Shown here in pieces: positions 1-45,788 of a DNA stretch of 45,788 nucleotides (within the stretch, counting starts at the first letter, position 1; each line of letters starts with the position of its first letter). Source of the stretch: Rhodobacterales bacterium RIFCSPHIGHO2_02_FULL_62_130 (lineage in GTDB: Bacteria; Pseudomonadota; Alphaproteobacteria; Rhodobacterales; Rhodobacteraceae); assembly GCA_001828855.1 (NCBI GenBank), contig MHZT01000007.1:1-45788 (forward strand). The letters run 5' to 3'. A program made the translations under genes and the position numbers. The notes beneath the pieces are model-generated. The model ran no database searches. It had not been told where the DNA came from and saw nothing but the letters and a program-made list of their open reading frames with translations.

Positions 1-24
1 GCAGTGCGGACGGCGGGGTCCCTC

Positions 25-168
25 CTATGGACTATCGCTACCCTTGGCGCCAAGAAAATCCTTGCCTGTCCAGGTAACATCTAACCAGGCATGGATGGGC
101 TGGTAATCGTCGACCGTGCCGCCCCATTTTTTTACCGAAGAGAGGGCGTGATGATATGGATGTGCCAT
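25..168 (-). pseudogene. Truncated DUF6915-family protein (47 aa)
   Basis: The reading frame begins MAHPYHHALSSVKKWGG and continues to a DYQPIHAWLD segment. This resembles the N-terminus of DUF6915 proteins (MAHP-HHA-SS-KK-GG ... DYLPIH-W-D) found on alphaproteobacterial plasmids. After about residue 30 the sequence departs from what I remember of the family (VTWTGKDFLGAKGSDSP) and stops at residue 47, whereas family members are clearly longer. It lies 10 bp downstream of the DUF6878 gene and has a GAGGGGG element 5 bp before the ATG, so it was probably the last gene of that unit. I infer a recombination junction or frameshift near positions 60-80. A short intact variant cannot be excluded. 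The family assignment is from memory of the N-terminal pattern. Confidence 0.5.
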
Positions 169-178
169 CGTCGCCCCC

Positions 179-670
179 TCAGAATTCGTGGGTGAAGAGT
201 TCGGACAACGTGAACCGTTCGTTTAACTCGAGATGGATGCAGCGGGCACCGGCGTCGAAGCAGAACTCGCCATAAGCGCCGTCGTTGTTTTCCCAACCGC
301 CATGGGTGTCGCTGAGGAAATCATAGGCGAGCTGCTCGACAACATCTTCGAGCGAAAGCTGCCGCATCTCGACTTCGGGGCTGTCCCAGGTGATCGCGGC
401 ATAGGGAATTTCCACGGCAGGGAAAGCGACAGCTGTCTCCCCCGCCCATGCCGCGATGCTTTCAATCTGGCCGCTGTCGCCCTCGCCATCGAAGGTGACC
501 GTGACATGAGAAATGCCGGCGGCGATCAGGCCATCGAACAGGCGATCCTTGTTGGCCGGACGCAGTTCGGCCTCGCGGGCGGCTTGTTTGGCCTGCGCCG
601 CGAACACTGCGGCGAAGTCGATCGTGGACGGCGGCATCGGCGCGGGGAGGCTGGGTTCAACGTGGGTCAT
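179..670 (-). CDS. DUF6878-family plasmid protein (163 aa)
   Basis: This is an acidic soluble protein with no signal peptide or membrane segment. The central part (VTFDGEGDSGQIE) and the C-terminal part (DFLSDTHGGWENNDGAYGEF, then HLELNERF) match the pattern of DUF6878 proteins, which are of unknown function and common on Rhodobacteraceae and sphingomonad plasmids. I chose the ATG at 668-670 because CGGAG lies 6 bp upstream. The longer reading from 736 has no ribosome site. Its initiation region, CGGAGACCCCC followed by the start codon and ACCC, is nearly the same as that of the RadC-like gene at 1842, which suggests the leaders are related. The truncated DUF6915 gene follows. The family name is moderately certain; no function is known. 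Confidence 0.7.
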   Translation of the reverse strand: MTHVEPSLPAPMPPSTIDFAAVFAAQAKQAAREAELRPANKDRLFDGLIAAGISHVTVTFDGEGDSGQIESIAAWAGETAVAFPAVEIPYAAITWDSPEVEMRQLSLEDVVEQLAYDFLSDTHGGWENNDGAYGEFCFDAGARCIHLELNERFTLSELFTHEF

Positions 671-769
671 GGGGGTCTCCGAAGAAGGTGAAAGGGTCGG
701 AGCCGCCGGGCACTCTCTTGCCCCGGCGAAGCTCACAAAAGCCCCCTGCCCTCCTCTGCCTCTCTGGAG

Positions 770-1288
770 TCATGCCGCGATCTGCAGGGCGCGCGTGGCA
801 AAGGCGCGCCAGAGTGGATCCACGAGGCGAGCCTCCAAGAGATCGGCACGCTGCCGCAGGCGGGTTGCGAGATCGCTCTCCAGCCAGTCCGTCGCGCGGC
901 TTGCCTGCGCCCGAAGCTGGCTTGCTTCCATGACCACGACCCGGGCCTCAGTCGCGGTCATGACGGGGGCACACCAAGCGACTGCGCCATTCGCTGCAGC
1001 ACCGGCAAGGACAAGACGCTCATCGCGGTCAAGGATCGCCAGCATGCGCGGTGCAGCATCAGGCTCCAGTTCTTCCGCCATTTTGATCGCGCCCCGCATG
1101 GCTTCGGCCAGCGCCGTGAAATGGCCGATGATCCGAGGACGCGCCTCTCCCGACATCGCAGCCGCAGGGTTGCAATCCGGCAGCGTCAGAGAAAAGGGCA
1201 GCGCGGGGTCAAAAGTGCTGTGCGCGACGACCGGCATGACGTCAGCCGGAAACGGGGTCGATAGGGCCGGAAAGGAAAGGTCGAACAT
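770..1288 (-). CDS. Hypothetical plasmid protein (172 aa)
   Basis: I do not recognise the family. The protein starts MFDLSFPALSTPFPADVMPV, has an Ala-rich, charged helical middle and ends DPLWRAFATRALQIAA. It has no signal peptide or transmembrane helix and is probably cytoplasmic. The ATG at 1286-1288 is chosen because GGAGATATTTCCC precedes it; the upstream in-frame start at 1333 would run through the conserved leader hairpin (1305-1325). It sits between the RadC-like gene and the DUF6878 gene in the same orientation, so it is part of the plasmid backbone block. Function cannot be assigned from sequence. Confidence 0.65.
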   Translation of the reverse strand: MFDLSFPALSTPFPADVMPVVAHSTFDPALPFSLTLPDCNPAAAMSGEARPRIIGHFTALAEAMRGAIKMAEELEPDAAPRMLAILDRDERLVLAGAAANGAVAWCAPVMTATEARVVVMEASQLRAQASRATDWLESDLATRLRQRADLLEARLVDPLWRAFATRALQIAA

Positions 1289-1304
1289 GGGAAATATCTC
1301 CGAC

Positions 1305-1325
1305 GGTGCGGGAAGCCTCTCTCCC
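1305..1325 (-). repeat. Leader hairpin repeat, copy 3
   Basis: On the minus strand this 21-nt element begins GGGAGAGAGGCTTCCCG and can fold into a short stem (GGGA/TCCC) with a purine-rich loop. It matches the copy before the DUF932 gene (3184-3204) at 17 of 21 positions, and lies 16 nt before the start codon of the 172-aa gene. The purine-rich loop is kept while the stem partner bases differ. Confidence 0.5.
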
Positions 1326-1401
1326 CGCCTCAAGCGTCAAAGACCAAACCGCCGCCCTCTTCCTCGACGGGGCGACGGAAGGTGTTGATCCGAAGGACGG
1401 G

Positions 1402-1842
1402 TCACATCTTGCCCAAACCCCGCAGCGAAAGCTCTTGGCCCCCACCCACGATGATGTGGTCATGCAAGGTCAGCCCGAGGTATTTGCAGCCCTTCTGGAT
1501 TTCCTTCGTCATGGTGATATCCGCCTCGGAAGGCGTCGGATCACCGGAGGGGTGGTTGTGGACCACAATGAGGGCACTTGCGTTCAACATAAGCGCCCGC
1601 TTAATGATCTCGCGCGGATAGACCGGGACATGGTCCACGGTTCCGATCGAAAGCTGCTCGTCCGAGATGACGCGATTGCGTCGGTCGAGGTAGAGGACAT
1701 GGAAGCGCTCCACCTCGCCGCGTACGGCCACCGCACAGTAATCGCGAACAGCCTGCCAATTGCCGAGGACTGGGTTCTGGTTCAGATAGCGCCCGAGGAT
1801 TTCGCGGGCCTTGAGGATGACGGTTTCTTCATGCGGGGTCAC
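1402..1842 (-). CDS. RadC-like JAB/MPN+ domain protein (146 aa)
   Basis: The protein is a single RadC/JAB (MPN+) metalloprotease-fold domain without the helix-hairpin-helix N-terminus of chromosomal RadC. The JAMM zinc motif is complete: H95-N-H97-P, then six residues, S105-x2-D108. Short forms like this are common on plasmids and integrative elements; their role is unknown, and the old link of RadC to DNA repair is not well supported. The start is the GTG at 1840-1842, with CGGAG 7 bp upstream. It lies between the DUF932 gene and the 172-aa gene on the same strand. The leader (1843-1965) contains a GCCC/GGGC hairpin around 1885-1910. Confidence 0.85.
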   Translation of the reverse strand: MTPHEETVILKAREILGRYLNQNPVLGNWQAVRDYCAVAVRGEVERFHVLYLDRRNRVISDEQLSIGTVDHVPVYPREIIKRALMLNASALIVVHNHPSGDPTPSEADITMTKEIQKGCKYLGLTLHDHIIVGGGQELSLRGLGKM

Positions 1843-1965
1843 GGGGGGGTCTCCGAAAAATGAAAATGCCGACGCCCCTGCCCTGTCGAAGGGCGGGCCA
1901 TCGGCGCAATTATGAAAAGCTGACCGGCCAACGGGCTTGGGCGGTCAAGCGAACGACGCGCGGCC

Positions 1966-3165
1966 TCAGCCGACCCGGTCGAGGAGCTTCTTGGCGCGCC
2001 CCTCCATGTCGAGGCGGGCATCTTGCTGGGTCTTGTCACGCGCAAGCCGCGTAATGCCCTGCACGAAGTCGAAGATGCTCTCGGGCGGGCGGCCCTCTTC
2101 CATCAGCACCTTCTCAATGATCTTGCCGGCTTCGGCCTTCGAGAAGCCGCGCTTACGCAGGAAGTCATCCCGGTCCTCGTCCGTCCGCGCCACGATCTGC
2201 TGCCGCGCCGCCTTGATGCCGTTCACGAAGCCCTGCGGCGAGGAATTGGCAAACCGTGTAAGTGCTGGTGCCGCTTCTTGGGCAAAGCGGGAGGCGGCAT
2301 ATTTCGAATGGCGGATCGTGATCTCCTGAAAATCCTCGACGCCCCAGAGGTTGCGGTTCTGGCAAACTGCCCGCAGGTAGAAGCTTGCCATTCCGAGGGT
2401 CTTGGCCCCCACCTCCGAATTCCAACAGTAGAAGCCCCGGAAGTAGAGATCAGGGGAGCCGTCTGGCAGCCGGCCCGCCTCGATCGGGTTGTGATCGTCG
2501 ACCAGGAACAGGAAGACGTCGCGGTCGGATGCGTAGAGCGTGGTCGTATCACGGCTGATTTCGACATCGGGGTTGTAGACCCCGGTCGACCAGTCGAGCA
2601 CCCCCGGGACCTTCCAGCGCGTATCACCCGTGCCATTGCCCGCAATTCGCTGCACCGCACCGACCAGCTCATGGTCGTGGATGCGGCCGTAGTCCGGGCC
2701 GGTCACCGCGCGCAGTTCGGTGCGGCCATCCTCGGTTTCGAAAGTCTTCACCTGCTCGGCACGGTGGTTGGTCAGGCCGTACTGCAGGTTGATCCCCGCC
2801 AGCGGCGCGGGCAGCTGCCGCAAGTAGGAGGCCGGAGCACCGACGATGCTGGCAAGCTGGCCGAACGCCCAGTGCGTGGGCGCGACGGGCGCCTGCGTTT
2901 TCGGCAGGACCAGGTGAAGCCGCTCGGGGTTATCACGCGCGGCCTCGACGCGGATGTCCGCCGTCTGCACCACACGGCTGCGGCTGCGTTCCGACCGACC
3001 CTTCACCGATGCCCAGAGATCATCGAGCGACAGATACCGCTCGTCATCGGGCCGGTTGAACCATTCGGACGACACCCGCCCGTTCCGCTCTCCCCGGCTC
3101 ACATCCACCTTCCAGCCACCCGCCCGCGCCGGTGCGACCGGATCCAGAACTTCCACAACACCCAT
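1966..3165 (-). CDS. DUF932 domain-containing protein (399 aa)
   Basis: This is a phage/plasmid-type DUF932 protein. Recognisable parts are the N-terminal VLPKTQAPVAPTHWAFGQ region, the Y-x-R-I-H-D region (residues about 160-165), the FFLVDDHNPIEAG-type segment and the YFRGFYCWNSEVGAKTLG motif followed by RNLWG. The family is soluble and of unknown function, often near SSB and RadC genes as here. The C-terminal third is helical and Arg/Lys/Ala-rich. The ATG at 3163-3165 has GGGAG 10 bp upstream. A conserved leader hairpin lies 18 nt before the start (3184-3204). It is transcribed divergently from the SMC-like ATPase gene. Confidence 0.85.
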   Translation of the reverse strand: MGVVEVLDPVAPARAGGWKVDVSRGERNGRVSSEWFNRPDDERYLSLDDLWASVKGRSERSRSRVVQTADIRVEAARDNPERLHLVLPKTQAPVAPTHWAFGQLASIVGAPASYLRQLPAPLAGINLQYGLTNHRAEQVKTFETEDGRTELRAVTGPDYGRIHDHELVGAVQRIAGNGTGDTRWKVPGVLDWSTGVYNPDVEISRDTTTLYASDRDVFLFLVDDHNPIEAGRLPDGSPDLYFRGFYCWNSEVGAKTLGMASFYLRAVCQNRNLWGVEDFQEITIRHSKYAASRFAQEAAPALTRFANSSPQGFVNGIKAARQQIVARTDEDRDDFLRKRGFSKAEAGKIIEKVLMEEGRPPESIFDFVQGITRLARDKTQQDARLDMEGRAKKLLDRVG

Positions 3166-3183
3166 CGGCTATCTCCCGTGACA

Positions 3184-3204
3184 GGCGCCGGGAGCCACTC
3201 TCCC
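3184..3204 (-). repeat. Leader hairpin repeat, copy 1
   Basis: On the minus strand the element starts GGGAGAGTGGCTCCCGG and folds as GGGAG-AGTGG-CTCCC. It matches the element before the large ParB-like gene (12074-12094) at 20 of 21 positions, at the same 18-nt distance from the start codon. The single difference turns a G-C pair into a G-U pair, so the stem is kept. Confidence 0.6.
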
Positions 3205-3446
3205 AGCCTTCAACCTGTCACCGGGAAACCGGCACTCCTCTAACTCTGGTAGACGACAAGGGCGAAAGCGGACGTTTGCTGTAAAGGTGATGAACGACCA
3301 ATCGAAACGGAGACGTGCCGCCGGCCGAACCTGAGGCCAACTTCTACGTAGTTCTGGAAACGGAAGCCATGGCCGCGTAACTAACTGATATCAGCCTCCG
3401 GCAAAGCCGGGGCGATTCAAAAATCGCAAGGTCAGGAGGCAGATTG

Positions 3447-6071
3447 ATGGAAGCGCAGGTAAATGATCTTTCGAATGAAGCGGCAGCGCTCGCAGATATC
3501 CTCAAATGGTCAGCGGATCTCCCAGCATGGCAGCGCGACGCGCTGCGTCGGCTCTGTAGCCAGACAAAACTGGAGGCCGCAGACATCACGGCATTGGTCT
3601 CCATCTGCAAGGCCGTAGAGCAAGGAGCCCCGCTCGACGCAACCCACCTCCGCGACCCCGCGGCAAGCCACGCGGTCGTTACGCTAGGGGCACTTTACGG
3701 GCTGTCCAATGTGAACGCCCTCGCCCCGGGCGAGCGGCTCTCCTTCGGGAAGACTGGCCTCACCGTCATCTACGGGGACAATGGCGCCGGCAAATCGGGC
3801 TATGCCCGCGTACTTAAGCAGCTCTGCCGTGCGCGTTCGCCGAAAGGCGACGGAATCCTGCCCAATATCTACACGGCCGCAAGCGGCACTCCCGCCGCCA
3901 GCATCGACTTCTTCATAGGCGCACAAAAGCGCAGCGCGGCCTGGACGCAAGGCACATCGCCGGAAGCAATGCTGTCGGCTGTGAGCGTGTTCGATTCTCG
4001 AACCGCCAATGTCCACGTAGAGAACACCAACGACCTAGCCTATACGCCGCTCCCGCTCCGCATCCTCGCCGGGCTGGCACAGGCCTGCCAAGACGTAAAG
4101 GCCAAGCTGACGGCCGAAATCAAAGCGCTGCAGGAGCAGACGCCCGCAGTTCTGTCGAAACCTGACTGCAAGCCAGACACGACCGTCGGCAAGCTGATCG
4201 CTGGCCTGTCGGGCAAGACGAAACAGGAAGCTGTTGACAAGCTGGCAGGCCTGAACGCCGAAGAGGAAGCGCGACTTCAAACGCTCAGCTCAGACCTGGC
4301 CAGCGACCCGGCGCGTACCGTCCGCCAGCTCAAGGGCCAAGAAGCCCGGATCAAGTCAGCGATCGAGGAGCTCGAGCGCCTAATTGCCGCCGCGACGGAG
4401 GAAAGCCGGGCAGCGCTGCGCACAGCTCGCGCGCACCTTGCCACAGCGCGCTCCGCCGCCGCGGCCGCCTCCGCCAACCTGTTCGCCGATGAGCCGCTAC
4501 CCGACATCGGCTCGGACGTCTGGAAGGCCCTTTGGGAGGCTGCCCGGGACTATTCGCGCGCCTCCGCCTATCCCGACCATCCGTTTCCAGTAACCGGGAC
4601 CGGCGCCCATTGCGTCCTCTGCCAGCAGCCTCTCAGTGAAGAAGCTTCGAAGCGGCTCAGCAGCTTCGAGGCCTTCGTGCAGGACGAAAGCAAGCGCCGC
4701 GAACAGGAAGCCGCGGACGCGTATGACGAAAAGCTCGAGGAGGTCTCGGCGCAAGCCATCTCCATGAAAGATCTTGCGGCAATCGTCGCGACGATCCGCA
4801 ATGACATCGGACAAGAGGAAGTCGCGAGCGCCCTTCGCCGCGAGACCCTCCATCTCGCGTGGCGGCTGCGTGCCATACTGAGAACTCACGGCCTTGCGGT
4901 TCTGCCCGATCTTCCGCTCGAAGGCACCATCTCGCTTGATCCGCTACGCACGGCGCTCAGTGGCATCGCCACGCGCATCGAAGGCCTGCAGTCCGAGGCC
5001 AGTTCCCCACAGCGCGCCGCGCTCATCGCCGAGCGCGACGGCCTCGCCGATCGAAAGTGGCTCAACGTAGTGAAAGCCGATGTGCTTGCCCAGATCGAGC
5101 GCCTCAAGGCCATCGAGGTGATCGAGAAAGCCAGCAAGGACACTGCTACGAACAAGATCACCACCCAGAGCGCTCGTGTCGCCGAGGCGCTGGTCACTAA
5201 CCGCTTGCGGGGTAGGTTTGCGATCGAGGTAGACAAACTCGGGGTCGCCGGTCTCGCTATCGAACTTCAGCAGGCCAAAACCACAGCTGGCGTCCCCTTC
5301 TTCCAGGTCCGGCTGATCAATAAGCCGAGCGAGCCGGTCGGCAAGGTCTTGAGCGAAGGTGAGCATCGCTGCGTCGCACTCGCCGCCTTTCTTGCCGAGC
5401 TGTCGACCATCGATGCGCAATCCGCGATCGTGTTCGATGACCCCGTTTCTTCGCTCGACCATTTGCATCGTGACAGGGTTGCCGCTCGACTGGCCGATGC
5501 CGGACAGACCCGCCAGGTCATCGTCTTCACCCACGATATGGCGTTCTTGCTCCTTCTCGATGAAGCCTGCCGGGCAACCAAAGATCGCGATGCGACGCCG
5601 GTAGCGTACCGCCTGATCAGTCGCGGGACGGAAAACGCGGGCTATTGTCATCAGGACCCGCCGGCCAACGTCATGCCTCTTGATAGGGTGATCGATGGAA
5701 TGAAGACGCACCTCGCCAACGTGAAAATCCATCACGAACGAGGCGACCAGGCGAAGTGGCTGCGCGAGGTGACGTCCTTCCAAGACCAACTGCGCACGAC
5801 CTGGGAACGCGCCGTCGAAGAAGTGGTCGGCCCTGTGATCCGCCGCTTGTCCCGCAAGGTCGAAACGACGGGCCTTATCAAGCTCACCGTCCTCACCAAC
5901 GCGGATTGCACCGCTATGCGCGAGGCGTTCGGCCGCTGCTCCGCGCTCCTCCACAGCCAGCCTGGCGAGATCAATCCCCGGCTGCCCGCACCATCCGTGA
6001 TCCATGCCGAAATCGACGCCTTGGAAAATTGGATCGCCGACATTCGGTCGCGGCAGGAGAAGGCCGCATGA
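3447..6071 (+). CDS. SMC/RloC-like AAA_13 ATPase, possible HEPN C-terminus
   Basis: This 874-aa ABC/SMC-type ATPase has Walker A GDNGAGKS (residues 110-117), a long charged middle with predicted coiled coil, a zinc-hook-like C389-V-L-C392, the ABC signature LSEGEHR (635-641), Walker B with D-loop (VFDDPVSSLDH, about 662-672) and an H-loop FTHD (694-697). The layout is that of the AAA_13 group that includes the anticodon nucleases RloC and PrrC. The last 100 residues are helical and contain R830-CSALL-H836, an R-x5-H pattern compatible with a HEPN ribonuclease; this is inference. No restriction genes adjoin it. AGGAGG (3434-3439) sits 7 bp before the ATG at 3447, which I prefer over the TTG at 3444. 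It stands alone on the plus strand among minus-strand backbone genes, suggesting a later insertion. Confidence 0.8.
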   Translation: MEAQVNDLSNEAAALADILKWSADLPAWQRDALRRLCSQTKLEAADITALVSICKAVEQGAPLDATHLRDPAASHAVVTLGALYGLSNVNALAPGERLSFGKTGLTVIYGDNGAGKSGYARVLKQLCRARSPKGDGILPNIYTAASGTPAASIDFFIGAQKRSAAWTQGTSPEAMLSAVSVFDSRTANVHVENTNDLAYTPLPLRILAGLAQACQDVKAKLTAEIKALQEQTPAVLSKPDCKPDTTVGKLIAGLSGKTKQEAVDKLAGLNAEEEARLQTLSSDLASDPARTVRQLKGQEARIKSAIEELERLIAAATEESRAALRTARAHLATARSAAAAASANLFADEPLPDIGSDVWKALWEAARDYSRASAYPDHPFPVTGTGAHCVLCQQPLSEEASKRLSSFEAFVQDESKRREQEAADAYDEKLEEVSAQAISMKDLAAIVATIRNDIGQEEVASALRRETLHLAWRLRAILRTHGLAVLPDLPLEGTISLDPLRTALSGIATRIEGLQSEASSPQRAALIAERDGLADRKWLNVVKADVLAQIERLKAIEVIEKASKDTATNKITTQSARVAEALVTNRLRGRFAIEVDKLGVAGLAIELQQAKTTAGVPFFQVRLINKPSEPVGKVLSEGEHRCVALAAFLAELSTIDAQSAIVFDDPVSSLDHLHRDRVAARLADAGQTRQVIVFTHDMAFLLLLDEACRATKDRDATPVAYRLISRGTENAGYCHQDPPANVMPLDRVIDGMKTHLANVKIHHERGDQAKWLREVTSFQDQLRTTWERAVEEVVGPVIRRLSRKVETTGLIKLTVLTNADCTAMREAFGRCSALLHSQPGEINPRLPAPSVIHAEIDALENWIADIRSRQEKAA

Positions 6072-6223
6072 TCACGCTTCATGCCGCGCAGCCTTACATC
6101 GGGGGTGATCCGAACGGGACCGCTTCCATAAAGATAAGGGATGCAGCAATCTCATTCAGATGGCTGCATGATGGAGCCTCCTTGGCCGACTGCAGCGAGG
6201 TCGACCATCCGCTAAGGGCCTGA
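6068..6223 (+). CDS. Small ORF coupled to the ATPase gene (51 aa)
   Basis: The ATG overlaps the stop codon of the ATPase gene in an ATGA arrangement, so it would be translated by coupling. The product begins MITLHAAQPYIGGD and ends ADCSEVDHPLRA; it has no signal peptide, membrane segment or motif that I recognise. The tight overlap supports a real gene; the short length and absence of a known family argue against it. If real, it could be a partner or antidote of the ATPase, but that is speculation. Confidence 0.35.
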   Translation: MITLHAAQPYIGGDPNGTASIKIRDAAISFRWLHDGASLADCSEVDHPLRA

Positions 6224-6279
6224 AGCTGCCGAACCCGGCGGATTGCTCCGCCGGGCCCGAGGGGGAGACCCCGTTCTTT

Positions 6280-6684
6280 TCAGAACGGGATTTCGTCGTC
6301 GCGGTCGACCAGCTCGGGGTTTTCATTCTCGGTCGCTCTCGGGCGGCTGAGGAAGTCAACCTTCTCGGCGATGATCTCGCAGCCGTAGCGGTCGGTACCG
6401 GTTGCGTCGGTCCACTTGGTGTAGTGGATGCGGCCGTGGACGAGGACCTTCATGCCCTTCTCGCAGTGCTCTGCGACGGTCTTGCCGAGACCATTGAAGC
6501 AGGTGATGCGGTGCCACTCGGTGTCCATGACCCGATAGCCGTTCTCGTCGCGCATCACGCGACCTTCCGAGAGGCGCGGCCGCGAGGTGGCGAGGGTGAA
6601 GTTGGTGATCTTGGTACCGCTTTGGGTCGAGCGCACTTCGGGCTTCTGACCGATGTTGCCTGCGAGGATGACGATGTTCTGCAT
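6280..6684 (-). CDS. ssb: Single-stranded DNA-binding protein
   Basis: This 134-aa protein carries one OB fold: it starts MQNIVILAGNIGQKPEVRST, continues TKITNFTLATSR and contains the W-H-R-I-T-CFN core and KVLVHGRI. It ends in DDEIPF, the acidic tail by which SSB contacts partner proteins. It is shorter than chromosomal SSB (about 160-180 aa) because the linker is short, which is typical of plasmid-borne copies. The ATG at 6682-6684 has CAGGAG about 6 bp upstream; the longer reading from 6822 would translate the GC-rich leader. It is divergent from the H-NS-like gene across a 421-bp gap. Confidence 0.93.
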   Translation of the reverse strand: MQNIVILAGNIGQKPEVRSTQSGTKITNFTLATSRPRLSEGRVMRDENGYRVMDTEWHRITCFNGLGKTVAEHCEKGMKVLVHGRIHYTKWTDATGTDRYGCEIIAEKVDFLSRPRATENENPELVDRDDEIPF

Positions 6685-7105
6685 GGTAAGCTCCTGTGTT
6701 TCCTGTCCCTGGGACCGTCCCTTCGACAAGACCCGGAAAAAGCCTGTCGGCTGAGGCGTGCACGGGAGACGGAACGGCGACCGGAAACCTCCAGAGGGCC
6801 GGGGTGGAGCGGGCAGCCCCAAAGGGGCAACACGGCCCGGACTGACGCGGGGTTGCGCGCCAGAGGCCGAACAGGCTTAGGGGATTGTCAGTCGAAGGGA
6901 TGGCGCCGGGGATGGGAGCGACCTGGGGCACTTGCAGAAACCGCCCCTCCTTGCTCAGGCAACAGAGTTGAAGCTCTTTGAGAGAGACGACCCCGAGGCC
7001 CGAGCCAACTTCATCCCCCTGCCCTATCGCGACGAACTCCATGGGAGTTGCGACATTGCGACCGGACGGCTATCCCGGATGCAGCATTCAGGACACGAGG
7101 GCTCA
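6685..7105. other. Intergenic region, ssb leader
   Basis: This 421-bp gap separates the divergent ssb and H-NS-like genes. On the ssb side a GGGAC-C-GTCCC hairpin (6711-6721) lies 26 nt before the ssb start, in the same place as hairpins before other backbone genes. I see no convincing protein-coding frame and no clear sigma-70 promoter by eye. The stretch is GC-rich and probably holds both promoters. Confidence 0.4.
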
Positions 7106-7423
7106 ATGGCTGATTTCAATCTCGAGGCGATGTCGCTTAAGGAACTGCGGCAATTGCAGAAGGAACTCGTCAAGGCGATTTCCACTTACGAAGACCGGCA
7201 CAAGGCAGATGCCCGTGCCAAGCTGGAGGTCATCGCCAAAGAGATGGGCTACTCCATTGCCGACCTGATCGGAGTCGAGGTGAAAACCACCCGTGCGCCA
7301 GCCGTGGCGAAATACCGTCACCCTGAGAACGCGGCCGTCACCTGGTCAGGCCGTGGCCGGAAACCGCAATGGTTCGCGGATCACATCAATTCGGGCAAAG
7401 ACCCGAGCGACCTGGCGGTCTGA
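7106..7423 (+). CDS. H-NS-family nucleoid-associated protein (105 aa)
   Basis: This is a small H-NS/histone-like protein. Residues 1-50 form a charged, coiled-coil-like oligomerisation region (MADFNLEAMSLKELRQLQKEL). The C-terminus has the DNA-binding motif TWSGRGRKPQWF of the alphaproteobacterial H-NS group. Family members bind AT-rich DNA and silence transferred genes; a plasmid copy may lessen the cost of carrying the plasmid. I chose the ATG at 7106 because GAGGG lies a few bases upstream and homologous proteins begin this way; the earlier in-frame ATG at 7079 has no ribosome site. It converges with the 367-aa gene 23 bp downstream. Confidence 0.85.
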   Translation: MADFNLEAMSLKELRQLQKELVKAISTYEDRHKADARAKLEVIAKEMGYSIADLIGVEVKTTRAPAVAKYRHPENAAVTWSGRGRKPQWFADHINSGKDPSDLAV

Positions 7424-7446
7424 AATCAAGGCCGGAAAATGCCGGG

Positions 7447-8550
7447 TCAGTCTTGGTTTGACGGCTCGGTAGCCGGAAACTCAAAACTGGCCGCATCAGA
7501 CTTCGGACCCATCACGCGCGTCGGCAGATTTGGCATCGGCACCTGACCTCGGTGATGTCCTTTGACCAGAACCACTTTGCCGCTCCGATAGTGCCTCTCA
7601 TGCTCGGCAACCCAGTGACGGATGGGTCCATTCCGCCCCTCAAGTGCTTGCCGCTCGAATTCAAGGCGAGCAGTCCTTTCCGCCATGTGCGCAGCCGCCT
7701 GCGGGCCAATCCGGATCGTCAGATGTGATCTCTGGGCGCCAAGGATCCACGACTTGCCGAACTTCCGTGCGGTCTTCGTGTCCTTGGGGGTGAAGGTTTC
7801 GGCTTCCGTGGGGATGATCCCGCCCAGGTCCGGTGAAACCAGCATGGCAAAGAGCGCGTAAGGAATGAACAGGTCGTACCCCGTTTCAACCTGGTGCACC
7901 GTGCGTCGACCGTTGATCATGTCCACCGTATCTCCGCTCCTCACGCGGAAATCGACCACGGAACGGCTGAGTTCGACTTCGACGTCGCCGTAATTCAGCT
8001 CTCCTGTCGGCCTTCGCTTGACAAGCAGAGCGCAGATCGGGTCGACGACACGCGAATTTTCGCGGCGATGGAACATCGAGATCCGCAGATGGCCATCGTT
8101 GCGGTCATCAAGGAGGTAGCCGCGCAAGCCAGTGCCCAATGGCTTGTCGTCATGCTTGGTCACCGGTGAAGCGCGTTCGTAGCGTGCAACGCCCAGCTCT
8201 CGATCGTCGAACTCTACCCAAACGACGTCAGCAGGTAGTTTCACCTCACCAAGAATAGCCATCGCCGGCAAACCGGTTTCGGCGGCCCGTTTGGCAACAG
8301 CGTCATGAAGCGTATCGGCATAGGCTGCTGCCAAGTGATCAAGCAGATAAACCTTGGCCTGTTGCAAAGCCTCGAGCGCATACTCGCGAAATAGTTTCAA
8401 GTCTTCGGACGGCGTGAAGTGCCAGACCAAGTCGTCAGTGGGAGCCGATTTACCCGCCAGCGATGATCCATATAATGAAATCAATGATTTATATAGCATG
8501 CGATGGGCCCTCAACCTGACACGCGACAGCTTCCGACGAAGCCCGTCCAT
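7447..8550 (-). CDS. Hypothetical plasmid protein (367 aa)
   Basis: I do not recognise a named family. The N-terminus is basic and Arg-rich (MDGLRRKLSRVRLRAHRML), followed by a mixed alpha/beta soluble protein with no membrane segment. The C-terminus carries IRHWVAEHERHYRSGKVV-LVKGHHRG, a pattern seen in phage and plasmid hypothetical proteins. The ATG at 8548-8550 is a conservative choice; a TTG two codons upstream (8556) is in frame and no clear ribosome site marks either. It lies in the minus-strand backbone block and converges with the H-NS-like gene. Confidence 0.65.
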   Translation of the reverse strand: MDGLRRKLSRVRLRAHRMLYKSLISLYGSSLAGKSAPTDDLVWHFTPSEDLKLFREYALEALQQAKVYLLDHLAAAYADTLHDAVAKRAAETGLPAMAILGEVKLPADVVWVEFDDRELGVARYERASPVTKHDDKPLGTGLRGYLLDDRNDGHLRISMFHRRENSRVVDPICALLVKRRPTGELNYGDVEVELSRSVVDFRVRSGDTVDMINGRRTVHQVETGYDLFIPYALFAMLVSPDLGGIIPTEAETFTPKDTKTARKFGKSWILGAQRSHLTIRIGPQAAAHMAERTARLEFERQALEGRNGPIRHWVAEHERHYRSGKVVLVKGHHRGQVPMPNLPTRVMGPKSDAASFEFPATEPSNQD

Positions 8551-8563
8551 GATCAAGCGGCTT

Positions 8564-8755
8564 TCACGGCGCCCTCACTGACGGATAGTGCCGATAGAGA
8601 CGCCGAGTGCCGAGGCGTGCTTCAATCGTGTCAGGATCGACATGCCGACCATCGTCGGCACATTCTGCCGCTCGCTTGGAACAGCGGACAGGCGACAGGC
8701 TCGGATCGGGGCCCTTGCCCCGACGCCGAGCCCTCGTTGAGACCGTGGGCATCAT
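8564..8755 (-). CDS. Small Arg-rich ORF, doubtful (63 aa)
   Basis: The ATG overlaps the stop of the preceding 54-aa gene as ATGA, which would allow coupled translation. The predicted product is Arg-rich, contains CSKRAAEC and ends RLYRHYPSVRAP. No family is recognised. The same stretch also holds a 22-25-codon frame (MVGMSILTRLKHASALGVS...) one base out of phase, which looks at least as protein-like, so a frameshifted or decayed gene is possible. Confidence 0.25.
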   Translation of the reverse strand: MMPTVSTRARRRGKGPDPSLSPVRCSKRAAECADDGRHVDPDTIEARLGTRRLYRHYPSVRAP

Positions 8756-8916
8756 GCCCACGGGTCGACCTCAGCGATCACTTGAACCTCGTCTCCGTCG
8801 ATTTCATCGGCGGGGACGGCGCCGAAGGTTCCATCACCTGCCTGAAAGACGACGATCGAGACCATGAGCGTGGCGGCGAGGGAGGCGGCGAAGGCGTGTG
8901 CATCTTTGCGGGACAT
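8752..8916 (-). CDS. Small membrane-anchored hypothetical protein (54 aa)
   Basis: The protein begins MSRKDAHAFAASLAATLMVSIVVFQ, a basic start followed by one hydrophobic segment (residues about 9-24), then an acidic tail rich in Asp and Glu ending EVDPWA. It is therefore predicted to be a single-pass membrane or exported peptide. GGAG lies 10 bp before the ATG at 8914-8916. A perfect 8-bp hairpin (8939-8957) sits 22 nt upstream of the start. No family is recognised. The good ribosome site and leader support a real gene. Confidence 0.5.
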   Translation of the reverse strand: MSRKDAHAFAASLAATLMVSIVVFQAGDGTFGAVPADEIDGDEVQVIAEVDPWA

Positions 8917-9308
8917 CTGTTTGGCTCCTGTCTTGGAGGCGGGGGACCATCCCCCGCGCGACAGGACCCCGCAGGCCCGAAGACTGGCTGACATCACCGG
9001 GTGCGTTCGGCTCGCCCGAATCCACCTGGCGGCACGGGCTCGCCCGTAGTCCGACCCCTTGCGGGTTGATCTCGAAGACAGGATTCGGGGCAAGGAAGGG
9101 AATGGCGAGCGGGGGATGGTGCCCTGACGACTGGAGCCTATTGTCCCGTTGATGCTTGGAACGCCGCCCGCCTCCCGGGCAGGCTCTTGGTTGAAGACCT
9201 CCGTAATGGGGGGATGGATCCTCTGGTGCGCCGCGACAGCGCGGGACGAGGTTCAAGTGGTCGGTGAGAGGTCGGCCCTTCGGCAGGCCCCTCACGCATT
9301 CTCAGGGC
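8917..9308. other. Intergenic region with 8-bp leader hairpin
   Basis: This 392-bp gap lies between the 157-aa and 54-aa genes. It contains a perfect hairpin on the 54-aa gene side: GCGGGGGA (8939-8946), a 3-nt loop, TCCCCCGC (8950-8957). No coding frame with a plausible start and composition was found in the rest. Confidence 0.45.
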
Positions 9309-9782
9309 TCAGGCGGCTAGGTCCGCGCCCCCTGCCCTCTCGCCGTCCTCGGCACCGACGATCTCGATCCGAGCGTTGCGATAGCCCTCTCGCGCGATCC
9401 ATAGCTCGGCCGCGGTGACAGATTCCGCCAGATGTAGTAGCTCGGTGTTTCCACCGAAGTCCAGAAGTACGCGGACCTGCCCGGGCTTCGGTTCCTCGGC
9501 CACCTCAAAGATCAGACGGCTATCCGCCGAATGGCTGCGCATGATGGTGACGAGAATGACCCCGTCCGAGGAGAAGTTGCCCTCATGCAGCGTGAAGGAG
9601 GCCGGAGCCGTCCAGGTGGGATAGACCCGGGGAGGCTCTTTCTTCACAAGGCGGCCGACGCCGTTCGAGCGCTCCCATGCGGCGAGCTTCTTGGTGAACC
9701 GTGCCGGCGGCTTGGTACTGCCGTCGGTATAGCGGATCAGCGCCCCGAGAGGGGCTGTGTAAATGATGGTGGTTGCAGACAT
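9309..9782 (-). CDS. Hypothetical plasmid protein (157 aa)
   Basis: The product begins MSATTIIYTAPLGALIRYTDGSTKPPARFTKKLAAW and has a beta-rich middle ending in WIAREGYRNARIEIVGAEDG. It is soluble, with no signal peptide, and I do not recognise a named family, although similar proteins are common next to ParB-like genes on Rhodobacteraceae plasmids. GAGG sits 6 bp before the ATG at 9780-9782. A 20-bp near-perfect palindrome (9796-9815) directly upstream may be its operator. It follows the large ParB-like gene on the same strand. Confidence 0.65.
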   Translation of the reverse strand: MSATTIIYTAPLGALIRYTDGSTKPPARFTKKLAAWERSNGVGRLVKKEPPRVYPTWTAPASFTLHEGNFSSDGVILVTIMRSHSADSRLIFEVAEEPKPGQVRVLLDFGGNTELLHLAESVTAAELWIAREGYRNARIEIVGAEDGERAGGADLAA

Positions 9783-9795
9783 GATTCCTCATCCC

Positions 9796-9815
9796 GAATG
9801 CGAGTATTCGCATTC
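9796..9815. promoter_or_regulatory. 20-bp palindrome before the 157-aa gene
   Basis: GAATGCGA-GTAT-TCGCATTC has perfect 8-bp arms and lies 13 bp before the start codon at 9782. Its place between a candidate promoter (the AT-rich stretch around 9816-9840) and the gene suits a repressor site. No regulator can be named. Confidence 0.5.
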
Positions 9816-9847
9816 ATCATATTGATATTGCTGTATTTTGTGAGATA

Positions 9848-9869
9848 GGGGGCGGGCACCCCCGCCCCC
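9848..9869 (-). terminator. GC-rich hairpin after the ParB-like gene
   Basis: Arms GGGGGCGGG (9848-9856) and CCCGCCCCC (9861-9869) with a 4-nt loop lie about 14 bp past the stop codon of the ParB-like gene. There is no T-run after it in the minus direction, so it may act as a weak terminator or an RNA-stabilising stem. Confidence 0.4.
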
Positions 9870-9883
9870 CCGGATGGCTCAGA

Positions 9884-12055
9884 TCACTCTGCCGCCATCA
9901 TCGACGCATTGCCGTCGGGCAAATCAGCCGTCAGGAAAGCCGGGAGATCGACATCCTCGGGTTCTACCGCATCCTCCCCCTGCCCCTCTGCGATCGCCTC
10001 GCCGTCGCGCGCTGCGAGAACGACCCGGCGCAGGACCTCGGGCAACCAGCCGCTGCCCTTGAGAAGCCGCTCGGCCTCGGTCGCCATTTCACCCTTCTTC
10101 AGGTGATCGAGCAGCTGCGCGGTCCCTTCCCCCTTCGCCTCGCGCACGGCCTCGAGGATCCGGGCCTTGGGCACGCGGTTGAGGTAGCCATCGACCGTCG
10201 GCTCCCAGCCCGCCTCGACCATGTCGAGATCCACCGCGCGGGCCACCAGATCGGCATGCGTCATGCGGCGGCTCAGACCGCTGGCCGAGATGCCCGCACC
10301 ATAAGGGTTCACCTTCTCATGGAGCGCGTTGATCCCAAAGCTGAGGCAATGCGCCAGGAGTGCCAGACGACTGCCCTGGTCGAGGACCGTCAGATAGTCC
10401 CAGAGCGCGGCATCGTCACCGAGGGGCAGATCAGACTCCCAGGCAGCGTGACGCTCATCGACCAGCTTTGCGACGACGCTGTCCTTGAGATCGGGCGCCT
10501 GCGCCGACATGAAGACATGACGCACGGAGGCTTCGAGACAGCTGCCCGAGGCTGAGGAGGTGCGGAACGTATCCGTCACCAGCTTCAGGAGCAGGAGCGT
10601 CAGCGCCACGTCGGGCGAGCGCCCGATGGCTTCCCGCAGCGCCAAGGTCCGGTGGGCCGTCAGTTCCATGATCAACCGCTCGGGCAAAGGCTTCTGCGCG
10701 CCGTCATCTTCCTCATCGGACGCATCCGCACTGATGGGCTGACCACCCGAGGTGATGACGGTGCCCGGTGTGGAGGAGGCAGTGGGCTGCCAGCCCGAAC
10801 CAGCGACATCACTCCCCTGCCCCATCGCGTCCGCGCCATCGCCATCCTGGACCGCGGTCTCCGCACGCGGCTCATCCTCGGGCCGGACATAGCCACGATA
10901 GACCGCACGACTGCCGTCCCGATCGAGCGTCACGAAGACGCCCGCGCGCGCAACCTCGGCTGGATCGTAGATCAGCGGTCGCTGTTCGAGCGCTTCCATC
11001 GCCATTTCGAGCTGCCCAAGCCGGGCATCGATTTCCTCGGGGTACTCGTCCTGGCCGGAGTATTCCTCCTCCAGCGCACGATACTCGGCGAGGAGCGCCG
11101 CATGGGCCGCGCTTTCCTCGTCGGCCATCGGTGCGGCATCACCGGCCAGACGCCGCAGACCGTGGCTGTAGCCATAGGGCAGGTCGGTTGCCACCTCGAT
11201 CCACTTCCAGCCTTCGGAAACGAGCGCTTGGGCCTCAGCCTGAAGCTTCTCGGCGACCAGCCGGTCGAGGAGGGCAGGGTCCTCGAGCCAGCCGCCGTCA
11301 TCGCCTTGGAAGAGATCGCGCAGCACGACACCGCCCGCCGCCTCATAGGCATCGACACCCATGAAGATCGCGCGACGATCCGAGGCCCGGACAGAGGTCT
11401 CGGTCAGCATACGCCGGATGGCATAGGGCTCCTTGTTCCAGGAGTTCTTCACCGCATCCCAGACCTGCACCTGACGCGCGTGATCCGGGTTCACCGTGAA
11501 AGCCATCAGCTGTTCCAGCGTCATGCCATCCTCGGCATAGATCTCGAGCAGGGCAGGGGCTACGGAGGCAAGTTTCAGGCGCTGCTTGACGATCTGGGGC
11601 GTCACGAAGAAGGCCGCCGCAATCGCTTCCTCGCCCTGACCCTTCTCGCGCAAGGCCTGGAAAGCGCGGAACTGGTCAAGCGGGTGCAGAGCGACACGTT
11701 GCATGTTCTCCGCCAGCGAGTCGTCCTCCGCCAGGATTTCCGACGTCGTATCCCGGACGATGCAAGGGATCGGCGCAGTCTTCGCCAGCCGCTTCTGCTT
11801 CACCAGCAGCGACAGCGCCTGAAAGCGACGACCACCGGCCGGGATTTCGAACAGCCCGGTCTCAACGCCCTCGGCATCGAGCATTGGCCGGACGTTCAAG
11901 CCCTGCAGCAGGCCGCGCCGCGCGATGTCCTCAGCAAGTTCCTCGACCGAGACGCCCGCCTTGATGCGCCGCACGTTGGACTGGCTCAGAACGAGCTTGT
12001 CGAAGGGAATGTCCCGCGAGGGGGACAGGGTGACTTTCTGGGCAACTTTCGCCAT
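9884..12055 (-). CDS. Large ParB/RepB/Spo0J-like nuclease-domain protein (723 aa)
   Basis: The N-terminal part is a ParB/Srx domain: VRRIKAGVSVEELAEDIARRGLLQGLNVRP, then the box-II-like GGRRFQAL motif (residues about 75-82) and ENMQRVALHPLDQFRAF, followed by a KorB-like helix-turn-helix region (FFVTPQIVKQRLKLA). The remaining 450 residues are acidic and helical and are not in true partition ParBs (about 300 aa). It is distinct from RepB of this replicon. Such proteins are plasmid-backbone genes of uncertain role. The ATG at 12053-12055 has GGAG about 8 bp upstream and a conserved leader hairpin 18 nt upstream. The gene follows repC and the tandem palindromes on the same strand. Confidence 0.85.
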   Translation of the reverse strand: MAKVAQKVTLSPSRDIPFDKLVLSQSNVRRIKAGVSVEELAEDIARRGLLQGLNVRPMLDAEGVETGLFEIPAGGRRFQALSLLVKQKRLAKTAPIPCIVRDTTSEILAEDDSLAENMQRVALHPLDQFRAFQALREKGQGEEAIAAAFFVTPQIVKQRLKLASVAPALLEIYAEDGMTLEQLMAFTVNPDHARQVQVWDAVKNSWNKEPYAIRRMLTETSVRASDRRAIFMGVDAYEAAGGVVLRDLFQGDDGGWLEDPALLDRLVAEKLQAEAQALVSEGWKWIEVATDLPYGYSHGLRRLAGDAAPMADEESAAHAALLAEYRALEEEYSGQDEYPEEIDARLGQLEMAMEALEQRPLIYDPAEVARAGVFVTLDRDGSRAVYRGYVRPEDEPRAETAVQDGDGADAMGQGSDVAGSGWQPTASSTPGTVITSGGQPISADASDEEDDGAQKPLPERLIMELTAHRTLALREAIGRSPDVALTLLLLKLVTDTFRTSSASGSCLEASVRHVFMSAQAPDLKDSVVAKLVDERHAAWESDLPLGDDAALWDYLTVLDQGSRLALLAHCLSFGINALHEKVNPYGAGISASGLSRRMTHADLVARAVDLDMVEAGWEPTVDGYLNRVPKARILEAVREAKGEGTAQLLDHLKKGEMATEAERLLKGSGWLPEVLRRVVLAARDGEAIAEGQGEDAVEPEDVDLPAFLTADLPDGNASMMAAE

Positions 12056-12073
12056 CAGTTCTTCTCCACGACG

Positions 12074-12094
12074 GGCGCCGGAAGCCACTCTCCC
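12074..12094 (-). repeat. Leader hairpin repeat, copy 2
   Basis: On the minus strand this starts GGGAGAGTGGCTTCCGG and folds as GGGAG-AGTGG-CTTCC with one G-U pair. It is 20/21 identical to the element before the DUF932 gene nearly 9 kb away and lies at exactly the same 18-nt distance from its start codon. Confidence 0.6.
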
Positions 12095-12152
12095 GATCTC
12101 ACTCACCGTCACCCCTCAAACCCACAGCCCTTTCCCTCTCTGAGGAGGCCTC

Positions 12153-12207
12153 ATGTTTACCGGGGTATACATGAGGCACAGAGGTCTATGTTTACCGGGG
12201 TATACAT
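12153..12207. repeat. Tandem 20-bp imperfect palindromes at the end of repC
   Basis: ATGTTTACCGGGGTATACAT occurs twice without change, at 12153-12172 and 12188-12207, 35 bp apart start to start. Each copy is a dyad with 16 of 20 positions symmetric (half site ATGTWTACC). The second copy overlaps the repC stop codon. Partition sites of repABC replicons are often just downstream of repC, so this may be the RepB-binding parS. It could equally be an operator for the ParB-like gene that starts 98 bp further on. Confidence 0.6.
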
Positions 12208-13367
12208 CAAGCGGCGTACCCTACTGATGAACTGGTAGCTCGGCACTTTGTGAGGGAGCGGAACATGCGCACAAAATCGAATCCTTCTTCGGAGGCACGT
12301 TTGGTTAGCGCATGGAGATATGCACTCGGCCGGCGGATTTTCTCGAATGCTTCTACAAGGCCCAGGATTGCCAATGCCGATCCAAGGCTGCCCATTGTTC
12401 TGCGCGCAATATCGATGTCATGTTTTTCGAGTCCGATTGCTGGAGCAAGTGTATCAGAGAGGCGTACGACATCATTCCAGTCCTGAGCTGGCGCCATAGC
12501 AAAAGCAGCAGCATTCTTGGCTAGTGCCATGCATTCGGCCACAGTTATGTCGCTACTCTCTTCGTTTTCGCAGCTACTCGGTGTAGCGGCCGGATTCTCT
12601 GGGCTCTGTTTTTTCCGCGCATGTTCAGATTCATAGTTTTCTTTTTTTGAACTCTGAATGTGCCGGTCATTTTGGCTGTCGCTGACGGTCAAAACAGTGG
12701 TGACAATAGTGTCCGGAGTAGTTGTCGTCGGTAGTTCCGCCTGAAGTTGCTTCACGATTTCGTCTAATTGGTCGCATGACAGGGAACGGCGAATGGCGCG
12801 ACGTGCGTGTTCTGCCAACTCGGGCTGAATGCATGCGGCGTGGTGGTAGAGAATGTCCCGGATTACCGAGCGCAATGCCTTAGTCCGGATCTCGTTTCTC
12901 AGACATTGCTCTGCAAGAGCGGTGAGATGATTGCGGATGGCGAACAGGGGCGACAGGTCGATCCCGTAGGTTAGCCTCACGTCTGGAGTATCGTCGCGCA
13001 CCTGGTATCGCTTTCCGTTCGGGCTCGACCGTCGTGCGATGAAACCGCACGTTCTCAGGTGCTCCAGTCGGCGTCTGAGCGTGCGTTCATCAATCCCATC
13101 GCAACGCTCGATCAACACTCGGTTTGAGGCAAAGACAACGAGTGAATCAGGGGCAGCTGATGACGGAATAAACGACAGGAGACCTCGCAGAACGGCGATG
13201 TCGCGGTCTCGCAAGCCAAGGTGTTTGCGGCTGCGGCGCACCAGGTCCAGAAGCGACCAGCGTGCGTCGTCAGCCCTCTTTGGCGTCTCTGTAAGAGGGT
13301 CTTTCTGGTTATAATTATTCGTGCGCCGAACGTGCCGCGGCACGGGCGATGACATGATGTGTTCCAT
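12207..13367 (-). CDS. repC: Replication initiator RepC
   Basis: This 386-aa protein is the replication initiator of a repABC plasmid. The N-terminal half has the winged-helix pattern of the family (WSLLDLVRRSRKHLGLRDRDIAVLRGLLSFIP, then RRLEHLRTCGFIARRSSPNGKRY). The linker (residues 200-270) is polar and low-complexity, and the C-terminal domain ends SAYLHALTKRA...FVRMFRSL. Known RepC proteins bind an origin inside their own coding sequence. The first ATG (13365-13367) is used; a second in-frame ATG four codons on has GGAAC about 4 bp upstream and is equally plausible. repC is less GC-rich than its neighbours. It is the third gene of the operon, and its dosage is probably limited by the antisense RNA region upstream. 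Confidence 0.93.
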   Translation of the reverse strand: MEHIMSSPVPRHVRRTNNYNQKDPLTETPKRADDARWSLLDLVRRSRKHLGLRDRDIAVLRGLLSFIPSSAAPDSLVVFASNRVLIERCDGIDERTLRRRLEHLRTCGFIARRSSPNGKRYQVRDDTPDVRLTYGIDLSPLFAIRNHLTALAEQCLRNEIRTKALRSVIRDILYHHAACIQPELAEHARRAIRRSLSCDQLDEIVKQLQAELPTTTTPDTIVTTVLTVSDSQNDRHIQSSKKENYESEHARKKQSPENPAATPSSCENEESSDITVAECMALAKNAAAFAMAPAQDWNDVVRLSDTLAPAIGLEKHDIDIARRTMGSLGSALAILGLVEAFEKIRRPSAYLHALTKRASEEGFDFVRMFRSLTKCRATSSSVGYAA

Positions 13368-13482
13368 GGTTCTATCAGCGGAATGCTCGGGTCAGCCAAG
13401 TGAAGACCGTGCAGCCATGCTCGTTTGTGTCCGTCTCTCTTCAGAAAAAGGATAAAAGAGATACGATCACCGCGAAGCGATG

Positions 13483-13603
13483 TTGCGTGTGATTCGGGCC
13501 TGCGCTAGTCTGCTCTTGCTAGAAGATGAGCATTGTCAGGGTTGGCGCCCTGTGCTGTGCGCGGGCCTTCCGGGTGGTTTCCATTCGGGAGGCCTATCCT
13601 TTT
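13483..13603 (+). ncRNA. Candidate antisense RNA (incompatibility ctRNA) of repABC
   Basis: The 272-bp repB-repC gap is where repABC plasmids encode a small antisense RNA that limits repC expression. On the plus strand, antisense to the repC leader, there is a -35 TTGCGT (13483-13488), a 17-bp spacer and a -10 TAGTCT (13506-13511). These are followed by a stem-loop CAGGG/CCCTG (13537-13552), a second stem GGCCTTCC/GGGAGGCC (13564-13594, one G-U pair) and a T-rich TATCCTTTT. The RNA would be about 85 nt. The promoter match is modest and transcription is not proven. Confidence 0.45.
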
Positions 13604-13639
13604 CCGTCACTGCTCCTCTGTTGTTTTCGTTGCATTCCG

Positions 13640-14632
13640 TCAGTCCTTCTTCGCCGACTGGCTGAGGAATTCTTCGTGCAGCCGCCGAAACACGGGATCG
13701 GCGTTAGTGTGGAGCCAGCTCGCGAAATCACGGTGCCGGGCTGATGGCCGGAAGCCTAACGTGCCTCTGGTAAGGTCAATCTCCCCAAGTGCTGTGCCGT
13801 CTTGTGCTTTGATCTTGAGGGTCGATTTCCCCTTCTCCGCTCGCTCTTGTTTCGTCGTTTCCGCCAACGGAAGAGCCTTTATCCAGGCCGCAAATCTTTC
13901 GTCCGAGGTTGATCCGTCGAGAAAAGGATCAGGGTGGACTGAAAGGACGTTAATCTTCCTCTCGAGAACCGTCACAGCGAGTTCGTACCAGCGTTTCCAG
14001 CCGATCGATGGAGCCGCGCCAATGCGCTCAAGTACTTCTCGCGGGAATGCTTCGCGCACCTTGCGCATATGCGAAGTATGGCTGCGGTTAACGTTTAGCG
14101 CGTCCTGAACCACGCGGGCGTCATAGCCTGCCTCTTCCAGATCGCCCGCAAAAAGAGCTTTCTCGATGAAGGACGGATCCTTGCGGACGTTGTTCTCCTG
14201 TCCCTGGGCCAGCACCGCCTCTTCATCAGACAGGGTGCGGATCAGTGCCTTGACGGGTGTTCCCAGGCCCCGGATAGCGGCAAGCCTGCGCCTGCCGTAG
14301 ACAACCTGATACCTGCCGCTGAGCTTTGGGTGAGGCCGAAGCAGGATTGGAACCTGCTGCCCATGCTTGGTAATACTTTCGCGAAGGTCAGCGACATCTT
14401 CGTCGAGCGCACCCATGCGATCCTTCAGCCCGGTGTCTTCGATGAGGTCAGGATCGATGTCCTGCACCGAACGACTGCTGACGCTGCGAAGGTCGTTGCG
14501 GATGGCCGCGATGGGGCCGGCACTTTGAAAGACCTCGGGCATCTTTGCGGCTGGGCGGGGCAGGGGGCCCTTGGCATCCTCATCGGGCCGCGCGGCCGGT
14601 GTGATACCTTCGAACATGTTCTTTCTGGCCAT
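13640..14632 (-). CDS. repB: Plasmid partition protein RepB (ParB)
   Basis: This 330-aa ParB-family centromere-binding protein has the N-terminal ParB box region (GQQVPILLRPHPKLSGRYQ, VVYGRRRLAAIR about residues 120-130) and the QENNVRKDPSFIEKA segment, then a helix-turn-helix (ARVVQDALNVNRSHTSHMRKV). It begins MARKNMFEGITP, as usual for RepB. The ATG at 14630-14632 comes one base after the repA stop codon, so translation is coupled, and GGGGGAGAT lies 7 bp upstream. RepB binds parS and, with RepA, represses the operon. The dyads at 12153-12207 are candidate binding sites. Confidence 0.95.
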   Translation of the reverse strand: MARKNMFEGITPAARPDEDAKGPLPRPAAKMPEVFQSAGPIAAIRNDLRSVSSRSVQDIDPDLIEDTGLKDRMGALDEDVADLRESITKHGQQVPILLRPHPKLSGRYQVVYGRRRLAAIRGLGTPVKALIRTLSDEEAVLAQGQENNVRKDPSFIEKALFAGDLEEAGYDARVVQDALNVNRSHTSHMRKVREAFPREVLERIGAAPSIGWKRWYELAVTVLERKINVLSVHPDPFLDGSTSDERFAAWIKALPLAETTKQERAEKGKSTLKIKAQDGTALGEIDLTRGTLGFRPSARHRDFASWLHTNADPVFRRLHEEFLSQSAKKD

Positions 14633-14633
14633 G

Positions 14634-15809
14634 TCAGTATCTCCCCCAAGCCCTGTGGATGTCCTGCTCCAGCTCGCGCGCAACTGCATTGATGGATTCC
14701 ATCGCGCGGTCATAGGTGTTTCGGTTCATGCTGCCGCGACCAACCTCGAACAAGGTTTGATGTGTTAGCCCCGCGTCAGAAACTGCTGTGGACTTCAGGA
14801 ATGTCTCCGTCATCACGCGCTTGCCAAAGTTTGCGCGCAGCAACCCGGCAACTTGCGCCTGAGGCCCGTCCGAAGGCTCAAAACGCGACACGAGGTAACG
14901 CAGAAAGTCATAATCCAGGGTCATCCCGGCGTCCCTGATCGTGTCGAGCAAAGACGAAGTCATGGTCAGGAACTGGGCAAGCGACGCCACATCGATGAAG
15001 TTCGGGACCACCGGAATGATGATGGAAGACGATGCCACCAAGGCAGACAAGGTCAAGAAACCAAGCTGCGGCGGACAATCGATGAAGACCAGATCGTAAC
15101 TCGCCTCAACCGACAGGATTGCCTCGCGCAGGCGCAAATAGAAGGGCGGTTCCGAGCCGCGACGGAGGGCATAAGGCGTTTCGGTCTCGTATTCTGACAG
15201 GATCAGACCGCCGGCAGCAATGTCGAGGCCGTGGAAATAGGTCTTCCGGACGACCTCGCCCATCGGAAGCGGGTCTTCATACCGGATGGCGTCATAGATC
15301 GTGCCCTGGTGCGTGAAGTCGATTTCCGGGCGCAGCCCCGTCATCGACGACAAGGAAGCCTGAGGGTCCATGTCGATTACCAGCACCCGGTAGCCGTGCA
15401 AGGCATACCACTGGCTGAGGTAAGCCGCCGTCGTCGTTTTTGCCGAGCCGCCCTTGAAGGAGACACAGGAGATGATCTGGAGCGGCTCTGTCCCGACGCG
15501 ACCCCGCAAATAAAGCGAAGGGTCGCGAGTAGTTCGCGCGAGCGCCAACCGGATCTGTGCCAAGTCTTCGGCTGAGTAAACTTTGCGTCCGCGGTCATCG
15601 AGCGGCACGTCGGGGATCTTGTCTTCAGCATGGAGTTTGCGCAGATGGCCTGGTGCGAGCCCAAGAAACTCTGCAGCCTCCGTCGATGAGAAGCCCCTCA
15701 AGTGCTTACTAGCGTCCGGCGCAAAATTGCGCTCCAGATGCATGCGGATCGACTCATGCAATGTGGCTGCGTCGCTTTGGAGCTCTGCAAAAACACGCTC
15801 TTCGGTCAT
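14634..15809 (-). CDS. repA: Plasmid partition ATPase RepA (ParA)
   Basis: This 391-aa ParA-type ATPase has an N-terminal MerR/HTH-like domain (residues 40-75: FSSTEAAEFLGLAPGHLRKLH) that binds the operator. It is followed by a deviant Walker A motif KGGSAKTT (119-126), a switch I/A' region VIDMDPQASLS and a B motif LVFIDCPPQLG. RepA drives plasmid segregation and autorepresses repABC. The ATG at 15807-15809 is chosen because GAGG lies about 9 bp upstream and family members start near here; longer readings would cross the operator region. Palindromes at 15831-15847 and 15920-15936 lie upstream. Confidence 0.95.
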   Translation of the reverse strand: MTEERVFAELQSDAATLHESIRMHLERNFAPDASKHLRGFSSTEAAEFLGLAPGHLRKLHAEDKIPDVPLDDRGRKVYSAEDLAQIRLALARTTRDPSLYLRGRVGTEPLQIISCVSFKGGSAKTTTAAYLSQWYALHGYRVLVIDMDPQASLSSMTGLRPEIDFTHQGTIYDAIRYEDPLPMGEVVRKTYFHGLDIAAGGLILSEYETETPYALRRGSEPPFYLRLREAILSVEASYDLVFIDCPPQLGFLTLSALVASSSIIIPVVPNFIDVASLAQFLTMTSSLLDTIRDAGMTLDYDFLRYLVSRFEPSDGPQAQVAGLLRANFGKRVMTETFLKSTAVSDAGLTHQTLFEVGRGSMNRNTYDRAMESINAVARELEQDIHRAWGRY

Positions 15810-16128
15810 ACTGCCCTCGCCTCTGTAGTGGTGCGGTTCGTCCGCACTCACTGTGCTCATTCGAGCTACTTGCTTGTCGTAGCGCGGAAATGTGCAATTC
15901 TCGCCGATCTCCGCTACGAACATGAATGCTTCATGTCGGGCAGCCGCGCAAGAAGTTTCTACAGATCGTGCCTGAAGCTAAGGGTGTTAGGAAGGTCAGT
16001 CATTGCCAACACTTTCTACTGTCATGTTTTATAAAGAAGATTCACTAAGGCTCGCAAGCCGGGCGTTGCCTAGATGTTGTGGTGCTCGCTGGGTGTTCGA
16101 TCCTGTGGGAGCTCGTCCGTTCGAATCG
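15810..16128. promoter_or_regulatory. repABC control region with two palindromes
   Basis: This 319-bp gap lies upstream of repA. It contains GTGCGG-TTCGT-CCGCAC (15831-15847), 21 bp from the repA start, and a perfect dyad ACATGAA-TGC-TTCATGT (15920-15936). Both are candidate operators for RepA/RepB autorepression; the first could also be a partition site. I saw no copy of the 20-bp palindrome that ends repC. No gene is evident in the rest. Confidence 0.5.
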
Positions 16129-17049
16129 TCAGGTCAACAATCCCAGCCTCACGGCGCGCTCGAGCAGCAACTTCACTGCCGACGGTTGCCAGCTTGTCCG
16201 CCCGCGGGGCGTGCGCTCCCGCATCGCTTCCAGCCGATTGCAGATCGCCTGAAGCGTGATGTCGGGAGCTGCGCCCTTGATGGCGGCAACGATCGCGGGC
16301 AGGCGGTCGCCCGTTTCGCGGCGCCCGGAGCGGGCCAAGACCGTCTCAGGCAGGAAGCCATCGCGGACATAGGCGTTCACCGCGCGCAACAGGCGGCTAT
16401 GCGTCCATCGCCGCGCTTCCGGCAGGGGGCCGTTGATGATGCGCAACACGTCCTCCCAGGCCAAGTCGGGGCGCAACCGGCGTACATGGGGCACCCAGTC
16501 TTGTGCCGTCTCGTTCAAGCGCTCTATGTAGCCATCCTGCCGTGCCAGCCGCACCTTGCGCAGAGCGGCAGGGTCTTTGGCGCGCAGTCCAGGGTTCCCG
16601 CCAACACGGCCTTTGGTTCGCGCGCTTGCAAGCCCGGCCTTCGTGCGCTCCCGGATCAACGCACGCTCGAACTCGGCCGCGGCGCCCAGCACTTGCAGCG
16701 TGAACTTGCCCTGCGGGGATGCGGTGTCGATCGGGTCCTCGATCGAGCGGAAGAACGCGCCCTTTGCCTCCAGCCGCTCGATCACCTCCAGCAGATGCGA
16801 CAGCGACCGCGCCAGCCGGTCGATCCGGACGACCACCAGCGTGTCGCCTTTGGCGACGCGTTCCAGCACGCCCGCCAGCACCGGCCGCGCACGATTGCCG
16901 CCAGAAGCCTGCTCCTCATGGATCTCCGCGCAGCCTGCAGATTTCAGGGCCTGCGATTGGGGCAGGGGGGTCTGATCCTCGGTCGATACGCGGGCATAGC
17001 CGATGAGTGGCACGGGGCAGGGGGCACTTTTTACAATTGCGGATGTCAT
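16129..17049 (-). CDS. Serine recombinase (resolvase family, 306 aa)
   Basis: This protein has an N-terminal serine-recombinase catalytic domain: GYARVSTEDQ with nucleophile Ser22, then VVRIDRLARSLSHLLEVI and AEFERALIRERTKAGL. A long C-terminal extension of about 150 residues replaces the short HTH of Tn3 resolvases and ends RTSWQPSAVKLLLERA, which is probably the DNA-binding part. Its likely role is resolution of plasmid multimers or co-integrates. No transposase or terminal repeats were found nearby, so it may be a plasmid stability gene. The ATG at 17047-17049 has only a weak ribosome site. It is divergent from the HTH gene; a res site would be expected in 17050-17242. Confidence 0.85.
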   Translation of the reverse strand: MTSAIVKSAPCPVPLIGYARVSTEDQTPLPQSQALKSAGCAEIHEEQASGGNRARPVLAGVLERVAKGDTLVVVRIDRLARSLSHLLEVIERLEAKGAFFRSIEDPIDTASPQGKFTLQVLGAAAEFERALIRERTKAGLASARTKGRVGGNPGLRAKDPAALRKVRLARQDGYIERLNETAQDWVPHVRRLRPDLAWEDVLRIINGPLPEARRWTHSRLLRAVNAYVRDGFLPETVLARSGRRETGDRLPAIVAAIKGAAPDITLQAICNRLEAMRERTPRGRTSWQPSAVKLLLERAVRLGLLT

Positions 17050-17217
17050 GACTAAACGACCGTTTGAAAACAGATGCAAGGGTGTGCACTGTGGCGCTGC
17101 TCGTCAGAAACCCCTTGGTTTCCGCACCGCGACTGCAATCGGAGAGACCACACGGACCATCGCGCGCGCGTGCTATATAGAGAGCAGGACCACCTCGGCA
17201 AAAACCCTTGGGTAATT

Positions 17218-17239
17218 TGCAAAATGCTCGTATTTTGCA
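17218..17239. promoter_or_regulatory. Operator-like palindrome before the HTH gene
   Basis: TGCAAAAT-GCTCGT-ATTTTGCA has perfect 8-bp arms and lies 3 bp before the ATG of the HTH gene. It is AT-rich compared with its surroundings. It could be an autoregulatory site of the HTH protein or a subsite of a res region for the divergent resolvase. Confidence 0.5.
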
Positions 17240-17242
17240 CAT

Positions 17243-18355
17243 ATGACGCCGCAACACCCTTCACAGTATGATGACTTCGATAATCCGTCCGGCGATGCGG
17301 AGGAGCTCGACCAGGCACTCGAGGACGACCTGTGGTTCCTGCCTGGCGCATTGGCGGAGAAACCCGACGATCTGCCGCCTGGCCCTCGTGCAGGGCCGCC
17401 TGAAACCGCAGTCCTTGATGATTGGCGTCGGGCCGAGGGGGCCCACGCGGCCCGTCTCGCCAGGGCGTCCGGACGGCTCGGCGCGCTGGACGACCGGCTG
17501 CGCCGAGGCCCAGATGGATGGCGGCACCGGCTCGCGCTGATCGAGGCCGCAGACCTCAGCTGGCTTGCAGGCGACCGGGTTGGCCCGGATCGTCTTGCAC
17601 TCTGGATGTCGATGCGCCTGTCGGGCGTGCAGGACGACACCGCGGGGCTCGCCCGGGTCGGATGGGCCGTGCGGCGCTTGACGGCCGGTCCTGGGCCGGA
17701 GGTGGACCTGTCCGCGTTCCTTGACCGCCGTGACCCCGAAAACATCGCCGAAGAGGCCGAGCCCTTCGCGGACCGCGCGGGTGGGTGGCTGGACTTGATG
17801 GCGGCCGCGCGTGATCTGCATCCGATCTCGCGCGCCTGCATGGGCTTTCACCTCTGGAGCCTCGCGGGCCTTAACCAGCCGGGCGACCGGATGGAAGCCG
17901 CAGTCGCCGCAGCACGGATCGCAGCCAGCGAGAGCAAGGGGGCGGTCTTCGCGCCGCTGGCTATTGGCGGGGCAGGGGGCCTGCGCGCCGGAGGCCGACC
18001 CGCCGAGCGTTTGGCGCGCTGGCTCGACGGATTGGAGACCGCTTGCCTGACCGCGATGCGCCACCTCGACGACGTCGAGGCCTGGTCGGCGCGTGCGGCG
18101 GCCATGATGATGCCTCTTTCCGGCCGAACGCCGTCGGCGCTGCGACATCTATTGGCGGAATGGCCGCTGGTCTCTGCACCGATGGCAGAACAACTGACCG
18201 GTGCGAGCCGAGCTGCCGTGCAGCGGAACCTGGCCTTGATGGAAGCGCGTGGCTTGCTCCGCGAGGTGACCGGGCAGGGACGCTTTCGCATGTGGCGAAC
18301 AGCCTTGCCCCACAACAAAGCCCTGGCATCATCTCCATTGCCTGCCCGCAAGTAA
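17243..18355 (+). CDS. RHE_PE00001-type helix-turn-helix protein (370 aa)
   Basis: The protein resembles the DUF1612/helix-turn-helix family (RHE_PE00001) common on rhizobial and Rhodobacteraceae plasmids. It has an N-terminal region with WRRAEGAHAARLARASGRLGALDDRL followed by DLSWLAGDRV, and a C-terminal HTH with PLVSAPMAEQLTGASRAAVQRNL and LREVTGQGRFRMW. The role is unknown; DNA binding is expected. There is no ribosome site before the ATG at 17243, and a palindrome occupies that position, so the message may be leaderless. The family often lies beside resolvase or integrase genes, as here. Confidence 0.75.
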   Translation: MTPQHPSQYDDFDNPSGDAEELDQALEDDLWFLPGALAEKPDDLPPGPRAGPPETAVLDDWRRAEGAHAARLARASGRLGALDDRLRRGPDGWRHRLALIEAADLSWLAGDRVGPDRLALWMSMRLSGVQDDTAGLARVGWAVRRLTAGPGPEVDLSAFLDRRDPENIAEEAEPFADRAGGWLDLMAAARDLHPISRACMGFHLWSLAGLNQPGDRMEAAVAAARIAASESKGAVFAPLAIGGAGGLRAGGRPAERLARWLDGLETACLTAMRHLDDVEAWSARAAAMMMPLSGRTPSALRHLLAEWPLVSAPMAEQLTGASRAAVQRNLALMEARGLLREVTGQGRFRMWRTALPHNKALASSPLPARK

Positions 18356-18382
18356 GGACCTACGTGCGGGCAGAAGACGGGT

Positions 18383-18556
18383 TCAGCTTCGACCAGCACG
18401 CCAGACAAGCGCGGCGATGACCAGGAACAGGGCGGCGCCAAAGCCCCAGACCCGCGCATAGCCGATCATGTCGCCCCACGGGGCCACGGCATAGCCGATC
18501 GCTAGGATGGTCCAGACGATCACCACGCCAAGCAGCAGCCAGATATCTTCGTTCAT
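18383..18556 (-). CDS. Small two-helix membrane protein of the oxidase operon (57 aa)
   Basis: The protein (MNEDIWLLLGVVIVWTILAI...) has two predicted transmembrane helices, about residues 5-22 and 34-52, and a basic C-terminus. It is the last gene of an operon with the oxidase subunits, starting 26 bp after the subunit I stop with AGGAG 7 bp before the ATG. By position and size it may be an accessory subunit like the small subunit IIa or IV of heme-copper oxidases, but no sequence family is recognised. Confidence 0.6.
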   Translation of the reverse strand: MNEDIWLLLGVVIVWTILAIGYAVAPWGDMIGYARVWGFGAALFLVIAALVWRAGRS

Positions 18557-18581
18557 GTCAGAACTCCTGAAAGTTTTCATG

Positions 18582-20249
18582 TCAGTGACCCATTGCGCCT
18601 GCAGCGGCGACAGGAACCGCCTGAAGCAACTCGAACCCGAGCACGGTGAAGCCATACATGGCGGCCGCGATCACGAGGATGGACAGCGGCCCCGTCCAGG
18701 CGGCGTTGCGCCCCACGGGCAGGTTGGCCCATTCGACGAGGGCGAAGGAGGATACGCCCGCCGCCCTCTGCCGTCCGAACACCGAAGCCAGAACCGTCGC
18801 GGCATAGAGAAGAAGGGAAAGTGCCATGACCGTGCCGCCCACGCCGACCAGTGCCATGAGCGTGGACCAGACGGCGGGCGCTTCGCCACCGTAGGTGACA
18901 TCCATCACCCGCCGCGGCACGCCCATGTAGCCCGCGGCCACGCCCGCGCTGCCAAACACCAGAAGCCCTGTCGAGGCCACCCACGGCAGCGACCGAAGCA
19001 GCCCCGGCCAGCGAAGCTCTCGGCCCGTCAGCTCTGGCAGCAACACCGTAAGACCCGCCAGCAGCGATAGGCTAACCGTGCCGACGGTGAAGAAATGGAA
19101 ATAGCCCGGAACGAAGAAGGTATCCGACAGCAGCGGTGCCATTTTTTCCTGGATCAGCACGAATGCCAGCGCGATGCCGAACATCATGTTGACCACGGCC
19201 AGGCTTGCCGCGGTTGTCGCGGGATGCTGCCATGGCAGCTTGCGCAACCAGCCGAACAGGCCCGTTGCACCCGAAGCGCGCGCATGAACCTCAAGCGATG
19301 CGACGATCACCAGGAAGGCGGTCAGCGTCGGCACCGAGACGAACAGCGACAGCGCCGAGCCCGCCACCTTGACATACTCCGGCAGGCCGGGGTCGAGGAA
19401 CATGTGGTAAAGCGAGGTCGGCGGCACGAAGACCAGGTAAAGGCTGAAGACCAGCTTCGAGAACCTGGCCCCGAACACCGACTTCGCGCCGGTCAGCACC
19501 TGCATCAGGATGTACCAGACTAGGACCGTCGCCATGAGCGGCAGGTAGTGCAGGTTGTGAAACAGGATGTGCCATCCGGTTTCCTGGCCCACCGGAAAAT
19601 CGCCCAGCCCCAGGGCCCAGAGCAATGCCGGCAGGAAGGCATGGATCGCCGCAAAGCCGGTGACGATCAGAAAGCCGGACCATGCAAGCAACGCAAAGCC
19701 AAGTGCGTCAAGCGACCGTCGGCGCCCTCGCCCAAGCGAGGGCAGAAGCGTGGCAATGGCGGTTGCCGGCACCAGGATCAGCCCGAGACCGAGCAGGGCA
19801 TAACCCAGACTGAAGACCAGAACGGTCATCGGCTCGTCAGCCAGAAGCTCGACATTCCCGTCATAGAGGGGTGGAGATCCGATCACGGAAGCGTAGAGCC
19901 CAAGAACGAAGCCCAGCACCATGGCGATGGCTCCGAGAACGGAAAGCCAGCGTCGGGCCAGGCCCACCTTGTCCCCGCCGTTGCCGCGTTCGGCGGCGGC
20001 AAAGCCGAGGAGCAGGGCCGCCTGGGCGAAGTAGAGCCAGTAGAAGAATGCACTGACCCCGTGCACCGTAAGGAAGCGGTAGCCGGATTCGGGCAGGGCC
20101 GGCAGGAACCCGGCCCGGACCAGGGCCGTCAGCACCCCCCCCGCGAGGCCGATGAGCAGCGCCACGAGTGCCGTGGCCGCAAGAATGATGACAAGGCGCC
20201 GGTCCTGAAGGGGAAGCGAGCGCAGCCGGTGAATGATCGTGTCGGACAT
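18582..20249 (-). CDS. Heme-copper oxidase subunit I-like protein with altered active site
   Basis: This 555-aa, multi-helix membrane protein is related to ba3-type (B family) subunit I: LTVHG (H63, low-spin heme ligand), LPWQHPA and PGYFHFFTVG (H385, second low-spin ligand) align well with Thermus ba3. H231 and Y235 keep the H-x3-Y of the His-Tyr crosslink. However, the two adjacent histidines of the CuB site read Y281-H282 (SLYHMFLDPG), and the high-spin heme axial histidine reads Y383 (PGYFH where HFH is expected). I checked both codons (TAC and TAT) in the DNA. Oxygen reduction may be lost or changed; a novel oxidoreductase or heme/copper function is possible. The start has GGGGAGG 5 bp upstream, 14 bp after the subunit II stop. 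Confidence 0.85.
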   Translation of the reverse strand: MSDTIIHRLRSLPLQDRRLVIILAATALVALLIGLAGGVLTALVRAGFLPALPESGYRFLTVHGVSAFFYWLYFAQAALLLGFAAAERGNGGDKVGLARRWLSVLGAIAMVLGFVLGLYASVIGSPPLYDGNVELLADEPMTVLVFSLGYALLGLGLILVPATAIATLLPSLGRGRRRSLDALGFALLAWSGFLIVTGFAAIHAFLPALLWALGLGDFPVGQETGWHILFHNLHYLPLMATVLVWYILMQVLTGAKSVFGARFSKLVFSLYLVFVPPTSLYHMFLDPGLPEYVKVAGSALSLFVSVPTLTAFLVIVASLEVHARASGATGLFGWLRKLPWQHPATTAASLAVVNMMFGIALAFVLIQEKMAPLLSDTFFVPGYFHFFTVGTVSLSLLAGLTVLLPELTGRELRWPGLLRSLPWVASTGLLVFGSAGVAAGYMGVPRRVMDVTYGGEAPAVWSTLMALVGVGGTVMALSLLLYAATVLASVFGRQRAAGVSSFALVEWANLPVGRNAAWTGPLSILVIAAAMYGFTVLGFELLQAVPVAAAGAMGH

Positions 20250-20263
20250 CTGAACCTCCCCTT

Positions 20264-20917
20264 TCATGCGACGGTGATGCGGGCTTGCATGCCATCATGG
20301 CCGGGTCCGCAGTAGGATGTGCAGTAGACGAGAAAGCTGCCCGGTCGGGTGAACGTCATTTGCAGTTCGGTCTCGGCCCCCGGTCCAAGGCGGATCATCC
20401 TTGCCCCCTCTCCGAACTGGATCGACGCGCCGTGCGTGACGTCGGCGGCCAGCATGCGGAAGCGATAGGGCCGGTCGAGGTCGAGCCGCAGGGCCGGCGG
20501 GTCGAAGTAGTAGCGTTCGGCCAGCAGAAGCACGTCGACGGGTTCGACCATTCCTGCATCGCCCGGAGCGGCCTCTGCAGCCTGTCCGCCGGACGTCATA
20601 TCCATTCCGGCCATGTCCGTTTGACCGGCGACAGGTCTGGGATAGACGGTGCCGTCAGCTTCGGCGAACCGGTCGATGAATTCGGCAAGCTCGGCCCGGA
20701 ATGCCTCGACATCCGGGGCCGCCTCCATGCCGCCATGGCCCGCCATCGCCATCTCGGCGACGGGTTCGTCAGCCGCTGAAGCCCCGGCGCTGCGGAAAAG
20801 CGCAAGCGGGTTGGGGGCTGCCCCATAGGCTGCCCAAAGGCCGTAGAGGCTGACGCCGCCAAAGCCGAACGCGGCGATGAACCCACGTCTTGAGGTGAAG
20901 TGTCGGTCTGGTTTCAT
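20264..20917 (-). CDS. Tat-exported CuA-type oxidase subunit II (217 aa)
   Basis: This protein has a twin-arginine leader (SRRGFIAAFGFGG) that probably stays as a membrane anchor. Next comes a low-complexity Met/His/Ala linker (residues 50-115, with MAMAGHGGM and MAGMDM) and a C-terminal cupredoxin. The CuA ligands are complete: H162, then C199-x3-C203-x3-H207-x2-M210 (CTSYCGPGHDGM). The intact CuA site contrasts with the altered subunit I next door. The Met-rich linker is unusual and may help load copper. It sits between a small secreted protein and subunit I on one operon. TAT export rather than Sec with two helices is a variation on classical subunit II. Confidence 0.88.
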   Translation of the reverse strand: MKPDRHFTSRRGFIAAFGFGGVSLYGLWAAYGAAPNPLALFRSAGASAADEPVAEMAMAGHGGMEAAPDVEAFRAELAEFIDRFAEADGTVYPRPVAGQTDMAGMDMTSGGQAAEAAPGDAGMVEPVDVLLLAERYYFDPPALRLDLDRPYRFRMLAADVTHGASIQFGEGARMIRLGPGAETELQMTFTRPGSFLVYCTSYCGPGHDGMQARITVA

Positions 20918-21067
20918 GATCTTGTTCCTGATGGGGCCGAGTGCGAACGCCTGGATCAGGCATCGGGCAGATCGGCTGTCGGATGGGATTGCAACCTCGC
21001 GGTAGCGGCGCGCGGCGTTGAAGCCAGGGCGCTGCCAGGAAGTCAGGGAAGAGGTCTGAAATCGGGA

Positions 21068-21469
21068 CTAACCCGTTATCGGCGGGCGATACTCGGGCGA
21101 TACGGCCCGACCTGCGCCGCCTTCGTGTTCAATCATACCGAAGGCGGCCGTGTCACCCGACGTAAAGGCAGTCGGCGGCAGACTTTCCTGAATGCTTGCC
21201 GAGACGCAGCCAGCGGATGCGCATATCGAAAAATGCATCTCTGTCATGTTGGCGCCGTGGTCCCCCGACTCGCCTATGACCATTTGCTCGGCGGCGGCGA
21301 CATGCGCTTCCATGGCGATGCAACCGGAGTTCATGGCACGATCAGATGACGAAGACGGTTGCCCGAAAAGGCTCAGCGAGACCAGTGCTACACAAAAAAG
21401 CGCGCGCAGAATGATGCGCTGCCCGAAAAGGAACTTTGACTTGCGTTGGAATATTACCGCGTATTGCAT
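21068..21469 (-). CDS. Small secreted Cys-pair protein, family copy A (133 aa)
   Basis: A basic start and hydrophobic stretch (FGQRIILRALFCVALVSLSLFG) suggest a signal peptide. The mature part is His/Met-containing (GDHGANMTEMHF), has a cysteine pair CASAGC and ends SPEYRPPITG. The layout (signal, short acidic/His/Met stretch, Cys pair, hydrophobic strand, PP near the end) recurs in three other small genes of this island (35241, 36291, 45455). It may resemble DUF2946 or CopL-type copper proteins, but this is uncertain. It is the first gene before the oxidase subunits. Confidence 0.6.
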   Translation of the reverse strand: MQYAVIFQRKSKFLFGQRIILRALFCVALVSLSLFGQPSSSSDRAMNSGCIAMEAHVAAAEQMVIGESGDHGANMTEMHFSICASAGCVSASIQESLPPTAFTSGDTAAFGMIEHEGGAGRAVSPEYRPPITG

Positions 21470-21633
21470 TCGGACCCTGGAAACTCAGGTTTCCATACGC
21501 TTCCTGTAAGTTGTGCGAGCCCGCCTTGACACAAGTCAATTTAGACTGATTTCGACAACACAAATACGTGACGGATCTGATGGGTCATCCTGTCGGTCAG
21601 TCCCCGGAAAAGTATACGCTTGCCGGTTGGTGA

Positions 21634-23037
21634 TTATGCCTCACTGACTGGCAAGCGAACGACTGCCTCCAGTCCTCCGGTCGTCGCATTGCGGAGCAAG
21701 ACCGTCCCGCCATGCGCATGAATGATCGTCCGGGCGATTGCTAGCCCGAGGCCGACGCCGCCAGTATCTCGGCTGCGAGATTCTTCCAACCGCACAAACG
21801 GTTCAAAGACCGCTTCAAGCTGGTCTTCTGGCAGTCCATGGCCTTTGTCCGCGATAGTGATGACAGCCAATCCCGGCGCTTGGTCCAACGTCACCATCGC
21901 TACGCCGCCATAGCGAACAGCATTGTCGATCAGGTTCCTTAGCGCGCGGTTCAAGGCGTGCGGGCGGACGGTAATGGGCAGAGGCGGCGAAGGGGCAAGA
22001 TTGGCCAAATCTCCCCCTACATCGTTGACCAGATCGGCCAGCAGGGCGGCAAGATCGACTTCAGCGGTTGGTTCTGCTCGCGCAACCCCGCGTGCGAACT
22101 CCAAGGTTGCCTCGACCATGGCCTGCATTTCCTCGACCAGTGCCTTCAGGCGTACGCTATCCTCGGTTTCGTCCAGCATTTCGATCCTGAGCCGCATCGC
22201 CGTCAGGGGCGAGCGTAAATCATGACTTAGGGCAGCCAGCATGTGCGTGCGCTCGTTCACAAAGCGGGTCAGTCGTGCCTTCATCCGGTTGAACGCCTGC
22301 GTGGTCTCGCGCACTTCGGATGGCCCCGTCATCGGTAGCGGATCGGCATCAAGCCCACGGCCCAAGCGGTCGGCGCCAACTGCAAGAGCGCGCATCGGGC
22401 CAACGACGCGCCGCGCGGTCCACCAGGCCACCAAAGCTACCGCTACCGCCATCAACACTACTGGCAGAAGGGCCTGTGGAGTCAGTTGCAGGGCAGGGCG
22501 GTAAAACATCGTGCGCACGTTCAGCCAATCACCCGCCGCAAGTCGAATCGACAGCGTCAGTTCAATGGGGTCGGTCCGCCCTGCCATCATCGCCTCATGC
22601 ATGGGGCGCATGTTGGCTGGCACACCGTCTGGCAATGGCATAGACGCGAGGGGAAGCGCATGGACATCGGCGCGAACCTCCCGTTCCGGCTCTCCGAGAA
22701 TCTGGCGGATCTGCCGCAGAACCATGTCCGCCTCTGCGCTGTCGTGGGACGCTGCAGGCTCGGGCCCGACTTCAAACCGGACAAGCGGAGAATCCGCCGC
22801 GCGGAGTATCGACGAGCGCAGATCAGTGGGGGCGCCATCCAGAAGCAAGACCACATTTGCAGCGCGCCCTGCCGCCTCCAGCCCGAGGGCTGCACGAACG
22901 GCACGGTTTCGCTCGTCTGTCAGCAACAACAGGCCAAGCCCTTGTGTGATGGCCAGCGCCAAAAGCAACATGATCAGCAACTGCCCGCCAAGAGATTGCG
23001 GGAACAGATTGCGAAGCTTCGGGAAGCGCGCACTCAT
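21634..23037 (-). CDS. Sensor histidine kinase, CusS/EnvZ-like (467 aa)
   Basis: This is a membrane sensor kinase. TM1 is about residues 17-40, then a periplasmic domain of about 150 residues with Met/His-rich MRPMHEAMMAG, TM2 about 190-208, a HAMP domain, H-box SHDLRSPLTAMR with phospho-acceptor H272, N-box NLIDNAVRYGG and G-boxes DKGHGLPEDQ and GGVGLGLAIA. The gene overlaps the response regulator gene by 4 bp, so the pair is co-translated. The Met/His patch and neighbours suggest copper or another periplasmic metal as signal, in the manner of CusS; that is inference. Confidence 0.9.
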   Translation of the reverse strand: MSARFPKLRNLFPQSLGGQLLIMLLLALAITQGLGLLLLTDERNRAVRAALGLEAAGRAANVVLLLDGAPTDLRSSILRAADSPLVRFEVGPEPAASHDSAEADMVLRQIRQILGEPEREVRADVHALPLASMPLPDGVPANMRPMHEAMMAGRTDPIELTLSIRLAAGDWLNVRTMFYRPALQLTPQALLPVVLMAVAVALVAWWTARRVVGPMRALAVGADRLGRGLDADPLPMTGPSEVRETTQAFNRMKARLTRFVNERTHMLAALSHDLRSPLTAMRLRIEMLDETEDSVRLKALVEEMQAMVEATLEFARGVARAEPTAEVDLAALLADLVNDVGGDLANLAPSPPLPITVRPHALNRALRNLIDNAVRYGGVAMVTLDQAPGLAVITIADKGHGLPEDQLEAVFEPFVRLEESRSRDTGGVGLGLAIARTIIHAHGGTVLLRNATTGGLEAVVRLPVSEA

Positions 23038-23759
23038 GGCATTGCACTGACGTCTGCGGCAAGGCTGTAGCCACCACCCCAGACGGTTGCGATCAGCGCA
23101 GGCTTGGCCGGATCGGCCTCGATCTTGCGGCGCAAGCGGCTGATCTGGTTGTCGATGGTGCGATCGAACACCTGTGCGGCGCGACCCGATGTGAGATCGA
23201 GCAGTTGTTCGCGACTGAGCACGAAGCGCGGCCGTTCCAGAAACACCGTCAGCAGACGGAATTCCGCGGTTGTCAGAGAGACCTCGATGCCATTGTCGTC
23301 GGTCAGGGTCCGGCGGTCGGTATCAAGCACCCATCGGTCGAAGGCCAATCTGTGCCCAGCAAGGCTGCCGCCCACCACTTCGCCCCTGTCGGACCGGCGC
23401 AGGATTGCCTTGATCCGGGCCAGCAACTCACGCGGGTTGAAGGGTTTGGGCAGATAGTCATCCGCTCCGACCTCTAGCCCCACGATGCGATCGGTCTCGT
23501 CCCCCAGGGCTGTCAGCATCAAGATCGGGATTGTGCCCTGTGCGCGCAAACGTCGGCAGACCGAAAGGCCGTCTTCGCCTGGCATCATCACGTCTAATAC
23601 GATCAGATCAAATTGACCCACCTGCATCGCCGCATCCATTGCGACGGCATTGGCGGCAGAAGTTGCGCGCATGCCGTTCTTTTCCAGATACTTCACCAGG
23701 GCATCGCGGATTTCGCGGTTGTCATCGACGATCAGAATATGCGGCGGCTGGATCATCAT
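23034..23759 (-). CDS. OmpR-family response regulator (241 aa)
   Basis: The receiver domain (residues 8-120) has the acidic pair D12-D13, phospho-acceptor D56 (VLDVMMPGEDG), the conserved T of LTALGD and the K of LPKPF. The winged-helix DNA-binding domain ends VFDRTIDNQISRLRRKIE and TVWGGGYSL, typical of the OmpR/PhoB group. CAGGAG lies before the tandem ATG start at 23757-23759. It is divergent from the EF-hand gene; the perfect inverted repeat at 23814-23849 is a candidate binding site. By context it is probably a CusR-like copper regulator. Confidence 0.92.
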   Translation of the reverse strand: MMIQPPHILIVDDNREIRDALVKYLEKNGMRATSAANAVAMDAAMQVGQFDLIVLDVMMPGEDGLSVCRRLRAQGTIPILMLTALGDETDRIVGLEVGADDYLPKPFNPRELLARIKAILRRSDRGEVVGGSLAGHRLAFDRWVLDTDRRTLTDDNGIEVSLTTAEFRLLTVFLERPRFVLSREQLLDLTSGRAAQVFDRTIDNQISRLRRKIEADPAKPALIATVWGGGYSLAADVSAMP

Positions 23760-23813
23760 CTTGTCTCCTGATGTCGACCCTAGCTGAACGCGGTGGGGCT
23801 GCGGACAGAAGAT

Positions 23814-23849
23814 TGTCGCAAACCTCTCTCAGCACCTTGGCTTGCGACA
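23814..23849. promoter_or_regulatory. Inverted repeat in the divergent promoter region
   Basis: TGTCGCAA (23814-23821) and TTGCGACA (23842-23849) are perfect 8-bp arms 20 bp apart, between the response regulator gene and the EF-hand gene. The spacing would put both half-sites on the same DNA face at about 28 bp centre to centre. A site for the adjacent response regulator is the simplest reading. Confidence 0.45.
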
Positions 23850-23940
23850 GTTTGATACAAAACAGGCGTCGCCCTGACAAACCTGTGGGACACCTCGCTC
23901 CCAGATTGGACCCATCGCAATCTGATCCAGGAGAGACAGA

Positions 23941-24444
23941 ATGAAACGTTCGACAAAATTCGCCCTCGCAGCCGTTGCAGCCCTTGGCGTAGCCGCTGTC
24001 GCCGTACCGGTCGTCGCCCAGCAGGGCCAGATGCAGCATGACGGCATGATGGACAGAAGCATGGGCATGATGGGCCAGCATGGCGGTATGATGGGTGGCG
24101 CCATGGAAATGATGGCCGGCGGCCAGAGCTATGCCATGGCCACATTCGATACCAACAAGGACGGCACGCTCAGCCCCGAGGAAATGACAGCCGGGATTCA
24201 GGCTGAACTCAAGACCTACGACACCGACGCCAACGGGACTTTGTCGCTGGAGGAATTCGCGGTGATGCATGCGGCCCACACCCGACCGATGACCGTGCGT
24301 GCCTTCCAGATGCACGACGCCGATGGGGATGCGCAAGTGACGGAGGCTGAAATGGCCGACATGGCTGAAATGATGCAAAGCCACATGGGCGGGCAGCAAG
24401 GCGGCATGCAGGGCATGGGTCAAGGCATGATGGACAACAACTGA
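23941..24444 (+). CDS. Secreted EF-hand, Met-rich protein (167 aa)
   Basis: A Sec signal peptide (MKRSTKFALAAVAALGVAAVAVPVVAQ) is followed by a Met/His-rich stretch (residues 30-58: DGMMDRSMGMMGQHGGMM). Then come three EF-hand loops, DTNKDGTLSPEE, DTDANGTLSLEE and DADGDAQVTEAE, and a Met/Gln/Gly tail. The first two loops have good calcium ligands; the third lacks the usual central Gly. The Met clusters suit Cu(I) binding in the periplasm. GGAGAG lies 5 bp before the ATG. It is probably a periplasmic metal-buffering protein. It is divergent from the two-component system and may be its target. Confidence 0.88.
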   Translation: MKRSTKFALAAVAALGVAAVAVPVVAQQGQMQHDGMMDRSMGMMGQHGGMMGGAMEMMAGGQSYAMATFDTNKDGTLSPEEMTAGIQAELKTYDTDANGTLSLEEFAVMHAAHTRPMTVRAFQMHDADGDAQVTEAEMADMAEMMQSHMGGQQGGMQGMGQGMMDNN

Positions 24445-24451
24445 CCCACTT

Positions 24452-24492
24452 TTTCTCCCGCTAACGGGGCGAAGCTTTCTTAGCGGGAGAAA
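24452..24492 (+). terminator. 13-bp perfect hairpin after the EF-hand gene
   Basis: The arms (12 bp from 24453 and from 24480, extended by one A-T pair) are perfectly complementary with a 15-nt loop, 7 bp after the EF-hand stop codon. No T-run follows, so it may be a partial terminator or a stabilising 3' stem that sets EF-hand mRNA above that of the downstream genes. Confidence 0.55.
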
Positions 24493-24514
24493 TCCCAACA
24501 CAGATCAGGAGGCC

Positions 24515-24634
24515 ATGAAGATGAACGGCTATGGTATGGGATTTGGAATGGGCTTCGGCTGGCTCTGGATGATCGTCATCCTTGTGCTGGTCGGCCTCGC
24601 GATTGCGGCGCTGGTCAAATACCTGCGCAAATAG
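24515..24634 (+). CDS. Small single-pass membrane protein (39 aa)
   Basis: The product begins MKMNGYGMGFGMGFGWLWMI, with one transmembrane helix (about residues 16-33) and a basic KYLRK end, so the C-terminus should face the cytoplasm. AGGAGG lies 4 bp before the ATG. Gly/Met-rich small membrane proteins of this type occur in metal-resistance operons; no function is known. It lies between the EF-hand and DUF302 genes on the same strand. Confidence 0.65.
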   Translation: MKMNGYGMGFGMGFGWLWMIVILVLVGLAIAALVKYLRK

Positions 24635-24649
24635 TCGAAAGGAAACCCG

Positions 24650-25036
24650 ATGGACTATACGATCAACCGCCTGATCACGGGTGCCGATTTTGACGTGGTC
24701 GACGCCCGGACGCGTGCCGCGCTGTCCGCAAACGGCTTTGGCGTATTGACAGAGATCGACGTCAAGGCAACGATGAAGAAGAAGCTGGACGTGGATATGC
24801 CAGCCTACCGCATTCTCGGGGCATGCAACCCGAAGATGGCACTTGAAGCCATTGCGCTGGAGCCGCGCGTGGGCGCAATGCTGCCCTGCAACGTGATCCT
24901 CCGAGTGGTTGACGGCGGGGTTGAGGTCAGCGCCATAGATCCCACGGCCTCGATGCAGGCCATCGACAATCCCGCAATGCATGCCGTCGCAGGTCAGGTG
25001 CGCGACCTACTGGCCAAACTTGTTGCGGCAATTTGA
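24650..25036 (+). CDS. DUF302 domain protein (128 aa)
   Basis: The whole protein is a DUF302 domain: FDVVDARTRAALSANGFGVLTEIDVKATM near the start, the YRILGACNPKMALEAI core and the GAMLPCNVILRV strand. The fold is known from structural genomics but its biochemical function is not; genes of this family are often near copper or sulfur oxidation loci. There is no signal peptide, so it is cytoplasmic. AAAGGAA lies just before the ATG at 24650. Two cysteines (in GACNP and LPCNV) are conserved in the family and could bind copper. Confidence 0.88.
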   Translation: MDYTINRLITGADFDVVDARTRAALSANGFGVLTEIDVKATMKKKLDVDMPAYRILGACNPKMALEAIALEPRVGAMLPCNVILRVVDGGVEVSAIDPTASMQAIDNPAMHAVAGQVRDLLAKLVAAI

Positions 25037-25061
25037 TTGCACCCGCAACTGCAATCTTCGC

Positions 25062-25092
25062 TTGACCTTCCAATGATGGGAAGGCGCATCGT
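25062..25092 (+). promoter_or_regulatory. CueR-type promoter of the first copper ATPase
   Basis: The -35 TTGACC (25062-25067) and -10 CATCGT (25087-25092) are 19 bp apart, the over-long spacing of MerR-family-activated promoters. The spacer holds the dyad ACCTTCC-AATGATG-GGAAGGC (25065-25085), close to the CueR box. The CueR at 29411 is the likely activator. Confidence 0.75.
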
Positions 25093-25150
25093 GAGTCGGT
25101 AGGCCTTTGCATCTGCCTTCGCGCGGCGCCGACCGCGATAGGAGAACGCT

Positions 25151-27523
25151 ATGAAACCCACCGATCTGCACAGCAGCCACGCCCATCCAGACCCGGATAT
25201 GCCCGAGGGCCAAGGCGTTCCAGAAAGTGGTACCGGGCTAACGTCCATCGACCCAGTCTGCGGCATGACCGTCACGCTGAAACCCGACACGCGGACCGAG
25301 GCGTTTGGCGGAAAGGACTTCCATTTCTGCTCCGGCAAGTGCCAGATGAAGTTTCAGGCCGATCCATGGTTCTATGCCTCCGGCCGGGCGGCGGGGCGTA
25401 AGAAAGTTGCCCCGGCCAATGTCCAGTACACCTGCCCGATGCACCCCGAGATCATCCGCGATGCGCCCGGCTCTTGCCCGATCTGCGGCATGGCGCTGGA
25501 GCCGGTGTTGCCCTCTGACGAGCCCAGCCATGAGTTGACCGATTTCACCCGCCGCATGTGGATTTCGGCGGCGGCAGCGGTACCGTTGATTGTGTTGACG
25601 ATGGGCGAGTTCGTGGCTCTGCCGGTGCGCAACTGGATTGGGCACCAGGTGGCAAGTTACCTGGAGTTCGCGCTGGCAACTCCGATCATCCTTTGGGCGG
25701 CACTTCCCTTCTTCAAACGCGGCTGGGATTCGCTGGTGAACCGGTCGCCCAACATGTGGACGCTGATCAGTCTTGGAGTGGCGGCGGCCTACCTTTACTC
25801 GCTGGTCGCGACATTCCTGCCTGGCGTGTTCCCCGAAGTCTACCGGATGGGTCACGGCGTTGGCACCTACTATGAAGCTGCGGTGGTGATTGTGGCTTTG
25901 GTCTTTGTTGGCCAGGTCTTGGAACTGCGCGCACGCGAACGCACCGGCGATGCAATCCGCGCGCTTCTCGACCTCGCGCCAAAGACCGCGCGGCGCATTT
26001 TGCCGGATGGCACCGAATATGATGCGCCTTTGGAGAACATCATGGAGGGCGACCGGCTGCGTGTGCGCCCCGGAGACGCTGTGCCAGTCGACGGCGTGGT
26101 GATCGAGGGTCATTCATCTTTGGACGAAAGCATGCTGACCGGCGAGTCGATGCCGGTCGAAAAAGGGCCGGGAGATGCGGTGACCGGGGCCACGATCAAC
26201 AAGAACGGAAGTCTTGTTATCGAGGCAGGCAAGGTCGGCGCAGACACCGTTCTGGCTCAGATCGTGGCCATGGTGTCGAACGCGCGCCGATCGCGCGCAC
26301 CAATCCAAGGACTGGCGGATCGGGTGTCCGCAATCTTTGTTCCGACCGTGGTTGGGATCGCACTACTGGCCTTCGCGGCTTGGATGATCTTTGGCCCCGA
26401 GCCAGCCCTGGTCTTTGCCATCGCCTCGGCGGTTTCGGTGCTGATCATCGCATGTCCCTGCGCGTTGGGTCTTGCTACCCCGATCTCGATCACAACAGCG
26501 GCCGGACGCGGCGCGCAGGCGGGCGTGCTGATCAAAGACGCTGAGGCGCTGGAGCGGATGGCAGGGGTTGATACGCTGATCGTCGACAAGACGGGCACGC
26601 TGACCATGGGCAAGCCCAAGCTCACCGATACGGTGACGCTGGGGGACGTGGTAGTTGCCGACCTGTTGTCCCTTGCTGCGGCGCTGGAACGTGGGTCGGA
26701 ACACCCGCTGGCCGAAGCCATTGTCGAGGGGGCCGACGCGCAGGGCGCGTCCCGGCAAGAGGCTACGGGATTCGAGGCGGTCACCGGCAAGGGTGTGCGT
26801 GGCAAGGTCACAGGCCGCGCGGTTGCGCTTGGAAACGCTGCCATGATGCAGGAAATGGGCCTGGACACCGCGCGCGCGGAGGCACAGGCGGACACTTTGC
26901 GCGCCGAAGGCAAGACCGCGATGTTCATCGCTGTCGACGGTGTGCTCGCAGGCATCGTCGCCGTCGCAGATCCGATCAAGGAGTCGACCGCACAAGCGAT
27001 TAAGGAACTTCATGCTCAGGGGCTGCGCGTCATCATGGCAACCGGCGACAACGAACGCACGGCGCAAGCGGTCGCGGGCAAGCTCGGCATAGATGAGGTG
27101 CGCGCGGGAGTGTTGCCTGACGCTAAGAAAGACCTGATCGATCAGTTGCGCCGTGAAGGTCACAAGATCGCCATGGCCGGCGACGGCGTCAATGACGCGC
27201 CTGCGCTGGCGGCTGCTGATGTTGGCATTGCCATGGGTACCGGGGCTGACGTCGCGATGGAAAGCGCGGGCATCACTCTTTTGGGTGGCGACCTGATGGG
27301 CATCGTCCGCGCGCGCAAGCTGGCACGCGCAACCTTGCGCAACATCAAACAGAACCTATTCTTTGCATTTGCTTACAATGTGCTTGGCGTACCGGTCGCG
27401 GCTGGCCTGCTTTACCCGGTCACGGGCATGTTGCTGTCACCCATGATCGCTGCCGCCGCGATGAGCCTGTCATCGGTCTCGGTGATCACCAATGCCTTGC
27501 GGTTGCGCCGGGTCGATCTGTAA
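25151..27523 (+). CDS. copA: P1B-type copper ATPase with YHS domain (790 aa)
   Basis: This heavy-metal P-type ATPase is of the Cu(I) subgroup. The N-terminus is His-rich and carries a YHS-type domain (PVCGMTV ... FHFCSGKC, residues 35-64) and a heavy-metal-binding domain (YTCPMHPEI ... CPICGM, 93-113) instead of HMA domains. The core has TGES, the CPC transport motif C435-P-C437, phosphorylated D479-KTGTLT and GDGVNDAP. It exports Cu(I) from the cytoplasm, possibly delivering it to cuproproteins. AGGAG precedes the ATG, and a CueR-type promoter lies 60 bp upstream. It differs from the second ATPase (29912-32386) in its N-terminal domains, so the two may have different jobs. Confidence 0.93.
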
Positions 27524-27674
27524 GCAGCATTGCAGCGATTGCCGATATGGAACCGAACGATTTGCACCGGTTGGCCAGCAGAGAAAAGTGGGCTGTCCAT
27601 GTTCGACCCTTCGCGTGCGAGCGGCGATAGGGCTGGCCTGTATTGACTGCGACGTAGGGCCGGGAGCGCGTATA

Positions 27675-28103
27675 TCATCCGACTGAGAGCGTCACGGCCG
27701 CAAGGGCAGCGTAGCGCGCGAATTTTGCCAGTGTTACCACCAGTATGAATCGCCAGATCGGTTCTCGCATCATCCCTGCGACAAGTGTCAGGGGATCACC
27801 GACAATGGGCAACCACGACCCAAACAGGCTGACCCAGCCCCAGCTGCCATACCACGCCTGAGCCTGAACAACGCGCTTTGGCGAAAACGGAAAGCTGGGA
27901 TGGTCCGCGAAGCGCATCAAAAAGCGTCCAATCGCCCAATTGGCGACAGCACCCAATACGTTGCCCGCCGTCGCAACCAACAACAGCAGCCAAACGGTAT
28001 GAGTCCCCGCAACAATCAGAGAGACAAGAACCAACTCGGACTGTGCGGGGATCAAAGTGGCAGCGATAAACGCCGCGAGGAAAAGTCCTGTCAGTGCAAG
28101 CAT
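27675..28103 (-). CDS. YqaA/DedA-family membrane protein (142 aa)
   Basis: This is a small SNARE-associated/DedA-like (YqaA group) integral membrane protein with about four hydrophobic helices. Typical motifs are ATLIPAQSELVLV, the G-N-x-L-G-A-V-x-N-W segment and GSWLPIVGDPLTLVAG. The family is linked to membrane lipid and envelope homeostasis, but the biochemical role of YqaA is not settled. It follows cbtA by 52 bp on the same strand and may be in the riboswitch-controlled operon. The ATG start has no strong ribosome site, so the true start may differ slightly. Confidence 0.82.
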   Translation of the reverse strand: MLALTGLFLAAFIAATLIPAQSELVLVSLIVAGTHTVWLLLLVATAGNVLGAVANWAIGRFLMRFADHPSFPFSPKRVVQAQAWYGSWGWVSLFGSWLPIVGDPLTLVAGMMREPIWRFILVVTLAKFARYAALAAVTLSVG

Positions 28104-28155
28104 TTGCTCAGGCAGCCATTGACCAATGGCGGTGACGGCTGTCTGCGCGCATAGG

Positions 28156-28953
28156 TTATATCATTCCTGATGTGTCAAGCTGAGGACCATTCCGGCTGGA
28201 TTGTAGCCCAGTCGGCGTGGCGCGGCTGGGTGTCAAACCAGACAACCGAGCGACAACCAAGCCGAGTACGACCCAAGCTACAAGATTAAGACCGATCACC
28301 CGTGCAGAAAACAACGCCGACAACTCTGGTGGCACGACTGCCGCGACCTGTTGATCCAGAACCGGCGCCCCGACGAGATGGGGCAACAAACCGATAGCCA
28401 GAGCAGCCAGGCTTGCCAGCGGCGAGTTTGATAAGACAATTACGCTTGCACCAATGGCGGTTGAGACAACTGTGAAAAGCCACCAGATCTGGCGCGCTTC
28501 AAGATCTGCGGCAGGCATTCCAGGGAGCTCTGGAGGCAAACCAAGTGCCGGAGCCACACAGAAAGCCAAAAAGCCGATCACTGCAATCGCAAATCCAGAA
28601 GCCTGAATTGTCGGTTTTATAACGGCAGTTGCTGCAAGCATGGCGGTGGTCAAAAGGCCAAAGCCACTCCACATCAAGATAAGGAACAAGGCTGTTTGAA
28701 AATTGCGCGAAAGATCAAAACCCACGGTTTTCTCCATCCCGGCATGTGCAGTACTGCTGACAACTGGCGGCTTGGTTGTGGCTTCTTCTGCAGGATCCGA
28801 CACTGCGATGGCTAAGCTTAGGACAAGTTCGCCAGTTTCATAACGCTCAGCTTCAACAATAAGGGGCTGGATCATCCAGAATTGCAGCAGTGCCATTACC
28901 AATCCGGCAACGGCACCAGCAATCATCCCACTGGAAAGCAGGTTCTTGGTCAT
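28156..28953 (-). CDS. cbtA: Cobalt transporter subunit CbtA
   Basis: CbtA is the membrane subunit of a B12-regulated cobalt transporter. This copy has five to six hydrophobic helices and the conserved APALGLPPELPGMPAADLEARQIWW stretch (seen here as APALGLPPELPGM, then AADLEARQIWWL). The C-terminus runs about 25 residues beyond the last helix and is polar. It starts 18 bp after the cbtB stop. The pair is controlled by the cobalamin riboswitch at 29185-29390. Its presence in a copper island is unexpected; supply of cobalt for B12 is the usual role. Confidence 0.9.
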   Translation of the reverse strand: MTKNLLSSGMIAGAVAGLVMALLQFWMIQPLIVEAERYETGELVLSLAIAVSDPAEEATTKPPVVSSTAHAGMEKTVGFDLSRNFQTALFLILMWSGFGLLTTAMLAATAVIKPTIQASGFAIAVIGFLAFCVAPALGLPPELPGMPAADLEARQIWWLFTVVSTAIGASVIVLSNSPLASLAALAIGLLPHLVGAPVLDQQVAAVVPPELSALFSARVIGLNLVAWVVLGLVVARLSGLTPSRATPTGLQSSRNGPQLDTSGMI

Positions 28954-28971
28954 CTTCGATCTCCAGTTGGG

Positions 28972-29142
28972 CTAGTGGCAAGGAAAGCCGGTTGCGTGGC
29001 GCACGTCATGCGTGGTTGCGTGCAGGGCATTCGATGATGCGAACCCTGCAACAAAAAGCAGAAATGCGCCCAGAACAGCCGTTGTCAGCATCGGGCGCAG
29101 CACGCCCGCAGATATCGTGATCGCTTGAGTTGTGGTTGTCAT
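28972..29142 (-). CDS. cbtB: Cobalt transporter subunit CbtB
   Basis: This 56-aa protein has one transmembrane helix (residues about 18-38) and the conserved His-rich C-terminus of CbtB: LHATTHDVRHATGFPCH. The His/Cys end is thought to bind cobalt at the outer face. GGAGGG lies 5 bp before the ATG at 29140-29142. It directly follows the cobalamin riboswitch and precedes cbtA, the standard order. Confidence 0.92.
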   Translation of the reverse strand: MTTTTQAITISAGVLRPMLTTAVLGAFLLFVAGFASSNALHATTHDVRHATGFPCH

Positions 29143-29184
29143 AAATCCCTCCGCCCGTCACACCCGACGGGGTTTTGTTACGTT

Positions 29185-29390
29185 TTGGTCCGGCCGGTCT
29201 CCTGGCTCGCGGGGTCACACGGCCCTTCGCCTTCCCGGGCAATTTGGCCCAGTGGCAGAATGAAGGGACGCTACCGCATACAGTCGCGGGGGCGGCTGGG
29301 GCTTCGGGTGCCGCAATTGGGTCCACCCTTCCCCATTCCCGATTGAGTTCGGGGGTTCTACACCCCATGAACACCGAGCCCGCCGACCGT
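29185..29390 (-). promoter_or_regulatory. Cobalamin (AdoCbl) riboswitch
   Basis: Read on the minus strand, the leader of cbtB has the canonical parts in order: GGTGTTCATGGGGTGTAG (P2/P3 side), GGGAATGGGGAAGGGTGG, GCGACTGTATGCGG, and the B12 box GCCAGGAGACCGGCC (29190-29207). Spacing fits the class. It ends about 43 bp before the cbtB start, so control of translation or of an early terminator is possible. High B12 should turn off cobalt uptake. Confidence 0.92.
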
Positions 29391-29410
29391 CATGCTTATG
29401 CAGCGCAATG

Positions 29411-29899
29411 TCAATCCACGGGTTGATGTTGGCGCTGGTGTGCAATGACCGGTCTTCCTAAACTGTGCGGACCGGTCTTCTTTGCAGTGCCAATCTTGTT
29501 GACGGGGCTGGGGCCATTCCCGAGGTCGGTTAGAATTGGGCAGTCCGGCCGATGATCCCCGCAGCATGCTTCGGCAAGGTTCTGCAGCGTTTCCATCATA
29601 GCCTGCATCTCGCTGATTTTCCGCTCCAGCCCGCTGATCTGTTCCAGTGCCAGACGTTTCACATCGCTACTCTGGCGGGATCGGTCTCGCCAGAGCGCCA
29701 GCAGTTCCTCGATTTTCTCCACCGGAAAGCCAAGGTCGCGAGAGCGCCGGATGAAGCGCAGCATCTGCACTTCGGTGTCAGAATAGACGCGGTAGCCCGA
29801 ACCAGTGCGCCCGGCCGCAGGGATCAGTCCTGTGGACTCGTAGTAGCGGATCATCTTGGCAGATACGCCCGAGGCTTTTGCGGCTTCACCAATGTTCAT
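29411..29899 (-). CDS. cueR: Copper-responsive MerR regulator CueR
   Basis: This 162-aa MerR-family activator has the N-terminal HTH (MNIGEAAKASGVSAKMIRYYE), a dimerisation helix, and the Cu(I) site C112-x7-C120 (ACCGDHRPDCPIL) with Ser77, the pattern of sensors for +1 metals. It should activate promoters with 19-bp spacers; four such promoters are in this window. It ends about 30 residues beyond most CueRs, with a polar tail after CPILTDL. It lies 12 bp downstream of copA on the same strand, so it is probably copper-induced with copA. Confidence 0.93.
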   Translation of the reverse strand: MNIGEAAKASGVSAKMIRYYESTGLIPAAGRTGSGYRVYSDTEVQMLRFIRRSRDLGFPVEKIEELLALWRDRSRQSSDVKRLALEQISGLERKISEMQAMMETLQNLAEACCGDHRPDCPILTDLGNGPSPVNKIGTAKKTGPHSLGRPVIAHQRQHQPVD

Positions 29900-29911
29900 G
29901 ATCTGGCTCCT

Positions 29912-32386
29912 TCAGGCTTGATTAGGGGCAAAGCGGCGCAGACGCAGCGCGTTGCCAAGAACGAAGACCGACGACAGCGCCATCGCGCCGGCGGCAAAGA
30001 TCGGCGACAGAAGAATTCCGTAAACCGGCCAAAGCGCCCCGGCGGCGACCGGGATCAGGGCGGCATTGTAAGCAAAGGCCCAGAACAGGTTCTGCCGGAT
30101 GTTACGCATCGTGGCCTTCGACAGCGCGATGGCGTCGGGCACTGCCGTAAGACGCCCCGACATCAACACCACATCGGCAGCCTCGATGGCGATATCGGTG
30201 CCTGTGCCAATGGCAAGTCCCACGTCCGCCTCAGCCAGAGCCGGAGCATCGTTGATCCCGTCGCCGACATAGGCCAATGTGCCAAGGGCCTTCAGCCGCT
30301 TGACGGCGGCGACCTTTCCGTCGGGCAGGACCTCGGCCACGACCTCGTCGATGCCCAGCTGTCCTGCGATAGCCTGCGCCGTGCGGGCATTGTCGCCCGT
30401 GATCATCGCAACCTTCAGGCCAAGCGCATGCAGGGCCTTGATCGCCTGGGGTGTCGTTGCCTTGACCGGATCGGCAACGGCAAGGATCGCTGCCAACTTG
30501 CCATCTATCGCGGCATAGAGCGGAGACTTGCCCTCATCCGCCAACCGGACCGCGATATCGGCAAAGACCGCCACATCCAGACCCAGCATTTCCATGTAGC
30601 GGTCGGCACCGATATCGACCCGTGTTTCGCCAGCGCGGGCCGTGACGCCATAGCCGGTGACCGAGGCAAAACCGGTCACCTCGGGCAGGGCAAGGCCCGC
30701 CTCCGCAGCCGCAGCCGCGATGGCGCGGGCAATCGGGTGTTCTGATTTGCCCTCCACCGCCGCGACGGCGGCCAGCACCAGGTCGCGGTCAAAGCCGGGG
30801 GCAAGGTGAAGATCCGTCAGGCTGGGTTTGCCAGTCGTCAGCGTACCGGTCTTGTCAAAGGCCACCACCTTGACGTCCTGCAAGGCCTGCAACGCCTCAC
30901 CCTTGCGGAACAGGATGCCCAGTTCCGCGCCGCGTCCGGTTCCGACCATGATCGATGTCGGCGTGGCCAGCCCCATGGCACAGGGGCAGGCGATGATCAG
31001 AACCGCCACGGCGTTGACCAGGCCAAAGGTCAGGGCAGGTTCCGGGCCAAAGACCATCCAGACCACAAAGGTCAGCGCGGCCAGGCCCATGACGGCGGGC
31101 ACGAACCACATGGTCACGCGGTCCACCAACGCCTGGATCGGCAGCTTTCCTCCCTGTGCCGCCTCGACCATTCGGATAATCTGGGCCAGCATCGTCGCCT
31201 CGCCCACCGCGACGGCGCGGAAGGTAAAGGCACCGGTCTGGTTGATCGTGCCGCCCGTCACCGGGCTGCCAATCGTCTTTTCCACCGGCAACGGCTCGCC
31301 CGAGATCATGCTTTCGTCGATCCAACTGGCCCCTTCGGTCACTTCACCGTCGACCGGCACCCTTTCACCGGGGCGCACCGCGACCAGATCGGACGGGCGA
31401 ACCTCGGCAATCGGCACCTCGACAACAGCCCCGTTTGTAAAGACTCGCGCCGTTTTGGCCTGCAAGCCGACCAGACGCTTGATCGCCTCAGAGGTTCGCC
31501 CCTTGGCCCTCGCCTCCAGCATGCGGCCAAGCAGGATCAGCGTCACGATGACGGCTGCCGCCTCGTAATAGACGTTCACCGTGCCCGGTGGCAGCAAATT
31601 GGGAAGGAAGGTTGCGATCAGCGAATAGCCATAGGCGGCTGAGGTGCCGACGGCGACAAGGCTGTTCATGTCCGGGGCGAGCCGCGCCAGCGCGGGCAGC
31701 CCCTTGGCAAAAAAACGCAAACCCGGGCCAAAGAGAACCGCCGTCGTCAGGGCGAACTGCAGATACCAGCTGTTCTGCATGCCGATCGTGTTCATCACCG
31801 CCATATGCACCCAGGTGAACAGGTGCGATCCCATCTCCAGCACAAACACCGGCAGGCTCAGCGCGGCCGCGATCCGCAGATCCCGTCTCAGGGTGCTTTC
31901 CTCGGCTGCCTTGCGCAAGGTGACCTCCTCCGACAGATGGGCGGCGGACACGGCCACACGCGCATCATATCCCGCATCTTCGATGGCACGGATCAGGGCG
32001 GCCGGATCGGCCTGTCCAATCACATGTGCCCGCTCGGTTGCCAGATTGACCGAGGCATAGGTTACCCCGGACACGGTTTTCAGCGCACGTTCCACCCGGG
32101 CGACGCAAGAGGCGCAAGTCATGCCCTCGATCTGCAGATCGACAGGAAGAGAGGTGACGTCATAGCCCGCATCCTCGACAGCCTTGACGAGCAACGCACG
32201 GTCAACGGCTGCGCCGGTCACCTCTGCCCTTTCGGTGGCAAGGTTGACCGACGCCGATTGAACGCCGGGCACCGCTTTCAGAGCGCGCTCGACACGGCCG
32301 ACGCAAGAGGCGCAGGTCATGCCCTCGACGTCGAGAACGAATTTCTCTGCCTCAGCAATTGGCAATGTAGTCGCCTGCATGTTCAC
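29912..32386 (-). CDS. copA: P1B-type copper ATPase with two HMA domains
   Basis: This protein of about 824 aa exports Cu(I). Two N-terminal HMA domains carry GMTCASC (C25/C28 and C91/C94). The P-type core has the CPC motif ([13 protein letters not shown]), phosphorylated [11 protein letters not shown]-like GEPLP and GDGINDAP. The start is probably the GTG at 32384-32386, with GGAG 7 bp upstream; the ATG two codons later would be 13 nt away. It is transcribed from a CueR-type promoter (32421-32451) and is followed by cueR. Having GEP instead of GES in the actuator motif is a known variant among copper ATPases. Confidence 0.93.
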
Positions 32387-32420
32387 AGCGGAACTCCTTC
32401 GGCATATGTTTCCGCTATTC

Positions 32421-32451
32421 GAGATAGGGCTTCCCATGATGGTAAGGTCAA
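32421..32451 (-). promoter_or_regulatory. CueR-type promoter of copA
   Basis: On the minus strand the -35 TTGACC (32446-32451) and -10 TATCTC (32421-32426) are separated by 19 bp that contain CTTACC and GGGAAG half-sites. It points to copA and cueR, 35 bp from the GTG start. Its operator sequence is nearly the same as that of the copZ promoter 40 bp away. Confidence 0.8.
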
Positions 32452-32489
32452 GGGCTGTTTTTTGTTTTTTCACTCACGGGTTTGTGCTC

Positions 32490-32520
32490 TTGACCTTACA
32501 ACGATGGGAAGCCCCATATG
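32490..32520 (+). promoter_or_regulatory. CueR-type promoter of copZ
   Basis: The -35 TTGACC (32490-32495) and -10 CATATG (32515-32520) are 19 bp apart. The spacer starts TTACAACGATGGGAAGCCC and is a near copy of the copA promoter in the other direction. It should drive copZ and the DUF305 gene. Confidence 0.78.
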
Positions 32521-32555
32521 CTGTTGCATGAGACGGAACCCTGAAGGAGGTACTC

Positions 32556-32744
32556 ATGCAGTTCCATATTGAGAACATGACCTGTGGCGGCTGCGCACGC
32601 AGCGTGACCAAGGCAATCCAGTCGGTTGATCCGACCGCCGAAGTCAATGCCGATCCCGGTGCACGCAAAGTCGATGTCAAATCCTCTGCTCCGCGCGACC
32701 AACTGGTCAACGCCTTGACCGAAGTTGGCTATGCACCTGCCTGA
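32556..32744 (+). CDS. copZ: Copper chaperone CopZ
   Basis: This 62-aa protein is a single HMA domain: MQFHIENMTCGGCARSV with the Cu(I) pair C10-x2-C13, and a beta-alpha-beta-beta-alpha-beta layout ending ALTEVGYAPA. It is cytoplasmic and should pass Cu(I) to the copper ATPases and perhaps to CueR. AAGGAGG lies 6 bp before the ATG. It is expressed divergently from copA, each from its own CueR-type promoter. The DUF305 gene follows 55 bp downstream. Confidence 0.93.
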   Translation: MQFHIENMTCGGCARSVTKAIQSVDPTAEVNADPGARKVDVKSSAPRDQLVNALTEVGYAPA

Positions 32745-32799
32745 TCGCGCTAGCTGGGCCATGTAGATAGAGTTTAGAAAGTAAAAGGAAGAAAACGAT

Positions 32800-33222
32800 A
32801 TGAAGAAGATTGCAACCGCTGCCGTATTGGCCGCCGTGCTGGCCGCAGGAAGCTATGTCTATGCCCAGACCGACAATATGGCAGGGATGGACCATTCAGG
32901 CATGAACATGGGAACCGATAGCATGACCATGATGAGCCACGCTGCCATGATCCCGCCGGAACTGGCCGACAACGCAGCCGTCAAAGGCTATGCCGCCGCG
33001 ATGGACGCCATGATGACCAACATGGCCCCCTATACCGGCGATGCCGACGTCGATTTCGTCAAAGGCATGATCCCGCACCATCAGGCCGCCATCGACATGG
33101 CGAAAGTGCAGCTTGAATTTGGTACGGATCCCGAGATGCGCAAGCTGGCCGAAGAAGTCATCGCGGCCCAGGAAGCCGAGATTGCCGACATGAACGCCTG
33201 GCTTGCCGCGAAAGGCATGTGA
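32800..33222 (+). CDS. DUF305/CopM-like secreted copper-binding protein (140 aa)
   Basis: A signal peptide ([22 protein letters not shown]) is followed by the Met/His tag [11 protein letters not shown] (residues 27-37) and a DUF305 four-helix domain with the core [18 protein letters not shown]. The family includes the periplasmic copper-binding protein CopM; His and Met residues in the core bind Cu(I). It is probably a periplasmic copper buffer co-expressed with copZ. AGGAAG sits about 8 bp before the ATG. The tag recurs in two cytochromes and in oxidase subunit II. Confidence 0.9.
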
Positions 33223-33282
33223 TCAGGCTTGCGTTGCGGGCATCGTGGCCAATGGTTACCTTGCCCGCAGCAGTCTTGCCCG

Positions 33283-33870
33283 TCACCCCATGCCGTGTAG
33301 TCCATGGAAGCCACCGGTCAGGATGACAGGCACCACGATCAGGCCTGCGGGCGCGAGGATCAGCGCCCGTTGCCATGCCCGCCTGAACTGCCAAAACAAG
33401 AATAGAGCGAGCAGAACAACCAACCCGACCTCGAAGACCGCGAAAACGTCGCCGTAGAAGCGCTGGTCCCAATAGCTGACCGGGCTGCGGAAGACCCAGT
33501 CGGACAGAGGCCAGAACTGGCGGCGGGCATCGTCGTGATGGGTTGCGAAATCCGCTACGGCGTGAAGCAAGCCGGAGCCCGCGAAGGCGCGCAGCAAGAC
33601 TTGGCCGCTCCAAAGGGTAGCGAGGAAAAGCGGGGCCCAGATCAGGAAGCCGTGATCCACCGCGAAAATCGCTTGCCACGAGTCCGAAAAGTATAACCGT
33701 CCAAAGACATCATGCTCCGGCAAACCGAGCACGCGGGTGGACCACAGGACCAGAGCGAACATCGGCAAGTCCGGGACAAAGCCCCCGACCATCGCCGCAA
33801 CAAGTGTTGCCGGTGCCAGAGGCCGCGCAAAAAAAGCCGCTCCGATCAGCATGTGCGACGGCGTGTTCAT
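33283..33870 (-). CDS. YdjM-like/"CobQ-annotated" membrane protein (195 aa)
   Basis: This is an integral membrane protein with about five helices. It begins MNTPSHMLIGAAFFARP and contains GGFVPDLPMF and a late HHDD (ATHHDDARRQFWPLSDW). The pattern is that of the YdjM-type metal-dependent hydrolase-like family; relatives in this bacterial group are often labelled cobalamin biosynthesis protein CobQ, which I think is wrong because CobQ is a soluble amidotransferase. The His/Asp residues could bind metal. It follows the DsbA-like gene by 4 bp as the last gene of the L,D-transpeptidase operon. Confidence 0.7.
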   Translation of the reverse strand: MNTPSHMLIGAAFFARPLAPATLVAAMVGGFVPDLPMFALVLWSTRVLGLPEHDVFGRLYFSDSWQAIFAVDHGFLIWAPLFLATLWSGQVLLRAFAGSGLLHAVADFATHHDDARRQFWPLSDWVFRSPVSYWDQRFYGDVFAVFEVGLVVLLALFLFWQFRRAWQRALILAPAGLIVVPVILTGGFHGLHGMG

Positions 33871-33874
33871 GGCG

Positions 33875-34642
33875 TCAGCATACAGACGTCTGTCTGGATT
33901 TCTCGTCTTCCGCGATGCGACGGAGGAGTGCGTAGGGAATTGCGCCGTTGAGGACGGTTCGCCCGATCACGAGCCCCGGCGTACCGATAAACCCGAAAAT
34001 ATCTGCGAGAGCCCGGGTCCGATCAAGCTCTGCCTGGACTTCCGGCGAGGCCATGTCGCGGGTAAGCTGATCGACGTCGAGTCCGATGTCGGTGGCTACG
34101 CGCAAGACGGATGCCGGTTCTGCAACCAGTGGTGTCCGCATAAAGCGGCGACGAAGCTCCTGCTGCTTGCCTTGCCGTGCGGCCGCAACCGACGCGCGTG
34201 CGGCGAGTTCGGACGCAGGCCCGAAAATCGGAAGTTCGTGCTGGATGAGGCGGAAGGATGCGGGGTCCTCGGCCAAAAGCGTGTCCAGATCCCGCTCAAG
34301 TGCCCGACAGTAAGGGCAGCGGAATTCACTGAAGTATGCGATTGGAACGATTTCCGTCGGCAATGCAGGGCCGAATAGAGCAGGGCAAAGGTCGGCCCGC
34401 AAAGCGTCTGCACGCGCACCTCTCTGATCAGCATCGGCGGGCGGTGCGTCGAGCCCTACGAAAGCGGCCGTTGCTCCAGAAGTCTGACCCTGTTCCTCAA
34501 GTCGGCGAAATGGCGGCAAGTCCGGCAAATCGACGTAACGTGGGCCGCGCCCGGGAAGACGGTCCCACGGCAGCGCACGCAAGCCGTAGATCAGGGCGAC
34601 GGTCCCGCCAAGAACGAGCAGGCCACGGCGTGACCCTGTCAC
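33875..34642 (-). CDS. DsbA-family thiol oxidoreductase (255 aa)
   Basis: This thioredoxin-fold protein has an N-terminal twin-arginine-like anchor (GSRRGLLVLGGTVALIYGL), active site CPYC (FSEFRCPYCRALE) and the cis-proline loop GTPGLVIG. An insert of about 60 residues before the thioredoxin domain is unusual. It overlaps the L,D-transpeptidase gene by 4 bp. Since L,D-transpeptidases depend on a reduced cysteine that copper attacks, a thiol protein expressed with one may protect or repair it; this is inference. The alternative is general disulfide formation. Confidence 0.85.
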   Translation of the reverse strand: MTGSRRGLLVLGGTVALIYGLRALPWDRLPGRGPRYVDLPDLPPFRRLEEQGQTSGATAAFVGLDAPPADADQRGARADALRADLCPALFGPALPTEIVPIAYFSEFRCPYCRALERDLDTLLAEDPASFRLIQHELPIFGPASELAARASVAAARQGKQQELRRRFMRTPLVAEPASVLRVATDIGLDVDQLTRDMASPEVQAELDRTRALADIFGFIGTPGLVIGRTVLNGAIPYALLRRIAEDEKSRQTSVC

Positions 34643-35202
34643 AGCACGGTCACCGGCGTGCCGACGGGCACTTGATCATAGAGCTGCTTCACATGATCGT
34701 TCAGCATTCGGATGCAGCCGTTCGATACGGATTGCCCTATGGAGGCCGGATCTGTCGTGCCGTGGATGCGGAAATAGGTGTCACGGCCGTCTTTGTAGAG
34801 ATAAAGCGCCCTCGCCCCGAGAGGATTGCCGGGCCCGCCCGGCACGCCGTCCGCGAATTGCGCATAGCGGTCGGGGTCACGCCGTATCATGTCATTCGTC
34901 GGCCGCCACGAGGGCCACTCGGCCTTGCGCTCGATGATCGCCGTTCCCTTGAATTCGAGACCAGCCTTGCCAACACCGACGCCGTAGCGAATTGCGCGTT
35001 CGCTGTCGAAGACGTGGTAGAGGTAGTAAAGACGCGGGAATACAAGGATCTGACCCGGAGCGTGCTGCTCGCGGACGCGCACCTCTCGCGGTTGAAATTC
35101 TTCGGCCAGAACGAAAGGTTCTTCGGTGTGGGCTAGCAGGATAGACGGTGTGGCAAAAGCGGCAGCCGCGGCACCGCCTAAAAAGGAACGTCGGGAAATC
35201 AT
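34639..35202 (-). CDS. L,D-transpeptidase (YkuD), Tat-exported, copy 1
   Basis: This 187-aa protein carries a twin-arginine leader (MISRRSFLGGAAAAAFA) and a YkuD domain with the catalytic motif H148-GTTDPASIG...S-N-G-C163-I-R. It would form 3-3 cross-links in peptidoglycan or attach proteins to it. The sequence PGGPGNPLGARALYLY is typical of the ErfK/YbiS/YcfS/YnhG group. The Tat leader is notable, because Sec is usual; Tat export would allow folding in the cytoplasm with the thiol protected. It lies after a small secreted Cys-pair protein and before a DsbA-like gene, all in one operon. Confidence 0.92.
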   Translation of the reverse strand: MISRRSFLGGAAAAAFATPSILLAHTEEPFVLAEEFQPREVRVREQHAPGQILVFPRLYYLYHVFDSERAIRYGVGVGKAGLEFKGTAIIERKAEWPSWRPTNDMIRRDPDRYAQFADGVPGGPGNPLGARALYLYKDGRDTYFRIHGTTDPASIGQSVSNGCIRMLNDHVKQLYDQVPVGTPVTVL

Positions 35203-35240
35203 GATGTCTCCTGGGATGAAGCGATTGGACTTGGGTTCGT

Positions 35241-35543
35241 TCAGGAGACGTATCGCGGAGGCGGCGGTTGTGGAGAAGAGATGCGGCTGCTTGCCCGGAC
35301 TGGCCCGATTTCGAACTGCGATGAGGCAAAAGCGATCTTCAATATCGGAGTCGCGACCTGACTGGCCAATAGGACCTGGCAGGCCACATGACCAGAACCG
35401 CCGCCGCAGTGGGATTCCTGGACCATTGGCATGGCATGCATTTCGAGAAAGGGGCTTTCATGAAGTGCATGATCTGATCGCGCCTCCCCAAAAAGAGACG
35501 CGAGCACAACAGCGCTGCAAAGAATGGCGAGTAACTTTCGCAT
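35241..35543 (-). CDS. Small secreted Cys-pair protein, family copy B (100 aa)
   Basis: A signal peptide (MRKLLAILCSAVVLASLFG) is followed by a His/Met-rich part (DHALHESPFLEMHAMPM), a Cys pair (HCGGGSGHVAC), a hydrophobic strand and the tail SPQPPPPRYVS. The layout matches three other genes in this island. The ATG at 35541-35543 gives the best signal peptide; an ATG six codons upstream (35561) has no ribosome site. It is the first gene of the minus-strand L,D-transpeptidase operon. Metal binding is likely; DUF2946 is the nearest family I know by layout. Confidence 0.62.
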   Translation of the reverse strand: MRKLLAILCSAVVLASLFGEARSDHALHESPFLEMHAMPMVQESHCGGGSGHVACQVLLASQVATPILKIAFASSQFEIGPVRASSRISSPQPPPPRYVS

Positions 35544-35670
35544 CACCATACATAGAGTCACATGTGCTCTGAAGTGATGTTCACATCGCAGTGACCTCTG
35601 CTATTTTCGCGCGGCGCGGCGAAATCGCCACGTCATCACCAGTTTGTGACCATTTGATCTGACAACCGGT

Positions 35671-35701
35671 TTGACCTTCCCACGTTGGAAGGCTGCATCA
35701 C
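35671..35701 (+). promoter_or_regulatory. CueR-type promoter of the L,D-transpeptidase operon
   Basis: The -35 TTGACC (35671-35676) and -10 CATCAC (35696-35701) are 19 bp apart, with the dyad ACCTTCC-CACGTT-GGAAGGC within. The arrangement matches the other three CueR-type promoters here. It would place the second L,D-transpeptidase and the cytochrome/PBP2 operon under copper control. Confidence 0.72.
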
Positions 35702-35725
35702 GATAAAAAAACCGAGGTGCAGCCC

Positions 35726-36286
35726 ATGCGATTCAATCGACGTTACTTCGCTGTCGGAGCACTGGCCGCGCCCTTTTTGGTGGGCCGGGCCGCCTTTGCC
35801 TCCGAAGACACCGAAGGCCCGGTTCGCAATAACATTTCCGCGTTTCGGGTTCACGAGTGGCAAGACCATTTTGATGCGTTGGGTCTTGGGATCATCATAT
35901 CTGACACGACCGCGAAGGTTCTCCAGCACTGGACCGGTGACGGTCAGATGTTCCTGTATCCGAGTTCTGTCCCGCTATCCGAGGATCTGACTCGCAGGGG
36001 CTATACCGAAGTCGTCGAAAAGCGCGTCAACCCAAGCTGGACACCGACGCCATCGATGCGGGAGCGCAATCCCGAGTGGCCAGCATTTGTGCCGGGCGGC
36101 GACCCCAGCAACCCGCTTGGAACGCGTGCCCTCTATTTGTCCTGGCAATATTACCGCATCCACGGCACCCACGATACGCGGAAAATCGGGCGCCGATCCT
36201 CGAACGGTTGCATCGGCCTCTACAACGAGCATATTGAAGAAGTCTTCGACCGAGTTCCGGTCGGGACGCAAGTCAAGTTGATCTAA
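35726..36286 (+). CDS. L,D-transpeptidase (YkuD), Tat-exported, copy 2
   Basis: This 186-aa protein has a twin-arginine leader (NRRYFAVGALAAP) and a YkuD domain with H146-GTHD and S-S-N-G-C162-I-G. It is only distantly like copy 1, so it is not a recent duplicate. GAGG lies 8 bp before the ATG at 35726, which I prefer to the GTG at 35717. A CueR-type promoter ends 25 bp upstream, so this enzyme should be induced by copper. Copper is known to inhibit L,D-transpeptidases by binding the catalytic cysteine, so extra synthesis under copper stress makes sense. It heads the long plus-strand operon. Confidence 0.92.
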   Translation: MRFNRRYFAVGALAAPFLVGRAAFASEDTEGPVRNNISAFRVHEWQDHFDALGLGIIISDTTAKVLQHWTGDGQMFLYPSSVPLSEDLTRRGYTEVVEKRVNPSWTPTPSMRERNPEWPAFVPGGDPSNPLGTRALYLSWQYYRIHGTHDTRKIGRRSSNGCIGLYNEHIEEVFDRVPVGTQVKLI

Positions 36287-36290
36287 CCCT

Positions 36291-36665
36291 ATGTTGAAGA
36301 CGCCCACCAAACGGACCGCATTGAACTTCCTGCTTCCGGGCGGGATGGTGCGACTTCTATGGGCATGGTCTTTCATGATCGTGCTGCTCTGCGGTTTGAC
36401 TATTGGCCAATCTGCATCGGCGTTCGCCCCGGTTGATCATCACTCCCCGACCTCGGTAGAGATGTCAGACGGCAGTGCCGGATCGACGAACATATCGCTG
36501 TCTTGCCATCCGGCGCTGGCATGTACTGCATTCGTGTTGCCAATCGGCGCAGTGACTGCGTTCATCCCCAGCCATGCAGTGATGTCGCGACCGCGTTTGG
36601 CCCAGACCCAGCTTCGCTTCGGGGGCCCCTCTGTCAGTCTGCCCCCTCCACGCCTGCTGATCTGA
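36291..36665 (+). CDS. Small secreted Cys-pair protein, family copy C (124 aa)
   Basis: A long N-terminus contains a signal or anchor helix (LLWAWSFMIVLLCGLTIG). It is followed by DHH and Met residues, a Cys pair CHPALAC, a hydrophobic strand TAFVLPIGAVTAF and the tail SLPPPRLLI. It starts 4 bp after the L,D-transpeptidase stop. It has the same layout as copies A, B and D. No ribosome site is seen, so coupled translation is likely. Function is unknown; metal or thiol chemistry in the periplasm is the best guess. Confidence 0.6.
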   Translation: MLKTPTKRTALNFLLPGGMVRLLWAWSFMIVLLCGLTIGQSASAFAPVDHHSPTSVEMSDGSAGSTNISLSCHPALACTAFVLPIGAVTAFIPSHAVMSRPRLAQTQLRFGGPSVSLPPPRLLI

Positions 36666-36829
36666 AGGTCAGCCTGGGCGAGAGCCATGGTTCGATGGTG
36701 CCGTTTCAGGCCTAGTCGAGTGCTCTGTCGTTTTAATCCTGACCCAAAACATGTGCGCAGTTCGCGAACCGCCTGAAGTGCGGTGCGCGGTGGTCAATCA
36801 AAAACAACAAACCGAGAGCAGTCAGGCAG

Positions 36830-37474
36830 ATGGCAAAACAATGGACAGGCGCTATGGCGCTTGCCGCTTCCGCAGTCGCGGCAGTGGCGATGGCACACAA
36901 CGGGGCGACCGGCGTCGTCCTTGAGAGGATGAACGGCATGACGGCGATGCGGGATACCGTGGCGGAACTGGCGCCAATGATGCAGGGCGCTGTACCCTAC
37001 GATGCCTTCATTGTCTCGGAAGGCGCCGCCGTGATCGCGGGCCACGCCGGCGAAACCATGCTGTCGCTCTTCCCCGAAGGCAGCCTTGAAGGCGTAACCT
37101 ATGCCAAGCCGGAGATCTGGTCCAACTGGCAGGATTTTGCAGCTCTGGCAGAAGAGATGAGGGTTTACGCAGATGCCCTGTCCGAGGCTGCGCCGAACGG
37201 GCTTGAACCGGCTTCCGCACTGCCGGCAGACATGGCGGGGATGGATCATACCGGAATGGCCATGCCTCCTGCCGAAGAGACCAATCTCGGTTTTTCGGTG
37301 GCAGAACTGATGGGCTATGGCGAAAAGACCGCAGACAGCCCGGTTTCGCCAGGACTGGCAGACCCGGCCTCCCTTGCGCTGACCCTGTCTAGCCTTGCAG
37401 CCGATGATTTGTTCAATCGGATTAGCGGAACCTGTTCCTCGTGCCATTCGCAGTTCCGCGCAGGAAAGAACTGA
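36830..37474 (+). CDS. Class II (c'-like) cytochrome c with Met/His tag (214 aa)
   Basis: A signal peptide (MAKQWTGAMALAASAVAAVAMA) is followed by a four-helix cytochrome c'/c-556 domain with the heme site CSSCH near the C-terminus (about residues 204-208). A Met/His insert MAGMDHTGMAMPP (about residues 135-147) interrupts the domain between helices, where relatives have a short loop. The first part has RMNGM, possibly the sixth ligand. It is a soluble periplasmic electron carrier; the insert probably binds copper. It starts 164 bp after copy C, so a separate promoter is possible. The diheme cytochrome gene follows after 2 bp. Confidence 0.85.
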   Translation: MAKQWTGAMALAASAVAAVAMAHNGATGVVLERMNGMTAMRDTVAELAPMMQGAVPYDAFIVSEGAAVIAGHAGETMLSLFPEGSLEGVTYAKPEIWSNWQDFAALAEEMRVYADALSEAAPNGLEPASALPADMAGMDHTGMAMPPAEETNLGFSVAELMGYGEKTADSPVSPGLADPASLALTLSSLAADDLFNRISGTCSSCHSQFRAGKN

Positions 37475-37476
37475 CC

Positions 37477-38460
37477 ATGCGGGGCCTGATCCGGCTTTTT
37501 GCCATTTTGCCGACCGTGGTGGGTAGCCTTGGTGCCGGGGTGCTGGCGCTCTGGCCCATCGGAGATGCGGAGCCCGCCGCATTTCCGATCGGCGACCCTG
37601 AACGTGGGGCGTATCTGGCCCGTTCAGGCGGTTGCGTGTCGTGCCACACTAACGCGGCGGCGAAGGGCCCCGCACTTGCAGGCGGTGCACCGCTCGATAC
37701 GCCGTTCGGAACTTTCGTGCCGCCGAACATCACGCCGCATCCTGTGGCGGGAATCGGGCGGTGGACCATTCAGGATTTCGCGCGTGCCGTGCGTCAGGGC
37801 GTTTCCCCAGAAGGGGACCCCTATTATCCGGTCTTCACTTATTCCTTCTACGCCGGGTTTACAGACCAGGACATCGCCGACTTGTGGGAGGCTTTTCGGA
37901 CTGTCCCACCCGTCGCCGAAGCAGCTCCTGTCCATGATGTGGGCTTCCCCTTCAGTTTCCGGTCCGGGCTGAAGCTGTGGCGGGCCAACTATCTTGATGC
38001 GCCGGTGACGGACGCGCTGATGGGCACATCGTCGCCGTGGAACCGCGGACGTGTTCTGGTTGAAGGGGCGGCGCATTGCGCGGCCTGTCACACGGGACGA
38101 AACCTTGCCGGTGGCCTGAAAGACAGCGCGCGTTTTGCGGGAAACGACGATCTGCCTGGCGGCAGCAAGGCGCCGTCGATCCTCGTGGCCGACCTCCTAG
38201 GGCGGGGCTTTACGGTGGGCAACCTCAGCTATGCCCTCAAATCCGGGCTCCTTCCGAACGGAGATGCCTTTGGCGGCAGCATGGCTGAGGTCGTAGCGCA
38301 GGGCACTTCTTATTTTACGGACGCCGACCGCGAAGCGATTGCAACCTACCTTCTTGATCCCGATGGCACTGGATTAGTGCCCGCGCCCGGACCGCTGCCC
38401 ACAGACACACCCATGGCGGGGATGGATCATTCAAACATGGACATGAGCAATGAAAACTAG
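37477..38460 (+). CDS. Membrane-anchored diheme cytochrome c (327 aa)
   Basis: The N-terminal helix (LIRLFAILPTVVGSLGAGVLAL) is a signal anchor. There are two heme-binding sites, C53VSC56H57 and C201AAC204H205, in a layout like the cytochrome subunits of periplasmic dehydrogenases. The C-terminus adds the tag MAGMDHSNMDM, which shares an 18-nt stretch with the tag of the preceding gene. The ATG at 37477 follows the previous stop by 2 bp. It may carry electrons between the c' cytochrome and a terminal acceptor. Copper binding by the tail is inference. Confidence 0.88.
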   Translation: MRGLIRLFAILPTVVGSLGAGVLALWPIGDAEPAAFPIGDPERGAYLARSGGCVSCHTNAAAKGPALAGGAPLDTPFGTFVPPNITPHPVAGIGRWTIQDFARAVRQGVSPEGDPYYPVFTYSFYAGFTDQDIADLWEAFRTVPPVAEAAPVHDVGFPFSFRSGLKLWRANYLDAPVTDALMGTSSPWNRGRVLVEGAAHCAACHTGRNLAGGLKDSARFAGNDDLPGGSKAPSILVADLLGRGFTVGNLSYALKSGLLPNGDAFGGSMAEVVAQGTSYFTDADREAIATYLLDPDGTGLVPAPGPLPTDTPMAGMDHSNMDMSNEN

Positions 38461-38878
38461 AGTTCTGGCCATCCTCGTTGCTCTCGGCGTCCTCGGATTT
38501 GTGGGTGCATTCGTCTGGGCAGCGATGCGGCCCCCGGCGTCAGTGCCGATATCATCCGGCGGAGTCGCACCGACTGCGTCGGTTTCTGAAATGCTGTCGG
38601 ACGGACGAATCGACGTGCAAGTCTACGCCACGGGGAACCGAGATGTTCGTATGGACATCCAGTTCATGCCCGACGCTGATGCAATAGAGTCGGTCGACAT
38701 GCGACCGGACGTCAACTTTGCCATGGTCGAGATGCACATGGACGGTCTCACACCGCCCCTTGAATTGGTCGAGGCAGGCGTGTGGCGGGTCAACCTCAAG
38801 CTGCCAATGGCTGGTCTATGGATCGTCAATGTCGGTTTCGGTGAGGAATTTGCGGAGGTTCAGTTCGATGCTCCCTGA
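38450..38878 (+). CDS. FixH-like membrane-anchored protein (142 aa)
   Basis: This has an N-terminal transmembrane helix (VLAILVALGVLGFVGAFVWAA) and a beta-rich periplasmic domain ending LPMAGLWIVNVGFG. The pattern resembles FixH/YtkA-type proteins, which help assemble oxidases or carry copper. Met residues (VDMRPDVNFAMVEMHMDGL) may bind Cu(I). It overlaps the cytochrome gene by 11 bp and the next membrane gene by 11 bp, so the set is tightly coupled. The family call is only moderately sure. Confidence 0.6.
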   Translation: MKTRVLAILVALGVLGFVGAFVWAAMRPPASVPISSGGVAPTASVSEMLSDGRIDVQVYATGNRDVRMDIQFMPDADAIESVDMRPDVNFAMVEMHMDGLTPPLELVEAGVWRVNLKLPMAGLWIVNVGFGEEFAEVQFDAP

Positions 38879-39359
38879 AATTCTCGCGCCTGAGAAATTG
38901 CGCGCAGATGCCCTGCGCAGGCTCCTTCGCGGAACCCTTGTCGGGCTCGCCTTGTTCATCGCCCTGGGCACCGTTACCGCCGTCTGGATCAATCCCTTCT
39001 TTGTGCGCATGACCCCGGTTGGGCCCTGGGAGCTTGGAGCGACGACCTTGACGGCTATGCTGGCTGGCGTGACCGTCGGCCTCTGGGTCCCTCAGTGCCG
39101 TTTGCGAACGTCTGGGGCGGGCGGAGTTGCAAGCTTTCTCGGCATCGCCTGCCCGACCTGCAACAAGGTCCTGATGCTGATCTTCGGTGGCCCAGCCCTG
39201 TTGGCCTGGTTCGACCCGGTTCGGCCCTATTTGGCGGTGGCAGGCGTGATCATCATGTCATTCGCCGCGATGCGGGCGTTGCGAGCATACCGTGATTTCA
39301 GAATGTCGGCGGGCGGAACAGTAAACGCCAGTTCAACGTCGTTTGGGAGCAACAAATGA
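38868..39359 (+). CDS. Membrane protein with CPTCNK motif, unknown family (163 aa)
   Basis: I do not recognise a named family. There are about four hydrophobic helices: about residues 20-42, 55-73, 85-107 and 115-132. The cysteines of GIACPTCNKVLMLIFGG lie at a helix start, so the C-x2-C could bind metal, heme or thiols near the membrane surface. The ATG overlaps the end of the FixH-like gene, and the stop overlaps the ferric-reductase-like gene by 4 bp, so it belongs to the same complex or pathway. A role in electron transfer to the ferric-reductase-like protein is possible. Confidence 0.65.
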   Translation: MLPEILAPEKLRADALRRLLRGTLVGLALFIALGTVTAVWINPFFVRMTPVGPWELGATTLTAMLAGVTVGLWVPQCRLRTSGAGGVASFLGIACPTCNKVLMLIFGGPALLAWFDPVRPYLAVAGVIIMSFAAMRALRAYRDFRMSAGGTVNASSTSFGSNK

Positions 39360-40111
39360 GGGTCGCCGAAATATCAGGCCACGCTGCAAGGCCGCGTCGT
39401 CTGGCACAACGGACGCTGGTTCGCCATGCGGCTGTGGCATTTTTGGCCACCGGACTGGTTCTTGGCTTTGCCGCCGTACACTTCGATTTCAGCCCGATGC
39501 ACCGCTGGAACCGAGCATTCGGGGATGCCTCCATGGTACTTGTCGCTCTGTCCGTCGGGTTAGGGCCATTGGCTCGGTTCCTCCGGAGTATCGTGCGTGT
39601 TCTTCCTTTCCGGCGTGAGCTTGGCATCTACGCATGCCTTCTTGCGATCGTTCATGCAGCTGTGATCTTGATTGGTTGGGTCCAATGGGACCTGATGCGG
39701 CTTTTTGGCTTCGAATGGCATCCTGAACTTCTGACCTATGTGATGCTTCAGCATGGCTTCGGACTTGCCAATGCCATTGGGGTTGCCGCCCTTCTGCTTG
39801 CGATCCTGTTGGGTGTGACTTCGAGCGACTTCGCCATGCGTCGCCTTGGTGTTTCGGGCTGGAAATTTCTTCAAATGGGCGTCCTGCCGCTCTGGTGGCT
39901 GACCGTCGCGCATGTAGCCTACTTTCTGTTCATGCATTTCCTCAGTTTTCACCGCGCGACCCCGCCGCCGAATACGCTCCAGCCTTGGTTCCTGGGGCTG
40001 GTCGCCGCAGTTTTTGCTCTGAGAGGGGCCGCTTATGTGCTGACCGTTCGCGCGAAGGGGAAATCTCGGCCGGAAGAAATGGGAGGAGACCGTGCGACGA
40101 TCTCAACGTGA
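39356..40111 (+). CDS. Ferric-reductase-like transmembrane protein (251 aa)
   Basis: The protein has six to seven helices and the ferric-reductase-like heme membrane domain pattern: RRELGIYACLLAIVHA (His candidate heme ligand), LQHGFGLANAIG and LTVAHVAYFLFMHFLSFHR with further paired histidines. It lacks flavin and NAD domains, so electrons must come from or go to another protein, perhaps the cytochromes of this operon. MsrQ is a related type that supplies periplasmic methionine sulfoxide reductase, but no MsrP is seen here. Gene overlaps on both sides show tight coupling. Confidence 0.82.
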   Translation: MRVAEISGHAARPRRLAQRTLVRHAAVAFLATGLVLGFAAVHFDFSPMHRWNRAFGDASMVLVALSVGLGPLARFLRSIVRVLPFRRELGIYACLLAIVHAAVILIGWVQWDLMRLFGFEWHPELLTYVMLQHGFGLANAIGVAALLLAILLGVTSSDFAMRRLGVSGWKFLQMGVLPLWWLTVAHVAYFLFMHFLSFHRATPPPNTLQPWFLGLVAAVFALRGAAYVLTVRAKGKSRPEEMGGDRATIST

Positions 40112-42044
40112 CCTTGCCCAGATATCCCAGAAGACCACACGAAGGGCGCTTCTGATGGGGGGCGTCATGACAACGTTTGTCGGCGTGCTGGGCCTGCGGA
40201 TGTGGCAACTGGGTGTACGTGACGCAGATCAATATTATCTGTTGGCTGAAGAAAACCGTATCAGCTTGCGGCTTGTGCCGCCCAACCGAGGTCGCATCTA
40301 TGACCGCGCAGGAAAGATAGTGGCCGACAACGAGCAGGCTTTTCGTATCACGCTGGTGCGCGAGGAGGTCAAAGATCTTGAAGACGTGCTTGCGAAACTG
40401 CGACGTCTTCTGGGTCTTGATGACGAAGCCATCGTTAAGATCAAAGGCCAGATCGAGCGGACAAGCGGCTTTGCTCCAATCACCGTGAAAGACCGGGTCA
40501 CGTGGGAAGAACTGTCAATCGTGGCTGTGAACGCGCCAGCACTTCCGGGGATCCATCCGGAAATGGTTTTGTCGCGCGTCTATCCGTTTGGTCCCGATTT
40601 TGCTCACCAGGTTGGCTATGTAGGCCCAGTGAGCGAGAACGATCTGAAGGAAGAAGAGGTCGCGGCTGAACCCTTACTCCGTCTGCCAGACTTTGAGGTC
40701 GGCAAGATCGGGATTGAGCGCAGACATGAACGAGCGCTGCGCGGCTTGCCGGGGACGCAGCGTGTCGAGGTCAATGTGTCTGGGCGCACCATGCGGGAAC
40801 TGGCGCTTGATCCGCCGACAGCCGGGCCGGACATACAAATCACGCTCGACCATCATCTGCAGAATTTTATGCGCGTGCGTCTCGAAGGTCAGAGCGCGGC
40901 GGCCATCGTCATGGACGTGACGAATGGCGATGTGCTTGGTTGCACATCAGCACCGTCGTTTGATCCGAACCTGTTCGTGCGTGGCATCTCGAACCTGGAC
41001 TATGGCGCGCTGCGCGACAACGAGTTTCGCCCGCTGTCCGACAAGACAGTGCAGGGGGCCTATCCACCGGGATCAACGGTCAAGATGTCGAATGCGTTGG
41101 CCGCACTTGAGAGCGGTGTCATGGACCCTGCAGAAACGGTCGCCTGCAATGGCTATGTCGAGATTTCAGGCCGCCGGTTCCATTGCTGGAAACGTGGCGG
41201 GCATGGGCGGGTGGATATGGTCGGCGCTTTGCGTGAGTCCTGCGATGTCTACTTCTATGAGGTTGCGCAACGCATCGGGATTGACGGCATTTTTGCCATG
41301 AACGATCGGCTCGGGCTTGGCCAGAAGTATGATCTGCCGCTGTCCGGCATGGCGCGCGGCAACAACCCCTCGCGCGATTGGAAGCAGAAGAAGTACGGCC
41401 AAGACTGGCTGATTGGCGACACGATCAACGCCTCAATCGGGCAGGGCTTTACTCTGGCCTCGCCGATTCAGCTCGCAACCATGGTGGCGCGGCTTGCTTC
41501 CGGCACGGCCGTGCTGCCTCGGATGGTGCGGCCGATCAGCGGGACGTCGACGGAAAACTCTGCTCCAGCGTCTCTTGGACTTTCAGCTGAGGCGCTGTCC
41601 ATCGTTCGGCAGGGTATGTTCGAGGTGTCTAACCACGAACGTGGCACTGCCTACGCGTCAAGAATTGCCGACCCGACAAAAGTGATGGCAGGAAAGACCG
41701 GCTCAAGCCAGGTTTTCTCGATCTCGGCGGCGGAACGCGCGGCGGGTGTCCGATCACAGGATGAACTGCCGTGGAACCGTCGTGACCACGCGCTGTTTGT
41801 CGCCTTTGCCCCGTTCGACGCACCCCGCTTTGCAGTCACAGTGGTAGTCGAGCATGGTGGCGGAGGTTCCACGGCTGCCGCGCCGATAGCACGCGATATC
41901 ATGCTGTTTGCGCAACACGGCGGATTGCCACCGACGGACGCTTATCCCGCGTCGCAAAGGACCCGCGTCAGCGATCAGCTGGCACTCTTGTCCGATCGCA
42001 TCCTTCCGCCCGATGGTGCGACATCAATTGTGAGCCGGACATGA
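40092..42044 (+). CDS. mrdA: Penicillin-binding protein 2 (MrdA-type transpeptidase)
   Basis: This 650-aa class B PBP has an N-terminal membrane helix (about residues 18-40), a dimerisation domain (PNRGRIYDRAG) and a transpeptidase domain with S328-T-V-K331, S383-C-D and K535-T-G. This matches PBP2 of the elongasome (E. coli Ser330). It makes 4-3 cross-links. The start is GTG 40092 with GGGAGGAG 4 bp upstream, overlapping the previous gene by 20 bp. The SxN motif reads SCD, as in E. coli PBP2. A plasmid-borne PBP2 outside any rod-shape operon is unusual and suggests a spare enzyme used in copper stress; altered beta-lactam response is possible. Confidence 0.93.
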   Translation: MRRSQRDLAQISQKTTRRALLMGGVMTTFVGVLGLRMWQLGVRDADQYYLLAEENRISLRLVPPNRGRIYDRAGKIVADNEQAFRITLVREEVKDLEDVLAKLRRLLGLDDEAIVKIKGQIERTSGFAPITVKDRVTWEELSIVAVNAPALPGIHPEMVLSRVYPFGPDFAHQVGYVGPVSENDLKEEEVAAEPLLRLPDFEVGKIGIERRHERALRGLPGTQRVEVNVSGRTMRELALDPPTAGPDIQITLDHHLQNFMRVRLEGQSAAAIVMDVTNGDVLGCTSAPSFDPNLFVRGISNLDYGALRDNEFRPLSDKTVQGAYPPGSTVKMSNALAALESGVMDPAETVACNGYVEISGRRFHCWKRGGHGRVDMVGALRESCDVYFYEVAQRIGIDGIFAMNDRLGLGQKYDLPLSGMARGNNPSRDWKQKKYGQDWLIGDTINASIGQGFTLASPIQLATMVARLASGTAVLPRMVRPISGTSTENSAPASLGLSAEALSIVRQGMFEVSNHERGTAYASRIADPTKVMAGKTGSSQVFSISAAERAAGVRSQDELPWNRRDHALFVAFAPFDAPRFAVTVVVEHGGGGSTAAAPIARDIMLFAQHGGLPPTDAYPASQRTRVSDQLALLSDRILPPDGATSIVSRT

Positions 42045-42517
42045 CCTTGCGGGAGAAGAACAGATGGGCGTTCCGCCTTCAAAGGTCGTTGCTCATCGGC
42101 GGCCTCTTGGCGACCGTGGCCACTCCATCCTTCGCCTTCTTTCACAGTGAGCCGGATATCGAGTTGGGCCGGAAGACGTATCAGGAAACCTGTGCATCCT
42201 GCCACGGCGCAAATCTGGAAGGGCAGCCGAACTGGCAATCAGCAAACTCGAACGGGACTTATCCTGCACCTCCCCACGATGAGACAGGTCATACGTGGCA
42301 TCACGGGGATGAAATGTTGCTCAACTACATCCGCAAAGGTGGGCAAGTTGTGCTGGACGAGATGGGTGTCGATTTCATGTCAGGCATGCCCGCGTTCGGT
42401 GAGCAACTTTCGGATGCCGAGATCGAAGCGATCCTCGCCTATATCAAATCGACTTGGCCAGCGCGGGTCCGCGCCACGCAGGAAGACCGCACCCGCATGG
42501 AGGCGGCGAGCGAATGA
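42041..42517 (+). CDS. Monoheme cytochrome c (158 aa)
   Basis: A signal peptide (FRLQRSLLIGGLLATVATPSFA) is followed by a class I cytochrome c domain with C51-ASC54-H55 and a Met ligand in DFMSGMPAFGEQLSD. A His-rich part (HDETGHTWHHGDEM) between them may bind metal. It overlaps the PBP2 stop by 4 bp. The third cytochrome of the operon, it is likely a soluble periplasmic carrier. Confidence 0.9.
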   Translation: MTLREKNRWAFRLQRSLLIGGLLATVATPSFAFFHSEPDIELGRKTYQETCASCHGANLEGQPNWQSANSNGTYPAPPHDETGHTWHHGDEMLLNYIRKGGQVVLDEMGVDFMSGMPAFGEQLSDAEIEAILAYIKSTWPARVRATQEDRTRMEAASE

Positions 42518-42621
42518 ACCAGCACCTTAGTCTCTCCCCAGGAAGAAACCTGCTTGCCTATCAAGTGGCTAGAGGGTTCACACACGACAAAATCAGCCCT
42601 ATTTCCCAGAAGGTCTCACCT

Positions 42622-43350
42622 ATGCGCGTTACCCAAATGATACTTGCCGCCACGTTTGCACTAGCGTTGCCAGAACAATCCCTGTCGCAAGAGATCTCCG
42701 ATGATCGGATCAAGGCGCTCGTGGCCGAAACACTTCGGGAAAATCCCGAACTGGTGCTGGAAGCCTTGCAGGCCCTGGAAGCGCGCCAAGCCGAAGCTCA
42801 GGCCGCCACAGCCGCGTCTGTCCTCACCAAAGAACGCACCACTTTGGAACGCGACCCCAATGCGCCAATCCTCGGCAATCCGGACGGCGACGTCACGATT
42901 GTGGAATTCTTTGACTATAATTGCCCCTACTGCAAACGGGCCATGCCCGAAGTCAATGCCTTGATGGCCGAGGACACCAACGTGCGCCTTGTTTTGCGTG
43001 AGTGGCCGATCCTGAGCGAGGGGTCTGCTTTTGCCGCCCGCGCCGCCCTGGCGTCGCGGCAGCAGGGCAAATACGCCGAAATGCACGACGCCCTGATGAC
43101 GATGCGCGGCAAGGTTGAAGCAGAGGCCGTGCTGCGCATAGCAGGTGAGGTCGGACTCGACGTTGAGAAGCTGAAGATCGACATGCAGTCGCCCGAAGTT
43201 GAGGAGCATATTGCCACCTCAATGCGACTGGCCGAGGCGCTTGGTTTCAATGGCACACCGTCGTTCGTGGTCGGCGATCAGCTGATCCCCGGTTTTGTGG
43301 AAAAGCCGCAGTTGGTCGAAGCCGTGACAGCAGCACGGGCGGTAGAATGA
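42622..43350 (+). CDS. ScsC/Com1-like DsbA-family protein (242 aa)
   Basis: A signal peptide (MRVTQMILAATFALALPEQSLSQ) is followed by an N-terminal helix (DRIKALVAETLRENPELVLEAL) like the oligomerisation domain of ScsC/Com1 proteins. The thioredoxin fold has the CPYC active site (FFDYNCPYCKRAM) and cis-Pro GTPSFV. ScsC proteins are disulfide isomerases linked to copper tolerance, which suits the context. AGAAGG lies 8 bp before the ATG at 42622. An ATG at 42514 overlaps the previous stop and is in frame, but it would add 36 residues with no signal. Confidence 0.88.
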   Translation: MRVTQMILAATFALALPEQSLSQEISDDRIKALVAETLRENPELVLEALQALEARQAEAQAATAASVLTKERTTLERDPNAPILGNPDGDVTIVEFFDYNCPYCKRAMPEVNALMAEDTNVRLVLREWPILSEGSAFAARAALASRQQGKYAEMHDALMTMRGKVEAEAVLRIAGEVGLDVEKLKIDMQSPEVEEHIATSMRLAEALGFNGTPSFVVGDQLIPGFVEKPQLVEAVTAARAVE

Positions 43351-44003
43351 GTGTCCCATTGCCGCGCTTTCTTGCTGCCGGTCTTCCATTCCCATTTTCG
43401 GAAGTGGAAAGGGTCCAGACCGCGGTCAAGAGGTCTTTCTTGGTGGTTTCAGTGTGGATGGCCCTGTCAGGGAATGCCTTGGCGCATTCGCTCACTGCAG
43501 CTCTTATAGTCGCCGACGATAACCGTGAAGCAAGCCTCGCAGAAGTCGTCCGCGGCTTCCTGCTGGCGGCAGACGAGCGGGATGGGCACGCAAACGAAAC
43601 GTCTGACGGGCATCTGGGTGGGGTCGATGTGCATGTGCTTCCGCTTCCGCGCGATGCAGCCGGGTCGGTCGAAGGCCTGATCGGTAAACCTACCGAGCCC
43701 GGCGATGTCGTGGTCGTCCTTGGCACTGAACCTGCAGCAAGCGAAGCCGCGCGAAAGTATCAGTCCAACAGCACCGTCTTGCTGCAAGTGGTGCTACCGG
43801 TGGGATGGGACAGCGACGTAGGGACTGACAGTTTTGTGGCGCGCTACCGTCTCGCCTATGGCACAGCGCCCGGTTTGATGGCGGCAACAGGCTATCACGC
43901 AGCGCGTCGTCTGGATGTAGCCATCAGACCGCTGGACGGTGTGATCCCGCGGGCGGCACTGGAAGACGCTTGGCGGTCAACCTCGTCCGGGCTGCCTTGG
44001 TAA
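43347..44003 (+). CDS. Short periplasmic-binding-protein-like protein (218 aa)
   Basis: After a signal-like segment (VKRSFLVVSVWMALSGNALA, about residues 27-46) the protein has short strands and ends in RYRLAYGTAPGLMAATGYHAARRLDVAI. This strongly resembles the end of branched-chain amino-acid type binding proteins (Peripl_BP_6). At 218 aa it is about half the usual length, so the first lobe is missing or reduced. It overlaps the ScsC-like gene by 4 bp and ends the operon. Ligand is unknown; an accessory to a quinoprotein or cytochrome system is one possibility. Confidence 0.6.
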   Translation: MSVPLPRFLAAGLPFPFSEVERVQTAVKRSFLVVSVWMALSGNALAHSLTAALIVADDNREASLAEVVRGFLLAADERDGHANETSDGHLGGVDVHVLPLPRDAAGSVEGLIGKPTEPGDVVVVLGTEPAASEAARKYQSNSTVLLQVVLPVGWDSDVGTDSFVARYRLAYGTAPGLMAATGYHAARRLDVAIRPLDGVIPRAALEDAWRSTSSGLPW

Positions 44004-44085
44004 TTTGTAGTTCTCGGAAATCGCCGCCTGCGCCCCGCCGCTGCGAGTCGGTGATTTTGGCGCGTCCCCGCTCGCCTAGTCCAGG

Positions 44086-44553
44086 TCAGGCTGCCGGATA
44101 GCTGGTGAACATGCTGCTGCTGCCGTCAAGTCCGACGAGAAGAACGTCATAAGCTTCGCGCTCGGCCTCTGGCCCCATGCCGGGAGAGCCGAAAGGCATG
44201 CCTGGAACGGTGAGCCCGGTAGCAGCAGGACGTTCGGCCACCAAGCGACGGATATCGGCAGCTGGGACGTGGCCTTCGATGGTGTAGTCGCCGATCGTCG
44301 CCGTGTGGCACGAGACAAGATCATCGGGGATGCCACGTTCGCGCTTGAATGCGGCCAGTTCTTCAACGCTGCGCTCTTCGAAGCTGACAGCAAAGCCGCT
44401 CTCGCGAAGGTGGCCGATCCAGGCATTGCAGCAGGGGCAGCCCGGATCTTTGACCACGTGGATGCTCGCGTCTGTTTTGGCCCAAACGGGCGTTGTGGCG
44501 AGGCTGATGGCCCAACTCATCGCTCCGATCATGGTGCGTCGAGATATCTGCAT
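44086..44553 (-). CDS. DUF411 metal-binding protein, Tat-exported (155 aa)
   Basis: A twin-arginine leader (SRRTMIGAMSWAISLATTPVWA) is followed by a DUF411 domain with the CPCC motif (KDPGCPCCNAWIGHL), EERSVEELAAFKRERGIP, SCHTATIGDYTIEGHVP and GMPFGSPGM. The family is found in copper and other metal resistance loci and is thought to bind copper in the periplasm. AGGGACAAAAAC lies before the ATG at 44551-44553. It converges with the plus-strand operon and stands alone on its strand. Confidence 0.9.
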   Translation of the reverse strand: MQISRRTMIGAMSWAISLATTPVWAKTDASIHVVKDPGCPCCNAWIGHLRESGFAVSFEERSVEELAAFKRERGIPDDLVSCHTATIGDYTIEGHVPAADIRRLVAERPAATGLTVPGMPFGSPGMGPEAEREAYDVLLVGLDGSSSMFTSYPAA

Positions 44554-44653
44554 GTTTTTGTCCCTCGCGGTTGAACACGTTGGCGTGGTTATAGTGGTCG
44601 GCAGGCATCCAAGCCATCAATCTTTGGTGGATTTGTGCCCGATCACCGAAAGA

Positions 44654-45265
44654 TTACTCCAATCGCGGATCATCAGCTTGCACCAGAAGAACACCATGAT
44701 TGTTGTCTGCGTCGTCATCCGTAATCTTGCGGGTTTCGACCCCGGGCAAATCAGCAAAAGCTTCCATCATGCGCTTGGGAAACCACGTCATCGGCAAGCC
44801 TTCAAAGCCGGGGACACCTTCAAGGACCCGAGAGAGCGCAATGGTGCAGTTCGCTTTTGGAACGGCACCATAGGCCATTGCCCGCTGCATGATCAGTGCG
44901 GCCACTTCGGGCGAAACTTCGACCGTCTGCTCCACCACGTCGAAAGTCTCGCGCGCATGGTAGTCGATATAGAAATCAACCATTTTTGGCGTAACACCGA
45001 AATGCACATCGTTGCGCTCGGGAAGCTGCGGGTGGCGCCATGTTCCGGCGGGATCAAACATGACCCTCTGAGCGCCGTTGATCAGAAGCCCGGCATGCGC
45101 ACCAGAGCCGTTGCGTGTCGAAAGCACGGTGTAGAGTGTTACCGACGTCGGGCCGGGATGCGTGTAGCGTGATGCGACAACGGCCGCCTCCGGTGCCCAG
45201 ATCGGTTCCGCCCCGCAGGCCGCCAAACTCAGGGTTGTCGCTATGGCTAGAAAAATCTTCATCAT
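44654..45265 (-). CDS. Lipoprotein, possible permuted NlpC/P60-like fold (203 aa)
   Basis: A lipoprotein signal (MMKIFLAIATTLSLAAC) puts the lipid-modified Cys at about residue 18. The mature part contains HAGLLINGAQRVMFDPAG and KANCTIALSRVLEGVPG. A His before a Cys in such settings is the order of circularly permuted papain-like (LRAT/NlpC-P60) enzymes, so a thiol hydrolase or amidase role is possible. I do not recognise a named family. The tandem ATG at 45260-45265 has GGTG about 6 bp upstream. If it is a cell-wall hydrolase it would fit the wall theme of the adjacent operon. Confidence 0.6.
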   Translation of the reverse strand: MMKIFLAIATTLSLAACGAEPIWAPEAAVVASRYTHPGPTSVTLYTVLSTRNGSGAHAGLLINGAQRVMFDPAGTWRHPQLPERNDVHFGVTPKMVDFYIDYHARETFDVVEQTVEVSPEVAALIMQRAMAYGAVPKANCTIALSRVLEGVPGFEGLPMTWFPKRMMEAFADLPGVETRKITDDDADNNHGVLLVQADDPRLE

Positions 45266-45454
45266 CTGTATCACCCGTCCGTGTAGCCAAACCATTATTC
45301 GCAAAACTTCGGTCATCCAGTAAACTTTCTGATAGGGCAGGTGGTGTATACAAATTCCGACAATTCTGCCGCATAGCCCGCAGATTTTTGGGGATGTTCT
45401 GAGACACCAAAATGTCAAATGACTGTGCCGCATCATGCTGATAACCACAGTTCC

Positions 45455-45788
45455 ATGAACAAGTCGGCCCCCTTCGTTAAAGTCCTGGTTTTCGCAGCCT
45501 ATATGCTGGCGATGCTTGTTCCCGGTTGGACCATGGTTGGAGAGCAAACTCAGGCTGAACATGCGCAGATGATGGCCATGGCCGGTCACGAAATGACCAT
45601 GGCCGATATGGGCAGCGACAAGTCAGACCAAACAATGCTCTTGTGCCAGCAACATTGTTTGGTTGTGGTTGCGACCCTGCCGGCAGCAGATCAAACGATT
45701 GAAATAGCCGGGCACCCGATTGACGTTGTGACCGGAGATGATCCTCTGGTTTCCTCCCTGGCCTTTCCGCCCCCCGGACATCCTCCAA
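45455..45788 (+). CDS. Small secreted Cys-pair protein, family copy D (partial)
   Basis: The gene runs off the right end of the window. A signal peptide (VKVLVFAAYMLAMLVPG) is followed by a Met/His-rich stretch (AQMMAMAGHEMTMADMGSD), a Cys pair CQQHC, the strand LVVVATLP and a Pro-rich end (FPPPGHPP). This is the layout of copies A, B and C. It is divergent from the lipoprotein gene. No ribosome site is obvious before the ATG at 45455. The C-terminal few residues are not in the window. Confidence 0.6.
   Translation, partial: MNKSAPFVKVLVFAAYMLAMLVPGWTMVGEQTQAEHAQMMAMAGHEMTMADMGSDKSDQTMLLCQQHCLVVVATLPAADQTIEIAGHPIDVVTGDDPLVSSLAFPPPGHPP

Follow-up and report, generated by a model that had tools for sequence, protein, structure and literature searches.

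A copper-resistance plasmid of a Gemmobacter-like bacterium was found to carry its own wall cross-linking enzymes adjoining a copper pump. The plasmid, of the repABC type (repABC at 12207-15923), is the contig that makes up the window, i.e. the whole 45,788-nucleotide stretch of DNA analyzed here. We give about an even chance to the reading in which this block provides wall cross-linking within a copper-survival island borne on plasmids of Rhodobacterales, acting as a backup for thiol-dependent envelope enzymes.

The genome scan recovered 41 further full-length copies of the island PBP2 on 39 contigs, and fractions of 41 given below refer to these loci, several of which are cut by contig ends. 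In the window, a CueR-like regulator with MerR domains (29411-29899, minus strand; 86% identical to the annotated CueR of G. fulvus plasmid p5) and a CopA-type copper P-type ATPase with two HMA domains (29912-32473, minus strand; domain search) lie beside a DUF305 protein (32800-33222, plus strand; domain search). The two YkuD L,D-transpeptidases (LDT1 and LDT2) and the full PBP2 that an earlier note had placed by the cop genes were all present and open where it had located them, and the DsbA/ScsC-like proteins, three cytochromes c, ferric-reductase-like protein and small Cys-pair proteins that it had described were all found. The minus-strand genes encode a membrane protein annotated as CobQ in G. 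fulvus p5 (33283-33870; no Pfam match; 30/41 loci), a DsbA-like thiol protein with a CPYC motif (33875-34642; PF01323), LDT1 (34639-35202) and a small secreted His/Met/Cys protein with a Cys pair (35241-35561; 33/41). On the plus strand, LDT2 (35726-36286) is followed by a small secreted Cys-pair protein (36291-36665; 37/41), a cytochrome c' with one CXXCH (36830-37474; PF01322), a diheme cytochrome c with two CXXCH (37477-38460; domain search and motif), a YtkA-like secreted protein whose match lies under the Pfam cut-off (38450-38878), a membrane protein with a CPTC motif (38868-39359), a ferric-reductase-like membrane heme protein (39356-40111; PF01794, 36.7 bits, cut-off 28), the second PBP2 or MrdA (40092-42044), a monoheme cytochrome c with one CXXCH (42041-42517; domain search and motif), a DsbA/ScsC-like thiol protein with CPYC and an ScsC N-terminal domain (42622-43350; profile search begun at 42514), and a conserved secreted protein of no family (43347-44003; no Pfam match; 34/41). 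A DUF411 protein (44086-44553; PF04214) and a conserved lipoprotein-like protein of no family (44654-45265; 32/41) lie beyond them on the minus strand.

The gene order of the block recurs in the 41 further loci, which argues for a gene set beyond chance; the neighbours of PBP2 included the ferric-reductase-like gene (40/41), LDT2 (35/41), LDT1 (30/41) and ScsC (36/41). Absence of recurrence, which the earlier note had named as an outcome that would speak against it, was ruled out, as dozens of genomes contained the set, usually with copper genes next to it. Moreover, dN/dS values against the window were 0.03-0.06 for PBP2, LDT1 and LDT2, indicating purifying selection. We consider it highly improbable that the envelope genes were simply swept along by a successful mobile island and persist with no role in copper stress: the islands do have a mosaic make-up, as in the hybrid loci L157 and L165, and transferable plasmids carry them (of 133 plasmid records containing LDT2, 59 were typed conjugative), but purifying selection, the fixed order with overlapping genes and a conserved promoter-like box argue against it, as does a similar functional mix on a Rhizobium plasmid. 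PBP2 was absent from many LDT2 islands, which counts against a backup role. PBP2 copies in other plasmid records were <55% identical, many of them on very large replicons, and were left out of the counts.

Both transpeptidases scored above the YkuD cut-off of 23.4 (71.0 bits for LDT1 and 79.9 bits for LDT2), and alignment to solved LDTs recovered the HG...SxGC catalytic motif as IHGT and SNGC, with a single catalytic Cys in each enzyme (Cys163 in LDT1, Cys162 in LDT2). Assignment to the named equivalog LdtE or to other E. coli LDTs was rejected, since the best NCBIfam match reached 85.3 bits against a cut-off of 480; the window LDT is thus a family member and not LdtE. Tat export, proposed previously for both enzymes, was borne out for LDT1 by a match to the signal model TIGR01409 (17.3, cut-off 16.7), while in LDT2 the twin Arg was recognized by eye only, with no match to the model. 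The window LDT2 belongs to a copper-island clade: in the LDT2 tree, 24 rows from 22 genomes, all labelled as copper-island copies, formed one set (97/99). These labels were set by the author from neighbour matches for 31 rows, three of them with weak support (L021, L035 and L038), and L072, with an ScsC match alone, was left unlabelled. A copper-proof LDT2 active site was also considered and rejected; position Cys+2 was Gly in LDT2 and in 54/54 other aligned rows, island or non-island, and the SxGC[IVY]G motif was identical in both kinds of copies, giving no sign of such an enzyme. Relatives of LDT2 at E 1e-40 were detected in 183 of 198 genomes, mostly outside copper islands among the surroundings read, and homologues of such size being this common is a further point against a copper backup. 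Copper was said in the earlier note to inactivate LDTs, and their inhibition by the metal is in print for several species, according to the available portion of PMC11390936.

The plasmid PBP2 matched TIGR03423 with 684 bits (cut-off 455), with dimerisation (PF03717) and transpeptidase (PF00905) domains and all the expected motifs: S328TVK (328-331), S383CD (383-385) and K535TG (535-537). The bacterium's own genome holds another PBP2, 54% identical to the plasmid copy, and in the tree 47 island rows, including some loci fetched twice, separated from 20 chromosomal rows at 100/100. Residues Cys352, Cys365, His371 and Cys384 were conserved in 47/47 island and 20/20 chromosomal rhodobacteral rows and, in alignments to 7zg8 and 8zpc, matched D350, D365, H371 and C384, the ligands of the zinc bound beside the active site in A. 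baumannii PBP2. In the model, with secondary structure as the sole guide, the four positions appeared to fall in the same loops. We infer that a Cys3His zinc site probably lies beside the catalytic Ser of the island PBP2; given the conserved Cys and His at these positions, PBP2 is, as judged from sequence, a plausible copper target too. No reason for the presence of PBP2 had been given before, and the conserved site by its active site offers one.

A promoter-like box, TTGACCTTCC-CACGTT-GGAAGG, was located ahead of the plus-strand operon (35671-35692, plus strand), and TTGACCTTCC-N6-GGAA was retained upstream of LDT2 in 36 of 38 related loci, and 22 of these had the complete GGAAGG arm. Two divergent CueR-type boxes of the TTGACCTTAC-N7-GGGAAGC type lie between copA and the HMA gene (32429-32516). 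The full two-arm box, with 6 or 7 bases between the arms, occurred twice in the window and in none of 200 windows resampled with a first-order Markov model. The CueR-type promoter that had been claimed to head the operon thus exists as a conserved box, but not in typical CueR form: its centre has 6 bases vs 7 in the three other window boxes (25066, 32429 and 32494), no clear -10 was seen at 35671-35692, and the plain CueR dyad (7-base centre, 19-20 bp spacer and -10) was not found ahead of LDT2. The 6-base centre and the -10 result count against the backup role. A two-component-system box common to LDT2 operons was rejected, TCAGG-N3-CCTGA being limited to near-identical islands of the D. shibae/Phaeobacter type.

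We regard it as very unlikely that silver or some other thiol-binding metal, and not copper, is what the block chiefly guards against. CueR-type regulators respond to silver too, and Nramp, MntR, ZIP, CDF or ArsR genes are present in some islands. The sole published phenotype of a related plasmid, as given in the accessible part of the source, is that of the 102-kb D. shibae plasmid, which carries many copper genes and left copper resistance unchanged while slightly raising silver resistance (PMC9426580); R. litoralis with pRLO149_83, in the text available, did not exceed R. denitrificans in copper tolerance (PMC3141670). The lack of a copper phenotype on these plasmids also weighs against a copper backup, but a gene content of CopA, CueR, multicopper oxidase, PCuAC and SCO speaks for copper over silver.

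In addition to the LDT/PBP2 block, sister copper islands encode a second Lnt, LspA, CcmFGHI and DsbA/DsbB, as well as ScsB/DsbD-like proteins. Gene content was compared between 25 island and 25 control genomes chosen by the author, the former having copper-labelled LDT2 rows and the latter low handle numbers and an LDT2 match; G021, whose 9.8 kb showed no copper genes, belonged to neither set, and control G013 was kept though it has a copper island and an island-type CcmF, without LDT2. An extra Lnt was present in 9/25 island genomes vs 0/25 controls (Fisher p 0.0016). The island Lnt formed one clade (11 rows, 100/100), and the surroundings, read for 10 of 11 copies, showed the same SCO-PCuAC-M23-DUF411 module in 10/10. 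Extra CcmF copies of island genomes lay <=12 kb from an island LDT2 in 11 of 12 cases, with no significant excess of genomes carrying them (9/25 island vs 4/25 control, p 0.20), so that CcmF copy number is a weak test and a point against the backup role. A second copy by copper genes with the first elsewhere in the genome was found for PBP2, Lnt and CcmF, with the exception of G035, in which all three CcmF copies were island-type. In T. piscis and P. marcusii, a metal P-type ATPase had LspA as its neighbour; since LspA does not belong to the Cys enzymes, it counts against the backup reading. Cytochrome c assembly was reportedly described as a copper target by Durand in 2015 (cited in PMC8456105). 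Lipoprotein acylation is a published copper target as well, cutE being lnt (PMC6538781, in the portion available). The earlier interpretation, partly supported as a whole, was too narrow, as the islands to which the LDT/PBP2 block belongs also carry, in other genomes, a second Lnt, LspA, CcmFGHI and DsbA/DsbB.

These additional genes might instead serve the island itself: extra Ccm, Dsb, Lnt and LspA would mature its own exported cytochromes, oxidases and lipoproteins, which the LDTs and PBP2 would insert or tether in the wall, all of them as cargo helpers and not replacements. We consider this rather unlikely: islands do encode at least three cytochromes c, along with SCO, PCuAC and oxidases, next to Ccm and Dsb genes, and the D. 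shibae island heme lyase (661 bits on the NrfE model, under the cut-off of 927) may be specialised, but the LDT/PBP2 stretch of the window has three cytochromes c without ccm genes, so that these are not needed locally, no client is apparent for the LDT and PBP2 copies, and the enzyme categories fit published copper targets. Quite unlikely, too, is a remodelling of the envelope without enzyme replacement, in which extra LDTs and PBP2 would tighten the wall or tether outer membrane proteins, reducing copper entry or repairing lysis-prone walls. The number of LDTs per island (two in the window, three in Paracoccus sp. AK26 and four in S. pontiacus) and M23 peptidases in the same islands would fit, but an added LDT alone is a poor tool under copper, which blocks LDTs, and DsbA/ScsC and Lnt/LspA would be left unexplained.

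Under the preferred reading, that of a backup set, the island would export and oxidise copper and also supply second extracytoplasmic enzymes whose thiols copper attacks. The targets replaced would be the LDTs (catalytic Cys), PBP2 (Cys3His site) and DsbA/ScsC, together with Lnt (catalytic Cys), LspA, CcmFGHI and DsbB in sister islands. Copper would switch the operon on, possibly through the CueR-type box in the window and, for other islands, an adjacent two-component system; newly made, Tat-exported LDTs and the extra PBP2 could then take over from copper-blocked copies, 3-3 and 4-3 cross-linking would thereby go on, and DsbA/ScsC would maintain the proper redox and metal state of the Cys sites. 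Somewhat short of even chances, we propose more widely a modular, transferable copper target-replacement system in Rhodobacterales and at least one Rhizobium plasmid, which would replace LDT, PBP2, LspA, Lnt, CcmFGHI, DsbA/B and ScsB/C, the envelope enzymes that copper poisons. Copper resistance is usually accounted for by pumping, oxidising and binding the metal, and these mobile islands seem to add spare envelope enzymes as a second line. If so, their gene content would be a genetic read-out of copper damage, an old open question, listing the envelope targets of copper and predicting a new one in the Cys3His zinc site of PBP2.

Several known systems resemble parts of this arrangement. In target-replacement resistance by mecA PBP2a, an enzyme acquired in addition takes over the work of the poisoned one, and the island enzymes are by analogy proposed as stand-ins; here, however, a metal would be the poison, the duplication spans several pathways simultaneously, and the second copies are not claimed to be insensitive. 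PbrC, a signal peptidase II encoded in lead-resistance operons, recalls the pairing of LspA with a metal P-type ATPase noted above for T. piscis and P. marcusii, but it concerns lead and one enzyme only. The scs genes (ScsB/ScsC), to which the ScsC-like protein of the window and the ScsB/DsbD-like proteins of sister islands are related in kind, comprise thiol proteins only, whereas in the islands they occur together with enzymes for the wall, lipoproteins and heme. A precedent for the duplicates is lgt2/lit2 of Listeria and Enterococcus, second lipoprotein enzymes on a Gram-positive mobile element that are copper-induced and co-transcribed with copper-resistance genes; in the part of PMC8275575 available, they are treated mainly as immune attenuation and concern the lipoprotein pathway alone, without LDT, PBP2, Ccm or Dsb. 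The CueR/CopA/multicopper oxidase islands of Roseobacter plasmids share their carrier plasmids with the envelope-enzyme islands; they are described as heavy-metal resistance, with transporters and oxidases only being treated in the sections available, and the word transpeptidase is absent from the main text of the three papers (PMC3141670, PMC5613091 and PMC9426580).

The block was also observed in metagenome bins named Verrucomicrobiaceae, Porticoccus and Cyclobacteriaceae (L162, L165 and L168), with PBP2 sequences 70-83% identical to rhodobacteral PBP2. These are likely stray contigs, which stay among the 41 PBP2 loci and are not counted as spread to other phyla.

The window, which is the complete contig C7 of a 4.97-Mb genome, carries repABC plasmid genes (12207-15923), and plasmid p5 of Gemmobacter fulvus was 97.7% identical to it across the finding described here. 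Near the genes for CueR and CopA (29411-32473), two gene strings diverge at about 35.6 kb. The minus-strand string (33283-35561) encodes a membrane protein, a DsbA-like protein, the YkuD L,D-transpeptidase LDT1 and a small secreted protein. The first half of the plus-strand string (35726-44003 as a whole) comprises the second L,D-transpeptidase, LDT2, followed by a small secreted protein, cytochrome c', a diheme cytochrome c, a YtkA-like protein and a CPTC membrane protein, and its second half a ferric-reductase-like protein, PBP2, a monoheme cytochrome c, an ScsC-like protein and, at the end, a conserved protein with no family assignment. The two L,D-transpeptidases and full PBP2 described in the earlier note, together with thiol proteins, three cytochromes c and a ferric-reductase-like protein near cop genes, were thus all found, and the catalytic motifs were complete in LDT1, LDT2 and PBP2 alike. 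Elsewhere in the window, a cytochrome/quinol oxidase subunit I gene (18582-20267) lies near a histidine kinase/response regulator pair (21634-23759).

The block was found to recur in other genomes. Among the genomes of 84,980 species scanned, 41 further full-length relatives of the island PBP2 were detected on 39 contigs (one of which carries three of them), plus one fragment, in hosts including Rhodobacter capsulatus SP108, several Gemmobacter, Defluviimonas, Frigidibacter oleivorans, a Paracoccus and Roseovarius azorensis. Neighbours of these 41 loci were the ferric-reductase-like protein (40), the diheme cytochrome (39), cytochrome c' (37), ScsC (36), LDT2 (35), LDT1 (30), DsbA (29) and a second type of copper ATPase (21). 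CopA and CueR exceeded our own 300-bit threshold at only 3/41 and 2/41 loci, respectively, because the 10-kb flank fetched around PBP2 stops inside or short of copA; at any score, a CopA match was present at 25/41. Within a survey of 198 genomes from the same family, LDT2 had the ferric-reductase/PBP2 pair next to it in the source genome and three others. Island and chromosomal PBP2 (47 rows, some representing the same locus twice, vs. 20 rows) were split in the tree with 100/100 support. Compared with the window, dN/dS values were 0.051-0.053 for PBP2, 0.033-0.038 for LDT2 and 0.054-0.062 for LDT1, at dS values close to saturation (1.6-2.3), and ranged from 0.03 to 0.21 between close relatives. 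Pseudogemmobacter bohemicus Cd-10 carries the whole block in three copies on a single 321-kb scaffold (L158, L173, L176). The fragment (L177:10001-10147) matches nothing of PBP2 beyond the 49 C-terminal residues and lies ahead of a DUF411-M23-SCO-Lnt string, with a complete gene on the same contig. At five loci (L044, L046, L047, L049 and L050), the ferric-reductase-like protein was observed without PBP2 near a copper-type ATPase and/or a 218-aa protein, as if these formed a separate module.

Relatives of LDT2 were detected in 183 of the 198 genomes surveyed (E 1e-40), and surroundings were fetched for the top-ranked ones and for the 20 next in rank. The closest relatives lie in copper islands of shared order (LDT2, cytochrome c', diheme cytochrome, multicopper oxidase, cytochrome c, ScsC-like protein, HMA protein, CopA, CueR), frequently with a response regulator and a histidine kinase; such neighbours were missing around most lower-ranked relatives. 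The copper label changed four times on the LDT2 tree (shuffled mean 17.8; none of 500 shuffles equally low), and one set (97/99; 24 rows from 22 genomes) was copper-labelled throughout. An identical LDT2 is common to three genera, which points to recent transfer. LDT2 was matched in 133 of 72,556 plasmid records, and 59 of the 133 are typed as conjugative. From the 133, 12 were sampled at even steps and surroundings were read for 10, nine of which showed metal-resistance genes around LDT2, the exception being plasmid 1 of Paracoccus denitrificans PD1222.

The earlier note had placed a CueR-type promoter at the head of the plus-strand operon. A box, TTGACCTTCC-CACGTT-GGAAGG, is indeed present (35671-35692). 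Of 44 loci scanned for its conservation, 39 had an LDT2 match, and 38 were left after one partial match was skipped; TTGACCTTCC-N6-GGAA occurred in 36 of these, 51-58 bases upstream of the matched LDT2 start, and was missing in two hybrid islands (L157, L165). The GGAAGG arm was kept in 22 of the 36, the remainder ending in GGAAGC or GGAACC. However, the centre measures 6 bases, compared with 7 in the window's three other boxes. The upstream element of LDT2 is therefore genuine and conserved, yet not a textbook CueR box. In the island type of Dinoroseobacter shibae and Phaeobacter, an inverted repeat, TCAGG-N3-CCTGA, lies upstream of LDT2 (L077:12754-12766 and relatives), a candidate site for the adjoining response regulator.

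The working idea is that the islands hold backup copies of envelope enzymes that copper disturbs. The source genome has 13 YkuD loci, six of them in metal islands by position (two on the window, three on contig C38, one on contig C24), two PBP2 genes above the family cut-off, the copy on contig C51 being 54% identical to the plasmid one, and three Lnt genes, two of which are held by metal islands. Copper inactivation of L,D-transpeptidases, as stated in the earlier note, agrees with the published inhibition of purified Vibrio cholerae LdtA, LD cross-links being lowered in several species (PMC11390936). Copper is also reported to impair lipoprotein acylation (lnt being cutE; PMC6538781), to affect disulfides (PMC9302775) and, by the title of Durand 2015 as cited in PMC8456105, to target cytochrome c assembly. 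As for PBP2, the Acinetobacter baumannii enzyme depends for its function on zinc that Asp350, Asp365, His371 and Cys384 bind at a distance of roughly 10 Angstrom from the catalytic Ser (PMC9974482). Alignment with 7zg8 and 8zpc places Cys352, Cys365, His371 and Cys384 of the window PBP2 at these positions. In its predicted model (mean pLDDT 82.3; 86-96 in blocks 351 to 390), the four residues lie on the same elements as in A. baumannii (strand end, strand-strand loop, short helix-helix loop). They are kept in 47/47 island and 20/20 chromosomal rows, and Campylobacter jejuni PBP2, the best sequence match for the ligand stretch, likewise has C, C, H and C. We infer that copper could displace zinc at this predicted Cys/His site.

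Published phenotypes speak against the working idea. In D. shibae, carrying or lacking a copper-gene-rich 102-kb plasmid made no difference to copper, cobalt or zinc resistance, and only a slight one to silver resistance (PMC9426580); in the plasmid-record scan, D. shibae plasmids of about this size carried an LDT2 relative. This comparison is weak because strain DFL 12 has two further near-identical islands. A D. shibae transposon mutant is on record with its insertion in a cytochrome c biogenesis gene of pDSHI03 (PMC4886583), pDSHI01 having an island nearly identical to that one; redundancy of this sort may also account for the negative outcome of PMC9426580. The copper tolerance of Roseobacter litoralis, whose 83-kb plasmid carries an LDT2 relative in the same scan, was not above that of R. 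denitrificans, in a comparison across two species (PMC3141670). In the portions of the searched literature available, copies of LDT, PBP2, Lnt or Ccm were nowhere described as belonging to copper islands; the nearest precedent is lgt2/lit2, reported as copper-induced (PMC8275575).

Sister islands carry other envelope enzymes. CcmF, DsbE/CcmG, CcmH, CcmI and a DsbD/ScsB-like protein were found beside LDT2 on D. shibae pDSHI01, Phaeobacter inhibens pP66_b and Martelella mediterranea pMM259; a CcmF/CcmG/CcmH/CcmI set was observed in copper islands L077 (pDSHI01), L079, L080 and L130. Extra CcmF copies occurred in 9/25 island genomes vs. 4/25 controls, both sets chosen by us, a difference that was not significant; of the 12 extra copies that island genomes carry, 11 are no more than 12 kb away from an island LDT2. 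Island-type CcmF rows grouped (84/88) with two further copies, themselves surrounded by copper-island genes. All three CcmF copies found in D. shibae (G035), the chromosomal one included, grouped with the island type, so this type may have replaced the usual chromosomal copy.

Extra Lnt was detected in 9/25 island genomes vs. 0/25 controls from the same sets (Fisher p 0.0016), and two island genomes (G160, G156) had no Lnt match at all. An SCO-PCuAC-M23-DUF411 module surrounded all 10 extra Lnt copies whose surroundings were read (11 extra copies in total). Island Lnt formed a single clade (11 rows, 100/100), and the ICYE cysteine is kept by island and chromosomal rows. In Tabrizicola piscis, an island with LDT1, LDT2 and PBP2 adds Lnt, LspA, DsbB, a DsbA-like protein, SCO, PCuAC, an M23 peptidase and a third LDT. 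A Rhizobium sp. Khangiran2 plasmid (drilling mud pit; L200:524-14007) unites a PenA/FtsI-like class B PBP, two LDTs, LspA, Lnt, DsbA, DsbB, SCO and PCuAC; a gene labelled RcsF lies on the same stretch. A plasmid string of SCO, DsbB, DsbA-like, PCuAC, SCO, M23, DUF411, LspA and Lnt was conserved at L081-L088, L008, L012, L129 and L131, many such strings being accompanied by a divergent MerR-type regulator; the string amounts to a lipoprotein-maturation and disulfide module. LspA and a methyltransferase adjoin a P-type ATPase at L078:38426-40001 and L135:14847-18215, an arrangement that recalls lead-resistance operons and may represent a separate metal module.
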